This document shows, one piece after another, positions 1 through 64,000 of a stretch of 64,000 nucleotides of DNA (positions are counted from its first letter, which is position 1; every line of letters begins with the position of its first letter). The position numbers and the translations under genes were made by a program. The stretch is from NCBI RefSeq assembly GCF_036669915.1, contig NC_089316.1, positions 22,287,997 to 22,351,996 on the forward strand, in the 5' to 3' direction. This DNA comes from Pocillopora verrucosa. Lineage: Eukaryota; Cnidaria; Anthozoa; Scleractinia; Pocilloporidae. The notes under the pieces were generated by a model, which searched no databases, was not told the origin of the DNA, and saw nothing but the letters and a program-made list of their open reading frames with translations.

Positions 1-478
1 ACGTAAAACGTGTACAAACACATTTTATTTCCTTTTACTTCCTGATCCGAACAGACGGCTAGGTGTTGATATAGTTGTCTTTCGAAGCAATAATGAAGTA
101 ATCACATATTCATACGGTAGAGGAAATACATCAGAATATTTTTGAAGCTCGTACTTTTATTTCAGGATTCCTTTCTCCAGTTACACCGATATGAGTGTGG
201 ACCTCGTCGTTAATTTTTCTTCACTTCTTCTTCTCTCTTGCTTATTAGTGTATTCATTCACGGGCAGAAATCGAACTTAAAAAGTAACGTAATTGACGTC
301 TACAGCTTCCTTTTTAATGATGAGTTGTTGGACAAAACAGAAGTCTGATGATTGAAGCTATTTTCGTTTTGACCCTAAGGTTTCTTCTATTAGATTGAGA
401 ATTGTTATTTTCCAACAGACGATTCGATCCGCTTTTTTCATGAAGTTAGATTACTAAAAACCTTGTCTTTTAAGGTTA
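1..478. repeat. Copy A of a 478-bp repeat also found in intron 8 of the ROCO gene
   Basis: The sequence from the window edge to about 478 aligns over its whole length with 26714-27196, with scattered substitutions and small indels. In the second copy the similarity stops at the splice acceptor of the first OTU exon (CTTTTCTAG then exon). Here the same place reads CTTTTAAGG and the exon sequence does not follow. It could be a dispersed element that ends at the acceptor, or the edge of a segmental duplication whose other half lies left of the window. No coding sequence is visible in it. Confidence 0.85.
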
Positions 479-1453
479 AAGTGGCAGGCTCCTACAGTCA
501 CTTTGATCGACCCTTGTGAAGAGCCCGGCCTAGTAGAATGACTTCATAGCCACACAGACTATTGATAGAAATTGGCCAACCAGAGCTTTCTTCAGCCTGA
601 TTTATCCAAGATGAACTTTAGAATCTTAGGTTTAATCGGAAGTTGTATAGTATTAGTTGGCTAATGTAATGCATGAAAAGGAAAACAACCCAAATGACAT
701 GGGGTGTATATAGAAAGGACATCACACCGTGAAAAGTTATCGTAACTATTAAAAAGTATTCATGTCTACGGGGAACACAAACTATTACCAATGTTAAACT
801 TTATTTAGGGGGTTTGAATCATGAACTCGATTACTCTTAATTTTAATGGACAAACAAAAACATTCCTTGCAACGTACCATCTGTATGTAGAGCTGAATAA
901 CAACTTGCATTCTTCATATATCGATATTTTAAAACGTAATCGAGGTAATTCCTATACAAAGAAATAATAACACATTTGATCGCGGTTTAAATCATACTGT
1001 TCGATCAGAATGCTGCTTTAGGCTCTACAGCACCATGATCTCAGCAATGCATGAAATAAACAGCACTTACAGTAATATGCTTTCTTCCCACATTTAGAAG
1101 GCAATCGATAAATGAGATAAACTGCAGAAGTCCGTTGGCTTGAAGTGCCTATACTGATTAACATGTAAAAATTAGAAAATCGAGGTTTTTAAGGGTTCAA
1201 GACTCCAGTCTGAACTGATGAGTTGGAAACGTTCCAAATAATAGTACTTTGATGGAGTTTAGGCCGGAGCTATTTTCGGATCTAATTGATGTCAAGTTTA
1301 ATACCGATTGAATTTCTTTTCCTTACGTTCAGCTTCAAACAGCATTTCAGAGCATTTACAGCCATAACTCAACATAGCGTCATAGAACAACAAAATTTTG
1401 CACTCTACGGCTAATTTCGATACTGGCGCTGACGAAGCAACCTCCATTATTGT
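479..1453. other. Spacer, nothing recognised
   Basis: AT-rich sequence without a convincing open frame, tandem repeat or inverted repeat. Confidence 0.5.
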
Positions 1454-1454
1454 T

Positions 1455-1663
1455 TAACCCTTTAACTCTCAGGTCAAATTTGTAATTCTCCTTACTGTCA
1501 ACGATACAATTCTTAAAATATTAGATCGGAGAATTTGATATTGGATCAACCTATTTTCCCCAAATTGATATTTTTCTATATTCTCGTTACTCATCTGGTT
1601 GATATTGTATTTATATTGTAAGGAGAAATTCTGTCTCGGTCACTCATGGGAGTTAAAGGGTAA
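1455..1663. mobile_element. MITE with CCCTTTAACTC termini, copy 1
   Basis: The ends are terminal inverted repeats: TTAACCCTTTAACTCTCA on the left and TGGGAGTTAAAGGGTAA on the right. Internal blocks include TAATTCTCCTTACTGT and TGTAAGGAGAAATTCTGT, which are themselves inverted. Related copies lie at 15903-16119 and, in opposite orientation, 60354-60560; a more distant relative lies at 58872-59084. It has no coding capacity and is a non-autonomous DNA element. Confidence 0.75.
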
Positions 1664-2126
1664 CGATCACAAGGTTTCTATCGAGAGGAAGTCATCGCAC
1701 CGATAAACATTGTGTGACCCCACAAAGTTGACGACAGAGTGTGCCACGACTTGTTTCCTTACAGTCACAACTATACTGCAAACCCCTGAGACAGTCATAA
1801 AGTCATACTTAGCTTCTTGCATGCCTTGTCGTGTCTCGCGACCCGCTCCCCGTCTCTCGCACGAGCAGTTCCATTTCTCGCTCATGCGATATTTTTGGTG
1901 CGTTGTGCCTCGTTTGTCGACATTGGTTTTCCCAAGGGAAGATAAGATTTCATATGATTGGCTTCTTCATTGTCACTTACGAAAGAAAAAGGTTCATTGG
2001 AGATTAACAGCAATCCTTTCGGAATCCAGTTATGAATCAAATAATAACAGTTATTTTCGGTTAAGACGGTCAGGAACTTAGATATTTCACTAAACATCAT
2101 AAGTCGTACAAAATCAGATTTGATCA
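1664..2126. other. Spacer, no supported gene
   Basis: Open frames occur on both strands (about 123 codons on +, 72 on -), but none has a recognisable domain, conserved residues or splice context. I see no other feature. Confidence 0.4.
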
Positions 2127-2270
2127 GCTCCCTATGCGACCTCCATTCCCTTTGCGGTACTTGGATCTAAGCTAATTAATGAATGGAATAGTTTGTCTAA
2201 TAACATTCGAGAATCAAATAGTATTGCAGCCTTTAAAAGGAATGTTTTAAATTTTATTGAGGATAATTAG
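2127..2270 (+). pseudogene. C-terminal relic of a non-LTR retrotransposon reverse transcriptase ORF
   Basis: Reading from 2127 gives APYATSIPFAVLGSKLINEW, then NSLSNNIRES, then AAFKRNVLNFIEDN and a stop at 2268-2270. The order G-(S/A)-K-L-x-N-x-W-N-S-L-x-x-x-I-R followed by a F-K-x-x-L block is typical of the C-terminal tail of LINE ORF2 proteins of the jockey/CR1/L2 type (family knowledge). The frame is closed by a TGA just upstream and no RT core is present, so this is a dead 5'-truncated copy. An AT-rich 3' tail follows. Confidence 0.55.
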
Positions 2271-2777
2271 AACTTTTATTTTTATATTTGTATATATTTC
2301 TCTTACACCTTAATTAGTAGGACATCCCTAGTATGGTGCGTCAGCGCTTTTGGTTGTCTCCTTCTCCACAACGTTTCTTTATTGTAGTGATAAATTTCAT
2401 GTATTATTTATTCATAATCTAGTGGAGTGAATATCAAAGAGAACAAATGAACAAAATAATAGCGAAACACGTGTGTTTTATAACTTTGTAAATTTCCTAG
2501 CTGTCCCATACAGAACCAAAACGTGAAACACCGACTTTTACGTCCTCTTAGCAATGAAACCTCGACAGCAATTTAATCGCGGTTTTACTTTGAACTCAAC
2601 AAGACGCCAACGTTTTACCACACGTCGCCGTAAAGAAATCTTAACTCCCTCAGTTCAAGCGCGACAACAACCTCGAAAAACTTCACCCCGGGATCCCGGC
2701 TTGTAAGAATGAATGTAAACACGGGCTATTTTCGATCATGGCCAGGCAGGTTACCTCACCTACCTGGAGTCTGCAGA
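2271..2777. other. Spacer, nothing recognised
   Basis: AT-rich tail after the LINE relic, then moderately GC-balanced sequence up to about 2700. No supported gene. Confidence 0.4.
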
Positions 2778-2895
2778 ATGCCGAATAGAGCACCGTGCCG
2801 AAAAGAGCACAACGCATAAATTATGACTGATTATGCAATTGAAGCCATCTGGCTACTCAGTATTTGTCGTGCAAGATACGGCTTCGTCGAATTGC
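2778..2895 (+). repeat. Dispersed repeat, copy 1 (partner at 33895-33998, opposite strand)
   Basis: The stretch around GCATAAATTATGACTGATTA and GCAAGATACGGCTTCGTCGA recurs, reverse-complemented and with scattered differences, at 33895-33998. The open frames of about 70-77 codons seen here on both strands sit in this repeat and are not treated as genes. Confidence 0.65.
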
Positions 2896-3647
2896 TCCCT
2901 CTGTATAAGCTGTCCTTTCGGTGACATACTTTGTTTGGTGCTGGATTCTTGTGTAATCTTTAAGTTACTTATTTTACAAAAAGTCAAAACAGCCCACAAG
3001 ACGCTTACATCCCCAAGTGTTACGTTGCGTAAATTGAGTACTGCGGGTCTCCCAATTCTCACTTAGTTTAACCATTACTTAAGTAGCATTATTTAAATTT
3101 AGGCAGCGAGACTTTTTCCATGTATATTGATGTCTGATATTAACCTTTGTTCCCTTAAACCCAGTCTTTCGCGGTTTTTTTTTTCTTCGTCAGTGGCTGT
3201 GTTATCAATGAATCCATTTTTTAGTCTTTAATCACAAATCAGCGCTGAGCTCTAAATTCTCATAGCAGTTGTGATAGCCTCACTGAATCATTTGCAACGT
3301 ATTGTGCTTTAGTGAAATAAAGGCAAATAAAAACGTCAACCAAATTTGTAAAAAATATATTTTTACTTGAATAATGCAACTGGCCGCCGGTTGTAAAACC
3401 TGAAGCTGCTATATAAGGTGAAACGGAGGCAAGGTAACACGTTCCCTCGCTTCCGTTTCACCTTGGTGGGGGGGAGGGGGGAGCGGGTGCGTCTATAAGT
3501 AGGCTAATCAATTTTGTGCTCTCTGCGACATCTGCTCACCAGGAATTTCCTTTCAAATTATTCATCACTACGGTAAAACAGACTAAACGTGTGAATTCCG
3601 CGTAGCGGTATGTTGTCCTGAAAATTTACTATGATTTTCATGATAAT
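2896..3647. other. Spacer with a short G-rich run
   Basis: Positions 3465-3488 hold runs of seven, one of four and one of six G, a possible G-quadruplex on the + strand. Just before it, GTGAAACGGAGGCAAGG and CCTCGCTTCCGTTTCACC (about 3419-3464) form an imperfect inverted repeat. No gene seen. Confidence 0.4.
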
Positions 3648-3829
3648 TTGGTTCTATCAACTGAGTTGATAACTAAGATGGCCGCTGTAAAGAGTTACTA
3701 AAGCTGACCTCTTGATTGCTAACCCTTCGTTAGAGCGAATGACGATGGGCTATCGCTCAAAACGTCAGCTGTAAAAACTATTTACGATGGCCGATTTATA
3801 TGCGCTATCAAATCAGTTGATAAAATTAA
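3648..3829. mobile_element. Foldback element (ATCAACTGAGTTGATAA family), copy 1
   Basis: Left arm: CAACTGAGTTGATAAC, then GCCGCTGTAAAGAGTT and a GCTGACCT block. Right arm: the inverse, with GTCAGCTGTAAAAACT, GATGGCCGATTTATAT and ATCAAATCAGTTGAT. The arms are imperfect and flank a centre around 3730-3750. Related copies lie at 61004-61158 (one arm) and 63749-63920 (nearly complete). The downstream block GGAAACTTACCCCCTTT (about 3869) also follows the 61-kb copy, so the mobile unit may be longer than the hairpin. Confidence 0.7.
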
Positions 3830-4155
3830 GTTATTTTCTAATACCGACGTAGTCTTACAGTTTCTTTGGAAACTTACCCCCTTTAGGATTTTCACTGTCT
3901 GTTTACGAAAAAGATTTAGTCGCTCAAGATTAATTGGTGTCTATTCTACCGTCTTCGAGAAGAGCCTTATCAAAAAATAAAATGATGAGAATAAAAACGT
4001 TGTTTATGGTTTGATTTATTTTCTGGTTCTAACAGGTACTTCAGAGGAATTGTAATCCTGATTAGAAATTCTTTAAAAATTGCTTTGGTAATATTTCAAA
4101 TATAGATTTATTTTGAGCTCACCTCTCATGCATTGCATGGCCAGAGTTCTAAAGA
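3830..4155. other. Spacer after the foldback element
   Basis: Contains the shared tail block near 3869-3886 noted for the foldback element. Nothing else recognised. Confidence 0.4.
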
Positions 4156-4700
4156 ACTGTTTGGTTTTGGTCTCAAAATAAAGAATTCAAAAGCTTGAAG
4201 TCAACCTTTACGCACTCTGTGTAAATTTTATTACAAATGGGACAAAGAATAAAGAGTTCAACTGCAAAGAGAATTCTTTAGTTTTAGTTTCAAAAAAAAA
4301 GTATTCAAAAGTATGAATAATTCAACCTGTGGGTTTAATGTGTAAATGTTGTCACAAATTGAACAAAGAAATTAAAGCTTTATACTGCAAACAGAATTCT
4401 TTAGCTTTAGTTTAAAAAATAAAGTAGTCAAAAGATTGAAGACAGGCCTTTAGTGTAACGTGTACTGAAATGTTACCATAATTCGGAATTCTTTAATTTT
4501 GCTCTCAAAACAAGGTTTTTTAAAGGGTGAGATCAAACTCATAGCGTTTTGCGCAAATTTTTATATAAATTGGACAATGAAGAAGAAGCTGTAATGCAGA
4601 TGCAATTCAAGTTTTGGTTTCAAACTAAAGCTAACCTTAATGAGAAAATTTTGTCACAATTTGGACAAAGAAGAAAAGAGCTATGATACATATAGCTCTA
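4156..4700. repeat. Degenerate tandem repeat with period near 118 bp
   Basis: The block AATTCTTTAG(T/C)TTTAGTTTCAAAA, followed by AAAGTATTCAAAAG and then ACAAATTGAACAAAG, recurs with starts near 4156, 4271, 4394, 4487 and 4604. That gives about five diverged units, the fourth spacing being shorter (about 93 bp). The units are non-coding. Confidence 0.65.
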
Positions 4701-7700
4701 TAAGATATATATATATACACTATATACATACATATATATATACTAGAAGTTCTCAGAGACGTTCAATACGAATGTTTTAGGTATATGGAATGTTTTGGGT
4801 TCTTCGTGAATATTCTATGGCGTTACGTTCTCGTCTGCAAGAGACGAATGTGCTGGATATTTCTTTTGCCTGTGTATCAAATAAGTAAAACACAACGTCA
4901 AACTTTCTTCAGTGCCAAGTTCATGTCAAAATTCTGCCCAATTTGGACACCAAATGATGTTTCACTTTATCGAATGAAGAATATGTAAGCAATGTTAAAC
5001 GTTAGAAACCTAGAAACTGTAAAACTGCTGCTTTTACGAAAAGTAAAAAAAGGAACTTTTTTGCTGCATTTGCCATTAGATTTTAAGGCATCAAGAAACA
5101 GTTAAATTTTCGATTTTAAAGAAAGACCCAATTTATTAAAAAAATTTCGCGTTGTTCTTGACGAGATGTGAGGGCCATTAAACAAACAAAGTTTATTTGG
5201 TAAGTTGAAAGTAAACACGAAAGGTAGTTAATGTGGTTAGAAGCCTTCCAATCACCCGGTTTGTAATATTCAATACATCTCCGAATACTTTTTCCAGCAA
5301 CTTACTACATACGATATGTTCTGCTCTCAACGATAAGTCTCTCTCCAACACAGCTCTAGCTTGGGTAAAATGATAATGTTTATCCTGTGTTGTTCTTAAA
5401 ATTACATCCACACAATCAATAATTAAAGCAGGTCACAACAGCTTTCAATACTCTCCTCCATACAGGATCTCAACCCACCTCACTGAGGTAAGGAGCAAAC
5501 TAAATTACTTTAACTGTTATCTTTCGATGGAAATATCACGTACAGGATGTAATATTTTTATAGTCCTCTTTTCGTCACTAACAAAGAAAAGTACTACTTA
5601 ACCAATGTTCTTGATAAATTACGTTAGAAATGAAGATTGTAAAAAATGTTTACACATAGAGACCTCTTGACTAGTTAAGGCTCTTACCAAATAGGGGGCA
5701 AAATTATTTGAAATTGAAATTGAACACAACTTAAAAAATTATTAATTTATTTTTAACAGAGATGGTTTCTTTGCTTTTGCTTTTTTGTGCAGAAATAAGA
5801 TTTCATTCAACTGAAATACGAAATTGCGCAACAGCGTGCACGTTTATTACCAGAAATCTAGGTCATTTCGTTCTCGTGATACTTCTTGCCTGCGGTGCAC
5901 TCAAAGTTCTACGGAGCATGTCTGAAGGCGTTAATTGGCAAAAACAACAAAGATTGCTTAGATTATGTTGCACTAAAAATAATCTTTCTTCAGCGAATTT
6001 TGAAATAGATTTTAAAGGCAAAAGGAAATATAAACCCGGGGAAAAATTACATCAAGTGGAGAAACTTGTCAGCGGGCACAGTGATGAGGGATCAAATCAT
6101 TATCAAGAGTGATGTAGTTGGGAGCGCTTGCTACTAGGATCGCTCTTGTTAACTCTACCATGCCATTCGTTTAGAAGATAATATGGTATTTCAACCGACA
6201 GGGCAATCTGAGAGTCGTCAATATCTTCAAGGCTGCGATATTTTTTTGCTGAGATGCTAATTCGAAGATTATCCCGAACTTTTTGCCTCTCACAATCGCT
6301 TACTAAATCAGACATGGTTTGAACTTTAAAAAACTAGTAGAGAGATGCGTTGCAGATATTGTAGCAGTGTTGTAATATTTAAATTGTAATTGCCAAGCGG
6401 AAAATATCACAACTACTCACACGACCCACGCACACACGCTTACACACCCTTCGGAGGAGTTCTGCATAGTATATTTTCTAGCCTCGTAAACAGTTGACTG
6501 CTGATTTGCTGACCAGCGTATTTGCGTATACACTATAATAAATCACGCACATAAAGTACCTTCCATAAAAATGTCCGGCTACATTTCCAAAATGGCTCCC
6601 AAAACAACGAAGGAAAAGTGCCGATACGACGAGCATTTTCTGTATTTTTCGCCTTGTTGTGACACCAGTCTACTTAACAGCGCCTTAGGTGAAAAAGTGA
6701 ATTGTTGCTCTTCAAATTCGTTGATTTGCCCGAACTTTTAAGTCGATCTACAGGAAATTCTGGCGGTTCTTACCGGTCGAAACCTTTAATATGTTTCTTT
6801 TTCTAACCGCTTCTAATTCCTAAAAATTGAAAATTGTGTCTATCGCAAATGCATCCAATTTTCGTTTATTTTTTCGATCTTTTTTCTTTTTTAACGACAA
6901 GGGAAGACATTTTATACAGAAATGATAATTAATAACTGGCTTGGGTAGAGAACTTTTAAAGCAAATGCAAAATCTTTGATTTGAGATGACGAGAACATTA
7001 ATTCTTATGTTTACGCAAGATTAACAAAGAACAACAAGTGTAACTGTAATACACGCGACTTGCATCTCATGCACACATTCGGTTCGGGTCCAGGGGTCTG
7101 TTTCTCGAAAGTTCCGGTTACGGACCCGAGGCAATATTTTTTTTAATCAGAATTTTAAAATTAGCAGAGCAGGCTCTGGTACTCTAACCAGTCCATATTG
7201 TTTCTTTAGCTAATATTTTTATTGTATACTTTTTCAAAAACAGAAGAGCTCTATGGGCACGTTAATTTAACCGAACCTTGGAGAAACGGCCCGTAAACTA
7301 CGCAGGAAACGGTTGAAAACTTTTCAATACTTCCACAGTTAGGCCATTTCTGCTGTTTAAAGCATTCACCAACACTTGTACCGTTCCATTATACAAGACT
7401 AAGAAGGGTTCATGCAGAAAAATTGCCCTGTTGTTGATTTTCTCAATCACTGCACGAAAACTTCGATCCTCATACAAGGGTAACCAGAAAAAGAAAGGTG
7501 ACCGGATAAAATCGAATGTATCTTGCTTGGACTGGGTTATTCATTGTATGTTTTACAATGGTATTCAAGTCTGAATTCGCTTCAAAGATCTGCAATGAAA
7601 AAAAAAGGAGAAACCACTTAATGATCAGGTAAAATTTATTCTCAGGTAAGCTACTTGAATGAGATTCCCCTCTCCCTCCGGCCTCCCTGATATAATTTAT

Positions 7701-8661
7701 TTTCTAGATATGTATTGAGATCTCATTTAACCCCTTCGCTGATATCACTGGACGAAAAACAAAATTCCGGTCACGGAAGTGTTGCTAAAACCTGTGTTTC
7801 CATTGCGGAAACGTAACGGCTAACATGTGTTTCCGTTAACAGAATCATGATATCTACTCTCGTTGCTGTGGACACAGCGGAACCGGACCACTTTTCTACA
7901 TGTTTCCGATGGAGAAGAGGACAAGATTTTTTATTACTTTGAAAAAATGTGAAAAACTCCAAATTTTGGAGATCACTGAAATGACTCTTTATCCTGAGTG
8001 TTATTTATTATTCTTACATCAATTTTAACTATTACTTAGCGGTAAATCCTCTCTCAACCTGCGCATGCACACAGAAAAAACCTAAGACTAAAAAATGTTT
8101 AGTGAAGAGATAAAATTGACAGCGTACTAAAAAGTGACCGTCACGTGTTAGACCTTTTCGACGTTTTGCTCCTTATATGCAGTCCAACTGGTGCATCAGT
8201 AGAAAAGGAGAGCCTGTAGCTTTTATATAAACGATCCGTTTGCCTTTCCTTGTGTGGCGACTCCGCATACTGTGCGCCCTGCTCCCATATAAACCTGTAT
8301 ATAGTTATCAGTGATTTTAGAAGACTGCTGACACCAACCGCTGTCTCGATTGAGCCATCCTTTGCGTGGATAATAGCTGAGATAATTGGAACTCGCAGTG
8401 ATTTGGGCGTCAGGTAGGATGTTTGGATCCTCTACTCCTAACGCTTCGCAAGATGGTGCAGCTGGAAGAAATGTAAATTCAGAACTTTTGTATATATTAT
8501 TTCAACACGCTCGTTGCGCTGGTAATCAGATCTTTGACACATGTATTCTACGTATTCCACGGCATTTTCTTTTGAGGTTTCCTTGTAATTGCTACTTTAA
8601 GTGTAATATCGGTTTTTTTATACAAATGTAGATGCCCTTCGCAAACCAAGCTACAAACCTT
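4701..8661. other. Long spacer, no supported gene
   Basis: A TA-rich microsatellite lies at about 4706-4742. Open frames near 4785-4988, 5762-6112 (+) and 7771-7962 (-) show no domain, splice context or conserved motif. Around 7100-7300 there is a degenerate block (CGGTTACGGACCCGAGG) whose meaning I cannot tell. Confidence 0.35.
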
Positions 8662-8722
8662 GTTTTTCTGCTCGATTTTATGGCCCAGGCACAAAGATGG
8701 TCATAAATCCGAGCAGAAAAAA
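8662..8722. repeat. Short inverted repeat (hairpin)
   Basis: TTTTTCTGCTCGATTTTATG is followed after a short loop by CATAAATCCGAGCAGAAAAA, giving a stem of about 20 bp with one mismatch. No gene flanks it closely. It may be a small foldback element. Confidence 0.6.
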
Positions 8723-9130
8723 GGGAAGGTTCTGCCAGTAAATAGACAAATAAATAAATAAGTTGATAAATAATTAATCAAATAAATAAATTTAAAGGAT
8801 AAAACAACTTGACATGGATCTACTTTACCAACATAATAAGTGCTTTATCAAGTTTTATTACACTGATGTCAACAAATACGAGCAATTGAGTCTTGTTACC
8901 CGCTGTTTCCATATCGCAAGGAACAAGAACTGTTTTTCCCTTTATAATGGAATCAAGCCAGTAACTGCCACTGGTCGCTTTCCCCTCTTCGCTTGCTTTT
9001 ATATCTTTACACGTTTCCCCTGGAAATTCAGGAATGGAGCCAAGAGGAACTGAGGATGGAGAATAGTTTTATCAGGTACAAATTACTTCAATGAGCGCCA
9101 GTGCTAAGGCTGCCTTTTGTTGAATCTCAC
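8723..9130. other. Spacer, nothing recognised
   Basis: AT-rich, with an AAATAAATAAATAA-like run near 8745-8800. An open frame of 79 codons at 8814 on + has no recognisable content. Confidence 0.4.
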
Positions 9131-9434
9131 CTCTTTTCTTATTACTCCTAACATAGTATCTCTCAGAATTTGGCACAAAGTTCTCTGGTCTGGCTTCCTT
9201 AGTCCTGTTGTTTAGTTCACATAGCTATTCTGAAATGACGTAGTTGAAGCTGTGACACCTGAAATCATTGTAACATGCCTGATGGCATTCAAATGCAATC
9301 GATGATCTCATTGTCCTGAAGGTGTGTCCTCGCAGCATCATACCGGAAATGGCATGCTCATCCTCCTTGCATTGTTGAGTGAAAACTTCGGACACGTAGC
9401 ACATGCACAGTACAATTACAATGCAGAATCGCAT
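9131..9434 (-). pseudogene. First exon of a secreted PAN/Apple-domain protein, interrupted by an in-frame TAG
   Basis: From the ATG at 9434 the product begins MRFCIVIVLCMCYVSEVFTQ, a good signal peptide. A PAN/Apple domain follows with the expected pattern: GMMLRGHTFR, then FECHQACYNDFRCHSFNYVI. TAG stops the frame at 9227-9225. Past the stop the same frame continues to match the family: LCELNNRTKEARPENFVPNS, then ERYYV, up to a good splice donor (AGAG|GTGAGA, intron from 9130 downward). A single nonsense change inside an otherwise intact exon therefore fits best. PAN proteins are secreted or surface proteins, often with EGF or lectin modules. No further exon was found to the left. A start 52 codons upstream is possible but would bury the signal peptide. 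Confidence 0.7.
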
Positions 9435-10070
9435 TGTTATTAGCACTGACTCGTCCTTTTCTGTAAGAGAAATTTCATAGGCTGACATTTGGATGATTTG
9501 GGTGGAAGAAAGAGCTATAATGCGAAATTTTTCAATCATGGTTGAGAATGCACCAAAATTAAAGAAAAGAAAGGAGAAAAAATAGAACAATCAAAGTGGG
9601 GATGGATTTTGACACTTGAGATGCAGTTTGGACGACAGCTTTGTTCGTTGTAAAACCAGCGAACTTATAGAACTTACTTGTTTATCACACAATCCATGCT
9701 CTTTTTCGTTTTTGAAACATTCATCATAACTTTTGAAGTGCGATGTATCTTTTCTTTAAAAAGTATTTCTGCACGCCTTAGGACAACAACTACCTGGAAA
9801 CTTTGATTTAGGTGCACCATTACGGGATTATTTTTAACTTTTTTTTACGATGAGCGGTTAAAATTTGTTACCTTTTACGCTTAACGGTTAAGTTTTATAG
9901 CCGTTTTACGGCCATAAAAGAGAATGTCCTCTACCCTGGCCTAGTGTCTGACAGAAAGTTTGTTTTCGCAGACGAAGTCATTTTTTACAATCTTAAACCA
10001 TATTTCAACGGAATACGGTTGTCTTTTGTTGACATATTCATTCATCCAAGATCAATGTTTAAGATCAATG
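9435..10070. other. Spacer upstream of the PAN exon
   Basis: Would contain the promoter of the PAN gene; no clear TATA box or other site stands out. Nothing else recognised. Confidence 0.35.
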
Positions 10071-10526
10071 CCAAGCCTAAAAGCGGAGCTCGCATTTTTT
10101 TTCCCGCACGTCCCAAGGGCACAAGGCCTTGCCCCGGCCAGGACTAGAACCCGGGTCGTCCCGCTCGGGGCCCAGTGCACTGACCACTGGACTACTGGAC
10201 AAAGCCGTGGCGCTGGCGTGCCCGCGGTACAGTTGACCACGCATGTTAAAAGTAGCACCTTGTACGGTCGTGCGGTCGTGCGGTCGTGCGGTCGTGCGGT
10301 CGTGCGGTCGTGCGGTCGTGCGGTCGTGCGGTCGTGCGGTCGTGCGGTCGTGCGGTCGTGCGGTCGTGCGGTCGTGCGGTCGTGCGGTCGTGCGGTCGTG
10401 CGGTCGTGCGGTCGTGCGGTCGTGCGGTCGTACGGTAGTAAGTCCAAATTTTTTCGGCTTGATGGGTTACTATTACTACTACCATTTTGTATAATCATGG
10501 AACTACGCTCTGCGAGCTCCGCTATA
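10071..10526 (-). mobile_element. tRNA-like SINE or MITE with internal 8-bp minisatellite, copy 1
   Basis: The ends are inverted: AAGCGGAGCTCGCA near 10080 and TGCGAGCTCCGCT near 10510. On the minus strand, 10196-10131 carries polymerase III promoter-like boxes: TAGTCCAGTGGTCAGTGCA (A box) and GGGTTCTAGTCC (B box). Between the tRNA-like head and the right end sits the CGGTCGTG array. A second copy with almost no array lies at 29795-30090. Long open frames on both strands here come only from the array. Confidence 0.75.
10265..10432. repeat. Perfect 8-bp minisatellite, 21 units of CGGTCGTG
   Basis: The array is 168 bp long and without error except that the last unit ends in TA instead of TG. 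It is followed by CGGTAGTA. The equivalent place in the other copy of the host element (about 29987-30014) holds only about three damaged units. The perfection points to very recent expansion by slippage or unequal exchange, or to an assembly-sensitive locus. Eight is not a multiple of three, so the three frames cycle and give artificial repeat proteins. Confidence 0.95.
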
Positions 10527-11074
10527 ATTGACTCACACAAATCTGCAAGAGAGAATAAACACAAAACAAAATCAAATTTAACTATCCCATCCTTTAGGAA
10601 GACGTAATGATACAATATTGGGATTTTTTAAAGATCATAAATAAAAATAAAATAAACATGGCAACTTAGAAAATCGGATAAGTTCTGCAAGCACTTTTAT
10701 AGTTTAGAAGCTTTAGACTTCTCTTTACATATTTTGTTATTCTTTTAAAGGAGTTGTGTAAAGCTCATTAATCATTAAGCGGCTAGTACAGTCCTCAAAC
10801 ACTTAGATGTCTATTCACGCTTAACCAGTGTGGAGAAGATCAAAATTAAACAACGAAATTTGACACTCTGGTCATTATAGACATATCGCGTCATTTAAAG
10901 GGACACAAACGAGTTAAAATACGTTACAGTGTTTGGTGAATGCTTTCCATTTCTCCCGAAATTTAGCTCACAGAACTCCATGAACCAACCCTCCTTTCCG
11001 CAAATTTGTTTCCATCATTAATGATGGAAACAAAAACTTACCATCTCTCTTATTTCTATCTAAAAACATTACGC
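10527..11074. other. Spacer, nothing recognised
   Basis: AT-rich sequence. The palindromic TTTCCATCATTAATGATGGAAA lies close to its right end, at about 11010-11031. Confidence 0.4.
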
Positions 11075-11290
11075 TATTGACATTGCTGATCCAAGCAGTA
11101 CACAGGACGCGTGTCATAGGCGCTCACCGTGGAGTCTCTGTGGTTCAGTGGTTAGAGCATCAGAGCGGGGAATCCGAAGGCCTGAGGTTCGATTCCTCAT
11201 GGGGACTCAGAATTTTTTCTTCGTCCCGCGTTCGTGACAAGACGAAAAAAACATCTTTCTCTATCATTAATGATGTTACGCTGTTATGGA
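11075..11290 (+). mobile_element. tRNA-derived SINE, copy 1
   Basis: The 73-nt stretch 11134-11206 folds as a tRNA. The acceptor pairs GTCTCTG with TGGGGAC, the D stem pairs GTTC with GAGC, and the T stem pairs TGAGG with CCTCA around the loop TTCGATT. The anticodon arm (TCAGA/TCCGA) has a mismatch and an 8-nt loop, so it is not a working tRNA. The 3' part (CAGAATTTTTTCTTCGTC, then GTGACAAGACGAAAA) and the 5' leader (GACATTGCTGATCCAAGCAG) recur in the copies at 62.4-62.7 kb, so the unit is about 215 bp. TTACGCTATTG and TTACGCTGTTA flank it as a likely target duplication. Confidence 0.8.
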
Positions 11291-11831
11291 CCACAACCGG
11301 GTTTTGAGCGACAAACGCAACATTTCCCTAAGACCATCAAAATCAAGTGGACAAACCACAGTTTGATGTAATGCGTGACGTGATTGTGGAAAACTTTCCC
11401 CTTGTGATTTGACCTGTTTCACGGGTTCTACAAATCGAAACCAAAATTAGTTAGTGTAACTAGTTAGAATGGAAAGTTATTAAAATAGACTGAATAATTC
11501 TATATTTTAATGAGAATTTTTTTCGTTTTCAATCTTTACCTGATTGATGGAAAGCAAAGACTGGAGAAACATTATCCTTGACGTTCTAGTAGAAATAGAT
11601 ATACTTTCCGTTACAGTGCGTACTTAAGTATGTTTTTAATTCAAAACATGCGTATCACCATGCATACGAACTGACAGCTGGAAATGACCCGTCGGATGTT
11701 TCTTTTGACCTAAGGAAAATGCGCAAGCATTTAGTTTAATGTTTGGAGAGAGGTCGTTTTTGAACCTTTTCCGCGATAGTCGAACACCGCTAGATTCAAG
11801 TAGAGACAAACTAAGCTCGAGTGTTGGGACG
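11291..11831. other. Spacer, nothing recognised
   Basis: No supported gene or repeat. Confidence 0.4.
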
Positions 11832-11962
11832 ACATGGTACGGTGCGAGTTGTCCGAGGAATGGTTACACGTGAACTGCGAGAGATGTAAGACTGCCCCGA
11901 AAGGCGAGTGGCTCTGCATCGTCTGCAGACCGCCAGACTCTAGACGTCTTTGTAATTGTTAA
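11832..11962 (+). pseudogene. PHD-finger relic
   Basis: Reading on + gives ECWDDMVRCELSEEWLHVNC, then ERCKTAPKGEWLCIVCR, ending in CNC and a TAA at about 11960. The order C-x6-C, W-x-H-x2-C, P-x-G-x-W-x-C-x2-C matches the second half of a PHD zinc finger (family knowledge). The first Cys pair is missing and TAG closes the frame a few codons upstream. PHD fingers bind histone tails and are also found at the ends of cnidarian transposon proteins. This looks like a dead 3' exon or a transposon tail. Confidence 0.55.
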
Positions 11963-12005
11963 GGTGTTATTTCGGATCCCTCAACAGTTAATAATCGTTA
12001 AAATT

Positions 12006-12395
12006 AGAAAATAAGCTTGAGTTCGATGTAATAGTCTCCACTTTTGTTAAAACGTAGACATTAATGTTGATTTGCATCCGAAAATAAGCTGAGAGTTCCA
12101 ATAGTTCAGAATGGAAACATTTTTACTTATCTTAGGCTTTACGAACGACTTGTAGCAGGAGTAGTTACTTCGTTCTTGTTCAGAAACTGTTTAATGTTAT
12201 TTAAGCAGAAAATCAGCTAAGTTAATTTTTGTGATTGGACGCAATAGTCTCTACTATTGTTATGACGTTTCGTACCAATGTTGATTCGCATCAGAAGAAG
12301 CAAAGATTTACTGTAACAATTTCAATAATTCGAATGCAGTAGTTTGTTCGCATCTAATTCTTACGTATACTGTACGACTCGCTCTAATAAATGCG
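12006..12395. repeat. Two diverged tandem units of about 200 bp after the PHD relic
   Basis: AGAAAATAAGCTTGAGTTCG with ATAGTCTCCACTTTTGTTAA, and TTGATTTGCATCCGAAAATA, recur as AGAAAATCAGCTAAGTT, ATAGTCTCTACTATTGTTAT and TTGATTCGCATCAGAAGAAG about 205-217 bp later. AATAAA occurs at about 12388, so this may be the old 3' untranslated region of the PHD gene. Confidence 0.5.
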
Positions 12396-15300
12396 GCAGA
12401 ATTGGAATGAAATGGCTGTTTTCTTTAACTTTATTGAAGAATATTGTGTTGTGATTGAAAAGAACATCGACAAAAAGCTTGCAAATAGAATTAGTCACCA
12501 AATATGATACAAACGATGCTTAAGAGGAAAGTTTGGTAGGGGGGGGTCCAAATCCGCTGTGACACCGGGTCTTATGACAGACCAATTTTTCTTTTGGCTC
12601 AAAAAAATCGGCTGGAAAATCAAATTGCTTCAGACCGGAAATGAAAATAAATTGAGCTCATACGGTTGTATTTCAACAAGTGAAATGCAAGTGTCCATCA
12701 CACAGAGGAAATTTGAGCAGTGATATTGTGTTCAGTCACGACACTTGCCATACGGCCGAACAAGGTAACAGTGACTCTAAGGTTTCCTTTGTTCGGCGCC
12801 CACAGCAGGCCAAATTGGGGGTGTTTTGCCCAGGTCCTGAAGGAAGGAATACTGCTCACTTCTCGGCATTTAATGGCCGTAAGCTGTAGCTTCGAACCGC
12901 ATGCGATGAAAACGTTAGTGTGAATGATGAAACTTCGCGCTCTTTTCCACGTTCGTGACTTTGCCGTCAATATTGAAAGTCATTCCTTTCAACTGTTGAC
13001 AGCTTTGGCGGCGGGCTCCTTTGGTTTTTCGATATTTGGGAAAATAGGTCAGCCCCATCCAAGCACACCGGCGTCTCTGATGTTTTTTCCCGGTTTTGGA
13101 ATTTTTGAACAATCACAAATGAGAGGTCGCATTAGAAAACTGATGTGTTGACAGATTTTAGTCCATAGAGTAATCAATTTTCTGCCAAATTGTTTGTAAT
13201 GCGACCCAGCCCTTAATCGCGTGACATTTGAGAGGCCTGAAATATTTTCCGCAAAATTAAGGAGTGTCCTAGCGGTTAGATTGTCCACAGTCTGTCTTTG
13301 GTTTTTTATTTGTTGGCAGCAGTTGTTGTTCATTTTGCTGAGAGGTAAGAATTATGTTTAATATAGATAAGAATTTCGCTCACTTGTAAAGTGTAGCCCC
13401 GCTAGACTTCTGCAACGCGAACAAAGATAATTCAGCCAAGAACTCACTCTCTCCGCTCGATCGAACTGAATTCATTTTCCCCTGAAGTGCTTCCGCGGTC
13501 ATTTCTGTCAATTCACTCAAACTTTTTGAGTATTCAAATGTTTTTGAACTCTTCAATATTCGCTGGTTTCTCTTTGTATTTTGAGTTTGTGGGTTTCTGA
13601 TCTATTGAAGTTTCATCTTAAGCGACGCTCGTCAAATGCAGAGCACGAAGACATAACGATTTTGATAAAGTAAAACAAAGACGCGTTCAGTCGGCCTTGT
13701 GCATGAGACGAGTTAAAGTTACACACTCTCAACAACAGGGAAAAGGAAAACAGTGACTGTCAAATAAGATGGCCTTAACGGAAGTTTTGATCGAAGATTC
13801 TCTCAGGAATGGAAAGAATAAAGGGACAAACTGTTTCTGATCGTCTTGAAGAAAATCAGCTCTGATCATTAATCCTTCTGTCTGGTAGTTGTTCAGTTTT
13901 CAGTTTTTCGCGTTAAGCAATGGAAGTGTTTGAACTGATGACAAAATACTCGCTTAATTCCATAGAGTGTACTTGATTTCATCTGACAGAAGTTAGAAAC
14001 GAACTCAAAATCTCTTGAATCTGTAAAGTAACCAAATTGATGCTTGATTGCTTTGATCTAAATGCAGGTATGTCAGGTATTTGATAAAATAAATTAAAGT
14101 TGCTCGCTGTCTGCTTCAGTGATTGACAAGAGGGTCCCGCATACTCTTTATGTGAAACACGACTGGGCGATTTTTTTTTCCTCGTGAATCGTGAATTGAA
14201 TTGGTTTTCCTTTTCTTGAATCGTGATTAAAGATAATAAGATCTTTTTAGGTCCACGTGAAGTAATTTTTTTTAAACGTGACCTGTGAATGAAGAACTGA
14301 ATTAAACGTGATTCGCGAACTATTTTGTTTTGCGCGATGAATTCCCAGCTTTTTGATGGTTTTGAAAATGTATTATTCTCGAACAGTAGTGGTTAAGTTT
14401 TGACCAGGGTTGTGTCAGGACATGAACTTGACATGGATTAATAGGAGTCATAAAACAGACCTCTAATAGTCCTTGAACAAATAATATGAGACATTCTGTC
14501 ATCATTTGTCACTTAGGACTGTTCAAGACTAGGAAAATTGAAAATTTAGTCAGGGAATTTGGTCTCTTACTTTCATGTGAAATGTCTCAAATGCGTGAAG
14601 GTGAAAAAACTTTGATATTATTCGTGATGTGTGAAAAGGCCAAATATTTTTATGTGATTGAGTTTTACAAAGGGGTAAGTCCGAACCTCTGACAATGAAA
14701 AGATACAAGTCAAATTCTTAGAGACCTTTAAACTCAGTTCTTTGTGATTCATTAACAATCTTTCTCATTAATATATTTAAGTACCACATCATACTTGTAA
14801 TGTGCATTTCAAGCCAAAAAATTTCAATTCCAGTATTAAATGGCCAGTTGTCTCTTGGTTGTAAAAAGAACAAAAACTTTCCTGTACATATTCAATAATT
14901 TTGATCATTATCCAGAAGATTTACAATGAAAAAGCTGATTGGTGAAAAGTATTCAATCAATATACAATAGTGTGTGAAGTTGACATGATAAAATGCAATA
15001 TCTGAGGCTTATACTGCATTTATCTTCTCGAGATCAATGTCTGCCTAGTTTCCAAGACCTTAAAGTTTAGTGTTCTCAAACTTTTGAAAACCAAGAGAGA
15101 TGCTCAAAATAGCTGAATGCCTCTAAAAAATTTATAATAAAACAATTATTTAATTCAGTTTTTGATATCATGCTCAACCTCATTCAATAATCACCTATTA
15201 CTCTGGAGTCAAGACCATGGATAGACCATAGTCACCCACGTTTCTGCTATGGTTGTTCACAGGACTTCCTGTTGTCCAATTCTGTTTGTAATAATACTCT

Positions 15301-15902
15301 TGATTAACGAATCAGACAACTGTTATCAATTAATCACAATATAATAAAATCTGAGAAAGAAACTATAGACATCCATTATACATTTTCATAAAAAACAATA
15401 ACAACAACAACTAACTCGGCAAAATGCAGGACAACAGTGTGCACACATCACACATTCTGTCCCCTTCCACAGGCATGACATGATAATTGTCCCTTTAATG
15501 GTCCTATAACACAGTCCAATGACAAGCATGACACATACACTGTACTATAGGTGCTCAAATTGGGCTGGAGATAACCAATCATGTTGAAGAATTTTGTTAT
15601 AGTTTTGATTAACAGATGAAAGTTATATTTTCAGATGAAAGTTTTTCCTCCTCAACATTTTTTAATTCTGATATTTGCAAATTATTGAGCCCTGAAAAGG
15701 AAGTAAGGATTTTTTTATTGCACTGAGACAGGGTAGCCTATATTAAAGATCCATGGTTTTCAAAATGGTTGATTTTTTTTTTGCAAGTCAACCCTGAGGT
15801 TTTTTTAACCATTACTTGTTTGTTTGAAAAAGCAACAAATGCATTCAGTACATATTTGGGGACATGAATTATTTTGTTCTTAGGTAAACACTCTCATTCC
15901 CT
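12396..15902. other. Long spacer, no supported gene
   Basis: Three overlapping minus-strand open frames at 12698-13333 and their plus-strand shadows are somewhat GC-richer than the surroundings but match nothing I know. At about 14170-14330 the short motif CGTGAATCGTGAATT recurs in broken form (TCTTGAATCGTGATTA, AAACGTGACCTGTGAATG). The rest is AT-rich with no visible structure. Confidence 0.35.
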
Positions 15903-16119
15903 TGACCCTTTCACTCCCAAGATCTCTTTAGTAATTCTCCCTACTGTTTGCCATACCATTCTTATGATGTAAGTTTGGAGAATTTGGTATTGGATCATCT
16001 AATAATCCTCTAACTGATATTTTCCTTTGTTCATATCACTTACAATATCTGCTTGATGTTGTGTTAATATTTTGTAAGGAGAATTCCTGTAGTGGTCACT
16101 CATGCAAGGTGAAGGGTTG
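15903..16119. mobile_element. MITE with CCCTTTAACTC termini, copy 2
   Basis: It starts GACCCTTTCACTCCCA and ends GTCACTCATGCAAGGTGAAGG. It shares the internal blocks TAATTCTCCCTACTGT, GGAGAATTTGGTATTGGATC and TTTTGTAAGGAGAATTCCTG with copy 1 at 1455-1663. Confidence 0.75.
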
Positions 16120-17431
16120 AATAAATATGTTATACATGAGTTTTGATGTTGGTTTATGATTGCAGTTGTAAAATTTTTAACTTGAATTCATTTTGCTGAA
16201 AATTAAATATTCAAGAAGCCAGACACAATTTTTAAAGTTTTGGAGACAATCCCTGATAGATTTGTTGATTAATGAAGGATCTTAATTGATTTTACAGTCA
16301 ACTCTCTGCTAACAGACACTCTCGTTGGTGGCCAGTTCTTATTATGGACACTTTTTTCAATTCCTCATTTTTCTGCTTAGTACCAATTGAGTTCTTTATC
16401 ATTATCCTTAGTTAATTGATATAAACTTTTTCTTTTCACATTCCCTTCTTAGTTAAGCTTTTATTGATAAACATGAATAAGAAATTAAAACCAGTTTTCT
16501 CTACTCTTTGTTATTTTTTTATTTCATCAACAACATTCAACACATAACATAATGAGTACAGCAACTATGGGTGATTTGGATGATATTTCATGAAAAACAT
16601 GTCTTCAATTGAAAATTGTAATCTTAAAACCAACATGCTGCTAGACAAACTCTGTAAAAAAAAACCAAACAAAACAAAGAGCTCTCATTCTGATTATTTT
16701 TGTATCAAAACAGTGAATATGTCAGTGAGAAGAACTTATCCAATCAGTCTTTATTAAATAACTAAGACCATATTCTGATGAATTCACTCTGTTAATTACA
16801 AGTAAGAATAGCTTACAGAGGATAAAATCAAACAACAGGTCTGAAAATTAGCAACTTGTTCTGAATATCTACAGCTTAGAAATCATTCATGCTTTGGTTT
16901 ATTTACAACTGTCTTAGGTTATCACATGAAAACAAAACCAACCATAGATTTGCACTAATTATTTCTTTCCTGTTGGATATTAATTTTGAAATGGAAGTAG
17001 TAATTCGTATGTTTTTGGAAAAACAGCTTGGAAAACTCAGTGTATTTAAATTCAAATATCTTTCTTGTTCATAATTGCCTTTTCGTTAACATACATAACT
17101 CAAGCAATTGTTTATGAACACAAAAATTATACAATTAGATTTAAGTTGAAATGTTTCTGATGAAAATAAATAACTCAAGACCCTTCACGCATAAGCATCC
17201 GGTCCTTTACTCAAAATGTTTAAAAGAACACTGAAGGGTGGATGCCTTCCAAAGATAATGTACTACGGGGAATAAATCATTACCTTCGTTCAGTAGATGT
17301 TAAATTATAAACCTCATTTTTGCCAATTTTTCGTTCGATTGTTATTATAAATGCCACAAGAAAGTTAGTTCAAGTTACTCACCTTTAATGACAGCTTGTT
17401 TTTTTCGTTCTGACAGTTACATTACTGAGAC
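16120..17431. other. Spacer and presumed promoter region of the ROCO gene
   Basis: AT-rich, with no domain-bearing frame. The last 60 bases include a TTTTTTCGTTCTGACAG tract that resembles a 3' splice site, so a non-coding first exon further left is possible. No TATA box can be assigned. Confidence 0.4.
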
Positions 17432-18083
17432 ATGGATTCCCATATTTCTAAAGAAAAGCTGAGAAGTAAGATTGTAACAACTTTTTCCGGAAGAAAAAAC
17501 TTAGATCTGTCAAAGTGGGATTTGCTTGAATTGCCTAAAGCGGTGCTGGAATTAACTGAGTTGGAAGAACTTGACCTGTCATGGAATAAACTTAGAACGA
17601 TACCTGAAAATGTTGGAAAACTAAATAATATTACGGTACTTAGTGTAAGCGGAAACAAGCTGTCCACATTCCCTGCAAGTTTGACACAGCTGAAGAAACT
17701 CCAATTGCTGTTCATCTCAGATAACAAACTAACCACCATCTCTGATGCTATTGGTGAGATGGTGGCACTGCAGCTACTGGATCTGAGTTACAACCAGTTG
17801 ACTGTGTTGAGTCCAGCTATAAAACAGCTGAAGAAACTCAAATGGCTGTTCATCTCACATAACAAACTAGCCACCATCCCTGATGCTATTGGTGAGATGG
17901 TGGCACTGTGGGAACTGGATCTGAGTTACAACCAGTTGACTGTGTTGAGTCCAGCTATAAAACAGCTGAAGAAACTCAAATCGTTGTTTGTAAATGGGAA
18001 TCCTTTTACAGTTGAAGAAATGAGAAGTGTTGCGGAGCTAGAAGATAGAGGAATAATTGACCGAGTATATTCAGATCTCCAAG
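17432..18083 (+). CDS. ROCO gene exon 1: leucine-rich repeats
   Basis: Codes residues 1-217 and ends at CCAAG|GTGAGT (phase 1). It holds seven to eight 23-residue LRRs of the pattern LxxLDLSxNxLxxIPxxIGxL. Two of them together form a 46-residue unit (138 bp) that is repeated in tandem at 17687-17824 and 17825-17962 with nine base differences. The partner of the repeats is unknown; LRRs usually bind ligand or fold back on the switch. Confidence 0.9.
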
Positions 18084-21000
18084 GTGAGTAAAGGAAATTT
18101 CTGTTCACATTATTGTTGTGACGTGTGCATTTACTAAATTGGTTCTAATGATTGACTTGCAGGTGGTTATTCTGCTTGTTACTGATTATTACAGGTAGCT
18201 GGCGATAGTTAAACTGTAAATACTGTCACAGTTTTTGTGTGATTTAACAAAGTTGGCATCACTTGAGAAATACATGACATTTGTAATGGAAGTTTTTGTT
18301 CCAATATTGAAAAGCTTTATTTTAACAATTTGGCTGACATTGAAATTTAAGTTCATCAATAAGGAAATATGATTTGATGTGGAACCAAGAGAGTAAATGT
18401 TGTTACAAATCATTCTACGCAGTTAGGAATTACTGTTTTGAGTTTTCTTTCTATTGGAATGGAATTACGAAATGATAAAATGTATCCCAAGTTAATTCAC
18501 TGTTAGGAATTTTTTTTTTAATTTTTCCTTTCCATTTGGTTAATTTGAAGTGTTTAAAAATTTAGTAACTTGTGGCTTATCAAACACAATTCATAAACTA
18601 ATGTGATTAAATTTTGTGAATTAAGTTATAGGCATAGCTTGAATTTGTTATTAGCATGACTGAATCCTGATTATTATTTCCATAGAATTTACACTGCAGG
18701 TGTTTTTTGTGTAATTATTTTTAAACTTACAGTTGTTACCCTTTGGAAATATGTGCTTTTTTTTTTCGTACACAATCAATTAATTGGTTATTGACTCCTC
18801 ACTACTCGGCAGAATTGATTTAAGTCCTTGCCTCTCTCTTGTGTGATCAGTCACAAGTGGTTCTAATTCTTATTGTTCTGAAACATTGAGTCAGTTTAGA
18901 TTTGGTGTGCATGTTCTCAAACTCATCACATTTTATGCCAGAAGAATTATTATGTGTAACTTTTATGTAATAGTGGAATAAATGCATTAAGATCAGAAAA
19001 AAATAAACAATTTTGATAGTTAAGTTTATATATACCAGCCTTTAACTCCAACATTATTCATGTTAGGCATTTATAGTTGTTGATTTGTCAACCTTTACCT
19101 TTAGTTTGCTTTCTTTTTCAATTAATTTTTAGAAATTTATCAATGCGCAAACTACCTTTTTCTTTGTGTTGTTAAAACTCTTTCTTATTAGGCCCAATGA
19201 GAGAGAGACTTAAAGCACAGCTGGCTTATGAAAGGGCTTTGCAAGATGGATATGTCATGGTTTACCGTGGCAGAATATTACTCATTGGTCAGGATCGAGC
19301 AGGTAAAACCAGTTTAAAGAAGAGTCTGCTAGGCCTTCCATTTGACTCTGAAGAACAGAGCACTGAGGGGATTGAAGTGGATCCTTCAAAGTGTGAAATT
19401 GATGTTGACCAAGCTGCAAGGAACTGGCAGTCCATTGGTGAGAATAAACCAGGACTATTGGAATGTTCTAAAGATGTGGCAAAGATTGTTGCAGAGAAAC
19501 TTTTTACTCAAGAAGATCATCATGCTAGAAAAATGTCTATGCAGCAAGAAAAGGTGAGACAAAAAGACTCAGATAAAAGTTCAAAAGAAGATTTTGAAAA
19601 AGATTCAGCCCACATATCACCTGCAGATTTTGAAAAGGGATCTTTAGGTAGTTACAAACATGGCAAAAAAAAGGTAATATCAGAATTTTAAAAATGTTCT
19701 TCACACACATGTTTAAGGCAGCTTTTTATGACAGTATAGTTTTAAATATTTAATGTCAAATGAAGATTATGTGAGCCTTAAAGTGAAGCAAAAATTAAAA
19801 TTGTTCAATTTTTTTAACTGATTTTTTTTTACTTTGCAGTGGTCTTAGCCAAAAAACAGGGAACTGCTTGAAGACTAAACAATAATTTCCCTCCCAGTAC
19901 ATGTACTCTCATTTTATCTAATTTACATCAAACTTTGACACAGTTATTTGAGATGTGTAATGAGTTTGCTGGTGAGACTGAATCAGTGTGGTACTGAGAG
20001 TAAATAATTTCCCCTTATTTGATACTTTACTTAGGTTGAGGATAAAGAAGATTACCCATCAATAGATGCTATGGACAACATGCCAGAGGTAATTATTGAT
20101 GTTGCTCAACCCCCTGATACTGAGAAGCATGTTCATCAGTGGTTGGAGTATCTCAAAGGCAAAGACATCAAAAGTGGTTTATTCCAAGAAGAATCCTATT
20201 ACACTATGGATTTATGGGACTTTGCAGGGCAGCACCTGTACTATGCCAGCCATCCTATCTTCTTATCACAGCGAGCACTGTACATATTGGTGCACAATCT
20301 CAGCAAGCCTTTGGATGCTACAGCTGAGCCCTGCATGAGACAAGGTAGTAATGATGTGAAATTGGAAAACCCTAACAATGAAACAAACATGGAGAATTTG
20401 CTGTCATGGCTGGCTACAGTACACAGTGTTGCCCTGGCAACTGATGACCCAGATGATGATACACAACATAGGCTTCCCTACCTCCGCCCCCCGGTGTTTA
20501 TTGTTGGAACACATGCTGACAAACCAGTTGAAGACATAGCAATAATAAAGAAACAAATACAGGAGAGAATTTCTGGTATGAAATATGAGAAGCATGTGGT
20601 CAGACCCTTATTCTGCATTGACAACACTCAGAGACCAAACTTCATCAAGAAATTTATCCAGAAGTTTCAAAAGCTGAGAGGAAAACATAAAACAGGTAAG
20701 ATATTTGATGTCATATTGTATCCTTGACAATAATTGATGGTTTAATAATTGGTTACTAGCTTGTCTTTGCATCAATTCTTCGAACACTTAATTTGTGACC
20801 ATTTTTTTGTTTAATCAAAGACCCATTTCTGACCCTCCATGGGAAAATGGACATTAATACTTTTCATTTAAACTGCAAAACCGTTTACCATCTGCTTAAA
20901 TCCATTTAAATGGTTCATGAAAGTGTTTAAACAATTTGCTAATCCATTTAAAAATAATTGCATCCGTCTAACCCTTTTGCTAAAACATTTAAGTGCTGTG

Positions 21001-24000
21001 CTAGTCCATTCAAGAAATTTTGCATCTGTTTAAGAAATTTTGCATCCGTTTAAAAAAATTTGCATTTGTTTAACACTGTAGCAAAAACTTTTAGACAGTT
21101 TCCTTCAGTTGTCTGTTTTAAAAAAAATCTATCTGATCAACATTCCAGAGAAACTTTAAACCGTTTGTTTGCCATTCTGTTATGAGCAGTTTGAAGTATC
21201 AATCCCACGTTTGGTTGATACTTGCCAGTTCTTGAAATGCAGAATGACCATATATTATTTTGGTTTTATCTTTTCCATGATCATAGAAAGTGAGTAATCG
21301 TCCCATTCTTGGACAAACAAGTTAAAATATCCGGTTGTAGAAACGTAGAGCATCAAGAGCCAAGGAAGCCATTCATTTGACTATGATACTGCCATCAATA
21401 TTGTTTGATCAGAACAGTGCACCTGATCTTTGTTTACATATTTGGAGAAGGAGAAGGAGCAGGAACTATTATGAAAAAGCTATTGTTTCTTAATGTCAGT
21501 TCATCTACCCTGTCTATTTAGCAGGCTTAAAAATTATCACAAATTCTCAGCAACTGGAAAGCTATTTTGTTGTGGTAAATTGATATCAATGTTTATAGAT
21601 TGATGTAGATTGTTGGAAAGCATTGAGCATGCAATAATTATTATTTGACTTACATTTACATGTCATCCAGCAGTTGTGTTGTGTGTCATAATTTTAAAAC
21701 GTTGGTAGACATGCAGAATGTTTAAGAGGGAGTGGTAATTAAGGGAAGGATACTGTCTTGGTTGAATGACTTCAGGCTTATAGTGCAAGCTTAAGTTAGA
21801 ATTGTTTAATTTTTTTATTAGCTGCAGTCTTCTTAGCTTTCAGTTACTTTATGTACCAGCATCACCATACTAGGCCATATACATTTTTGCTGACATATCC
21901 ATTAATTTCAGAGTTTGAAATAAGGAACAGAAGATGATTTGGGGAGTTGAAGAGTTTATCATCTTAGCTATGTTGTCAGCAATGAAATATCAGTAATCAC
22001 AAATGTAGGATACAAACTATTCTCATTGTAAACACATGTTTCTGTGTTACATTATGTTTTGCATTCATTTTCTAAACATATCCAGCAGAGGAAGAAGGAA
22101 AAGCAGATGGAATAAAAGAATTGCAGAACAAAATCCTGGAGGTGTTGAGGCAGGAGCCTTATATGGGAGAGAAAATACCTGTCAGGTAAATGAAAGTAAC
22201 GTTTTATTTGGCAAACCTCAATTTGTGGACTTTGGGATTAATGTTATTCATGTATTCAAGTGGTTATGAAAAGTTTTTTGAAGAGCAGTCAGTGTTTTCA
22301 TTATTAATGTATATGAACACAAAAATATTGTACCTACCCTAGTTTGAAGTTCATCAAAAATAATTCTTAAAACATAAGACTGTACGAATACACAGCAGTC
22401 ATATAAGTGCAAACAAATAAAACTCTTATTCATGACATCATGACAATATTGTGTTTTTTAGAAAGGTGTGAATGTCTAATGGATATTTGAGAAGGCACAG
22501 CTCTTTGAATTGAGATTGTTTATGTGAAAAATAGAACGATGTTTGAACTCTCGTTAACAGGGCGTGAAATTGCGCCTAATACAGGCGCCAATGCGACTAA
22601 ATTTTTCACTTTGACGACCAAATCCTGAAAGTTAGTCGCCAAGTTGGCGACTAGAACGTTTCATCATAACCTTACCAAGAGATATCGTGAATTAAAAAGA
22701 TTTGCAAAGATAAATCCGCGGCAAACTTCCTCGTTAAGTTTGTTTCCAAAACGTAGCACATGCATCTCGATCGATTACTAGACGCCATCTTGGATTTAGA
22801 TGAGCCTGAACGTTGTATATCACCATCCTAGTGTCTACTTTGTAGCACGTTAAAGATCTTTTCCCTAACTCAATTTTGGAGGGTCTATCTAGAACGCGGA
22901 CAGCGTAAAGAAAGATTTTGTTTGTCTTTGAAAATGGCGACCAACTTGGAGAATTGGCTACCACTTTGAAGAATTTAGGAGCCAAGTGGCTATCAGAAAA
23001 AAAAGTTAATTTCACGCCCTGTCGTAATGTGTGGAGAAAGCTAGACCAAGGAAATAGATGAGTTAACACTGGAAGACTACAAATAAGCACATGTCTGACT
23101 GAAGTTAACATCCAATTTTTAAACCCAAAAACATTTTAATTATTCTGTTGCCTTCTAGATGGTTTTTGTTTGAAAAGGTGATTGAAGCTTTGGTGGCTAA
23201 ACAGATTTATCACAGAAATCTGCAACAACTTGAGCACTATGCAAAGAAAGATTGTTTCATGAAAGATGCAAAAGAGTTTGAGTCCATGATCAGTTTTTAC
23301 CATGGCCTGGGGATGATAATCAAGCACCGCAGTACAGTTGTACTAAAGGCTCAGTGGTTGATTGATCTGTTCAAACAGCTGATAACCATTCCACCTTTCA
23401 ATAAACAGGTAGGAAAGAAATTTCATTTTTGAAAGGACCTAACTTAGAAAATGTTCTATAATTTAGACCAACAGAAAATGAGAGTGATATTTTTTAAATA
23501 AATCAGCAACTAATGCAACAGCTGTAATTCTTTGATCATTACAATTGTTGGACCTCAAATTATTTCATGTACCTTTTGCAGCTTTTCAGGTCATAAACTG
23601 ATTTAGCCTTTTTACTTTACAAGAGACTTGCATTAACTTGCCATCACTAACAATAATTGTAGTCACACAAGTGAACAGTTCTTTTTACTTGCGCTAAATG
23701 GCTTCTGCGGTGGTGAATAACAACTAATAATCACCTCTGAGGAGCCTAAGATACAAAATTGCACATCAAGAGTGTAATCTCCGACCATTGGGATACATTG
23801 ATTTTCTAGTTCTTTTACATACATGTTGGAAACATTCAAAAGGAACATTTAGTGGACTTCTCTTATCTGGAATTCCTGTTATTTATATATTTTGTAGAAT
23901 GCTCGATATGCTAATTTCTGGCGGGAGCTTGAAGGAAGTGGCATCCTTAGCATGGAACATGTTGATTACGTGTTCTCCAGCTTTATTGGACCAGGAATCA

Positions 24001-27000
24001 TTAGAGAAGACATCCTGGACATGATGGAGCAATTTGGTTTGATCGCTAAGTTCTCAGTTTCCCCAAATGAGGAGAAGTACTTTGTACCAGCTCAGTTGAA
24101 GTCATCACCAGTAGAACTCTGTAAGATGGAACCATCATCAACTGATCCATGTCCATTGTATTTCCTCTTTGTCCATGGCTTTGTCCCTCATGGCCTCTTC
24201 TTGCAGCTTGTCTCGAGATCCATTCGTTGGTGTTCAAAGACATGGGCCATGCATCAACCCACCCTGTACCAAAATGGGGCATGGTTCATCATTGGAAAAG
24301 ATATTCATGATTTTGTCCTTATATGCAAAACAGGATTTGTGAAGGTAATCTTGAGACAAAAAGCACAAAGTCATCAGGTTGTAGGACAGAACTCAGTCGA
24401 ACTAGCAACTCTTGTTCGTGAATTTCTTGAAGACACCCTAAAGAATTTGTCACAAGAAATGCCATACCTGAGAGGACTGCAGTATAAGTTGTGTGTTGCA
24501 TGTCCAAACTGTCATCAAGGGAAAGAAGAAATGTGTCGTGCATGCTCAGACCACATGAAAACCACTTGTACACACAAGGACTGCCTCCACCTCATTGATG
24601 CAAATGAAGGTCAGCCGGACATCTGTAAGCGAAAACCTTGGGATATGGTAGAACTAGTTTGTGGATTGGAGAAATGGTTCTTGAAAAGAAGCCAGGTATT
24701 GACTGTAATGATCTTTCAAGCAAAGATTTCTAGCCTCAGTTTGATGTTTGCTTTGCTCCTCTAATTTACTTGATGTGAATATCAATTGGGCTGTTATCAG
24801 TGTTGACAAAGGGAGCGCTGATAGGTCGTCTTCCATTTTAAATATAAGTCAGAGAATTTGTAACAAGATGAAATTATTTTTGACTTCTATTCTTTTTCGT
24901 TTTACCTTGGTAAAGTATTGATCAATTAAAATTTATATGACCACAACCAAAGTTTTTTCAATGTAATTACCATAATGTTATATGACCCTTTTTTTCTTCA
25001 GGGTTTGTCCTCTACAAATGTATCTGCAAGATCACATGATGAAGCAAGTGAAATCAATCCAAAGAAGTCTGCCACAGCATTGAAGGTGACTCTCCTGGGC
25101 AGTGAGTGGAGTTCGTCAATGGGAGGCTTGTCCACCATCAACAGACAGCTTGCCATTCAGTTGGCCAAACACTCTGAGGTGGATGTTACTCTCCTTGTCC
25201 CACAGTTTGCTCGTTCTGAAGAAGAGAAGAGAATGGCATCAAGTCACAATGTTTCCATCCGGGAAGCCGAGAAACTTGCAGGCTTCAGTGATCCTCTTGA
25301 ATGGTTGAGTTTCCCACCAGGAGATCTTGACATTGACTTTGTGCTGGGTCATGGTGCAAAGCTTGGTAAGCAAGCCCAAGTTATCAGAAAGTCTCACAGT
25401 TGCAAGTGGATTCAGGTGGTGCACACTGCACCCGAAGAACTAGGAATGTACAAGGACTATCCCATGGCCATTTCCAAAGGTGAAGATAAGAGTACAACTG
25501 AAGTGGAGTTGTGTAAGTTGGCAGATGCTGTTGTAGCAGTTGGACCAAAGTTGACGAAAGCCTACTCTTTTTACCTGCGCTCATGCGAGAAGCACCAGGA
25601 TATAATTCAACTGACGCCAAGCACGTTCAGAGAGTTTTCCGACGTTAAACAAGCTGCAGTTGACATGGACAACTTTAAGGTTCTAACATTTGGCCGCGGT
25701 GACCCAGAGGACTTCAGCTTGAAAGGCTACGATATCTCTGCCAGAGCAATAGTTGAACTGAAAGACAGGTCTTACCATCTGACTTTCGTGGGTGCACCTG
25801 ACGGTAAACAGGAGGAGGTTGCAAAGAATTTACTCAAGAGTAAAATTGATAAAAAGCAGCTGACCGTGAAGAAATTTGTGCAAAGCGAAAAGCGATTGAA
25901 AGAATTATTTTGTGAAGTTGATCTCTGCATCATGCCCTCTAGAACAGAGGGGTTTGGTTTGACGGCTTTAGAAGCGTTGTCTGCTGGTCTTCCCATTCTT
26001 GTCAGTGGCAACTCAGGATTTGGTGAAGCACTGTGCACTGTACCATTAGGCAAATCATTCGTGGTGGAGTCTGAGGACCCTCAGGAGTGGGCAAAGGCAA
26101 TTGCTGGTGTGCGACAGAAGAAAAGATCAGACCGACTTCAAGATATTCAACAGCTGAGGAGGTCATATGAAGAGAAGTTTAGCTGGGAGAAACAGTGTGA
26201 CAGTCTTTTGGAGAAGATGTGGGACATAGTTCATGGTGAGAATGTTTTGAATATCCTTCAAAAAGTATTTTGGGGGGCTACTTGGCTTTTGGTCTCTTAT
26301 TAACTGCATTGAAAAGCATGAACACCTCATATAAAAAGAGATGTTGAACATGAATAGTAATCAATCGTTTTATCCTCATGTTGTTTACTGTGTTATTAAA
26401 ATAAAAGCCTCTTTCTATCTTTTTAGCTTCTAAAAGACGAGACACAAGTTTCAGAGCTCAGCAGATCCAAGTTGTTGACACGTCAACCGAACAGATAACA
26501 GTGGATTTATTACTGACTCCAAGTGAGTAAAAGAATTTAATAACACATAATAATTGATATCCCCAAAGAAGTACAGACAGGTTACAAGGAGATCCAGTAA
26601 TTTTCTTTCCTTAACTTTGGCTTCAGGCCAGCTATGCTTCGTAAAAACTTAACAAGGTACTTTTAACTTATGAGACATGTTTGTACTTATACTGATGCAC
26701 TCTTCAGTCAAAAACGTAAAACGTGTACAAACACATTTTATTTCCTTTTACTTCCTGATCCGAACAGACGGCTTGGTGTTGATACAGTTGTCTTTCGAAG
26801 CAATATTAAAGTAATCACATATTCATACGGTAGAGGAAATACATCATAATACTTTTCAAGCCCGTACTTTAATTTCAGGATTCCTTTCTCCAGTTACACC
26901 GATATGAGTGTGGACCTCGTCGTTAATTTTTCCTCACTTCCTCTTCTCTCTTGATTATTAGTATATTCATTCACGGGCAGAAATCGAACTTAAAAAGTAA

Positions 27001-28420
27001 CGTAACGGTAATTGACGGCTACAGCTTCTTTTTAAGGCTGAGTTGTTGGACAAAACAGAAGTCTGGTGGTTGAGCTATTTTCCTTTCTACCCTAAGGTTT
27101 CTTCTATTAGATTAAGAACTGTTATTTTCCAACAGACGATTGTTTCGCTTTTTTCGTGAAGTTAGATTTCTAAAAACCTTGTCTTTTCTAGGTTCTCTGG
27201 ACCGAATCATTCAGGAACTCCACCGGATGCAATTCGATGCAAGGAAAGTCAAGAGCAGAACAGATCTATCATTAGGGCTGAGGAATATTGCATCAGACAG
27301 GGGCTTCAGAATATCTGACAATCAAGGATCAGGAAATTGCATGTTCTACGCCTTGTCCGAACAACTGGAAATTGTTAAGGGAATCAAAATTCCACATGGC
27401 GAATTGAGACAAAACTTAGTTCAGTACCTCAGGGGCAACCCAAAACTTGTAAGTTGATGTTAGTATGTCTAACAGAGTATGTCACGTGATGTTATTTAAT
27501 GAGTATGATAAAGATATACCGATGATACAGGCTACTTGGCTAACATCACCAGAACCTATCCCAGTTTTCACAGCATGAAGTCAACCAGAAATATTGTTAC
27601 TCCTCCTGTATGGAATGATGGTCTTTTTTTCAGGAGTTCTGATACCAGCTTGTACTCCTGGTTGAAAGGGGAACCTGAAATATTTAACTTTATTATTTGA
27701 GAAGCCACACAATGACTTTGGTTACAGTTTAATTCATATGTTGTTTAATGCGGTGTCTGAAGACGCAGGCCAACCCGGTTTTAGTCATTTGAATATTTAA
27801 TTTTAAAAAAAGTTGGCTTTAAACTACCATCAGAAAATAGAATTCTAGTCATTCTCTTAATGATGGATCTTTTTTGTTGTTTTCCTGCTGTTTGCAAAGT
27901 GTTTTGATACATACACAGACGTTTTGAAAGACGTTTCAATCACAAAATTTGTTACTATGCAGTAAATTGCTACTCAAAGGTTGTCTCGTACCATTCTCAT
28001 AGAATTACTACCTGACTTGTACTCCATGCGCTCAACTCCTATCAACAATCCTTTTAAGTTTCCTTCTTTAACTAATTCTTCTTACAGCCGGATGGAACAG
28101 ATCTGTTTGACTTTGTCCATGGACATCAAACATGGACTGAATACCTAGTACACATGGAACAAGATGGCGCTTGGGGCGATCACGTGATTCTGTGTGCCGC
28201 AGCAAACTACTTTGAAACGTGCATTCGTGTGGTCAGCAGTCTATCCCATAGCAATGATGTAATCATTACGCCACATTGTCCAGTTGACGAAAGCAAGCCT
28301 CTCGTGCTGGGACATATTCATGAGATGCACTATGTCAGTCTTCAACCCGTGCAAGGTAACTGGGGACTATTGTCTGATTGGCTGGGAGCAACTCGAAAAT
28401 CCTGGTGTTCTATTGGCTAA
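17432..28420 (+). CDS. LRR-Roc-COR-GT4-OTU multidomain protein (ROCO-family fusion), ten coding exons
   Basis: Joining 17432-18083, 19192-19673, 20035-20695, 22086-22185, 23159-23408, 23898-24695, 25002-26235, 26427-26522, 27192-27448 and 28088-28420 gives 1620 codons and a stop with every junction in phase. Order of domains: leucine-rich repeats (about 20-205), Roc GTPase with P-loop GQDRAGKT (250-257), DFAGQ (440-444) and THAD (537-540), COR (about 600-900), a Cys/His cluster (about 905-935), a GT4-type glycosyltransferase (about 1009-1390) with E1297-x7-E1305, and an OTU protease domain (1425-1600) with D1467, C1474 and H1591. TGA lies two codons before the ATG in frame. ROCO proteins are GTP-regulated dimeric switches; GT4 enzymes transfer sugar from a nucleotide donor; OTU enzymes cleave ubiquitin. 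The role (danger sensing or signalling) is inference. The last exon may instead splice at 28355. Confidence 0.85.
17687..17962 (+). repeat. Tandem 138-bp duplication inside the LRR exon
   Basis: Two copies of a two-LRR unit starting CAGCTGAAGAAACT. A third start follows at 17963 but soon diverges. Of the nine differences, four cluster at CAGCTA versus TGGGAA, in the variable face of one repeat. Confidence 0.95.
18084..19191 (+). other. ROCO intron 1
   Basis: AT-rich with T runs. No element recognised. It ends in TTTCTTATTAG. Confidence 0.8.
19192..19673 (+). CDS. ROCO gene exon 2: Roc domain N-terminal half with P-loop
   Basis: Codes residues 218-378. A helical linker precedes strand RILLIG and the Walker A motif GQDRAGKTSLKKSL, typical of Roc GTPases. 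The second half is an acidic and basic low-complexity stretch (KDSDKSSKEDFEKDS) that probably forms a loop insertion. Donor AAAAAAAAG|GTAATA. Confidence 0.88.
20035..20695 (+). CDS. ROCO gene exon 3: Roc domain C-terminal half
   Basis: Codes residues 379-598. It carries the switch II motif LWDFAGQHLYYASHPIFLSQ, the typical Roc form of DxxG followed by Gln and His, and the base-specificity motif as VGTHADK. The donor AAAACAG|GTAAGA follows a Lys-rich helix. Confidence 0.9.
20696..22085 (+). other. ROCO intron 3
   Basis: Around 20860-21080 a short motif built on CATTTAAA and AATTTTGCATCYGTTTAAG recurs. The last three units (about 21010-21078) are 20-23 bp tandem copies. Otherwise unremarkable; no gene. 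Confidence 0.7.
22086..22185 (+). CDS. ROCO gene exon 4: Roc-COR linker
   Basis: A 100-bp exon: AEEEGKADGIKELQNKIL then EVLRQEPYMGEKIPVR. The acceptor TATCCAG and donor GTCAG|GTAAAT keep phase with both neighbours. The length and helical character suit the start of COR. Confidence 0.8.
22186..23158 (+). other. ROCO intron 4
   Basis: Contains the CAGGGCGTGAAATT element at 22558-23022, described separately. A minus-strand open frame of 125 codons lies inside that element and is not taken as a gene. Confidence 0.75.
22558..23022. mobile_element. DNA element with CAGGGCGTGAAATT termini inside ROCO intron 4
   Basis: The left end is ACAGGGCGTGAAATTGCGCC and the right end TTAATTTCACGCCCTGTCG, forming terminal inverted repeats of about 14 bp. 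CAGGG termini and a length near 465 bp are usual for non-autonomous hAT-type elements (family knowledge). Clear 8-bp target duplications are not visible. Internal inverted blocks occur (GTCGCCAAGTTGGCGAC, and GGCGACCAACTTGG). Confidence 0.65.
23159..23408 (+). CDS. ROCO gene exon 5: COR domain, first part
   Basis: Codes residues 632-715. It starts WFLFEKVIEALVAKQIYH and contains ISFYHGLGMIIKH, then VVLKAQWLIDLFKQLIT. The FHxLGxIL and D/xPQWLxDLxKxLIT pattern is the hallmark of COR. Acceptor GCCTTCTAG, donor AAACAG|GTAGGA. Confidence 0.88.
23898..24695 (+). CDS. ROCO gene exon 6: COR domain, remainder, and Cys/His cluster
   Basis: Codes residues 716-981. It continues COR with WRELEGSGILS, DMMEQFGLIAKF and YFVPAQLKSS. 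Near the end (about 905-935) lies a cluster read as VACPNCHQGKEEMCRACSDH and then CTHKDCLH, with seven Cys and several His. This is a likely zinc-binding knuckle of the type seen at the end of COR in MFHAS1-like and other animal ROCO proteins. Donor AGCCAG|GTATTG. Confidence 0.88.
25002..26235 (+). CDS. ROCO gene exon 7: GT4-type glycosyltransferase domain
   Basis: Codes residues 982-1392 in one exon. It begins with strand VTLLGSEW and the glycine loop MGGLSTINRQLAIQLAK, as in GT-B folds. It includes the donor-side strand LTFGRGDPEDFSLKGYD and the sugar-nucleotide motif SRTEGFGLTALEALSAGLP, which keeps both Glu of E-x7-E, so an active retaining GT4 enzyme is plausible. The donor and acceptor sugars cannot be told. 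That the whole domain sits in one exon suggests it was captured as a unit. Acceptor TTTTTCTTCAG, donor TTCATG|GTGAGA. Confidence 0.88.
26427..26522 (+). CDS. ROCO gene exon 8: linker between GT4 and OTU
   Basis: A 96-bp exon: ASKRRDTSFRAQQIQVV, then TSTEQITVDLLLTP. Its predicted character is a strand-rich linker. The acceptor CTTTTTAG and donor CTCCAA|GTGAGT preserve phase 1 on both sides. Confidence 0.8.
26523..27191 (+). repeat. ROCO intron 8, mostly copy B of the 478-bp repeat
   Basis: Positions 26714-27196 match window positions 1-478. The match runs through the pyrimidine tract and AG used as the acceptor for exon 9, so the repeat, if mobile, supplies the splice site. Confidence 0.85.
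27192..27448 (+). CDS. ROCO gene exon 9: OTU domain with catalytic Cys
   Basis: Codes residues 1425-1510. A helix is followed by RISDNQGSGNCMFYALSEQL, the OTU motif with Asp1467 and nucleophile Cys1474, then HGELRQNLVQYLRGNPKL, typical of the helices after it. Donor AAACTT|GTAAGT. Confidence 0.88.
28088..28420 (+). CDS. ROCO gene exon 10: OTU domain C-terminal half with catalytic His
   Basis: Codes residues 1511-1620. WTEYLVHMEQDGAWGDHVIL matches the OTU block before the central strand. LGHIHEMHYVSLQP ends in the H-Y-x-S-(L/V) motif that carries the catalytic His1591. Reading on gives GNWGLLSDWLGATRKSW and a stop at 28418. GCAAG|GTAACT at 28355 could instead be a donor, in which case further exons would be needed; none is recognisable before 31 kb. 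AATAAA lies at 28765-28770. Confidence 0.85.
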   Translation, partial: PDGTDLFDFVHGHQTWTEYLVHMEQDGAWGDHVILCAAANYFETCIRVVSSLSHSNDVIITPHCPVDESKPLVLGHIHEMHYVSLQPVQGNWGLLSDWLGATRKSWCSIG

Positions 28421-28764
28421 TCCAATAACCCATTCGAAAGGTGGGAAACCGAGAGATGGCGGTTGCAGCTTTGGAAGAGTTTTTCTCTCATTCATACTTT
28501 GGTCGTTGTTTTTGTGGAGACCTTGCTACCATTGCGAAAATCTGACATGGTAGTCACAATCATTAGTGCCTAATGATCACTGCGGTGAACGGTGATTCAT
28601 CCCTAATCAAAATGACAGCGAGTGATCTTAAAATTGGACGAAGTGCAAGCTTACACGAGTGCCGATCAAGAGCGAAATTTGAGGACAGCGAATCGTTTTT
28701 TCTTTTAAAATGCATTTTTTCGATATCGTTTGGGGTGGCAAAGCATAGTGGAGTTACCATAAAC

Positions 28765-28770
28765 AATAAA
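28765..28770 (+). terminator. Candidate polyadenylation signal of the ROCO gene
   Basis: AATAAA about 345 bases after the stop codon; the best placed hexamer in the first 400 bases. Confidence 0.4.
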
Positions 28771-29794
28771 GTAGATTCACCTTGAATAGAATTGCGTAAA
28801 TTTGGTGTTCCTTTGAAATGATAGTCGTTTCTGGTGAAAAAAGGAAAACTTTGTGCCTGGCGAATTGGAAAAAAAACAGCACCATATTCACAGTTTTCAT
28901 AATCCCCCTACAAATATTCGAGTTACGATCCAAAACAAACAGAGGCAGATGAACTTTTAGTGGAAATTCAGTGGCAATGGTTACTCGACTGGTTTTGATC
29001 GTTCAGAATGAACTATGGCCTCAAACTATGGCCTTTCGTAGCACGAGAGCGACGCGACAGTCAGTTTACTTCATGTAGAGTTATTTGGCTTTAAGTTCCC
29101 TAGACTTTGGTCGTGGAAAGGGATACATAAATTTCAAACAACTGGTAGTAGGCCTTTTATCAAAGAAGAGCTCCATAAGTACAAACAGTCATAAAAAGTA
29201 ACAAGGCCTAGAAAAAAATGTCGCAAGCATGACACCTTAGTGCAGAGTACAGCGAAAATCTCATCATTAGTGGAACTTTATTCGATCTTTGTTGTGTCCA
29301 TTGGTTGGTTAATTTTTCGGTTTTAGACTTCAATTGTCATACTATATTAATCGATGAGTCCGTTCAGCATGTTTTTGAAACATAATTGCCTCTCAGTGAT
29401 GTTACGTAATTGTTGATACGACACGCCAGCGAATGTGGCTGCTTAAAACACGAATCATTTCTAGTTCTTTACGCTTTCTTGAGGCCAAATATCTGAAACG
29501 GGAGAGTGATGCAGCAATTGCCTTATTCTGAGTATAGAATTGTAAGTAAGGAATTAGGAGACCTTATTTAAACTAAAAATTTAAAGAGGCAAGGCGTGCG
29601 AAAGGTGAATAACAATAATAAGAAAACACAAAGTCCAGCAACCAGTCAGAGAACAGAGCATTCACATTTCTCGTTACCTTTAGTTGCAGAGTATCACTTC
29701 CATCAACTATTTACAATCTATTGACAGTTTTTAATGTCAAATTCTACATCTAACATTTGTCCACATGCATATGCTTATAATATATAGATCTAGC
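28771..29794. other. Spacer after the ROCO gene
   Basis: No supported gene or repeat. Confidence 0.4.
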
Positions 29795-30090
29795 CAAGCC
29801 TAAAAGCGGAGTTCGCATTTTTTTTCCCGTACGTCTCAAGGGCACAACGCCTTGCCCCGGCCAGGACTAGAGTTTGGGTCGTCCGACTAGGAGCTCAATG
29901 CACTGACCACTGGACTACTGATCAAAGCCGTGGCGTTGGCGTGCCCGCGGTACAGTTGACAACGCATGTTAAAAGTAGCACCTTGTACGGTCGTAACGTC
30001 GTACGGTCGTACATCCAAATTTTTTTCGGCTTGATGGGTTACTACTATTTTGTATAATTATGTGGCTACGCTCCGCGAGCTCCGCTATCC
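29795..30090 (-). mobile_element. tRNA-like SINE or MITE, copy 2, with collapsed array
   Basis: Same ends as 10071-10526 (AAGCGGAGTTCGCA and CGCGAGCTCCGCT) and the same tRNA-like head on the minus strand (29920-29854). Where copy 1 has 21 perfect repeat units, this copy reads TACGGTCGTAACGTCGTACG, about three damaged units. It is diverged from copy 1 at many positions. Confidence 0.75.
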
Positions 30091-31357
30091 TAAGATTTCA
30101 AGTTTTACTGAGACTTGCAACTTTGTATAATGTTATAAAGATCTGTTGTCACAACGTTACTATCGAACTGTGTCAAATAGCTGACAGGAGCCTATTTTGT
30201 AACAATCCATGTGGGCTCAATTGGACTTGTATATGTGACATGTTTTAGTGCATCAACCATCACTGTGTAATTTTACTGTGATTAGAAACTTGACTCAAAG
30301 TGTTTTGATTTTCTCCTTGAAATTTGAAATCATATCAACATTGGATAATCAGCGCTTTCGATTTGTTATACCTTTCAATAACCAGATACCATCAGCTCGT
30401 TTTCCCCTCCCTTGGACCCTTATTAGAACACATAAAGCAACCTTAAGTACTAGAGAAGAAGAAGAATTAATGGGACAAGATGCGTAACAAATCAACCCAA
30501 AAGTTGTAAGTAGTATAGTTAAGAATAAAAAAACAAAACTAAAGCTCACTTGAAATTTTAAATTAGGAAAGACTTGAACTAGAATGTGTTAAATGTGTTA
30601 AAGAAAGAGAAAACGTCATGGTTTAACATATTAAATTGAAGTAGCAACATCATCTAACCATTTCTTTGGCCAAAAGTAGGAAAAGGGGTTCAAGTATTCA
30701 GCTGACAAGTAACTAAGGTGACAAAACAATGACAATATTATTTCAATACATAAAGAAAAAAATTAACATAAACAAATAACTTGATTTTAAGGCCTCCCAC
30801 ATCCCTAAGCAGTGTTTTAATGCCCTCTTCTCTTTTGCTGTCAAACCTGTATGATTATGAGATAATAAAAACAATAAAAGCAATTCATGAAAATGAACAT
30901 AATTATATAAAAACTTTGTATTTCACATTCTCCCTCCCCCTTCTCCGTGCCAATCAGAGTCCTGATAAACAGCCACAAAACCAGAAACTATACCTTTTCA
31001 ACATTGTCTATGGGATAAAACAAGCATTGGATTTCATTCTTTCAACTGTTTTCCACAAAATAATCAGCACATACTTCATATGATCATACAAAATTTCATG
31101 TACCTTTCAACAAAATTTTTGACGGGATTATAAATGATATAAAAAATATCAATTGACTTCCACATCACTTTACATCAGCATTCCATTAAACATGAAACAC
31201 AAATGCAGCATCAAAGGGAATGGGGTTCACTGTCCAATCCCTTACAGCTATAAATTTAATGTAGAAAGCCATTTGTTTGATTTTGGCAGGCCCACAGGCA
31301 GTAATAGTGGCCCCTAGACCAAAGTGAGTGTGACTTTCTAAAAAGCATGACTCCCCA
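30091..31357. other. Spacer, no supported gene
   Basis: AT-rich. Open frames at 30060-30549 and 30781-31083 contain no recognisable domain. Confidence 0.4.
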
Positions 31358-32413
31358 TTAGGTCCTGCCAGAATTGACTGGCGGCGAGATCAGCACTGTT
31401 GCAAGCTTTTTGTGATCTGATCTTGTCACCAGTTGTTGAAGGGTACCTGCGTAAAAGGAAAAGCTGTTGATCTGGTACTGGTCACCACATTTAACCACAC
31501 CCGAAAACCCCAGCTGAGGATGATTTATTATCTCAGGGGTACTATAGGTTGGCTGCTGGTATCTAAGCCGATTGTAGCTCTGATTTCCATAGATCGGAAG
31601 GTGCTTGAAAGCACCAATAAAGCCTATTGGCGAGGGCTCCTGTGGTGAAGGCAAAACCCAGTTGACCAGCTGACTGAGACACTGAAATTACCCACTCAGC
31701 TACATCATTATTGACTTGTCTTTCCTGTACAATTGATGGGCACTCTGGAAAAGAAGTTAAAAAAGAGGTGTTAGCATTTGCTGCTTGTCTTCGGGCACAC
31801 CGCAGGCATGTACAAGATACAGAACAAAGCTCTGATGCACATGGATTCAAGGAGCACAATGGACAAGATTTACGTGATGCTCCTTGTGAATTGAATGGGT
31901 AGTCTTGATTAATACTACTTCTGCTCACCACCTGAACTGGTGGGGATCTTTCCGAGACAGACATTACATGAAGGGTCAAGTTCTGAAAGATTTGTGCGAT
32001 GTTTGCATTTATTGTTGAGGTAGGGAGGTCATCATCATCATCAGCGGTACAATGATCATTCCTATCTCCACTACCTAATCCCTGTTCTCCGTCAATGATA
32101 TTTTCATCATGGTCGCTTGCTGTGTTTCTTGAGAGATTAACTGATCTATTTGCATGAAGAGAAAAAGACCTGATTGCATTTTCAACTCCAACCCTGCAGA
32201 TAGGACAAACATTAGAGTCAGTTAAACATTCCAAATGATAGGAATGCCAGCATGCTTCAAAATTTTCCATGGTACATTTCCCGAAACTGGGCAGTCTGTC
32301 AGGTCACACCTTTTCTCCCGGTCAGGACTGGGCAAGAACTGAAAACCAAGAGGCATGTAGTCTGACCTTATGGTACATTCCACAAACAAAGGTCTCGCTT
32401 TTGCCCTGGTCTT
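31358..32413 (-). pseudogene. Broken RING-finger gene
   Basis: The frame 32270-31563 starts MENFEACWHSYHLECL, then SNVCPICR, the second half of a RING-H2 domain (C-x-H-x2-H-x2-C ... C-x2-C). Later it has a Cys-rich stretch CPLCSLNPCASELCSVSCTC. In the frame one base off, 32413-32275 reads KARPLFVECTIRSDYMPLGF and then REKRCDLTDCPVSG, which could supply the first Cys pair, so a one-base frameshift near 32272-32285 is likely. Near the 3' end a third frame (31654-31358, PSPQEPSPIGFIGAFKHLPI and onward) looks more protein-like than the annotated end, pointing to a second shift near 31650. Intact RING-H2 proteins are ubiquitin ligases. Short introns are an alternative, but no good splice sites were found. 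Confidence 0.5.
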
Positions 32414-32698
32414 CTAAGCGAGGGGTGAGCTGAGCCAGGAGTGTTTGCGATCAAACCAAAAATTTGCACAATTCTGGAGGCAATCCTTGAAATCAAAGAG
32501 GTGTTGTAGTAATCATCTATCATCAACAAAATTCGGATCCTATTTGCAATCAACAACGTGCACATCTTTGTTTTGTTTTCCAATTAACTTGGAATCTTCA
32601 GAGTCTTGGTTTGCCCTATATCTGAGTTTGTTTGAGTTGTTCTCTCGAAAGAGCTGGTCTCAGTGTTTGAAAGCCACTCGACACACCTTCCAGTCATC

Positions 32699-33030
32699 AG
32701 AACTAACTACTGATCTCACACCCTATTCAACACGCACAAGTAAGATTGACTACAAGTCTCGAACTCTATTCGGCACGTACATAAAACGCTCAGAAATCTT
32801 TCATGTCAAGTGAGAATGACTTGTCACACTCTATTTGGTGCGGTCAGAAAAGGCATATGTCAATTAAGGTTGACTACAAGTCTCATTCCCTAATTGGCAC
32901 GCATAGAACACGCACATGTCAAGTAAGAGTGACCTCAAGTCTCGTACTTTATTGGGCACGTACAGAAAGTGCACCTGTAAAGTAAGATCGGCCTTAAGTC
33001 TAGCACTCCATTCGGACTCGATACAGACAG
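32699..33030. repeat. Minisatellite, about 59-bp period, about five and a half degenerate units
   Basis: Units follow the plan AAGTAAGATTGACTACAAG, TCTCGTACTCTATTCGGCAC, then GTACAGAAA and a CGCACCTGTC-like end. Starts are near 32739, 32809, 32863, 32922 and 32981, with a partial unit before. The ORFs across it are repeat artefacts. Confidence 0.75.
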
Positions 33031-33894
33031 AAGATTTGTGGATTTCCTATCCTATTTTAAAACTCTCTTTGGGAAGCATGAATTTCAGTCTCGCAATGGA
33101 TTCAACACGTGAATATAGCTCTTTTCTTTAACAATCTATTACTGTTGTAATACTGTTACTGTTACTCGTCAGCTTACCTGACAGCTGCGTATAATGAAGC
33201 TTGCCTAGCCTTACATGAAGCTACACGTTTTGAGGTTAAAGTTCAAATGGTTGAACTCATACATCGTCTCTTAATTTTTTGAGAGAGAAGCTTTGATATC
33301 TTTATATAGGTACATAGCAAAAGATTTTGCAACTTGAGCAAAAAGTTACGAATGGTTCTGTCCCGTAATTGAAAATGTATGTAGATATTTTGTAAGCACT
33401 TTTGATAATCAGCAATCGCAGATCGTTTTTACCAGGTTTTTGTAATTGTTGTTTGTAAGCACACACTATCATTTGTTATTACAACGTGGTAGTGATGGGT
33501 ATTACGCATTTAGTTTATCTTCCCTTTATTCTTACGGTATCCGGTCACTTCGTTCCATGACCACTTCGTTCCAAACCACTTCGTTCCATCCTTACCATTT
33601 TCACAACCCGGCATTCTTGAAGTTCTACTGTCACTGAAATAACTCGGGAATTGGAAAATATAACTGACCCAAAACCGATTACGCTTGGAAATGAGAGTAA
33701 GAAATTACACTCAATTAAAAAGATGAATATTTTCTTAAGAAGAGGAACAAAATATGGCCAATTGAAATTTAGCCAGACGGATTTCTACTCAATTATCGTA
33801 GGCAGTCACTGAGTTGTTTGATATTCCTGCCGCAGTCTATCTTTTGGTCAAAAGTCACTCTTAATGATTGCTGAAAATTGAAACTTAAGGCTAT
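33031..33894. other. Spacer with a short triplicated motif
   Basis: The motif CACTTCGTTCCA occurs three times in close succession at about 33546-33589. No gene. Confidence 0.45.
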
Positions 33895-33998
33895 GCAGTT
33901 CGACGAAGCCGTATCTTGCGTGACAAATATTGAGTAACCACATGATTCCGATTGCATAATCAGTCATAATTTATGCATCACGCCGCTCGATTCGGTAT
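33895..33998 (-). repeat. Dispersed repeat, copy 2 (partner at 2778-2895)
   Basis: Reverse complement of the 2.8-kb copy, sharing GCATAAATTATGACTGATTA, TGCAATCGGAATCATG and GCAAGATACGGCTTCGTCGA with substitutions. Confidence 0.65.
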
Positions 33999-34797
33999 TT
34001 CACAAGGTACTCGTTATCGAGCGCCTGACTCAGAGCTCCCATAGCGCATCGACGTTATCTGAAAGCAACTAGCGGCGCGTTAGCGTCAACTTTTTTGGGG
34101 GGGCTTGCGCAACGATCTTTGCCAAAAAGGAGAGACTGTTAGTAGTCTAACTGTTAATTTCTCAGGGTATGTAGACTTCGTGAAATTATTTCTTGTTTAT
34201 TATTAAACAGTAATAACATGATTTTTTTTCTTGCAATTTAAGTTAAATCAGCATTCGTAAATTTTGCAGAAATCTGAAATTTCAAAGAGGAGAGGAAAGC
34301 AAGATATTTTATTGCTATAGAAGTTGCTTGTAAATGACTTTACTTACAAATAGTTTGTAGATATCAGAAAGATATTAAAACTAAAAGTATGATGATTTTA
34401 GAGGAAAACTCTCTAAAACAACACCTGAAACCTGCTTTCTCCCTGGAGCAAAAGAACTTTTTTTTAAATATGTATTTACATTCGCCCAATTTAGCTAGGA
34501 TTAGATTTCTGAAAAAGTTTGCTTTTGCAGTGATTTTTCTCACGGTAAATTGGCAAAAGTTTTGATCAGCATAAATGTGAAACTTTCTAAACTTGTGACA
34601 TGGGGAACCTCTGAATCCATATAAACTCTTCCGAGAAATATTATGAAAATGTGTCATGATAACGTAATATCAACTTAAAGCATTATCAAACTTCCTGTAC
34701 GTGGAAGGTTAAACCGAAAAGTGATTTTCAATTACCCTTTTTAAAAAGTTTTAAGAAGAAATATCAAGAAGCTGTTTTTGTTTGCAGATCACAACAA
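33999..34797. other. Spacer downstream of the EF-hand gene
   Basis: Would include the 3' untranslated region of the EF-hand gene. TTTATT (AATAAA on minus) occurs near 34308, about 490 bases past the stop. Nothing else recognised. Confidence 0.35.
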
Positions 34798-35337
34798 TTA
34801 TTTTCTGCATTTATTTGCGTTTGCCTTGTCTATCCAAGCCAAAAATTCGGAGAAGGAGACAGTTCCATTGCCATCTTTGTCCACACTTTTGAGAGCGATG
34901 GCGATCTGCTCCTCGCTGCATAGGTTCCATTCCTTGCTTCCAGAAGCCAACAAAGCTCGAAACTCTCTCCTGTCGATCACTCCACTCGCGTCTCTATCGT
35001 ACTTTAGAAATTCGTCGGCAACTCTTCGGACGTAAGCGTATCGGTTTCGGTCGTCGATCACATTGAAACCTTCGCCGGCACGAAACCACAGTAAAAACTC
35101 TGTAAGAGAGACTTTCATATTTCCGTCTTTATCGACAAGCAAAAAACAAACTTCTGCCTGCTTCTCGTCCAATCCCATGTCTCGCAACATCGCTAAAATC
35201 TCGGTTTTCTCTAAGCATCCACTGTTATCCAAGTCGTATTTTCTGAAAATGCTCTTGATCACGACTTCTGGAACATCATCACGAAAGAGACTTTTACCAG
35301 CCATATCCACCGATGTAGACTTCAATGAGGAGCACAA
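34798..35337 (-). CDS. Four-EF-hand calcium-binding protein (calmodulin-like), intronless
   Basis: 179 codons in one exon with four complete EF-hand loops: DLDNSGCLEKTE (about residue 35), DKDGNMKVSLTE (69), DRDASGVIDRRE (113) and DKDGNGTVSFSE (153). Each keeps acidic or polar ligands at positions 1, 3, 5 and 12, so all four should bind Ca2+. There is no signal peptide or membrane segment, which suggests a cytosolic sensor or buffer. Inter-hand spacing is wider between loops 2 and 3, as in calmodulin. A second ATG at codon 12 (MAGKSLFRDD) is an equally good start and gives 168 residues. No close neighbour shares its strand. Intronless structure suggests an old retrocopy or lineage-specific family (inference). 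Confidence 0.88.
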   Translation of the reverse strand: MCSSLKSTSVDMAGKSLFRDDVPEVVIKSIFRKYDLDNSGCLEKTEILAMLRDMGLDEKQAEVCFLLVDKDGNMKVSLTEFLLWFRAGEGFNVIDDRNRYAYVRRVADEFLKYDRDASGVIDRREFRALLASGSKEWNLCSEEQIAIALKSVDKDGNGTVSFSEFLAWIDKANANKCRK

Positions 35338-36175
35338 GCCCAGAGGTTGTTTTCAAACACGGATTCACTCAAAGAGAGGTGTTTAAGTCTTGCAAAACCT
35401 CCAGGAGACAGTTATCCACATCTGTTAATCGCTGCAGTATTTATTTTAAGTGTTGATTTCCATTCAGCTTGGTTTGTTGGCGGACAAGCGTAACTCAATT
35501 GGGTGTAATTGACTCTATTGGGAGTCGATTCAGAAAAATTGAACTACAAATCAAAACTCGATGTGCAAAACAAAACATTCGTAGTTACCTTTAAAAATAT
35601 ATATACCTTAAAAAGACTAGCCATAAGAAATGAATAAATAATAAAGATGTTGAGGAAAATAATTGTGATCTTAGCGTGCCATTTTGAGCCGGCGATTTAT
35701 CAAACCTGCTTGATTCTTCTTGGTGAAAAAAAAAAAAGGAAGAAGAAGACTACAGATATTTAAAGTACTCTTCAAAAAAGAATCTCAGCTTCAGATAATT
35801 CCGTCTTTGTTCTACAAATCTTCCCGTTTCTTTTGAGATGCAAATTTAGTCTAGATGGGGGCCATGAATAATGAAAACACTTTAATTTTTATTTGCATTT
35901 TATCCCCTTTCTTTTGATTTTCTGCATCTTTTGGCAAGAGCTTTAGTAGTCATGGACTTTTTAACCTCCTTAATCAATACATGACCAGCTCGTGAGGTCC
36001 CTGAGAGATCATTGGTCAGCATGCAGCTGCAGGTGCACTCTCCGTTGACTCCGTGAAATGTGGCTTAGGACGATATCTGACACATAATAAAATACGTGTT
36101 TATTGTTCATCGTGGTGTAAGATAGGAGATGAACTTTATTAGATTGTCTCACGATGGAGTCACTTTGGATGTTGA
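35338..36175. other. Spacer upstream of the EF-hand gene
   Basis: On the minus strand AAAATAAATACTGC lies about 105 bases before the ATG, a weak TATA-like site. The rest is AT-rich and featureless. Confidence 0.35.
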
Positions 36176-36250
36176 TCGCGACGTTTCGACTGGAATACAG
36201 CTAGTCTTCATAAGGCGATGAGGTCGATTGTTTACGCGTCGCTATTTGTA
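36176..36250. mobile_element. Penelope-like element terminal fragment (tentative)
   Basis: GCGACGTTTCGACTGGAATA followed by CTAGTCTTCATAAGGCGATG is the ACGTTTCGxC ... AGTCTTCATxAGGCG arrangement common in terminal regions of Penelope-like elements in animals (from memory of the family). An RT relic lies 0.6 kb to the right. Confidence 0.4.
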
Positions 36251-36361
36251 GCACGTTGGTTTGTTGCTATTGGCGCATTACGATGCAGCATTAGAGGCAC
36301 CATATTGCTTTATATTAAAGGGTCACGCCTGATCAGTGTGCTTTGCGCGATTAATTTGCGC

Positions 36362-36606
36362 AAACGATTAATTTAGGAAAGCGTCACGTGTTGTGTGATT
36401 CGGTGTTAAGTTTTGCGAAGAATCGTTGAGAATTTAAACACATTATGAGGAATAGTATGTTCATATTTCGAAATATCTATCATAGTAAATCGACCTTATT
36501 TCGTTCTCCATACAATTCCTCACAACGTGTTAAAATTCTCAACGGTTTCTCTCGTGACTTAGCACCGAATCACACAACGCGTGACGCTTTTATGAATTAA
36601 TCGTTT
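36362..36606. mobile_element. Large foldback element, arms of about 98 bp
   Basis: The left arm (36362-36459) contains GCGTCACGTGTTGTGTGATT and CGTTGAGAATTTAAACAC. The right arm (36508-36606) is its reverse complement with scattered mismatches (AATCACACAACGCGTGACGC, GTGTTAAAATTCTCAACG). The spacer of about 48 bp is itself rich in ATATTTCGAAATAT. No coding capacity; a MITE or foldback unit. Confidence 0.75.
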
Positions 36607-36825
36607 ACTTTGCTTGGGACGCCTGTGATTCGGGACCTCAATATTTTCCCCTCAAACCCACGTAGGGCAAAGGGTACCAAAACGGCCGTAGCTTTTACCA
36701 ATATTTCATGGGGAAAAAAGAAAACAGGTGTCATTGCCCAGAAAGCAGCTAATCCGCTAATTTAGAAGAAATCTATAATACTACTAAAAATAAATTAGAA
36801 GATTGGAAAGACAGGCAAACGTCTA

Positions 36826-36950
36826 CCATAATACGATCAAAATCGAGGCTGAAAATCCAGACTCAGAAATTATATTCTTGGGCACAGGAGTGGACAAAAG
36901 CGAGAGGAAAGAATTTTTAAAAGGGGAAGCTTTCCGAGAACAAATTTGTG
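36826..36950 (+). pseudogene. Penelope-like reverse transcriptase relic with internal deletion
   Basis: The frame reads HNTIKIEAENPDSEIIFLGT, GVDKSER, then FLKGEAFREQ. Positions of IKF/IxAExxxxxIxFLDTxVxKxxR, and later FIKGEAxRLLR, match Penelope-like RT proteins (family knowledge). The section normally lying between those two blocks is missing, and the D of the FLDT motif has become G. Dead copy. Confidence 0.5.
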
Positions 36951-37493
36951 ACATTCCACGTTTGATACTAACTGCTACAGTGTTTCAAGATATACACTGA
37001 AATAGGAGCGGATACCAAGATGAAATTTTGGAGAAATTAATGTCTGAATTAATTTCATCGGGAGAAATTTACTACCGGAAATTAATTTTACTAGGAGCTG
37101 GAAAGGTCATTCAAAAACTTACAAGGGATTATACTTGCAAACGATCGTAAACGGTTCCCCGTCTAACGGTCACTCTGTTTGATTTTGCTCCGAAATGTTG
37201 CGTAGCAGGGCCTCTGCAAAATCGCTGCCTGTTTTCTTCCCAGAACCTAAAGTTCTCTGTCGCTCATTCCATGTTTTCAAGTTGATTTAGTAGGCCATAT
37301 GAAATGGAAGCTTTTCACACGTGCAGGACGACCTCTTGTCGAGCAAGGGCTTCAATATCGCGAACCCGGAGTGAAAGCGACAAAAAAAGCAGCAAATAGA
37401 CGATAGTCGTTTAAGAAAGTAGATGGGGGCATAAAAATCCTTTGTGGAAGTTCACTAAACGCAATCCTGGATAATGTCACATCTTCAGGATAT
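36951..37493. other. Spacer, nothing recognised
   Basis: No supported gene or repeat. Confidence 0.4.
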
Positions 37494-37663
37494 CCTAACC
37501 GCGGAACGGTTGGCGCGTTGAAACCGCGGTCGAGAGGTCTAGGTTCGAGTATTACCTAAGTCACTGCGTTATGCTCTCGATATAGTCTACGTGTAGCCGT
37601 ACCCTCCCCCCCCCCCCCCCGAGTGAAATGGAGTTTCTCCAGGGGGGAAGGTTCGGCTACACG
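37494..37663 (+). mobile_element. tRNA-like SINE head followed by a C-tract hairpin
   Basis: GCGGAACGGTTGGCGCG (A-box-like) and GGTTCGAGT (B-box-like) lie 37500-37550 at tRNA spacing. After them, CGTGTAGCCGTACCCTCCCC (from 37590) pairs with GGGGAAGGTTCGGCTACACG (to 37663) across a tract of 16 C and a short GAGTGAAATGG loop. Confidence 0.5.
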
Positions 37664-38173
37664 AAGGCCACTCTTGGCAAGACCCTAAGTGGGTACTGGT
37701 GAACAATAAGGAAAGCGTCGAAGAGAAGTTACCAGAGATGGACTAAAATCGAATTTCATCCAGGGGGAAGTAGTAATACTCCTGGTTGCTCAATGCTATG
37801 GCAACAGGGATAAGCTCCAGCTAGATGGGCTACTTAGCACGAGACCACACTTAACCTTTGACTCTTAAATGAGTTGTCAAGTGGAATGAAAGCTGCAAGG
37901 AACACATCAGAGCAAAAATTGGCGTTAAAAGCACGAAAAAATCATTAACTTTTCTTCAGTCTGCCTTTTCGTTGACCACATTTTTCAACTTAATAACATT
38001 TTAATTGCAGGTATTCTATCTGATTCTCATATCCTCATGATACGCCCGGAGCTGAAGAACCAGTAACCTGATAACATCGCATTCAAAGTGAGATAAAAAA
38101 CGAATGGAGACAAATAAATAGTTAAGTAATAAGAGGACCTAAATGGGGTAAACCGTTAGCTCTAAAACGGAAA

Positions 38174-38205
<32 letters not shown>

Positions 38206-38476
38206 TGATGATGATGTTAATAATAATAATAGTTAAATGGCCGTTTGGCTAAAATTTGACAGATTTTAACCGTTATTCGTAAAGAAAGTTGGGGTAAATT
38301 TTTTTTCTTTTAACTAGAACAGAAAGAGATCAACCGTTAGCTTCAAAATGGCCAAAATTTTACCGTTAGGCGTAAAAGCTGTCAACCCACTGAGACGCTC
38401 TACTAAGGGATGGATGGATAAATGGATAAATTTTACCCCCAACCGACCGTATCAGTAGAGAAGCAAAACGCTCCCC
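37664..38476. other. Spacer with AAT/ATG microsatellite
   Basis: A trinucleotide tract (AAT)n(ATG)n(AAT)n runs from about 38173 to 38231. The short phrase AAATTTTACCGTTAG and variants (TTAACCGTTATTCGTAAAG) recur near 38270-38370. No gene. The 3' untranslated region of the first Kv gene lies here. Confidence 0.5.
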
Positions 38477-39781
38477 TTATTTGTTTGATCTAAGGAATAA
38501 CTGTTTTAAATTATGAGCAAAAGCTCGCTTCCTTTCGGTAAGATCTCCGTAATTAAGGTAAAACCTAACAAAATTAGACACCAGAACCGGAGTGGGAAGA
38601 CAGAACAGTACCACCCCACTCATGGCGCAAAAAGAGCCAACAAATTTCCCTAGGGGGGTTATAGGAACCACATCGCCATAACCTACACTTGTCATGGTGA
38701 TTATCGTCCACCAAAAGGCGTCTGGAATGCTAGCAATGTTTGGATCTCCTTCGGCGTAGAAAATTGCGCTGGAGAATACCACGACTGCAACTATGATGCA
38801 AAATCCTAACGTCTTAAGCTGCTCTACACTGGAGTATATAGTGTTGACTAATAACTTAACGGCATCGCTGTATCTGGAGAGTTTAAAAACACGTAGAACT
38901 CTAAATAATCTTATTGCACGTAACACGGCGAAAGAGCGCACTTCCTCAGTGCTGTTTTGAAACGCTAAGGTTACATAGAACGGCATAATGGCTAGTACGT
39001 CTAAAATCCCCATTGTGGACTTGACAAAATGCCAAACGACTGGCGCTGAGTAAAGACGAACAGAGTACTCAATTGTAAACCATGCAACGAATATCCCCTC
39101 CATAACAAACCAGTAATCGACAATATGCTCTTTGTAAGGCACACGGGTGTAATGGCCGCCTATGCTAACGTTCCGGTAAGTTGTCTTCGGTTTGAGCGCG
39201 AGCGCTGGAATAGTTTCGATACAGAATACAACAGTTGAAAAAACAATGACGAAAATCGCCCAAAGTGCAAGAATCCGCGCGGTTTTGGAAGACCGCGGAT
39301 ACTCAAACCACAGCCAAAGCTTTCGCTTGTGTGGACTAAGAGGTAAAATTTCTTCCACATCATCCTGCGAGGCTGACAAATCCTCGTCGCTGTCCGAGTA
39401 ATAACTACCGGGCAAACCGTAGAACTCAATTTCTTGCATAAATGTTTCTTCACTGACCGTTGGCGGTTTGGCAAGAATACCGCGTGATTGGTAAAAGAAT
39501 AGAATGGCGTCGAACGATGGCCTATCTCGAGTGAAAATGTATTCACCTAGTGCAGAGCTGTAGAACTCCATGCGTCTAGATGGAGAGCCGAGCAGCGTGT
39601 CTGGAAAATTCCCCAAGGTCTCCTCGTATGTTTCAAAGCGCATACCGCTGACATTGATGGTAACTCGTGGGCTATTGTAGGCTGATTTATAAGATGGTAC
39701 ATTAATATAGTTTGCGACTCTCCGCTGTCGGGGAGTTTGGAGCGGGGGGAAGTTTATCGCGGCGTTATAAGCCTTAAGCAT
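38477..39781 (-). CDS. Shaker-type (Kv1-like) voltage-gated K+ channel subunit, intronless, copy A
   Basis: 434 codons. The T1 tetramerisation domain spans about 39-122 (VTINVSGMRFETYEETL ... FFYQSRGILA). S1 is near 168-192, S2 221-245, S3 254-273. S4 carries R288, R291, R294, R297, K300 and R303 at every third position. S5 is 326-344, the pore has filter TSVGYGD (364-370), and S6 follows with PTP at 396-398 in place of the usual PVP. A tetrameric K+ channel of the plasma membrane is expected. The short C-tail lacks a PDZ-binding end. Start: first ATG of the frame, with about 38 residues before T1. Two relatives lie at 48382 and 51328. The changed PxP could alter gating or make it a modifier subunit (inference). 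Confidence 0.93.
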   Translation of the reverse strand: MLKAYNAAINFPPLQTPRQRRVANYINVPSYKSAYNSPRVTINVSGMRFETYEETLGNFPDTLLGSPSRRMEFYSSALGEYIFTRDRPSFDAILFFYQSRGILAKPPTVSEETFMQEIEFYGLPGSYYSDSDEDLSASQDDVEEILPLSPHKRKLWLWFEYPRSSKTARILALWAIFVIVFSTVVFCIETIPALALKPKTTYRNVSIGGHYTRVPYKEHIVDYWFVMEGIFVAWFTIEYSVRLYSAPVVWHFVKSTMGILDVLAIMPFYVTLAFQNSTEEVRSFAVLRAIRLFRVLRVFKLSRYSDAVKLLVNTIYSSVEQLKTLGFCIIVAVVVFSSAIFYAEGDPNIASIPDAFWWTIITMTSVGYGDVVPITPLGKFVGSFCAMSGVVLFCLPTPVLVSNFVRFYLNYGDLTERKRAFAHNLKQLFLRSNK

Positions 39782-42700
39782 TTTACTATCCGATTGACGC
39801 TATTATTTATTATCTGCTGAAGAGGATGATTTCTATAGACGCTTGTGTTTTCTTCATTAAATCCTGATGTTATGGCGTTACCGTCTGCCCGCCGAAACAG
39901 TGTGAAGACCGCATACCGCGCGTTATAGACCTCTCACTGGGGCCAGACTCATATAATTTGCGCATCACACCGACATTATAGTTGGATAGAAGTTTCCGGC
40001 ATTACCTCACGTTGGCTGAAATGAAAAAAAAAAGAGAGAGTGCAATAAATCATGATTGAGTTCTGTTATGAGTTTATTTATACAGAAATTAAACATCATT
40101 GAATTTTATTTATCGTAACAAACGTAGCCAAGCAATCAGGGTATCTTAAATTTAGCGTGGGATTAATTTCTTCTTTGGAAAACGAAAGCAGCCTACGTTT
40201 TATAGTCGCAATATCAACAAAGTGTGATGGAACAAAAATCAGAGTGATAATAGCTGAAAATACGAAGACAATAACTTGAAATCTAGGACTCGCTACCGGT
40301 TTCTAACCATGGTTCTCCTAAGACAGATAAATATTAACGAGTCAAATTGTAATGGCAAGCTCGTTCTAAAGTGAGGGCAATTTCCTTGCAAACTGGTACC
40401 TTTATGTCGTAAACTTGGTATTCCAAAAGTATGATTATTCGTTAAAAGAAAGAATTAAAGAAAAAAATTACCTGACGATTCTGATTGAAAATAGCATGTT
40501 TTTTTAATATTCGCATTGTTTCTTAAAAATTCAGATGGCTAAGCCATTTGAAACGCCTACACACTATTTTTCATAATTTTGCAGAGTTAAAATTTAATTC
40601 AACCCCGCGTTTTGTGGCAAACATGGCAAATAATGGATGCAGATTTCAGACATGCTCTTCTCAGCTTATAGAACACGATGAACTCAGAGGCATCCAAAAG
40701 GAAATTGCTTAAATACTTCTAGCTTTTTAAAGAAGAAAAGCTCCCCGTCGCTTGTAGATCTTTAGCCATTGAACAGATTAATCCGGGCTCATGGCGATGT
40801 TTAATACGGTGCAGCCAAAAAAAGCGTTAGTTTCCAACCACAAATTACAAACATTTTGACAACAGGTCCCTAAACATTGTGAAAACCGCAGCGCGGTAAA
40901 CCATAGAAAAATTGTCCGGCTGCGAGACGTTTTAGCCCAGGTTTTAACCAAGGCTCATAAAAATTATTTCGTTTTGAATAAAGGATATTACTCTCTCCTG
41001 TACAAATGAGGCTATTTACGCGAATTTGTGAACAGTTTTGACAGATATCGCAATTTAGTGGTGTGGTTTCGCTCACTGGTCGATTTTAAGAGGTATCACT
41101 TTCAACTTTAATTATAATATAACACTTTTGTTATGTAAACTAAGAGTCCACCATGACAAAGAAAATATGTAATACTGAAAGTTTACGAAACAATATGGCT
41201 TAGGAAGAATGAATTACCTTGTAATTTTTATCTCCGAGCCCCAACGTGGCATTTGAAAGATATCATATTGGAGAGCTCATGGGGGATGTACATGGAAACG
41301 ATATAACATATTTGTTCGTTGCCTTGAAGAAGATAGAATGTTTTTTGTGTCACATTTTCGTTCATTTGGCTTTCGGCATCCAAAAATATGCATTTCAGTA
41401 GACGATTTTGAGTAAAGCATTTCAGCCTCTGCCCATAATAGAATGTGTTGTGCTAAAAACTTTGTAAACCAGCCGATGTAGTGTCTGAATTAACAACCAA
41501 AGGGCTATGGATCGGTTTGTATATTTTTAGGACTGCTTAGGTACAGACTTGAAAAATGGTAAAATTCTGCATTGATCGAAGGAAACATAAAAGGTCAGAA
41601 AACATTTGAAACAAACGGGTTAAGAACATGCAATATCAGGAGTTGGAATTTTTAATTTCCCATGTTCGAAGCATTATATACAGTTGAATATAATTACATT
41701 CTGAATACAGCGAGGTTTTGGATTACAACTGAAAGCTGAGAGAAGGCGATCGCAATTTCTTAACCCTTCTTATCTTCTGTCTCTTACTCCAGTTTTTTTT
41801 TCGGAATTTCATTCGTAAGATACTGTTCGTTGACTGAAGAATAACAAAATACTCGGAAACAATAGGTAGAATGACAAAACGGTGTTGGAGACAGCGTACC
41901 GAAAATTTGCGAAAGACGATAAAGAAAAAGCGAGGAAGAAGTTATGTTTAGGATATTTTTCGCTGGGCTGCATGTGTAAATTTCTTATTTACTTAAGCTG
42001 GAAGCACTACCTCGCACTCACTTGTGTTAAAGAGAATACAGACCGACAGAACTATTCCTTTTGAACGAGTTGAAATTCGCAACCTGCCGAGTAACATTAC
42101 ACCACATGCAAATCGGAAAAACTAGAAGAAACTCGCTGTAGTAAGGGAAAATTGTGCTGAGAGCACTTACACAAGATAGCGCTGCTTAATCAAGAAAGCC
42201 GTAGAAAATTTTGTGAGAACTTTTTTTACTCTTGCGTATATGAGTTCTTGTATGATTTACCCCCTACTTTAGATAAAGTTTAAGCCTTGAGTTCGTGACT
42301 CGTCGAGGCATAATTATCCTAATTCTGCTGTGTTTTGCGGGGACGTTCAAGGACATTAATCAATAAACTTGCGGCGCTTTTCCGACGCGGGAAATTTGCT
42401 GTGGCGTCCACTAGTTGAATATTCTATTTCACAATAATAGCCATTCACAAAAAGAATACTTTTAAATTTTGAAACACAACATCACCGAAGTATTATCATC
42501 ACCTTGGATTCTTTGAGCGCGATAGTCTAGATGAAATTGTCACTAATAGAAAAGACAGACACCTCCAATCGAAAAGATTGTGTGTTTTTCTTTTCTATCG
42601 AGACGATTGAGCAAGAGACGGAAAAAGGGGAAAAAGTCAACAAATTGAGCGAACTTACCGTAAGACAGCTTAGAAAACATCGCAGGAATTAATGTGTTCG

Positions 42701-43940
42701 TGGTGCACTGTGACTTGCCCAATCCTTAATCGCACGAGATCGATTCTACCACGTCTGTCATTCACATCCAGTGAACATAAACACCGAGGTAGCCAGCCTT
42801 AAGCGCTGTAATTGATACGGTCGATCAAACAATAACATCGATGCAGTGTTTACAAATGTAATTTCGAAAAGAAGCCTAAACGACATTTTCTTAGTGACGT
42901 CATAGAAAAGCAGGTGGGCAAGTGAATTAACACTCCGGGAAATAATTTGAAAAGCTCCCATTTCCGATGCTTTAACACTGTTAACTTGGTTTTTGCTTGA
43001 CTTTTAAGTTTTTCGTTTAACAGAACCATTTGCTCTTTCAAATGCGGCCATTCCGCAGCTCACGTAGAGGGATTATTTGAGAATGACTAATTGCTTACTT
43101 TGAGTGGATTTATAATCACCCCAGGGTAAATTTGCCACGAGTTTCAATGCTATCGTACCAAAATAAAAATATTTGTTTTCTTCTTATAGGCTATTACTAT
43201 ATGGGAAAATTGCCCCAAAGCAGTTATATCGATTATCGAAACTATGGATCCAAAGGATTCTCTGCACAAATTGCCCAACCGTCCTTCACGCTATCTCTGA
43301 ACCATGACAGTTTATTGTTGAGATGTCAAATTGAATGTTCCGTTATCGTTGTCTTTGTAACTAAAAACTAAATGCAAATATGGACAATTAACAACCAAAC
43401 ACTTAAAAGAAAGAACAATTATGTGAGTGCTTTCCTATTAAAATCACTTAAACGAATCCAACAAAATGAAAGGGGCTACGATAGATTCCTTAAGGTGTTG
43501 TTTCTGTCTCGTTCTGTTACTAGGATTAAATCACAAAAAGTCTTCTTCGAAGTAACAGGATTTTTAACTCCACGAATAAAAAAAAGAATAAAATAAGTAT
43601 TCAATTGTCACTCATTTTGAATAGATACACAAACAGTGTAAATAGAGGATGCGAAAGGAATATTAATTTGGCGTCGTTTTAACATCTGTTAATGAGAGTG
43701 AGGTAAATAGAATTCTCAGATATCATGGTATTGTTTTAAAGCGAGAAAACAAGATATTCGTTGTTAAATGGCGGAAAAGGTAAATTTGGAGTGGGACAAA
43801 GGTGTTTTTTCAATTATACTTTTTTTTTTGTTTTGCATTTTTAATCATACAGTTTTTAGAAGTTTCGTTTTCCTTTTTGTTTTTAATTAAGAGAATTCCA
43901 TGGACAACACTTTTCTCTTAAATCTGAGCAATCGTACATG
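39782..43940. other. Long spacer upstream of Kv copy A
   Basis: AT-rich. Open frames at 40870, 41882, 42758-43041 and 43132-43596 show no domain, coiled coil or conserved residues. No strong repeat found. Confidence 0.4.
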
Positions 43941-44230
43941 AATTAGTTTAAATTATTATCATTAGTTTCAAAGTAATTATTATTATTATCATCATTATTA
44001 ACATCATAATCATTGATGATATTACTGATATCAATACCATTAATATTGTTATTATAATCATCATTTTTATTTCTGTTATTACTCTTAGAATTATCATCAG
44101 TAAAATTGTTAGTCTTACCATTGTTAATATTTCTGCGTATATAATCCTTATTAATATTATTATTGTTTGTACCACTGTGATGATTTAATTATTTTATCGT
44201 TGTTATTATACTTCTTATTATCATCGTCAT
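43941..44230. repeat. ATT/ATC-rich low-complexity tract
   Basis: Nearly 300 bases of imperfect TTATTATCATCATTATTA-like triplets. The 75-codon minus frame here (Ile/Met only) is an artefact. Confidence 0.8.
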
Positions 44231-44630
44231 AATTTTTATTGTGACGTAACTTAGACTCAATGTACTTTTTGATTGGTCAGAAATCTATTGCGTATTTGCC
44301 TGCATACCCATAAAAATTGAAACATTTTCCCGTCCTGTGGAATGGCGCCACACAAGGCGAATTCCCAGAATTTAAATTTTTTAGTGGTCTTTGGTTTTGA
44401 GGAAACGAAGAAGACACTTTAAACGCTGAAAATCTTATTTACTGATGACAACAAAGACCACTTGCAAAGTGAATGTGCACTAAGATTTATGGCAGTCCCG
44501 TTTGCTGTCCACGACTTTAGCTTACATTTAAAAGGATTTGCCAAGTTTAAACGCTTTAAGCCCTTTCTGTAAATTTTAACGAGGACTTCATGAAAGCTTT
44601 AATTCAAGCAGAGGCAATAGAGACGAATTT

Positions 44631-44782
44631 GGTTGAAGGAAAATGGTCGGTACCGCATGTAAACGAGATAGCTGGACGGTGTTTGTATCAATGCACACGG
44701 CTCGATGGTTGAAGGAAAATGGTCGGTACCGCATGTAAACGAGATAGCTGGACGGTGTTTGTATCAATGCACACCGCTCGAT
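44631..44782. repeat. 76-bp direct tandem duplication
   Basis: 44631-44706 and 44707-44782 are identical except for one base (CACACGGCTC versus CACACCGCTC). They start GGTTGAAGGAAAATGG and end GCTCGAT. 76 is not a multiple of three, so a coding role is unlikely. Very recent duplication. Confidence 0.95.
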
Positions 44783-47700
44783 GTTGTTGTCTTTCGATTT
44801 TGACGTTTCCGTCGTGGCGCCTTCCAATAATGTTATGAAAGAATTTAAACTTAAGTTCTCATGATCGAAATAAATTTTATAAGCTAAAATTCTATAACTG
44901 ACCTTCACTTCTCTGAAAAACCTCCGGAAAATGTTAAAACTGCTTCCTAGGCTTGCAAACTTTAAAAACTTTCAATACTGATTATCAGATTGTAATCGCA
45001 ATGGTAAGCCAATTCTGGCCACAAAAATCGCGTTTCTGCGTCCAAATTGAAGTATTCTTCAGTAGCACTTTATAGTTTTTGCGCGCCTTTATCTAGTATA
45101 TCACCCATAAAATTTCTCGTTTGTTTTCTTTACAATTTCTGCTCAGTTTCTCCGTGCCAGCAATAAATTTATTACAGTCTTCGCTCTTCTAGCTGACAGT
45201 TAATTCAGTTTCCTGCACTTTGATTGGTTTCTCCCACTTTTTGACGGTTTTCATGAGAATCAGCGACTTGATCAGAGAATAAACTTAAATTTATCATTCT
45301 TTCTGACCAAATTCATACATATTTATGTCGTAAAAGCAATAAACCACACTTTCGATCGGTAAAAAGTTTGCGCCTCGTGGCTTACAGACTTTCCGAGTGT
45401 TCTCCCAACTTCTCAATAAACGAAAGGGTTCAGTAGCAAGTAAACTGATAGAAAGTGGCGTTTATTGCTTAATTACTGTCGTTTATAATTGTTATAATTA
45501 TAGTTTCTATATCATTGTTATTATTATTCTAATTATTATCATTATTATTACTTTAATCGGATACTAACCGTTTACAGGAGATGGAAACATGCGAACACGT
45601 CATGGCAGGATTTACGAAGGAAGGTTTTATGTTGAACCTAGATGTTACATTTACGTTTCCTCTCTGCTGGAAGAAACTTGTCTTTTTCATGTAATTTTCT
45701 TCTTCGGCGAACGATTTTTCCTTGAAGATCTTTTCAATATTTTAGCAATCTCTACCTTAAGGCCTGATAGATTGATTTTTTGCGCGACACTTTTTTTTTT
45801 TTTACCTTATCGGACTTCTTAGGCTTTCCGAGAGTGCTCAGAGTCAATAACAGCCGCTCCTCTTCATCAAGACAAAGCGTGTCGGAAAAAGGCGGAATTC
45901 CTCATTCTAACTTCTACCCGTTCTCCCACAGCAGAAGGTCCCCACATTAAAACACGAAAACTCCTTCAAATATTTATGTGAGCTTGTTTGTTGCGGAAAT
46001 AAAGAAAAACGAAAGAATTAATAACACGTATATCCCCATCTATAATGTTTTTTTATCATATGCGAGTTATGCTTAAGCTTTAATGAGTTCCATATGCTTT
46101 CTTGTATGTTATTGTTGAGTTGATAAACTTCTCAGTCGTACTTTTCTGTCTGCCTGACAGTGACATCGAAAGCTTATAAATTTTTCCATTAAAGTCCTTT
46201 GTTTGCTTGACAGTGTAATCGATATGATAGCGGAAGTTATTCATAATGAATCTGTTTTTAGAATGAAAAGCTTTATCTATATGCGAACGATCTTGCATCA
46301 TATTTCATGTGTTTAGTTTATTATAAATTCCAATCCCACCTCAACAGAAAAATCGAACATAAAATAATTCTTGTAAGGAGCCAAATCTTCACAATTTCTT
46401 CTTCAAAAAGAAAATCAAAAGAAAACGTGCCTTCAAGACAAGACAGAAATGAAAATCATCAGGTTGTTAATTTTTTATTTATCACGCCGACACATTTTTG
46501 CATCCATTATCATTGCTTTTCCGTCAGTTTGTGTACTATATTCCATTTAGATTTCCTGGTTGATATCTAGAGTGCAATGTTTTCAACACAAGTCGTATTA
46601 TACAGTTATTTTTAACAGTTACTATGGTTATGCTAATAGGTTATTAAGGAGTGTGCGGTCTAATTTTCCTCATATCGTGCTAGTATTTGTGCTAATATTT
46701 GGTCGATCTCTTGGTTTTAAAGCTCGCCCTCAATATTTAATAATCAATATTTACTTAACGTCAAGAAACCTTATCATTCTTCAATGAAGTAAGCGATTGT
46801 TCTAGTTTAAAATAAAATTCAGCAATATATTCGTTCACCACATGCGACGCGTGCGAGCAAATTATAACAAGAAGGTGGCTTTCAACAGTTACACGAATCA
46901 AGGAATTTCAATGTGTCAAAATTATGCCATTGTTTCAAATTATTTTATTAGTCTAAATTTTGTTTTTATTGCCGAATGTCACGAACGAAATATAACACGA
47001 AACTAACTGTCGATGACACGTAAGCTTCCCGATTCGAAACTTTTCTCCTGATTACCAAAGATAAGAATTAGCTGTATACAGCTTAAAAAAACGAGGGGAA
47101 AAGAAAAAGAAATTTGATGGAAAATTAAAAATCATGAATATTTTTTGATAATCAGATTCAAGCCAACGATGATTTCTGACTTTTGTAATTGTCATAATAG
47201 TTCGATGTTTTTCTTCAATCCTTCAGTTCTAATTCAGGATTTCTTAATCATTTTTTTCTTTTGGTTTTTTTTTACTTCTAAGTAGATCAGATGGAAAACT
47301 CCTTCTCTTCGCTTAGATTTTAATTTTTACGAGTTTCATTATGCGGTTTACGAGACGCCGTTGGAGATCTTTTCCCCTGACCAATCAGCGCTTGGAGAGG
47401 AAAGTGGAGCTGCACCAAGACCATATTTTCCTAAAGTTAACTTGTTAGCGGATTGTCTCAGCGGTTTCCGGGGGAGGAGTATCTTTCCACGCTATTATTT
47501 TTATTTAATTATGATTAATTTTCCTGGCGCGAATACGATGCTGGATTATTTGCCATCCTGGTCATGTTCTCCTAGTTCTAGCCTGCGTTTTTATTAGCAA
47601 AGAGGGAATGAAATTAACTGAAGATGATTCCCTTATTAATAAGACAATTAAGATAATAGCGAAAGTGCCGATAGATTCTAGTCTTGATAACAAAGCGGAT

Positions 47701-48381
47701 TACAAAGGATAAAGATGAACTGAAAACATAAATACGCATTGTTTTAATTGGCGTGTTTTTGGATCATGGCGTCATCTGCCGCACTTCCTTCTTACGGTTT
47801 CACCTCTGTTTTGAGGTTTGTGTGGACGATAAAAAAAATAAGCTGAGGAAAATGTTTCTATAAATGGTAAACTTGAACACCTTGAAATATCGACCAGCTC
47901 ATGTTAAGAGGAACACCATGGAATCGCGCAACACTGAATTATTGATGAAGGTTTTTCTGTCTTGTTTTGAAATCATACCGGTTTTAGTTTTGTGTTAGTC
48001 AAAAGCATTGATTAACCCTTCGCCTATTGTTTATGAAAATCAGACGGGTGATATCACTACTGCATTAATTTAAAATAGATTTGTTCTTAGGGGCAGAACG
48101 AATCCTGCAGTGCTTTCAATTCTACCAGCAACAAAAGGACACTTTTAAAAATTAATCGGCAAAGCGCATCTGTTACGGAATTTGAAGATTTGTTTACATG
48201 AAACATTTTTCATCATTAGCTCGTTAATACAGACAATATAAGGTCAAGCTGCTGTAGTGGAAAAAAATATTTTTACTGTCGATTGTAAAAACATGGCAAA
48301 ACCTTCAGCTTTCGATAATACATGTCGAATCCATACAATGGTAGTCCGGGATATTAGGAGCTGCAGTTTCATTCATACTGG
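44783..48381. other. Spacer upstream of Kv copy B
   Basis: Trinucleotide-rich AT tract near 45480-45560. On minus, 45901-45806 reads GIPPFSDTLCLDEEERLLLT then LSTLGKPKKSDK and a possible donor, preceded by a stop, a possible exon remnant. No other candidate. Confidence 0.35.
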
Positions 48382-49713
48382 ATGCAACAGGAACAATATT
48401 GGAAGGGTTTAATTGTACGAAAAGAAGAAGACATGATTGCAATGACGGAGAGCGGTCGACGAATTATTCTAAACGTGCAAGGATGCCGTTACGAGACGTT
48501 CCAGGAAACTCTGGAAGAATTTCCTGAGACTCTTCTCGGTTCGGCAGAGAAACGAAAGAGGTTTTATGACCCTCTTCGCGATGAATACTATTTCGAAAGA
48601 GACAAAGGCGCCTTCGACGCAATTTTATTCTATTACCAATCCAGAGGAATCCTTTCGCGACCTTCAACAATCCCAGCAAATGCGTTCGACGAGGAACTGA
48701 GATTCTACGAGATCAAAACAGTGAAGCCTGCTGAGCAAAAAGAAAAAATGATTTATATGCCTGAGCGAGATTGGCAGGGAAAACTGTGGGAATTGCTAGA
48801 ATATCCTGAATCATCAAAGCAGGCTGCGCTCTTCTCCAAATTATCAATGGCTGTTATTATTCTCTCTGTTGTGGTGTTCTGTGCGGAGACCATGTATAGT
48901 AACAATGCAGCAACGCGGGCGGTGAAATCTTTGTCCGTTCACAATAACACCAAAAATGCGAGTAGCGTCAGCCAAGAGGAGGGCAGAAACCCGAGAAGAC
49001 CACGAGTTTGGTTTGTGATTGACACTTGTATCATAGTTTGGTTCAGTTCCGAGTACGCCGCCCGTCTGGTTTCATCTCCAGAGAAAATCAAATTTCTTCT
49101 GTCCGCGCTGGCGTTAATTGATCTGGCTGCAATAATTCCGTATTTTCTAACACTTTTGTTTGGTAACACATATGCGCCCGCATTTTCGTTCACGGTTATG
49201 CGAATTTTTCGTCTTTTACGAGTGGTGCGTCTGCTTAAACTCACACGTTATGTGGCCGCTCTGAGAATTCTGGGGTATACTGTCCGTTCTTGCAAAGAAC
49301 AGCTAATCGCGTTATTTTTCCTCATATCTATTTCAGTAGTATTGTTCTCAAGTACCATTTTCTACGTGGAGAATAAGGAAAATCGCGAAGACTTCTGCAG
49401 TATTCCTGCCTCATTTTGGTGGACTATCATCACCATGACGACAGTTGGATATGGAGACATGACACCTATAACTCCTATAGGCAAAATGGTGGGCGCATTG
49501 TGTGCAATTTTTGGGGTTGTTGTCATGGTATGTCTTCCAAGCCCTGTCTTCATTTCGAGTTTCAACGAGATCTACATGCAGCACGTCGGAGAGATGAAGA
49601 AAAACCAGCGAAAGTCTTCAAATGGGGTGAAAAGACATTTGGAAACTACGTTAGATCCTTCAAATGTATTCCTGATTAAAAATTTAATCAACGGGAAGGA
49701 TGATAACACGTAA
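48382..49713 (+). CDS. Shaker-type (Kv1-like) voltage-gated K+ channel subunit, intronless, copy B
   Basis: 443 codons. T1 spans about 27-112 (IILNVQGCRYETFQETL ... FYYQSRGILS). S1 is near 148-171. The S1-S2 loop has two N-glycosylation sites (N188, N192). S2 is 209-230, S3 237-260, and S4 has R274, R277, R280, R283, K286 and R289. The filter TTVGYGD is at 353-359. S6 reads GALCAIFGVVVMVCLPSPVF: the usual PVP is PSP (386-388), and there is one residue more between the hinge Gly and the LP pair than in copy A and in Shaker. Another ATG at codon 18 or 21 would still leave T1 whole. It converges on copy C, 1.6 kb away. Confidence 0.93.
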   Translation: MQQEQYWKGLIVRKEEDMIAMTESGRRIILNVQGCRYETFQETLEEFPETLLGSAEKRKRFYDPLRDEYYFERDKGAFDAILFYYQSRGILSRPSTIPANAFDEELRFYEIKTVKPAEQKEKMIYMPERDWQGKLWELLEYPESSKQAALFSKLSMAVIILSVVVFCAETMYSNNAATRAVKSLSVHNNTKNASSVSQEEGRNPRRPRVWFVIDTCIIVWFSSEYAARLVSSPEKIKFLLSALALIDLAAIIPYFLTLLFGNTYAPAFSFTVMRIFRLLRVVRLLKLTRYVAALRILGYTVRSCKEQLIALFFLISISVVLFSSTIFYVENKENREDFCSIPASFWWTIITMTTVGYGDMTPITPIGKMVGALCAIFGVVVMVCLPSPVFISSFNEIYMQHVGEMKKNQRKSSNGVKRHLETTLDPSNVFLIKNLINGKDDNT

Positions 49714-50517
49714 CACGCACAGACATGATAGACAAGCGTTAATTTTTATAAAAGACCCGCCATTATTTCTTGTCTGTCGGGGGGGAAGGGTGCCGAGGTT
49801 TTTTTAGTGGGGGAGGGAGGGGGGATCAGTCGTTGTTAAAGGATTATAAACGGGGCAAGGGGTGACTACAGAAAATGGACTACCAAGGAGGGTTCGTAAA
49901 GTGTCTGTATGTGAATATTGCATGCAGTTAGATTTAGGTATTCACTAATTGACATAACAACTGAAAGGCAAAGTACATGTGGCAAAATTTCTCTTATAAG
50001 AGCTGTTTTGTTATGTATGCTGAAAGTGTTGCGACTAGAGCAGCTTTCAGTTGGGTGGCAAAAGTAATCTGAGATTGCGATAATTTTGCTTTACTTCTTA
50101 CCATGGTTGGTCGAGAAAACTCAGGCCACTTTCTCAACTAATCAAATGCAAGACTGAAACGCTGAAATGTATTTCTCGCGCTTGAGGCACTACATTGTGA
50201 ACAGTTATCCGTGACTGTATCGATTATCTTAGCCATAGGTAGTTAATACTATATCATTTAACCTAATGCTGTTAAAACGTATCGCTTGATGTCTTCTGTC
50301 TCCGTTGAAGGGACGCCTACAAAATACCACTTTGTTTGTTTTATTATGATTTAGTTAAAGATGGATTTTTACTCATTCAACGATGCAGTTACAGTCGACG
50401 GAAAATTTTAAGCTCTGTGAATTAAATTATGACATAGGATCCATTGGCAGTTTTCTTAATGCTTTAGTTTGTAAACGGAAGGTAAATTTTACCGGGCTGT
50501 TTTAAATGTATTTCTCG
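49714..50517. other. 3' flank of Kv copy B with a G-rich run
   Basis: 49779-49825 has several runs of four or more G (GGGGGGGAAGGG, GGGGGAGGGAGGGGGG), a candidate G-quadruplex in the likely 3' untranslated region. Nothing else seen. Confidence 0.45.
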
Positions 50518-50652
50518 GATCAATATCAGTATCTAAGCAACTGCCCACCTACCCATCCCCTAACCCAACGTTAACCCCAACTTGTCATCAATCGACTGTT
50601 GTTGGGTTAGGGGAGGGGTAGGTGGGCAGTTGCCCAGATACTGATATTGATC
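50518..50652. mobile_element. Foldback element with 52-bp arms
   Basis: 50518-50569 (GATCAATATCAGTATCTAAG ... CCCTAACCCAAC) pairs with 50601-50652 at 49 of 52 positions; the loop is 31 bases. The arms contain CCTAACCC, which looks telomere-like but is not a telomeric array. It lies between the converging Kv genes B and C. Confidence 0.85.
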
Positions 50653-51327
50653 TTATTTCTCTGAATTTCGTGTCCAGCAACAGTGGGCTGATCTCAAGAG
50701 AATCAACTTAGTTCAGTTTTCTTTGCTTTGCAATTGCCATATTTTAGAGAGATCTTTCATAAAAGTATGAACGCGAAAAAAAAAAAAAGTATTAAAGGAG
50801 GGAAAGATTTCGACTTTCGATTTAAAAAAAGATTTTTTAGAAAAGCAGTATATTCACTCTAAAACAGCACATTTTGCTTTCGTTTTCAGGCTGCTCAAAC
50901 CTCCTTACCACACCTTTCTCATCGACAGCCATATTAAAACTACCTCGACTAGAACTGGGTAATAATGCATAATGGTATACAATATTGTTAAAACGACCCG
51001 ACTATGGAAAATGAAGAAAATTCATAAAAAAGCACAGAATGCAGGGAAACCAATCGAGAATGATTCCTCTTTGTACCTTTTCGATTTTTCTAAGAAAGCA
51101 AATGAACATATGTAAAATGTATATTGAAAGTCATCTGGGACTTAGTTGACTCTGCTATGTCTGAGGCGATGCAGGGATTATAATGTTTAGAGAAATTCGA
51201 TACTAGTCCCTCTCAAGGGTTAAAGTGTTGAGTGCCCAATGGTTAGTTTTGCGACTCTTACTCGAAACATCTGTTCTAATTATCTAACATATTTATTCTG
51301 ACGTGACTGGGGTTTTTTTCATTATAG
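50653..51327. other. Spacer between Kv copies B and C
   Basis: An A tract of 13 at about 50778. No gene or repeat recognised. Confidence 0.45.
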
Positions 51328-52803
51328 TTAGACTTGTTTTGTCCTTAGCTTTTCAATCAATGTGGGAGTTGCATAAGCTCCTTTGCTTTTATTCTGTCTC
51401 TTCTTCTCCGCCTCTTTTTGATAGAGACTGCTGAAATGTGTTACAAACACGGGCAACGGTAAAATCAACAGCAAGACAATCCCAAAAACCATACAACAAC
51501 TCGCAGTAAGTTTGCCGAGCAGGGTCCTGGGGACTTCATCGCCGTATCCTACCGTTGTCATGGTGATGATTGCCCAATAAAAATTTTTCACGATGCTGCT
51601 GACTGCATCCTGTTCCTCGAAGTAAAATAGAAAGCTTGAGGATAGAATCACGCCCATCAGCACGCACATCATTAAAGACGATAGCGTCCTCCACGTCTCC
51701 GTGAACGTTTTTCCAACAAGTTGTAAGCCGTTGCTATAGCGACTGAGTTTGAAGACGCGAAGCACGCGACACAGGCGAATGATTCGGAGCACACTGAAAG
51801 AGGTGACTTGCAAATTCATCTCCGTTCGCCAGCCGTAGACAGCTAACGTAATGAAATACGGAACGATCGCCACCACATCCACAATCCCGAACAACGAAGT
51901 AACAAAATTACATCTTCTCGGTGCAGTATAGATTCGTATTGTGTATTCCGCCATAAAAAATAAAACAATAGAAGTTTCTACAACAAACCATATGCGCGCA
52001 GCGGAGCAGTCTTGTAAATAAATCATGGACGTTTCATTTATGGCAGTCATTTGCAATTGATGACTTACGTTATTAATTGTTGTTTGTGTTTTATTTCCTG
52101 CGGATTGATTCCATTCGCGGTGGGTGTTTCTTATTTTGTCTTCAGGGCAATTGAGCTCTGGCACTGTCTCCAGACAAAAGGCAAAAACTGACAGTAGGAT
52201 GATACTAATTGAGATTCTACCCCATATCATACCTGCTAGGCTGACCCGAGGATACTCCAACATCAACCAACATCTTGTTCGCATATTTTTCTCACGCTGA
52301 CTACAATTTAAGTTTTGATCGCGTTGGATTTGCATTTTCAAACGTTGATGTTCTTCGGGTGCTGCCACTGCCTCATTGACAGCCCCAGAGCTTCTTTTGT
52401 CCGCTTCCTCTTGATCTGTTGTAATTCCATAGAATTTGAGCTCTTCGTCAAAGTTATCTTTTGATATAGTTTCAGGTCGTGAAAGGATTCCATTCGATTG
52501 ATAGAAAAACAATATAAAGTGGAATATTTCCGGGTCACGATCTAAGAAGTATTGGTCCCTGACGGGATCGTAGAACTCGACCCGTCTTGTTGGACATCCA
52601 AGCATGGTCTCTGGATATTGCTCCAGCGTTGTTTGGAAGGTTTCAAATTGAAATCCTCTCACGTTAATACGAATACGCCTTTTGCGGATCAGACCGGTTG
52701 CATTGGATCGCTCAAAATTATCAAATGGCGGTGTTTGATGAAACTTCTTGCAACCGTCAGGTACGTGCTCTGGTGAACTAAGGCTTATTGCACTCATCGT
52801 CAA
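51328..52803 (-). CDS. Shaker-type (Kv1-like) voltage-gated K+ channel subunit, intronless, copy C
   Basis: 491 codons. T1 spans about 43-126 (IRINVRGFQFETFQTTL ... FFYQSNGILS). S1 is near 193-215. A long S1-S2 loop carries four N-glycosylation sites (N232, N237, N245, N256). S2 is 281-303, S3 312-332, and S4 has R340, R343, R346, R349, K352 and R355. The filter TTVGYGD is at 416-422. S6 reads CCMVFGIVLLLILPLPVFVT: PLP (449-451) replaces PVP, and one extra residue stands before LP as in copy B. The pore helix has FYWAIITM where FWWTIITM is usual. It could act as a regulatory subunit in heteromers (inference). Confidence 0.93.
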   Translation of the reverse strand: MTMSAISLSSPEHVPDGCKKFHQTPPFDNFERSNATGLIRKRRIRINVRGFQFETFQTTLEQYPETMLGCPTRRVEFYDPVRDQYFLDRDPEIFHFILFFYQSNGILSRPETISKDNFDEELKFYGITTDQEEADKRSSGAVNEAVAAPEEHQRLKMQIQRDQNLNCSQREKNMRTRCWLMLEYPRVSLAGMIWGRISISIILLSVFAFCLETVPELNCPEDKIRNTHREWNQSAGNKTQTTINNVSHQLQMTAINETSMIYLQDCSAARIWFVVETSIVLFFMAEYTIRIYTAPRRCNFVTSLFGIVDVVAIVPYFITLAVYGWRTEMNLQVTSFSVLRIIRLCRVLRVFKLSRYSNGLQLVGKTFTETWRTLSSLMMCVLMGVILSSSFLFYFEEQDAVSSIVKNFYWAIITMTTVGYGDEVPRTLLGKLTASCCMVFGIVLLLILPLPVFVTHFSSLYQKEAEKKRQNKSKGAYATPTLIEKLRTKQV

Positions 52804-55800
52804 ATAATTTCCAAACTCGCCAATATCACGATAATTTCACAAGAGAGCGATTAAATGCGGCTTTTTTTAACACATGCTGCTTCAAGTATTATCCCCGAGC
52901 AGAAGATGCTTGCAGTTCGTTAATGATGATAACACATCTTAGGGTGTTATTGGTTATGTGAAAAACACTGAATCATGATAAGATCGCCAACTGTGAAAGC
53001 ACGGCACGTTGCTGGGAAAAACATGTATCAGCAAACATAATCAGAGTAAATTCGTGCAAGAAGCGATCAAATGTTTATTTTAGAAGCCGGCAGGTGTTCG
53101 TGAGTTTTTCTAAAATCGTGAGACGTTTGTTTATCAATTCAATCTACACCAATCTACCTCACTTCAATGTTTTAAGTTCTTTTGTTACACAGGTCGAGGA
53201 TGTAAACACAATTTATCTCAGCTTTCGCGAACGGATGCAGATGAATAACTAAAAAACAAATTTCTACTATGCAAGGTCACAGCAATAAGTTTGAATCCTC
53301 CGCTGGTATAAATTACATTTTTGGTAATTATCTCGGCAGCAAAGCTGTCAACATCTGAAAGAGAGAAATGACTTATTAGAGAGAACCACACAATTTATTT
53401 CTGCGTCTATTCTAAATATGCAGATCTATTTAAATGAAGTCATAATAACCGTTTTTCTCTCAAACGATGCAGCGTCCTTCAAAATTCATGACAGGTGCAA
53501 CTCCGTATACTTTCCTGAAACCCAGGGACTTCCAGAGTTTTGACTGGACGAGTGAGTGATTTACAAAGGATGTTAGCTGCTTTTATGCTTGTATCAGACT
53601 GCCGATCTTTTTCTTCCGGGAAAGGTATCTTCATCGGTGATAAATCCCGTATTGACAACAGAAAAAACAAAACAAAATAGGGAAAAAGAAACAGCTTATT
53701 GGCTAATTTGAAATACTCTTGTAAGGCTTTAGAAATGGTTAACCATAGCGTCGCTAATTGCTAACGTCTTTCCATTAGTGTTCGGTTCTGTCAGGGTTTT
53801 TTTCCCCTCTTCTTAAACTGTTCGTGCGCTTGGTAAGATGAGGATTTTTCAGGCTGTAGTGAAATACTAAAAAGCTTATATTTACGCGTGATACATATCT
53901 CACATCTCAAATGAGAAAAGATTAGAATGAAGGCTACCCTATTTAATATTGACCTACAAATATATTCCGTGGAGAAAGAAATAAAAAACCATACGACTTG
54001 ATGTCTAAATGAAATAAAGCGAGAAAAAAGCACTCTCAGGAAAGAACCACGCTCACGTTCTGTATTTGATTCTAAGGGCGTTATCAGCTGATTGTCACTA
54101 TGGTTGTTGCTGAGTAGCAAAAAAATGCAGTGTCCATTTTCTTACGGATCAAACTGGCGCTATGAACTACAAAAACGAAGACGACACCAATTGGTGTGGA
54201 TGAATTTTGAATTTCAACTGATAGCCTGATATAAGTATGATAAATATGGATACAAAAGTTAATTGTTCCTATCATGCTTCTGTGATGGAAAGTCAATTAT
54301 TCGATGGTTTTGGATTTGACACTTCATCAGCCCTAAGGTCAGACTATTGGAATTATAGCCGCAAGGCCCTTTTTGTGCAGATCACTGAGAGTAATAAGTG
54401 ATGATACGTGATAAAATTTTTAAGTAATTGTGCGTCTAGTAGATATCGCTTCAAGACTTAAGATTTTACACCTACTTATTGAATGTTTCAACGAGCGATA
54501 ATAAAAGCAGTTGCACAAATATAACCGTTGATCATGAGTTTCAACGCGTGCCTTGCACATACCGGCTGTGCTTTACTTCTCACAAAAGGTGTAACTTGAA
54601 AGCGTGCGCAGCCATGTTTGAATTAGAGTTAGAGTGGATAGTAGGGGCAGGGAGTGGGGAAAAGCAAGAAGACTATTGCCCCACCCCCTCCCCACTTCTT
54701 CCTTTTGACTGTCGCTCACCCCTTTGGTAAGCATTTGTTTCGCTCTCAACCCATCTCTTCTGTGTAAATCAAAGATATCAGCTATCATTTTTACGAAGAA
54801 AATACCGAGAAAACCCTCGCTCACCGAAATTAGGCTTACAAAGGTTGCAAAACAATTAAATGCCCTCACCCCCACTGAAACATATGGCCTGCTTTTTTTT
54901 AATGGCGTCTCGTTGCCACTTTGAGGTTTTTATGAAAGCACTTTCGATCTAGGTTAGGAGAGGATATTTTTGATTCGACGTTTCGAAATCAAATTAAACC
55001 TACGGGTATCGAAGGTGGCGTGGCTCGTATTAAGTAACTCATGGCGTTTGCTAAAATGGTCTCAAGTGATCTAGACACCTTCTCCTGACATCCCGGCTTG
55101 AGCGAGTCAACCCAATTTATTTATTCATTTATTTTAGATTAAAAAATAAATTGTATTCAACGAACGTAATACAATAGCCAAAGTTAGGCTGAGGCGGAAC
55201 GTTTCCTACAAGGTTCGGAAAATACCACGCAACTCGCAAAATAACCGTGCGTATCAAGTTATATTTTGACCATTGAATAGGCTGCATGTATTGCCTGTCT
55301 GATAATCTACCTTCACAGAAAGGGAAAAAAAAAAAACAAAACCAGGAGCTCAGTAATGGACTCCTGACAAAACAGATAACGAGACAAAAAAAGCAGGAAA
55401 ATTAAAATTGAAGATAAAAATCAGAATAAAAAAAAGACAAAAAGGCGAGCTTAAAAGCCTTTTTGACATAAGTATCATCGTTAACTGTGTCTATATACGG
55501 GTTGAGCTGTTGTGCCAGCTTCGAGCGAGAAGAGATTGGGACGAGACTCACGGATAAAACAGGGTGTGTCTCAGGAGCATCGTTAGCTATGTCACGCCAT
55601 ACGGTATTGTGCGTCCGCTTTCTCTTCGCGCAGCTACGACCCACAGGCTCAATCCTCATCATCTCATCTATTTTTTCTATGCCGTCACAATCTTTCCTGT
55701 GATTAATAATATTACGTTACGTAATTGTTGAGCAGTTCATGACAGTCACGCAAGAACCGCGACAGGTTTTGCTTATGACTGTCATGTGAACAAAAAGTGA

Positions 55801-56372
55801 AACGTAAACTGTCACGGTCGTTTGCAAAATAGCACTTTGTTTACTAAAATTAAAATTCATAAAAAGGGAAAATAAAAATGAAACAACTAAATTTCCAAAT
55901 TGTGCGTAGTTCTTCAATCAGACACGTACCAACGTGCATTCGTGCCCCGTTCATGTCCTGGCGAGAGAAACAGAAATAAATGATAATATCCAATTCTTGG
56001 AAAGATATTGATGAGTTATTTGTTTTTATTTTTGTAGCCGTGTTTTCACGTTTGATATGCGGAGTTTGATCATTCTCTACCACTTCCAGTTTTTTTTTGG
56101 GGTCAATTAGGTAATGATACCAAGGTAAGGAATAATACCGATGACAAAGATCTATTAAATATCCGGTAAACATTGCCCTGTGTGAACCATTTGTTTCCGG
56201 TTTTATTTCGCACCGTGACGAATTTATCATGAGGAGTGGTGGCATGTGATTTGCTGCTATCAAAAAACGCTATGTGGTGATAATTTTTTCTCCATTGTAT
56301 TTTTAAACCAAGGATTCTTTTTGTAACTTGGCTCTCGTCGTTTGAAGCCCGTCTGGTCGTTAGCGGTGGAGA
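52804..56372. other. Spacer between Kv copy C and the coiled-coil gene
   Basis: One frame stands out: minus strand 55691-55402, RKDCDGIEKIDEMMRIEPVG, then RSCAKRKRTHNTVWRDIAND, preceded by ATTAATCACAG, which could be an acceptor. No family recognised, and it has no partner exon in sight. Other frames (53791-54296, 54479-54924, 55850-56459 on minus) look random. Confidence 0.35.
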
Positions 56373-56774
56373 ATGTGGTTTCCGCCCGAAGAGGGCGCAG
56401 AACTTTTCGACTTTGAGCTTGAACCAGGAGGAGGTGACGAATGGGGATATAGCGACCACAACGAAGAGCTAAGACGAGTAATTCTATATTTAGTGCGCGA
56501 AAAAAATTCTATGCTGGTGAAACTCCGTGGACTATGTGCCTTGCGAGGTATTTTGCAAAGCCTTTGCACAGAGCCTAACCGCGAACACGCAATCTTCTTT
56601 GAAGGCGCTGGTGAAATATGTGCTGAGGATTCTCTTGTTTTGAACGCGGACGCCGGCCTTCAGCTTCCGACTCGGAAAGCTCACAGAAGTGAAAAATTGC
56701 ACTGCGACGAGAAATCGGTGACTTTCAAGCACGACAACACGAATTATGTTTATGGAAATACAGACAGTTCGACG
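56373..56774 (+). CDS. Coiled-coil gene exon 1
   Basis: 134 codons from the ATG to TCGACG|GTGAGT, phase 0. GC content and codon use rise clearly above the flanks, supporting a real exon. No in-frame alternative start lies close upstream. Confidence 0.75.
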
Positions 56775-59427
56775 GTGAGTTGTTTTGTTCTCATTGACAA
56801 GTGTAACCCTATCCCTCACTAGCGAGCATGCTTGTAATGTTATTGTGATTTGCAAGGCCTCGGTTGGTTATATTTGATACCCTGTGTTAGCGACTCACGA
56901 ACTGAAGTGGCCTTTTGTTGACGTTGTTTGACTCGTCGTGTGAATGCTCGCTGCGATATCTCCAACTCACGGAATCGATTTGCCACGTGGTGTTTACCAT
57001 TGCTTGGTCACAAATCTTGTAAGTTTACTTTTGTTTTGCAAATTGTACATTCACTGGCTGCTTGGCTGATTTCAGCGATTTCCCCACGCCTACATTTCTG
57101 ACTCCAAACGCTGCGCTCCGTGCAGTGCAGACAGCTCATTTCGATCGACGTCTACGCCATTCTTTTGCAAAAATCACCCTCGTATCGACAGCAGAAGCTA
57201 AAAATTAATGAACAGTGCGACATCATGACACTAATTTTGAGCTGGACGACTCCTTTCGTGAATGGTGAGTCGGGCGCTTCTTTGTTTCCGCGTGTTGACT
57301 ATCGGTTTGACATGTTTCGAGGTGGAGCGCCTTATTTCCTTCTTTGTGCAAAACCAATCGCCATATTAAGTTACAACAAATTTTTGCCGCGGTCGCAATT
57401 CATTTACCCTCTTATAACCACTAATACTCTAGTACATAATTACAGGTTGAGTTTAGAGACGGTGTCTTTACAATTCCGTTGGTGCGTTCAGAGTAAATTA
57501 ACCGTAATAAACTATTATTCATGCTATGCACCAAAGCGCCGCGATGTTTGCATCTCGGCGATCAAGGCCGCCTATTAATCGTTTAACAAGGCTGATCGTT
57601 TTCTTTCCCTTAAGAGGCCATATTTCTGCTATTTCGCTCGTGGGTTTTCTCTTAGAACTGGAGCTATCCATTCAATGCATTGTGTCGACAAGACCTACAA
57701 ATTGACTAAACGAATAGCTATTGTTTTCGGTTTTCATTTGATCGCGTGCCAAACATCTCTTCGCATTGTGCAAGCGGATGTCGTTTTCACGCAGTCGTAA
57801 AATTTGGTACACAACGGCTGCAGTTTCCAGCTTAACTCATCTCTGACTCTTTGGAAACAAATCGTATTTACAGCTTCATGTATTATTGCGTGTCTGGCTG
57901 ATATTTTATTCACGTTTGAACCTGTATGTCGTGATTTCGGTGAAATTCGATGCCAGACTCGCGGTTTTTCTTTGAACGGCTGTGTCTGTTCAGCTTGTCT
58001 GCTTTTCGATGTAACTTGTTTTTAAATTCAATTTGCTGGATTCTATTTTTAAAAGTTTTCAATGAGTTGGAGTGAATACACGTTCGCGGAAGTTTTGTAA
58101 AGTGTGTAGCGGACTCGTTGCAAGAGAAGTGAGATCACACGATATCTGCTTGCTAAAGATATTATGTTGTAATACAAGTGGCATTTAGGGGTCTTGGAAT
58201 TTTCTTCATTGTCTGCGAAACTTTTTCGGCTATATTAGACGTTTCTGTCAAATCCTGACCTGCATATGATCTTTTGATGATTGCTAAGTTTTGCCATGGT
58301 ATTCAGACATTACAAACTTAAAATTCAGATAGTCCCATAAGCAACATGGTAACATCAATTGCTAAGCTCCTGCGGCGATATTAAATTTAAGCCCTTTTTT
58401 TATCCTAAAAAGGTCATCTTTGTAGAAATACTGTAATGTAGCGATTTGATCTTGGAAGATTTTGTGACTGCTGGTGTTATTTAAACCACAATTTCTCTAA
58501 GAGACTGAACAGCAGCAACTGATGTACACTTCAAAATGATCTCCTCTGAGATGATCATGATTTGAATATTTTTAAGTTTATGGCTTTATGCTTCAATGAC
58601 TCCTCTCTCTGTTAGATATTGGCATAAACAAGTTAATATTTTACTATGGAAAATACCACAACATACCAAAATATTCCCCTTAATTGCATTCTTTGCTAGA
58701 ACTCTGATGAACAATCAATGAATATTACTAATTTCAGTAAAAAGCTAAATTCATAATTAATTCTATCCACTTATCTTTGATAATTGAATTTTTTTTACAT
58801 TTATTGACATTACACTTTTATTATTATTGTTCATAAACTAATGGGGTCATTCTTAGTTTTATAGAGCATTTTTAACCTTAAAACCCCTAAGAGTGACTAA
58901 CATATAATTTTTCCTCACAATATCACCCCTAAATCATACATTAAGGTCCAAAGCATAAGGGAAATAAATAACCAACTAAAGTTGCCCCTGATTATAAATC
59001 AAATTCTCCTTTTCAGCATCATAGGAGATGTATAGAGAACAGTGTGGGGAACTTGCATGCTAATGTTAAAATGTAAAGGGTTAATGAACCAATTCACCCC
59101 CAGAAGATTTAACATTTAACCTGTGACTTATCCTTGGAGTTTCAATATACTTTCCCATAGATACACTTACACCTGAATTTTAAATATCAAAATTTAAGCA
59201 TAGTTTTAAATTTGAGGTCTATTAATCATGTTTTTCAAGCAGATTGCAATCAAGATGTTATAAAGTTTCATATCTTTGTAATGTCGAGGAGCTATGAAAG
59301 ATTGAAATTCTTTTCCATGTATCATTTAAACTAATGTAATGCACTCATTATTTCAAGATCACTGTGTTACTTGTACAGACTATATTTTCTATTCCTTGCT
59401 GAACTAATTTTCTATTTGTTTATCAAT

Positions 59428-59458
<31 letters not shown>

Positions 59459-62400
59459 ATATATATATATATATATTATCAGATGTTTTTGACTTGATGC
59501 TTAAGTGCTGCCATCTGATCAGATTAATGCAGATGAAGATCTGAAGTAGATGTAGGTGCTTATGTACAAACAAATTTGGAAGCATAGCAGTGTTTCCTTT
59601 TTTCATGTAACACCAAAATTAAAACTTTCTTAATTCATTTACAGAGAAATGTACATGAGCTACAGGGAAGAACACTATTGAGATATTTGGTTAGACAAAT
59701 ATCATGTTCTCCTAGCCCCCAAACTCTTTACATTTAAACATCAGTATGTATATTCTCCATTCTTTTCTGTTGATATTTCCTGTGTTTGTGGTAAAACAAT
59801 CAAGAGCTTCCTTGGTTAGGAATCATTTTAGTTATTCTCATGACTTGAATGTTTGATTCAGAGGTGATATTTTATGGATAATTTAGAGTGAAGTCACCTT
59901 AGGGGGCTGAAGGAATAATAGAAGAAAAAAGTAAAGTGTATAAACAAGACAAAACTGCATGGATTATTTCTTCATGTACCCTCTTAAACTTTGATTTAGA
60001 AAAAACTGCAGTACATGATTTCTTGGTTATTAGGTCAACCTTATCAGTTCATTCTATTTAGTTTAGTGATTACCATTGCTCTCCATGCTGTTTTTCACAC
60101 ACATCCTAAGGTGATGATGAACAAAATTTGTTTAAAAATCAAGGCCATCTATAATTGATGATCATTTTCTTTACTCTTATAACCTCAGTGTGTAATTCAT
60201 TGATAATACTATTAGGAGAATTTACCCAGATGCTGGTCACTCTTTGGGATCAAAGGATGAAAAGATAATTGTAGCAATCTTTTAAAGAATGGGTTTCATA
60301 TGGATGTTTATAAAGGAGATTTGTTAGGGTATGGTGATTATAGCCAGTGCCAACACTTTAACTCCCATGAGTGACCAAGACAGGGTTTCTCCTTACAATT
60401 TCAATAAAATTTCAACCAGATAAGTGTTGAGAATAAAGAAAAATATCAATTTGGGGATAACTAGTTGATATAATACTAAATTCTCTGAACTAATATTATA
60501 AGACTTGTTATGGTTGACAGTAAGGAGAATCGCAAATTTGATCTGGAAGTTAAAGGGTTGAAAAGAAATGATCATGTTTAAAATAATCAACCTTGTTAAG
60601 ATCGTTCAAAATGTATACACTGGTGATGCTCTTTGCTGATAAATCAAATTATCTAGTTCTATAGCATTGCTGCAATTTGTTTGTTCTTTGTTTTGACTTT
60701 TTTCTGTTGTTTTGTTCAAGAATACAGATTTGATCACAAACCTACTACAAGCTAATAAAGAACTTCAAAAGCAAGTCGGGTTATTGGAAGAAGTAACTCG
60801 TGATCAAGAACCAAACGGAAACTGTTGTGAAAGTGAGTGTTGAAATAAGAATAAGTTATGGAAGACCCATGCAGTGGCTTATTGTTTGGTGCATTAGATT
60901 GTGGGTCGAGATTTCTATGTTTGAGCCCTGCCCTGGCTATGAACCTGTTTTGTGTCCTTGGGACAAAGTCCAAAATTCTATTGAGAGTATAAAAATATAT
61001 GGGTAATTTGGTATTATCAACTGAGTTAAAATAACATAAATTGGCCACTGTAAAGAGTTTAAAAGTTGATGTATTAAGTGTTAGCCTTTGGTCAGAGCTT
61101 CCTGATACACTCTCCCACTTACAAAGTACCACACTTTCTTTAGAAACTTACCCCCTTTTAAAATATATGGGGCATCAAAACTGCAAATTGAGAAAATGCA
61201 ATCACAGAGAATTAAGAAACATTGGGTTCATGCTCAGCTAGAGAAGATTTTAAGTGAATAACAACATTATGAGCCATTTTTTTGGTCTGTTAGGTACATT
61301 ATTTAGCAAATTTTGGTAAATGCAAATGGTACATCTGTAAATGTTTATAGATGTGCACTTGCTCTGTGATATTTATTCTTTGTTCTCTATTGATTGATTT
61401 ATTTTTTATTACCATACTGTAGGGTGCTCAACACTTTTCAGATCTCAGCTTGTGCAGTACATATCCAAGACAAAAAAGCTAGAGAGGGCCCTGAGAGCAA
61501 AAGATGTCCTTTGTTCTGCACTAGCGGAAAAACTAGATGTTATGAAGGACGAAAAAACCTCAAGGTCAATTGGGAGAACAAACATGAACAACAGCAAGAC
61601 AAATGGGGGAGATTGCTCTCAGCTAAAGGACGAATGCAATGGTTGCAGCTGCTCTCAAGACCAAACTGCAGAACCCTCTCGAAATCAAACAAGGAATTTT
61701 CAAAATGAAGGAACCAAGGATAAATCAGATCAGTCTGTGGCAAATGGTTGTGTTGTTTGTTCAAGTGATGGGCAAGTGGTTTTGAAGACGAAGTTTGAGA
61801 ACATGGAAAAAGAAATGAGTCAAGTTACAGAGAAAATGAATCAAGTTTACTCTGAGAAACTACAAGTAAGTTAATTGAAGTTAAGAACTTCTTTTCTCCC
61901 AAGCATCTCAGCAGTCTAGAATATAAATTCCCCCAGTCTGATTGGCTAATTTCGCGCATTCCAGCAGTCCACACCGCTCTTAGTTTTGCAATGTGCTCTT
62001 TTCAATCGGTTCATGAGAGAGACTTTAAGATGCAAATTTTCGTGGAAGAAAAGTCAATATTTACACACGCCATTCACCCGTGCAGCAAACAAACAAACAG
62101 ACATTCAGAACTTTAAAACATACATTTGAATTTACGTATAATAACTCATAAACTTTCCATGCCATTTTTAACTGAACAGAGGTAAACCTTAAAGGATAAG
62201 TCATCATTATTGAAAATGTATAATAAAAGTTAGATCATTGACTGTTTTTAAAGACAAAATCGTTGTGATAGTCCTCTAACCCGGGTTTTTACTGCTGTTC
62301 AAAAGCTTACATCTGTCTTGAGTACTGCACTCGGCCTGCGGCCTCGGGCGGTATCCAAGACCCCGGGCACAGTTTTTCCCAATACGGACCTTCCGGCTAG

Positions 62401-63637
62401 TGAATATCATACATATCTTAACATGGGGACTCAGAATTATTTCTTTGTCCCTCGCTCGTGACAAGACGAAAAAACATCTTCCTCCATATCTTATTATCTC
62501 AGAGATAGCTGTGTTTTCGTCTCGTCACGATAGTGGAACAAAGAAAAAATTCAGAGTCCTCATGAGGAATCGACCCTTAGACCTTAGAATTCCGCGCTCC
62601 GATGCTCTTCCACTGAGCCACAGAGACGCCGGCTGTGGTGAGCAAGGCCCATTACGAAGTTCATATATAACAAGTGTCCTCTATGCTGCTAGGATCAGCA
62701 ATGTCGATAACGTCATGTCCATGTTTTTTTTTTAAAGAATGATCTTGTATGTTGTTTAGATTTGTTTTTCGCAAAGAGCATCACTGATTCGTTAAAATTT
62801 TTATGTTGTAGTTTTGTTTTGAGTCCATAATGTCTCTCATGATTGAGGGAAACAGTTGACGAAACAACCAGCGCTCGAAAATGAAACTTTTATAATCGGA
62901 ATCATTTCAGTTGTATCTACTCGCGGCTCAATTATTCATGAGCAAACCCAAAAAGAATGGAAAAGGAAATTTAAGGGGAAAATAGAAATGAAACCACATG
63001 TAACGAGGTGATGGATTCACTTACTTTGACGCTGGATTGGAAGCTCTCCAAACGAAGTACGCAAAATGATTGCTATCATTTCAGTTAATGCAAAGATTTC
63101 AGAAAATAATGAAAGTCCACAATTCCCCTTGAGCGCCACATTAGAGAGCGCCAAATTTTCCCGCCTTCCGATACGCTTGCACATCCGGGCATTTTGACAG
63201 GGTGACCAATCAAAACAAAGCGCGGGAAACGCGGGAATGACTTTTTAGTCAAGATTTTTTTATGGCTTTATTTTTGCCAGTTTGGTCGGTAAACATCTCA
63301 GAAACAATTTTTAAGTCAGTTTTTATACTATTACTTTTCTTTCCAGCTGGAAAAACGCTTGAAGGAATTGCAAGAAAGTCGCGAGAAAGATGAAAACGAG
63401 TTGCGTGGCGAAATAAACCAACTGCAACAAGAGAAAAGGCAGCTACAGGAAACAGTTGTACAATATCAGGCAAATGAACAGAAGCAGAAACACGAATATG
63501 ACCAATTACTGTACCGAGCTCAGGAAATGCAGGAAATCCTTGAGAGAGAAACACAAGAAAAGTTCGCTTCTATTGCTGAACAGAAATCTTTGAGGCAGCA
63601 GGTCGAGAATCTGTCTAAAAACATGAAATCATTGCAA
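56373..63637 (+). CDS. Coiled-coil protein, first four coding exons, gene continues past the window
   Basis: Joining 56373-56774, 60721-60832, 61423-61865 and 63347-63637 gives 416 codons in one frame. An acidic N-terminus (MWFPPEEGAELFDFELEPGG) and a helical stretch (NEELRRVILYLVREKNSML) are followed by leucine-zipper-like helices LITNLLQANKELQKQVGLLE and LVQYISKTKKLERALRAKD. Then come a polar Cys-containing linker and a long coiled coil rich in Glu, Gln and Lys from about residue 295 on. There is no signal peptide or membrane segment. This looks like a centrosomal, cytoskeletal or adaptor coiled-coil protein, but I cannot name the family. The final donor CAA|GTAAGC shows more exons lie to the right. 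Confidence 0.75.
58872..59084. mobile_element. MITE relative, distant subfamily
   Basis: It begins TAACCTTAAAACCCCTAAGAG, ends ATGTAAAGGGTTAA, and has internal TTTTTCCTCACAATATCACC and CAAATTCTCCTTTTCAGCAT. It shares the end motif with the MITE copies at 1.5, 15.9 and 60.4 kb but a different middle. Confidence 0.65.
59427..59477. repeat. (AC)n(AT)n microsatellite
   Basis: About 12 AC units, then TATATATAATATATATATAT-type sequence. Confidence 0.95.
60354..60560. mobile_element. MITE with CCCTTTAACTC termini, copy 3, reverse orientation
   Basis: It begins CACTTTAACTCCCATGAGTG and ends GGAAGTTAAAGGGTTG. Inside are TTTCTCCTTACAATTTC and GACAGTAAGGAGAATCGCAA, the reverse of copies 1 and 2. Confidence 0.75.
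60721..60832 (+). CDS. Coiled-coil gene exon 2
   Basis: 112 bp. It codes NTDLITNLLQANKELQKQVG, then LLEEVTRDQEPNGNCCE, a leucine-heptad helix. Acceptor TTGTTCAAG, donor TGAAA|GTGAGT, phase 1. Confidence 0.75.
61004..61158. mobile_element. Foldback element (ATCAACTGAGTTGATAA family), copy 2, one arm
   Basis: TATTATCAACTGAGTT, then ATTGGCCACTGTAAAGAGTT and GTGTTAGCCTTTGGTCAGAG form one arm. The other arm is missing. It ends in GAAACTTACCCCCTTTT, the tail block that also follows copy 1. Confidence 0.6.
61423..61865 (+). CDS. Coiled-coil gene exon 3
   Basis: 443 bp after CATACTGTAG, ending CTACAA|GTAAGT. A helix (YISKTKKLERALRAKDVLCS) is followed by a polar linker with Cys clusters (DECNGCSCSQD, GCVVCSS) and a second helix (MEKEMSQVTEKMNQVYSEKL). 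Another acceptor 17 bases on (CTTTTCAG) would change the phase. Confidence 0.75.
62422..62480 (+). mobile_element. tRNA-derived SINE, copy 2, 3' part only
   Basis: ACATGGGGACTCAGAATTAT, then TTTGTCCCTCGCTCGTGACA and AGACGAAAAAACATC match the region after the tRNA-like head of copy 1 at 11.2 kb. The head is absent (5' truncation). Confidence 0.7.
62510..62716 (-). mobile_element. tRNA-derived SINE, copy 3, complete, opposite orientation
   Basis: The minus strand of 62627-62556 carries a tRNA-like body: GTCTCTG acceptor strand, GCTC/GAGC D stem, GTCGATTCC T loop. The leader GACATTGCTGATCC (62694-62708) and tail TTTTTTCTTTGTTCCAC match copy 1. It faces copy 2 tail to tail across about 30-40 bases. 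Confidence 0.75.
63347..63637 (+). CDS. Coiled-coil gene exon 4
   Basis: 97 codons, fully helical: LEKRLKELQESREKDENELR, INQLQQEKRQLQETVVQYQ, and YDQLLYRAQEMQEILERETQ. Heptad Leu/Ile positions are clear. Acceptor TTTCTTTCCAG, donor TTGCAA|GTAAGC, phase 0. Confidence 0.8.
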
Positions 63638-63748
63638 GTAAGCTTTTTGTATTTCTTTGTCCGTTTGTCTGAATCTAATGAATAAAAAAGGTAAGTTTTA
63701 AAGAAACTGTGGTGCTGCGTCGATGGAAGAGTAAAACAAGGTAATGTA

Positions 63749-63920
63749 GTATTATTAGCTGAGTTGATAACTTAAATTGGTCACCGTAAAGAGTTCAAAG
63801 CTGACGTTTCGAGCTTAAGCCTTTCGTGATAACGAACGACGAAGGGCTAACGTTCGAAAAGTCAGATTTGAAACTCTTAATGGTGGCCAATTTACGTTAT
63901 CAACTCAGTTGATAATACCA
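63749..63920. mobile_element. Foldback element (ATCAACTGAGTTGATAA family), copy 3, both arms
   Basis: Left arm: TATTATTAGCTGAGTTGATA, ATTGGTCACCGTAAAGAGTT, GCTGACGTTTCGAGC. Right arm: GTTCGAAAAGTCAG, ACTCTTAATGGTGGCCAATT, TATCAACTCAGTTGATAATA. The centre is near 63830. It is the best preserved of the three copies in the window. Confidence 0.8.
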
Positions 63921-64000
63921 ACTTACTTTATCTGAATCAAAGCCTCCTCAAAGCTTTTGCAGAGAAAGAGGGTCAGATAAATTATGCCGGCATAATTTAA

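Follow-up and report, generated by a model that had tools for sequence, protein, structure and literature searches.

Here we report a ten-exon gene of the coral Pocillopora verrucosa that, judging from its sequence, probably encodes one of a set of tandemly amplified cytosolic Roco immune receptors in which a GT4 domain would act as effector and an OTU module would be directed at ubiquitin. The gene occupies positions 17432 to 28420 (+ strand) of the window, by which we mean the whole 64,000-nucleotide stretch of DNA analysed. Joining its ten exons produced a reading frame with 0 internal stops, GT-AG borders at 9/9 introns and every junction in phase, much as the first-pass annotation had proposed (ten in-phase exons, 1620 codons); the product is 1619 or 1620 residues long, depending on which half of a tandem CAGCAG acceptor opens exon 4. 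The features of the window are as follows.

463..905, + strand: segment resembling the paralogues' 3′ exon region, inferred to close an array copy that lies upstream
17432..18083, + strand: exon 1, LRR sensor with ATG start (Pfam LRR_8, E 1e-25)
19192..19673, + strand: exon 2, Roc P-loop GQDRAGKT and a charged insert
20035..20695, + strand: exon 3, Roc DFAGQ and THAD motifs (Pfam Roc, 9e-13; PDB Roco and LRRK2 matches)
22089..22185 (alternative start 22086), + strand: exon 4, Roc-COR link with the tandem acceptor
23159..23408, + strand: exon 5, COR-A
23898..24695, + strand: exon 6, remaining COR-A, COR-B and a Cys/His-rich possible zinc module
25002..26235, + strand: exon 7, GT4-conflict glycosyltransferase (PF20706, 4.6e-82)
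26427..26522, + strand: exon 8, linker (median omega 0.93)
27192..27448, + strand: exon 9, OTU with the catalytic Cys within G-S-G-N-C (PF02338, 7e-12)
28088..28420, + strand: exon 10, OTU with the catalytic His within HYVSL; 28356-28420 is a copy-specific tail with the stop

The profile searches that the first-pass annotation had suggested as a check matched LRR, Roc, GT4-conflict and OTU families in Pfam, with COR-A below its cut-off in the window copy; in NCBIfam no match rose above cut-off among the best 25 of 38 rows. No signal peptide was seen at the N-terminus on inspection by eye. At the other end, similarity to all ten paralogues fetched stops at 28358, which corresponds to the paralogues' splice donor, and a GTAACT donor is present in the window copy at 28356. 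The C-terminal ∼22 residues encoded after 28355 were found in the window copy alone, which sits at the edge of the array, and an AATAAA signal lies downstream of exon 10 at 28765-28770. The upstream segment at 463..905 is 76-86% identical, in whole or in part, to the region following exon 10 in the ten paralogues.

The COR-GT4-OTU part of the gene recurs across the genome. GT4 and then OTU follow COR on the same strand in all 14 family-A COR copies (at least 81% identity), and the same order and strand were observed in 13 of the 15 COR copies at 50-54% identity. A family-B copy contains all of the domains, at identities of 50% for COR, 67% for GT4 and 70-75% for OTU. Exons 4-10 are open, in phase and bordered by GT-AG in each of the 11 copies read (the window copy and ten paralogues), one exon-10 donor among them having been set by hand. 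Some family-A copies look decayed: stops fall within COR or next to it at C5:20139511 and C5:20155891 and within GT4 at C5:20137980, and single stops occur in exon 2 of c1583 and exon 3 of c22236. Genes with the GT4-OTU part are also present on C12 and C13. Conserved order and phase, together with selection among the paralogues, lend good support to the proposal that sensor, switch and two effector-like domains belong to one protein, and at the level of sequence the fusion is conserved within this genome. The lack of any homologue with joined domains had been named in advance as evidence against it; such homologues are present within this genome.

The switch begins with a Roc GTPase in which the P-loop GQDRAGKT and the DFAGQ motif are both present, as first described, and which resembles Roco proteins and LRRK2 in PDB profile matches. 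COR follows Roc directly, the arrangement expected of a Roco protein. The COR signatures noted initially held in part: COR-A scores 26 bits in the window copy, below the cut-off of 35.3, whereas the family-B paralogue exceeds it with 38.3 bits. COR-B reaches 17.3 bits against a cut-off of 27, and the PDB Roco matches, strong over Roc, are weak over the COR part (i-E 0.66, 3dpu). The median omega of COR among family-A copies is 0.28, and many of the Cys/His columns of exon 6 are invariant across 10 aligned copies.

The GT4 domain is matched by PF20706 with 276.5 bits against a cut-off of 26, over profile positions 3-385 of 385. In GT4 enzymes E-x7-E is the catalytic motif and GR..KG the donor motif; both sets of columns are invariant across 9 aligned GT4s, and the E-x7-E pair, recognised at the outset, is retained in 11/11 family-A copies. 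A median omega of 0.29 among these copies indicates purifying selection. Sugar transfer by this domain is plausible because its catalytic motifs are kept.

The OTU domain is a more complicated case. PF02338 gives 46.4 bits in the window copy and 58.6 bits in family B, against a cut-off of 23.3, and the OTU median omega of 0.39 among family-A copies again indicates purifying selection. Of the Asp/Cys/His set originally claimed, the Cys and the general-base His are present in every one of the 11 family-A copies as well as the family-B copy, but the Asp site of GDGNC is Ser in three family-A copies, the window copy included, and Leu in the other eight, while the residue at His+2 is Val in all 11; the family-B copy likewise has Ser and Val. 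An acidic third residue was therefore found neither at His+2 nor within GDGNC. The closest PDB profile matches, OTUD5 (E 4e-4) and OTUD3 (E 8e-3), have Asp in their D-G-x-C, in contrast to the Ser/Leu-G-N-C of the coral protein. Because neither of the usual acid positions is acidic, protease activity appears doubtful, the suggestion that the protein removes ubiquitin is weakened, and recognition of ubiquitin or a ubiquitin-like protein is more likely than efficient proteolysis. An active deubiquitinase, in a receptor acting mainly by cutting ubiquitin chains, is the strongest alternative, although we consider it unlikely. It would need an A20-like third residue before the Cys, or a Cys-His dyad. 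The conserved Cys and His and the low omega are in its favour, as are two Asp columns before the Cys that are invariant in 5 aligned sequences; furthermore, mutation of the OTU acid is reported to cause complete, intermediate or no loss of activity, and the A20 group has its acid before the Cys (PMC7396840). Against it stand the Ser or Leu and the Val, found without exception in the 11 copies and repeated in family B.

The LRRs noted in the first reading are confirmed by the LRR_8 match, and exon 1 varies from 652 to 1204 nt in steps of ∼138 nt among 9 copies, so that LRR repeat number changes while Roc-COR, GT4 and OTU stay together and conserved. At the x positions of LxxLxLxxN, piN/piS was 1.81 compared with 0.43 elsewhere (59 units, no motif filter), with a bootstrap range of 1.14-3.92 and 2/299 bootstraps at or below 1; the pairs compared are not independent of one another. 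An earlier test on motif-picked units had given 2.08, the unfiltered value being the weaker, and such picking biases towards low variation at the fixed positions. The ligand-facing positions thus appear to have been diversified by selection, as in a pathogen sensor.

These observations bear on the possibility that the gene encodes a housekeeping signalling protein, for example one acting in trafficking like LRRK1/2, that was amplified without any role in defence. The similarity of its Roc to Roco proteins and LRRK2 is compatible with this, but tandem arrays, LRR diversification and the apparent swapping of modules in our genome survey of COR-GT4-OTU all fit defence better, and the GT4 belongs to a family named for conflict systems; we regard this alternative as improbable. 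In the immune receptor that we favour, a ligand derived from an invader or from stress would bind the LRRs and alter how Roc-COR dimerises or which GTP state it is in. The C-terminal GT4 might thereby be released to use a nucleotide sugar as donor and glycosylate an invader or host molecule, and the OTU domain could bind or trim ubiquitin on tagged targets, directing the transferase to them. A broader and more tentative proposal is that corals may possess a further class of intracellular receptors beside NACHT and TIR proteins, namely tandem Roco arrays with LRR faces diversifying under selection and a shared, mobile GT4-OTU cassette swapped between switch modules, one receptor glycosylating an invader or host target chosen by way of ubiquitin.

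It is very improbable that separate neighbouring genes for a Roco protein, a GT4 and an OTU protein, co-amplified as a block, have been wrongly joined. On paper the Roco gene could terminate early, since the exon-6 frame runs open to a stop whose last base is 24764. However, a gap of only 275-339 bp separates COR from GT4 in 14/14 family-A copies, hardly enough for both a 3′ end and a promoter; a pyrimidine-rich acceptor precedes the GT4 exon; the 11 copies read agree in phases and splice sites; and family B, where COR is 50% identical, preserves the order. Three separate genes are rejected on the COR-GT4-OTU order on one strand across copies, and a chance joining of open reading frames on phase, splice sites and selection across paralogues. 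A NACHT-type NLR is likewise rejected, as neither NACHT nor NB-ARC is among the 14 Pfam families matching the product at E ≤0.1, and any resemblance to an NLR lies at most in working mode. In a scan of this same genome for NACHT, with 94 of 404 candidates scored, none of those listed adjoins the GT4-OTU clusters.

Searches outside the coral genome recovered relatives of the GT4 part. A scan of genome contigs identified three bacterial GT4s at 30-31% identity (from a Nannocystis, a cyanobacterial MAG and a Streptomyces), and no Roc-COR was seen by eye near them among ORFs of at least 200 aa, judged by the first 80 residues of the neighbours. Matches were obtained in 223 of 292 genomes from the phylum of the MAG, all of them, among the matches listed, in the GT4 half; a bacterial Roc-COR-GT4 copy was found neither there nor at the three GT4 loci. 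A looser genome scan with PF20706 was positive in 14/14 control genomes, so that in such a scan a family match alone is not specific. Viral contigs searched with the GT4 or OTU alignment contained no confirmed relative, and among 23 plasmid records returned, the best 15 contain glycosyltransferases that are 25-29% identical.

If our reading is correct, Roc-COR, a module familiar chiefly through LRRK2 and Parkinson's disease, would act in an early animal lineage as a switch for sensing pathogens. Sugar transfer and ubiquitin recognition would be tied to a single receptor, and the conflict proteins that Kaur et al. predicted in bacteria would have an animal counterpart. The arrays would form a natural series of varied LRR faces on one effector, making ligand specificity testable.

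The coral protein shares its LRR-Roc-COR core with Roco proteins, including the bacterial Roco structures and LRRK2, but has GT4-OTU where these have a C-terminal kinase, WD40 or death domain; DAPK is another Roco protein. ALG13 likewise combines a glycosyltransferase with OTU in an animal protein, although its transferase belongs to a family other than GT4 and it has no LRR-Roc-COR. The OTU triad of ALG13 is intact, yet only OTUD4 was demonstrated to be active in the work described (PMC4654579). Coral GT4 or Glycos_transf_1 domains have undergone a large lineage-specific expansion in fusion with LRR, TPR or ankyrin repeats, the LRR-type fusions often having NACHT in the middle (PMC8195603, PMC12314368, PMC4083563), with more than 500 GT4 paralogues in Acropora (PMC8195603). 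Lineage-specific amplification and LRR fusion are common to these and to the window gene, which differs in having Roc-COR in place of NACHT and OTU after GT4. The initial remark that no described protein was known to have this order needs qualification: we found no published description of LRR-Roc-COR-GT4 with an added OTU, the figures of PMC8195603 standing outside this comparison and its main text containing 0 occurrences of "OTU", but the LRR-Roc-COR-GT4 part is known from bacteria. There, LRR-AP-GTPase(Roc)-COR-GT4 proteins with rapidly evolving LRRs have been described, their GT4 domains being predicted conflict effectors (Kaur et al. 2021, PMC8195603). The coral gene has the same order, with an N-terminal LRR, an AP-GTPase-COR switch and GT4 at the C-terminal effector position, but is spliced, animal and tandemly amplified and has an extra C-terminal domain.

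The ten exons of the LRR-Roc-COR-GT4-OTU gene (17432-28420, forward strand) join in phase as the first-pass annotation proposed: in a splice-site test of the window all nine introns are GT-AG and the only stop is terminal. A CAGCAG tandem acceptor at exon 4 allows a product of 1619 or 1620 aa, the latter being the query used for the Pfam search. This search matched LRR_8, Roc (as two stretches), PF20706 (GT4-conflict; 276.5 bits, cut-off 26, covering profile positions 3-385 of 385) and OTU (46.4 bits, cut-off 23.3), in agreement with the domains originally listed, except that COR is recovered only through relatives: COR-A (26 bits, cut-off 35.3) and COR-B (17.3 bits, cut-off 27) fall short in the window protein, and COR-A passes its cut-off in a diverged paralogue (38.3 bits). 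Roco and LRRK2 chains were matched in the PDB, with Roc supplying most of the support and the COR-region match to 3dpu being weak (i-E 0.66). After COR-B, at the end of exon 6 (24490-24662), lies a Cys/His-rich stretch, possibly a zinc module, in which many Cys and His residues are invariant in 10 copies; by eye, a similar stretch occurs upstream of a GT4 on another contig (C12, stretch L006).

The order COR, GT4, OTU recurs in the genome (353 Mb, 52 contigs), where the window is C5:22287997-22351996. The expansions of GT4 and NACHT there would suit a coral-like cnidarian. A PF20706 scan gave 60 matches among 60 scored out of 210 candidates, the same loose scan being positive in 14/14 control genomes; the window GT4 as query gave 101 of 101 scored (221 candidates), each at least 50% identical, and the COR exon gave 81. 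Pairing took in 75 of the 81 COR matches (six fragments were dropped), the 101 GT4 matches and 60 of 96 OTU matches, including 54 of the 55 with at least 60% identity. All 14 COR copies of at least 81% identity (family A) have a GT4 275-339 bp downstream and an OTU 1.2-2.3 kb beyond it, on the same strand. GT4 and then OTU also follow 13 (family B) of the 15 copies at 50-54%, the exceptions being C14:2047637 and the broken copy C5:22271207; a broken OTU remnant 3.6 kb past the latter (C5:22275370, 45%) had been left out of the pairing. Among 46 remoter COR matches, two have both domains, two GT4 only, 41 neither, and one has an OTU to which no scored GT4 was paired; a missing GT4 is weak evidence because GT4 scoring was incomplete. 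Viewed from the OTU, 47 of the 54 lie within 8 kb after a scored GT4, and no other arrangement with a scored GT4 over that distance was seen. Some copies are not intact: stops lie within or next to COR at C5:20139511 and C5:20155891 and inside the GT4s at C5:20137980 and C5:9475831, and the GT4 at C5:9363136 is a partial match only.

Ten close paralogues (L009-L028) were read, making 11 copies with the window gene. Exons 4-10 are ordered, open, in phase and bounded by GT-AG in all 11, the exon-10 donor of paralogue c22197, mis-called by the script, having been set by hand. The full ten-exon set is present in nine, with one stop in exon 2 of c1583 (as modelled), none in the other eight, and an uncertain exon 2 end in c22147. 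Paralogue c20184 lacks exon 1 together with portions of exons 2-3. No exon 1 was identified in the stretch fetched for c22236, whose exon 3 has one stop and whose exon 2 appears split into pieces ~5 kb apart (L025-L026), which suggests an insertion. A family-B copy (L032-L033) has every domain in unchanged order, with identities of 32-37% for the LRR, 50% for the P-loop exon, 54% for Roc, 63-64% for exons 4-5, 50% for COR, 67% for GT4 and 70-75% for OTU; exon 8 was not found in it.

Median pairwise omega (Nei-Gojobori, own script; pairs are not independent) was 0.86 for the LRR and 0.53 for the P-loop exon (nine copies each), 0.45 for Roc (ten) and, in 11 copies, 0.28 for COR, 0.29 for GT4, 0.93 for the exon 8 linker and 0.39 for OTU; it was below 1 in 55/55 pairs for GT4 and likewise for OTU. 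Median identity to the window copy is 90.6-92.9% in exons 6, 7, 9 and 10, against 86.5% in exon 8 and 85.4-86.8% in the four introns separating exons 6 to 10. Together, these identities and omega values indicate that the protein sequences of GT4 and OTU are being preserved.

The pattern of substitution shows the LRR to have diversified across copies. Exon 1 is between 652 and 1204 nt long and changes by ~138 nt at a time, the length of two 23-residue repeats. In the main test (59 repeat units from nine copies, cut by period with no motif filter), piN/piS was 1.81 (bootstrap by copy 1.14-3.92; 2/299 at or below 1) at the five x positions of LxxLxLxxN and 0.43 (0.33-0.70) at the remaining 18. 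In established LRR structures the five positions lie on the concave, ligand-facing side. An earlier test, with 66 units picked by motif, gave 2.08 (bootstrap 1.41-7.44; 0/300) and 0.30, and an initial one, on four positions picked after the repeats had been seen, gave 1.90 and 4.96 for the two unit types.

E-x7-E is kept in the GT4 of all 11 copies, and GR..KG with E-x7-E is invariant in nine GT4s from different loci. Of the Asp/Cys/His set originally assigned to the OTU, Cys and His are kept in 11/11 copies and in the family-B copy, and neither usual acid position is acidic: the Asp site of GDGNC is Ser in three and Leu in eight copies and Ser in family B, and His+2 is Val throughout. The acid typically lies two residues after His, or before Cys in A20-type OTUs, and its mutation may abolish activity, reduce it or leave it intact (PMC7396840); OTU domains that have lost activity are described (PMC4654579). 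The OTU of the window gene therefore lacks the full Asp/Cys/His set in its customary places and is a putative protease only.

Two further genes, on contig C13, join GT4 and OTU to a very different Roc-COR:
C13:10257201-10261765, GT4-OTU gene, one long open frame
C13:10314889-10319829, GT4-OTU gene, one long open frame

Relative to the window gene they are 83% identical in GT4, 89% in OTU and only 26-29% in COR, compared with 68-72%, 73-80% and 51-54%, respectively, in 13 family-B genes. Since their GT4-OTU half is near family A and their COR far more diverged, this suggests that the half moved onto a different Roc-COR gene. A further 14 genes on C12 (17.8-18.1 and 19.47-19.65 Mb) have GT4-OTU without a COR recognised by the window query.

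Likeness to all ten paralogues ends at 28358, where they have a GTAC donor with an acceptor 142-331 bp on; splicing it would yield Gly-stop in eight, Val-stop in one and ten extra residues in one. Their 3′ exon was not found downstream of the gene within the window; a similar sequence at 463-905 is taken to belong to the 3′ end of a preceding copy. This makes the window gene the probable final member of the array, ending either in a copy-specific tail of ~22 residues or in one more exon that escaped detection. Several stops interrupt the closest COR match on the upstream side (C5:22271004-22271785). Three potassium channel genes adjoin the array edge, and a tRNA-like ARAGORN match at 11134-11208, with a four-base anticodon (gggg), is probably spurious. 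Downstream lie:
34801-35352, reverse strand, EF-hand protein ORF
38480-39799, reverse strand, voltage-gated potassium channel long ORF (BTB_2 and Ion_trans)
48358-49710, forward strand, voltage-gated potassium channel long ORF (BTB_2 and Ion_trans)
51331-52836, reverse strand, voltage-gated potassium channel long ORF (BTB_2 and Ion_trans)

The data show the architecture, its conservation and the diversification of the LRR, and we infer every biochemical step of a mechanism in which the protein would be a cytosolic receptor that senses through its LRR and switches through Roc-COR, with GT4 acting as effector and OTU as a ubiquitin-directed module.

Literature word searches aimed at the LRR-Roc-COR-GT4-OTU combination found no paper on it. 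Group-1 glycosyltransferase domains are described with LRR and NACHT in coral proteins (PMC12314368, PMC4083563), and Acropora digitifera has more than 500 GT4 paralogues of variable architecture (PMC8195603); the term OTU is absent from the main text of the latter, and the architecture may be drawn in its figures or source data. A GT4 related to the window query occurs in an 882-aa ORF (8522-11167) of Streptomyces sp. NRRL WC-3618 (L031), preceded by what looks, by eye, like TIR and an NTPase region. In bacteria, proteins that combine a rapidly evolving LRR with AP-GTPase, COR and GT4 are also described (PMC8195603), and they resemble the window gene in this part of its architecture.
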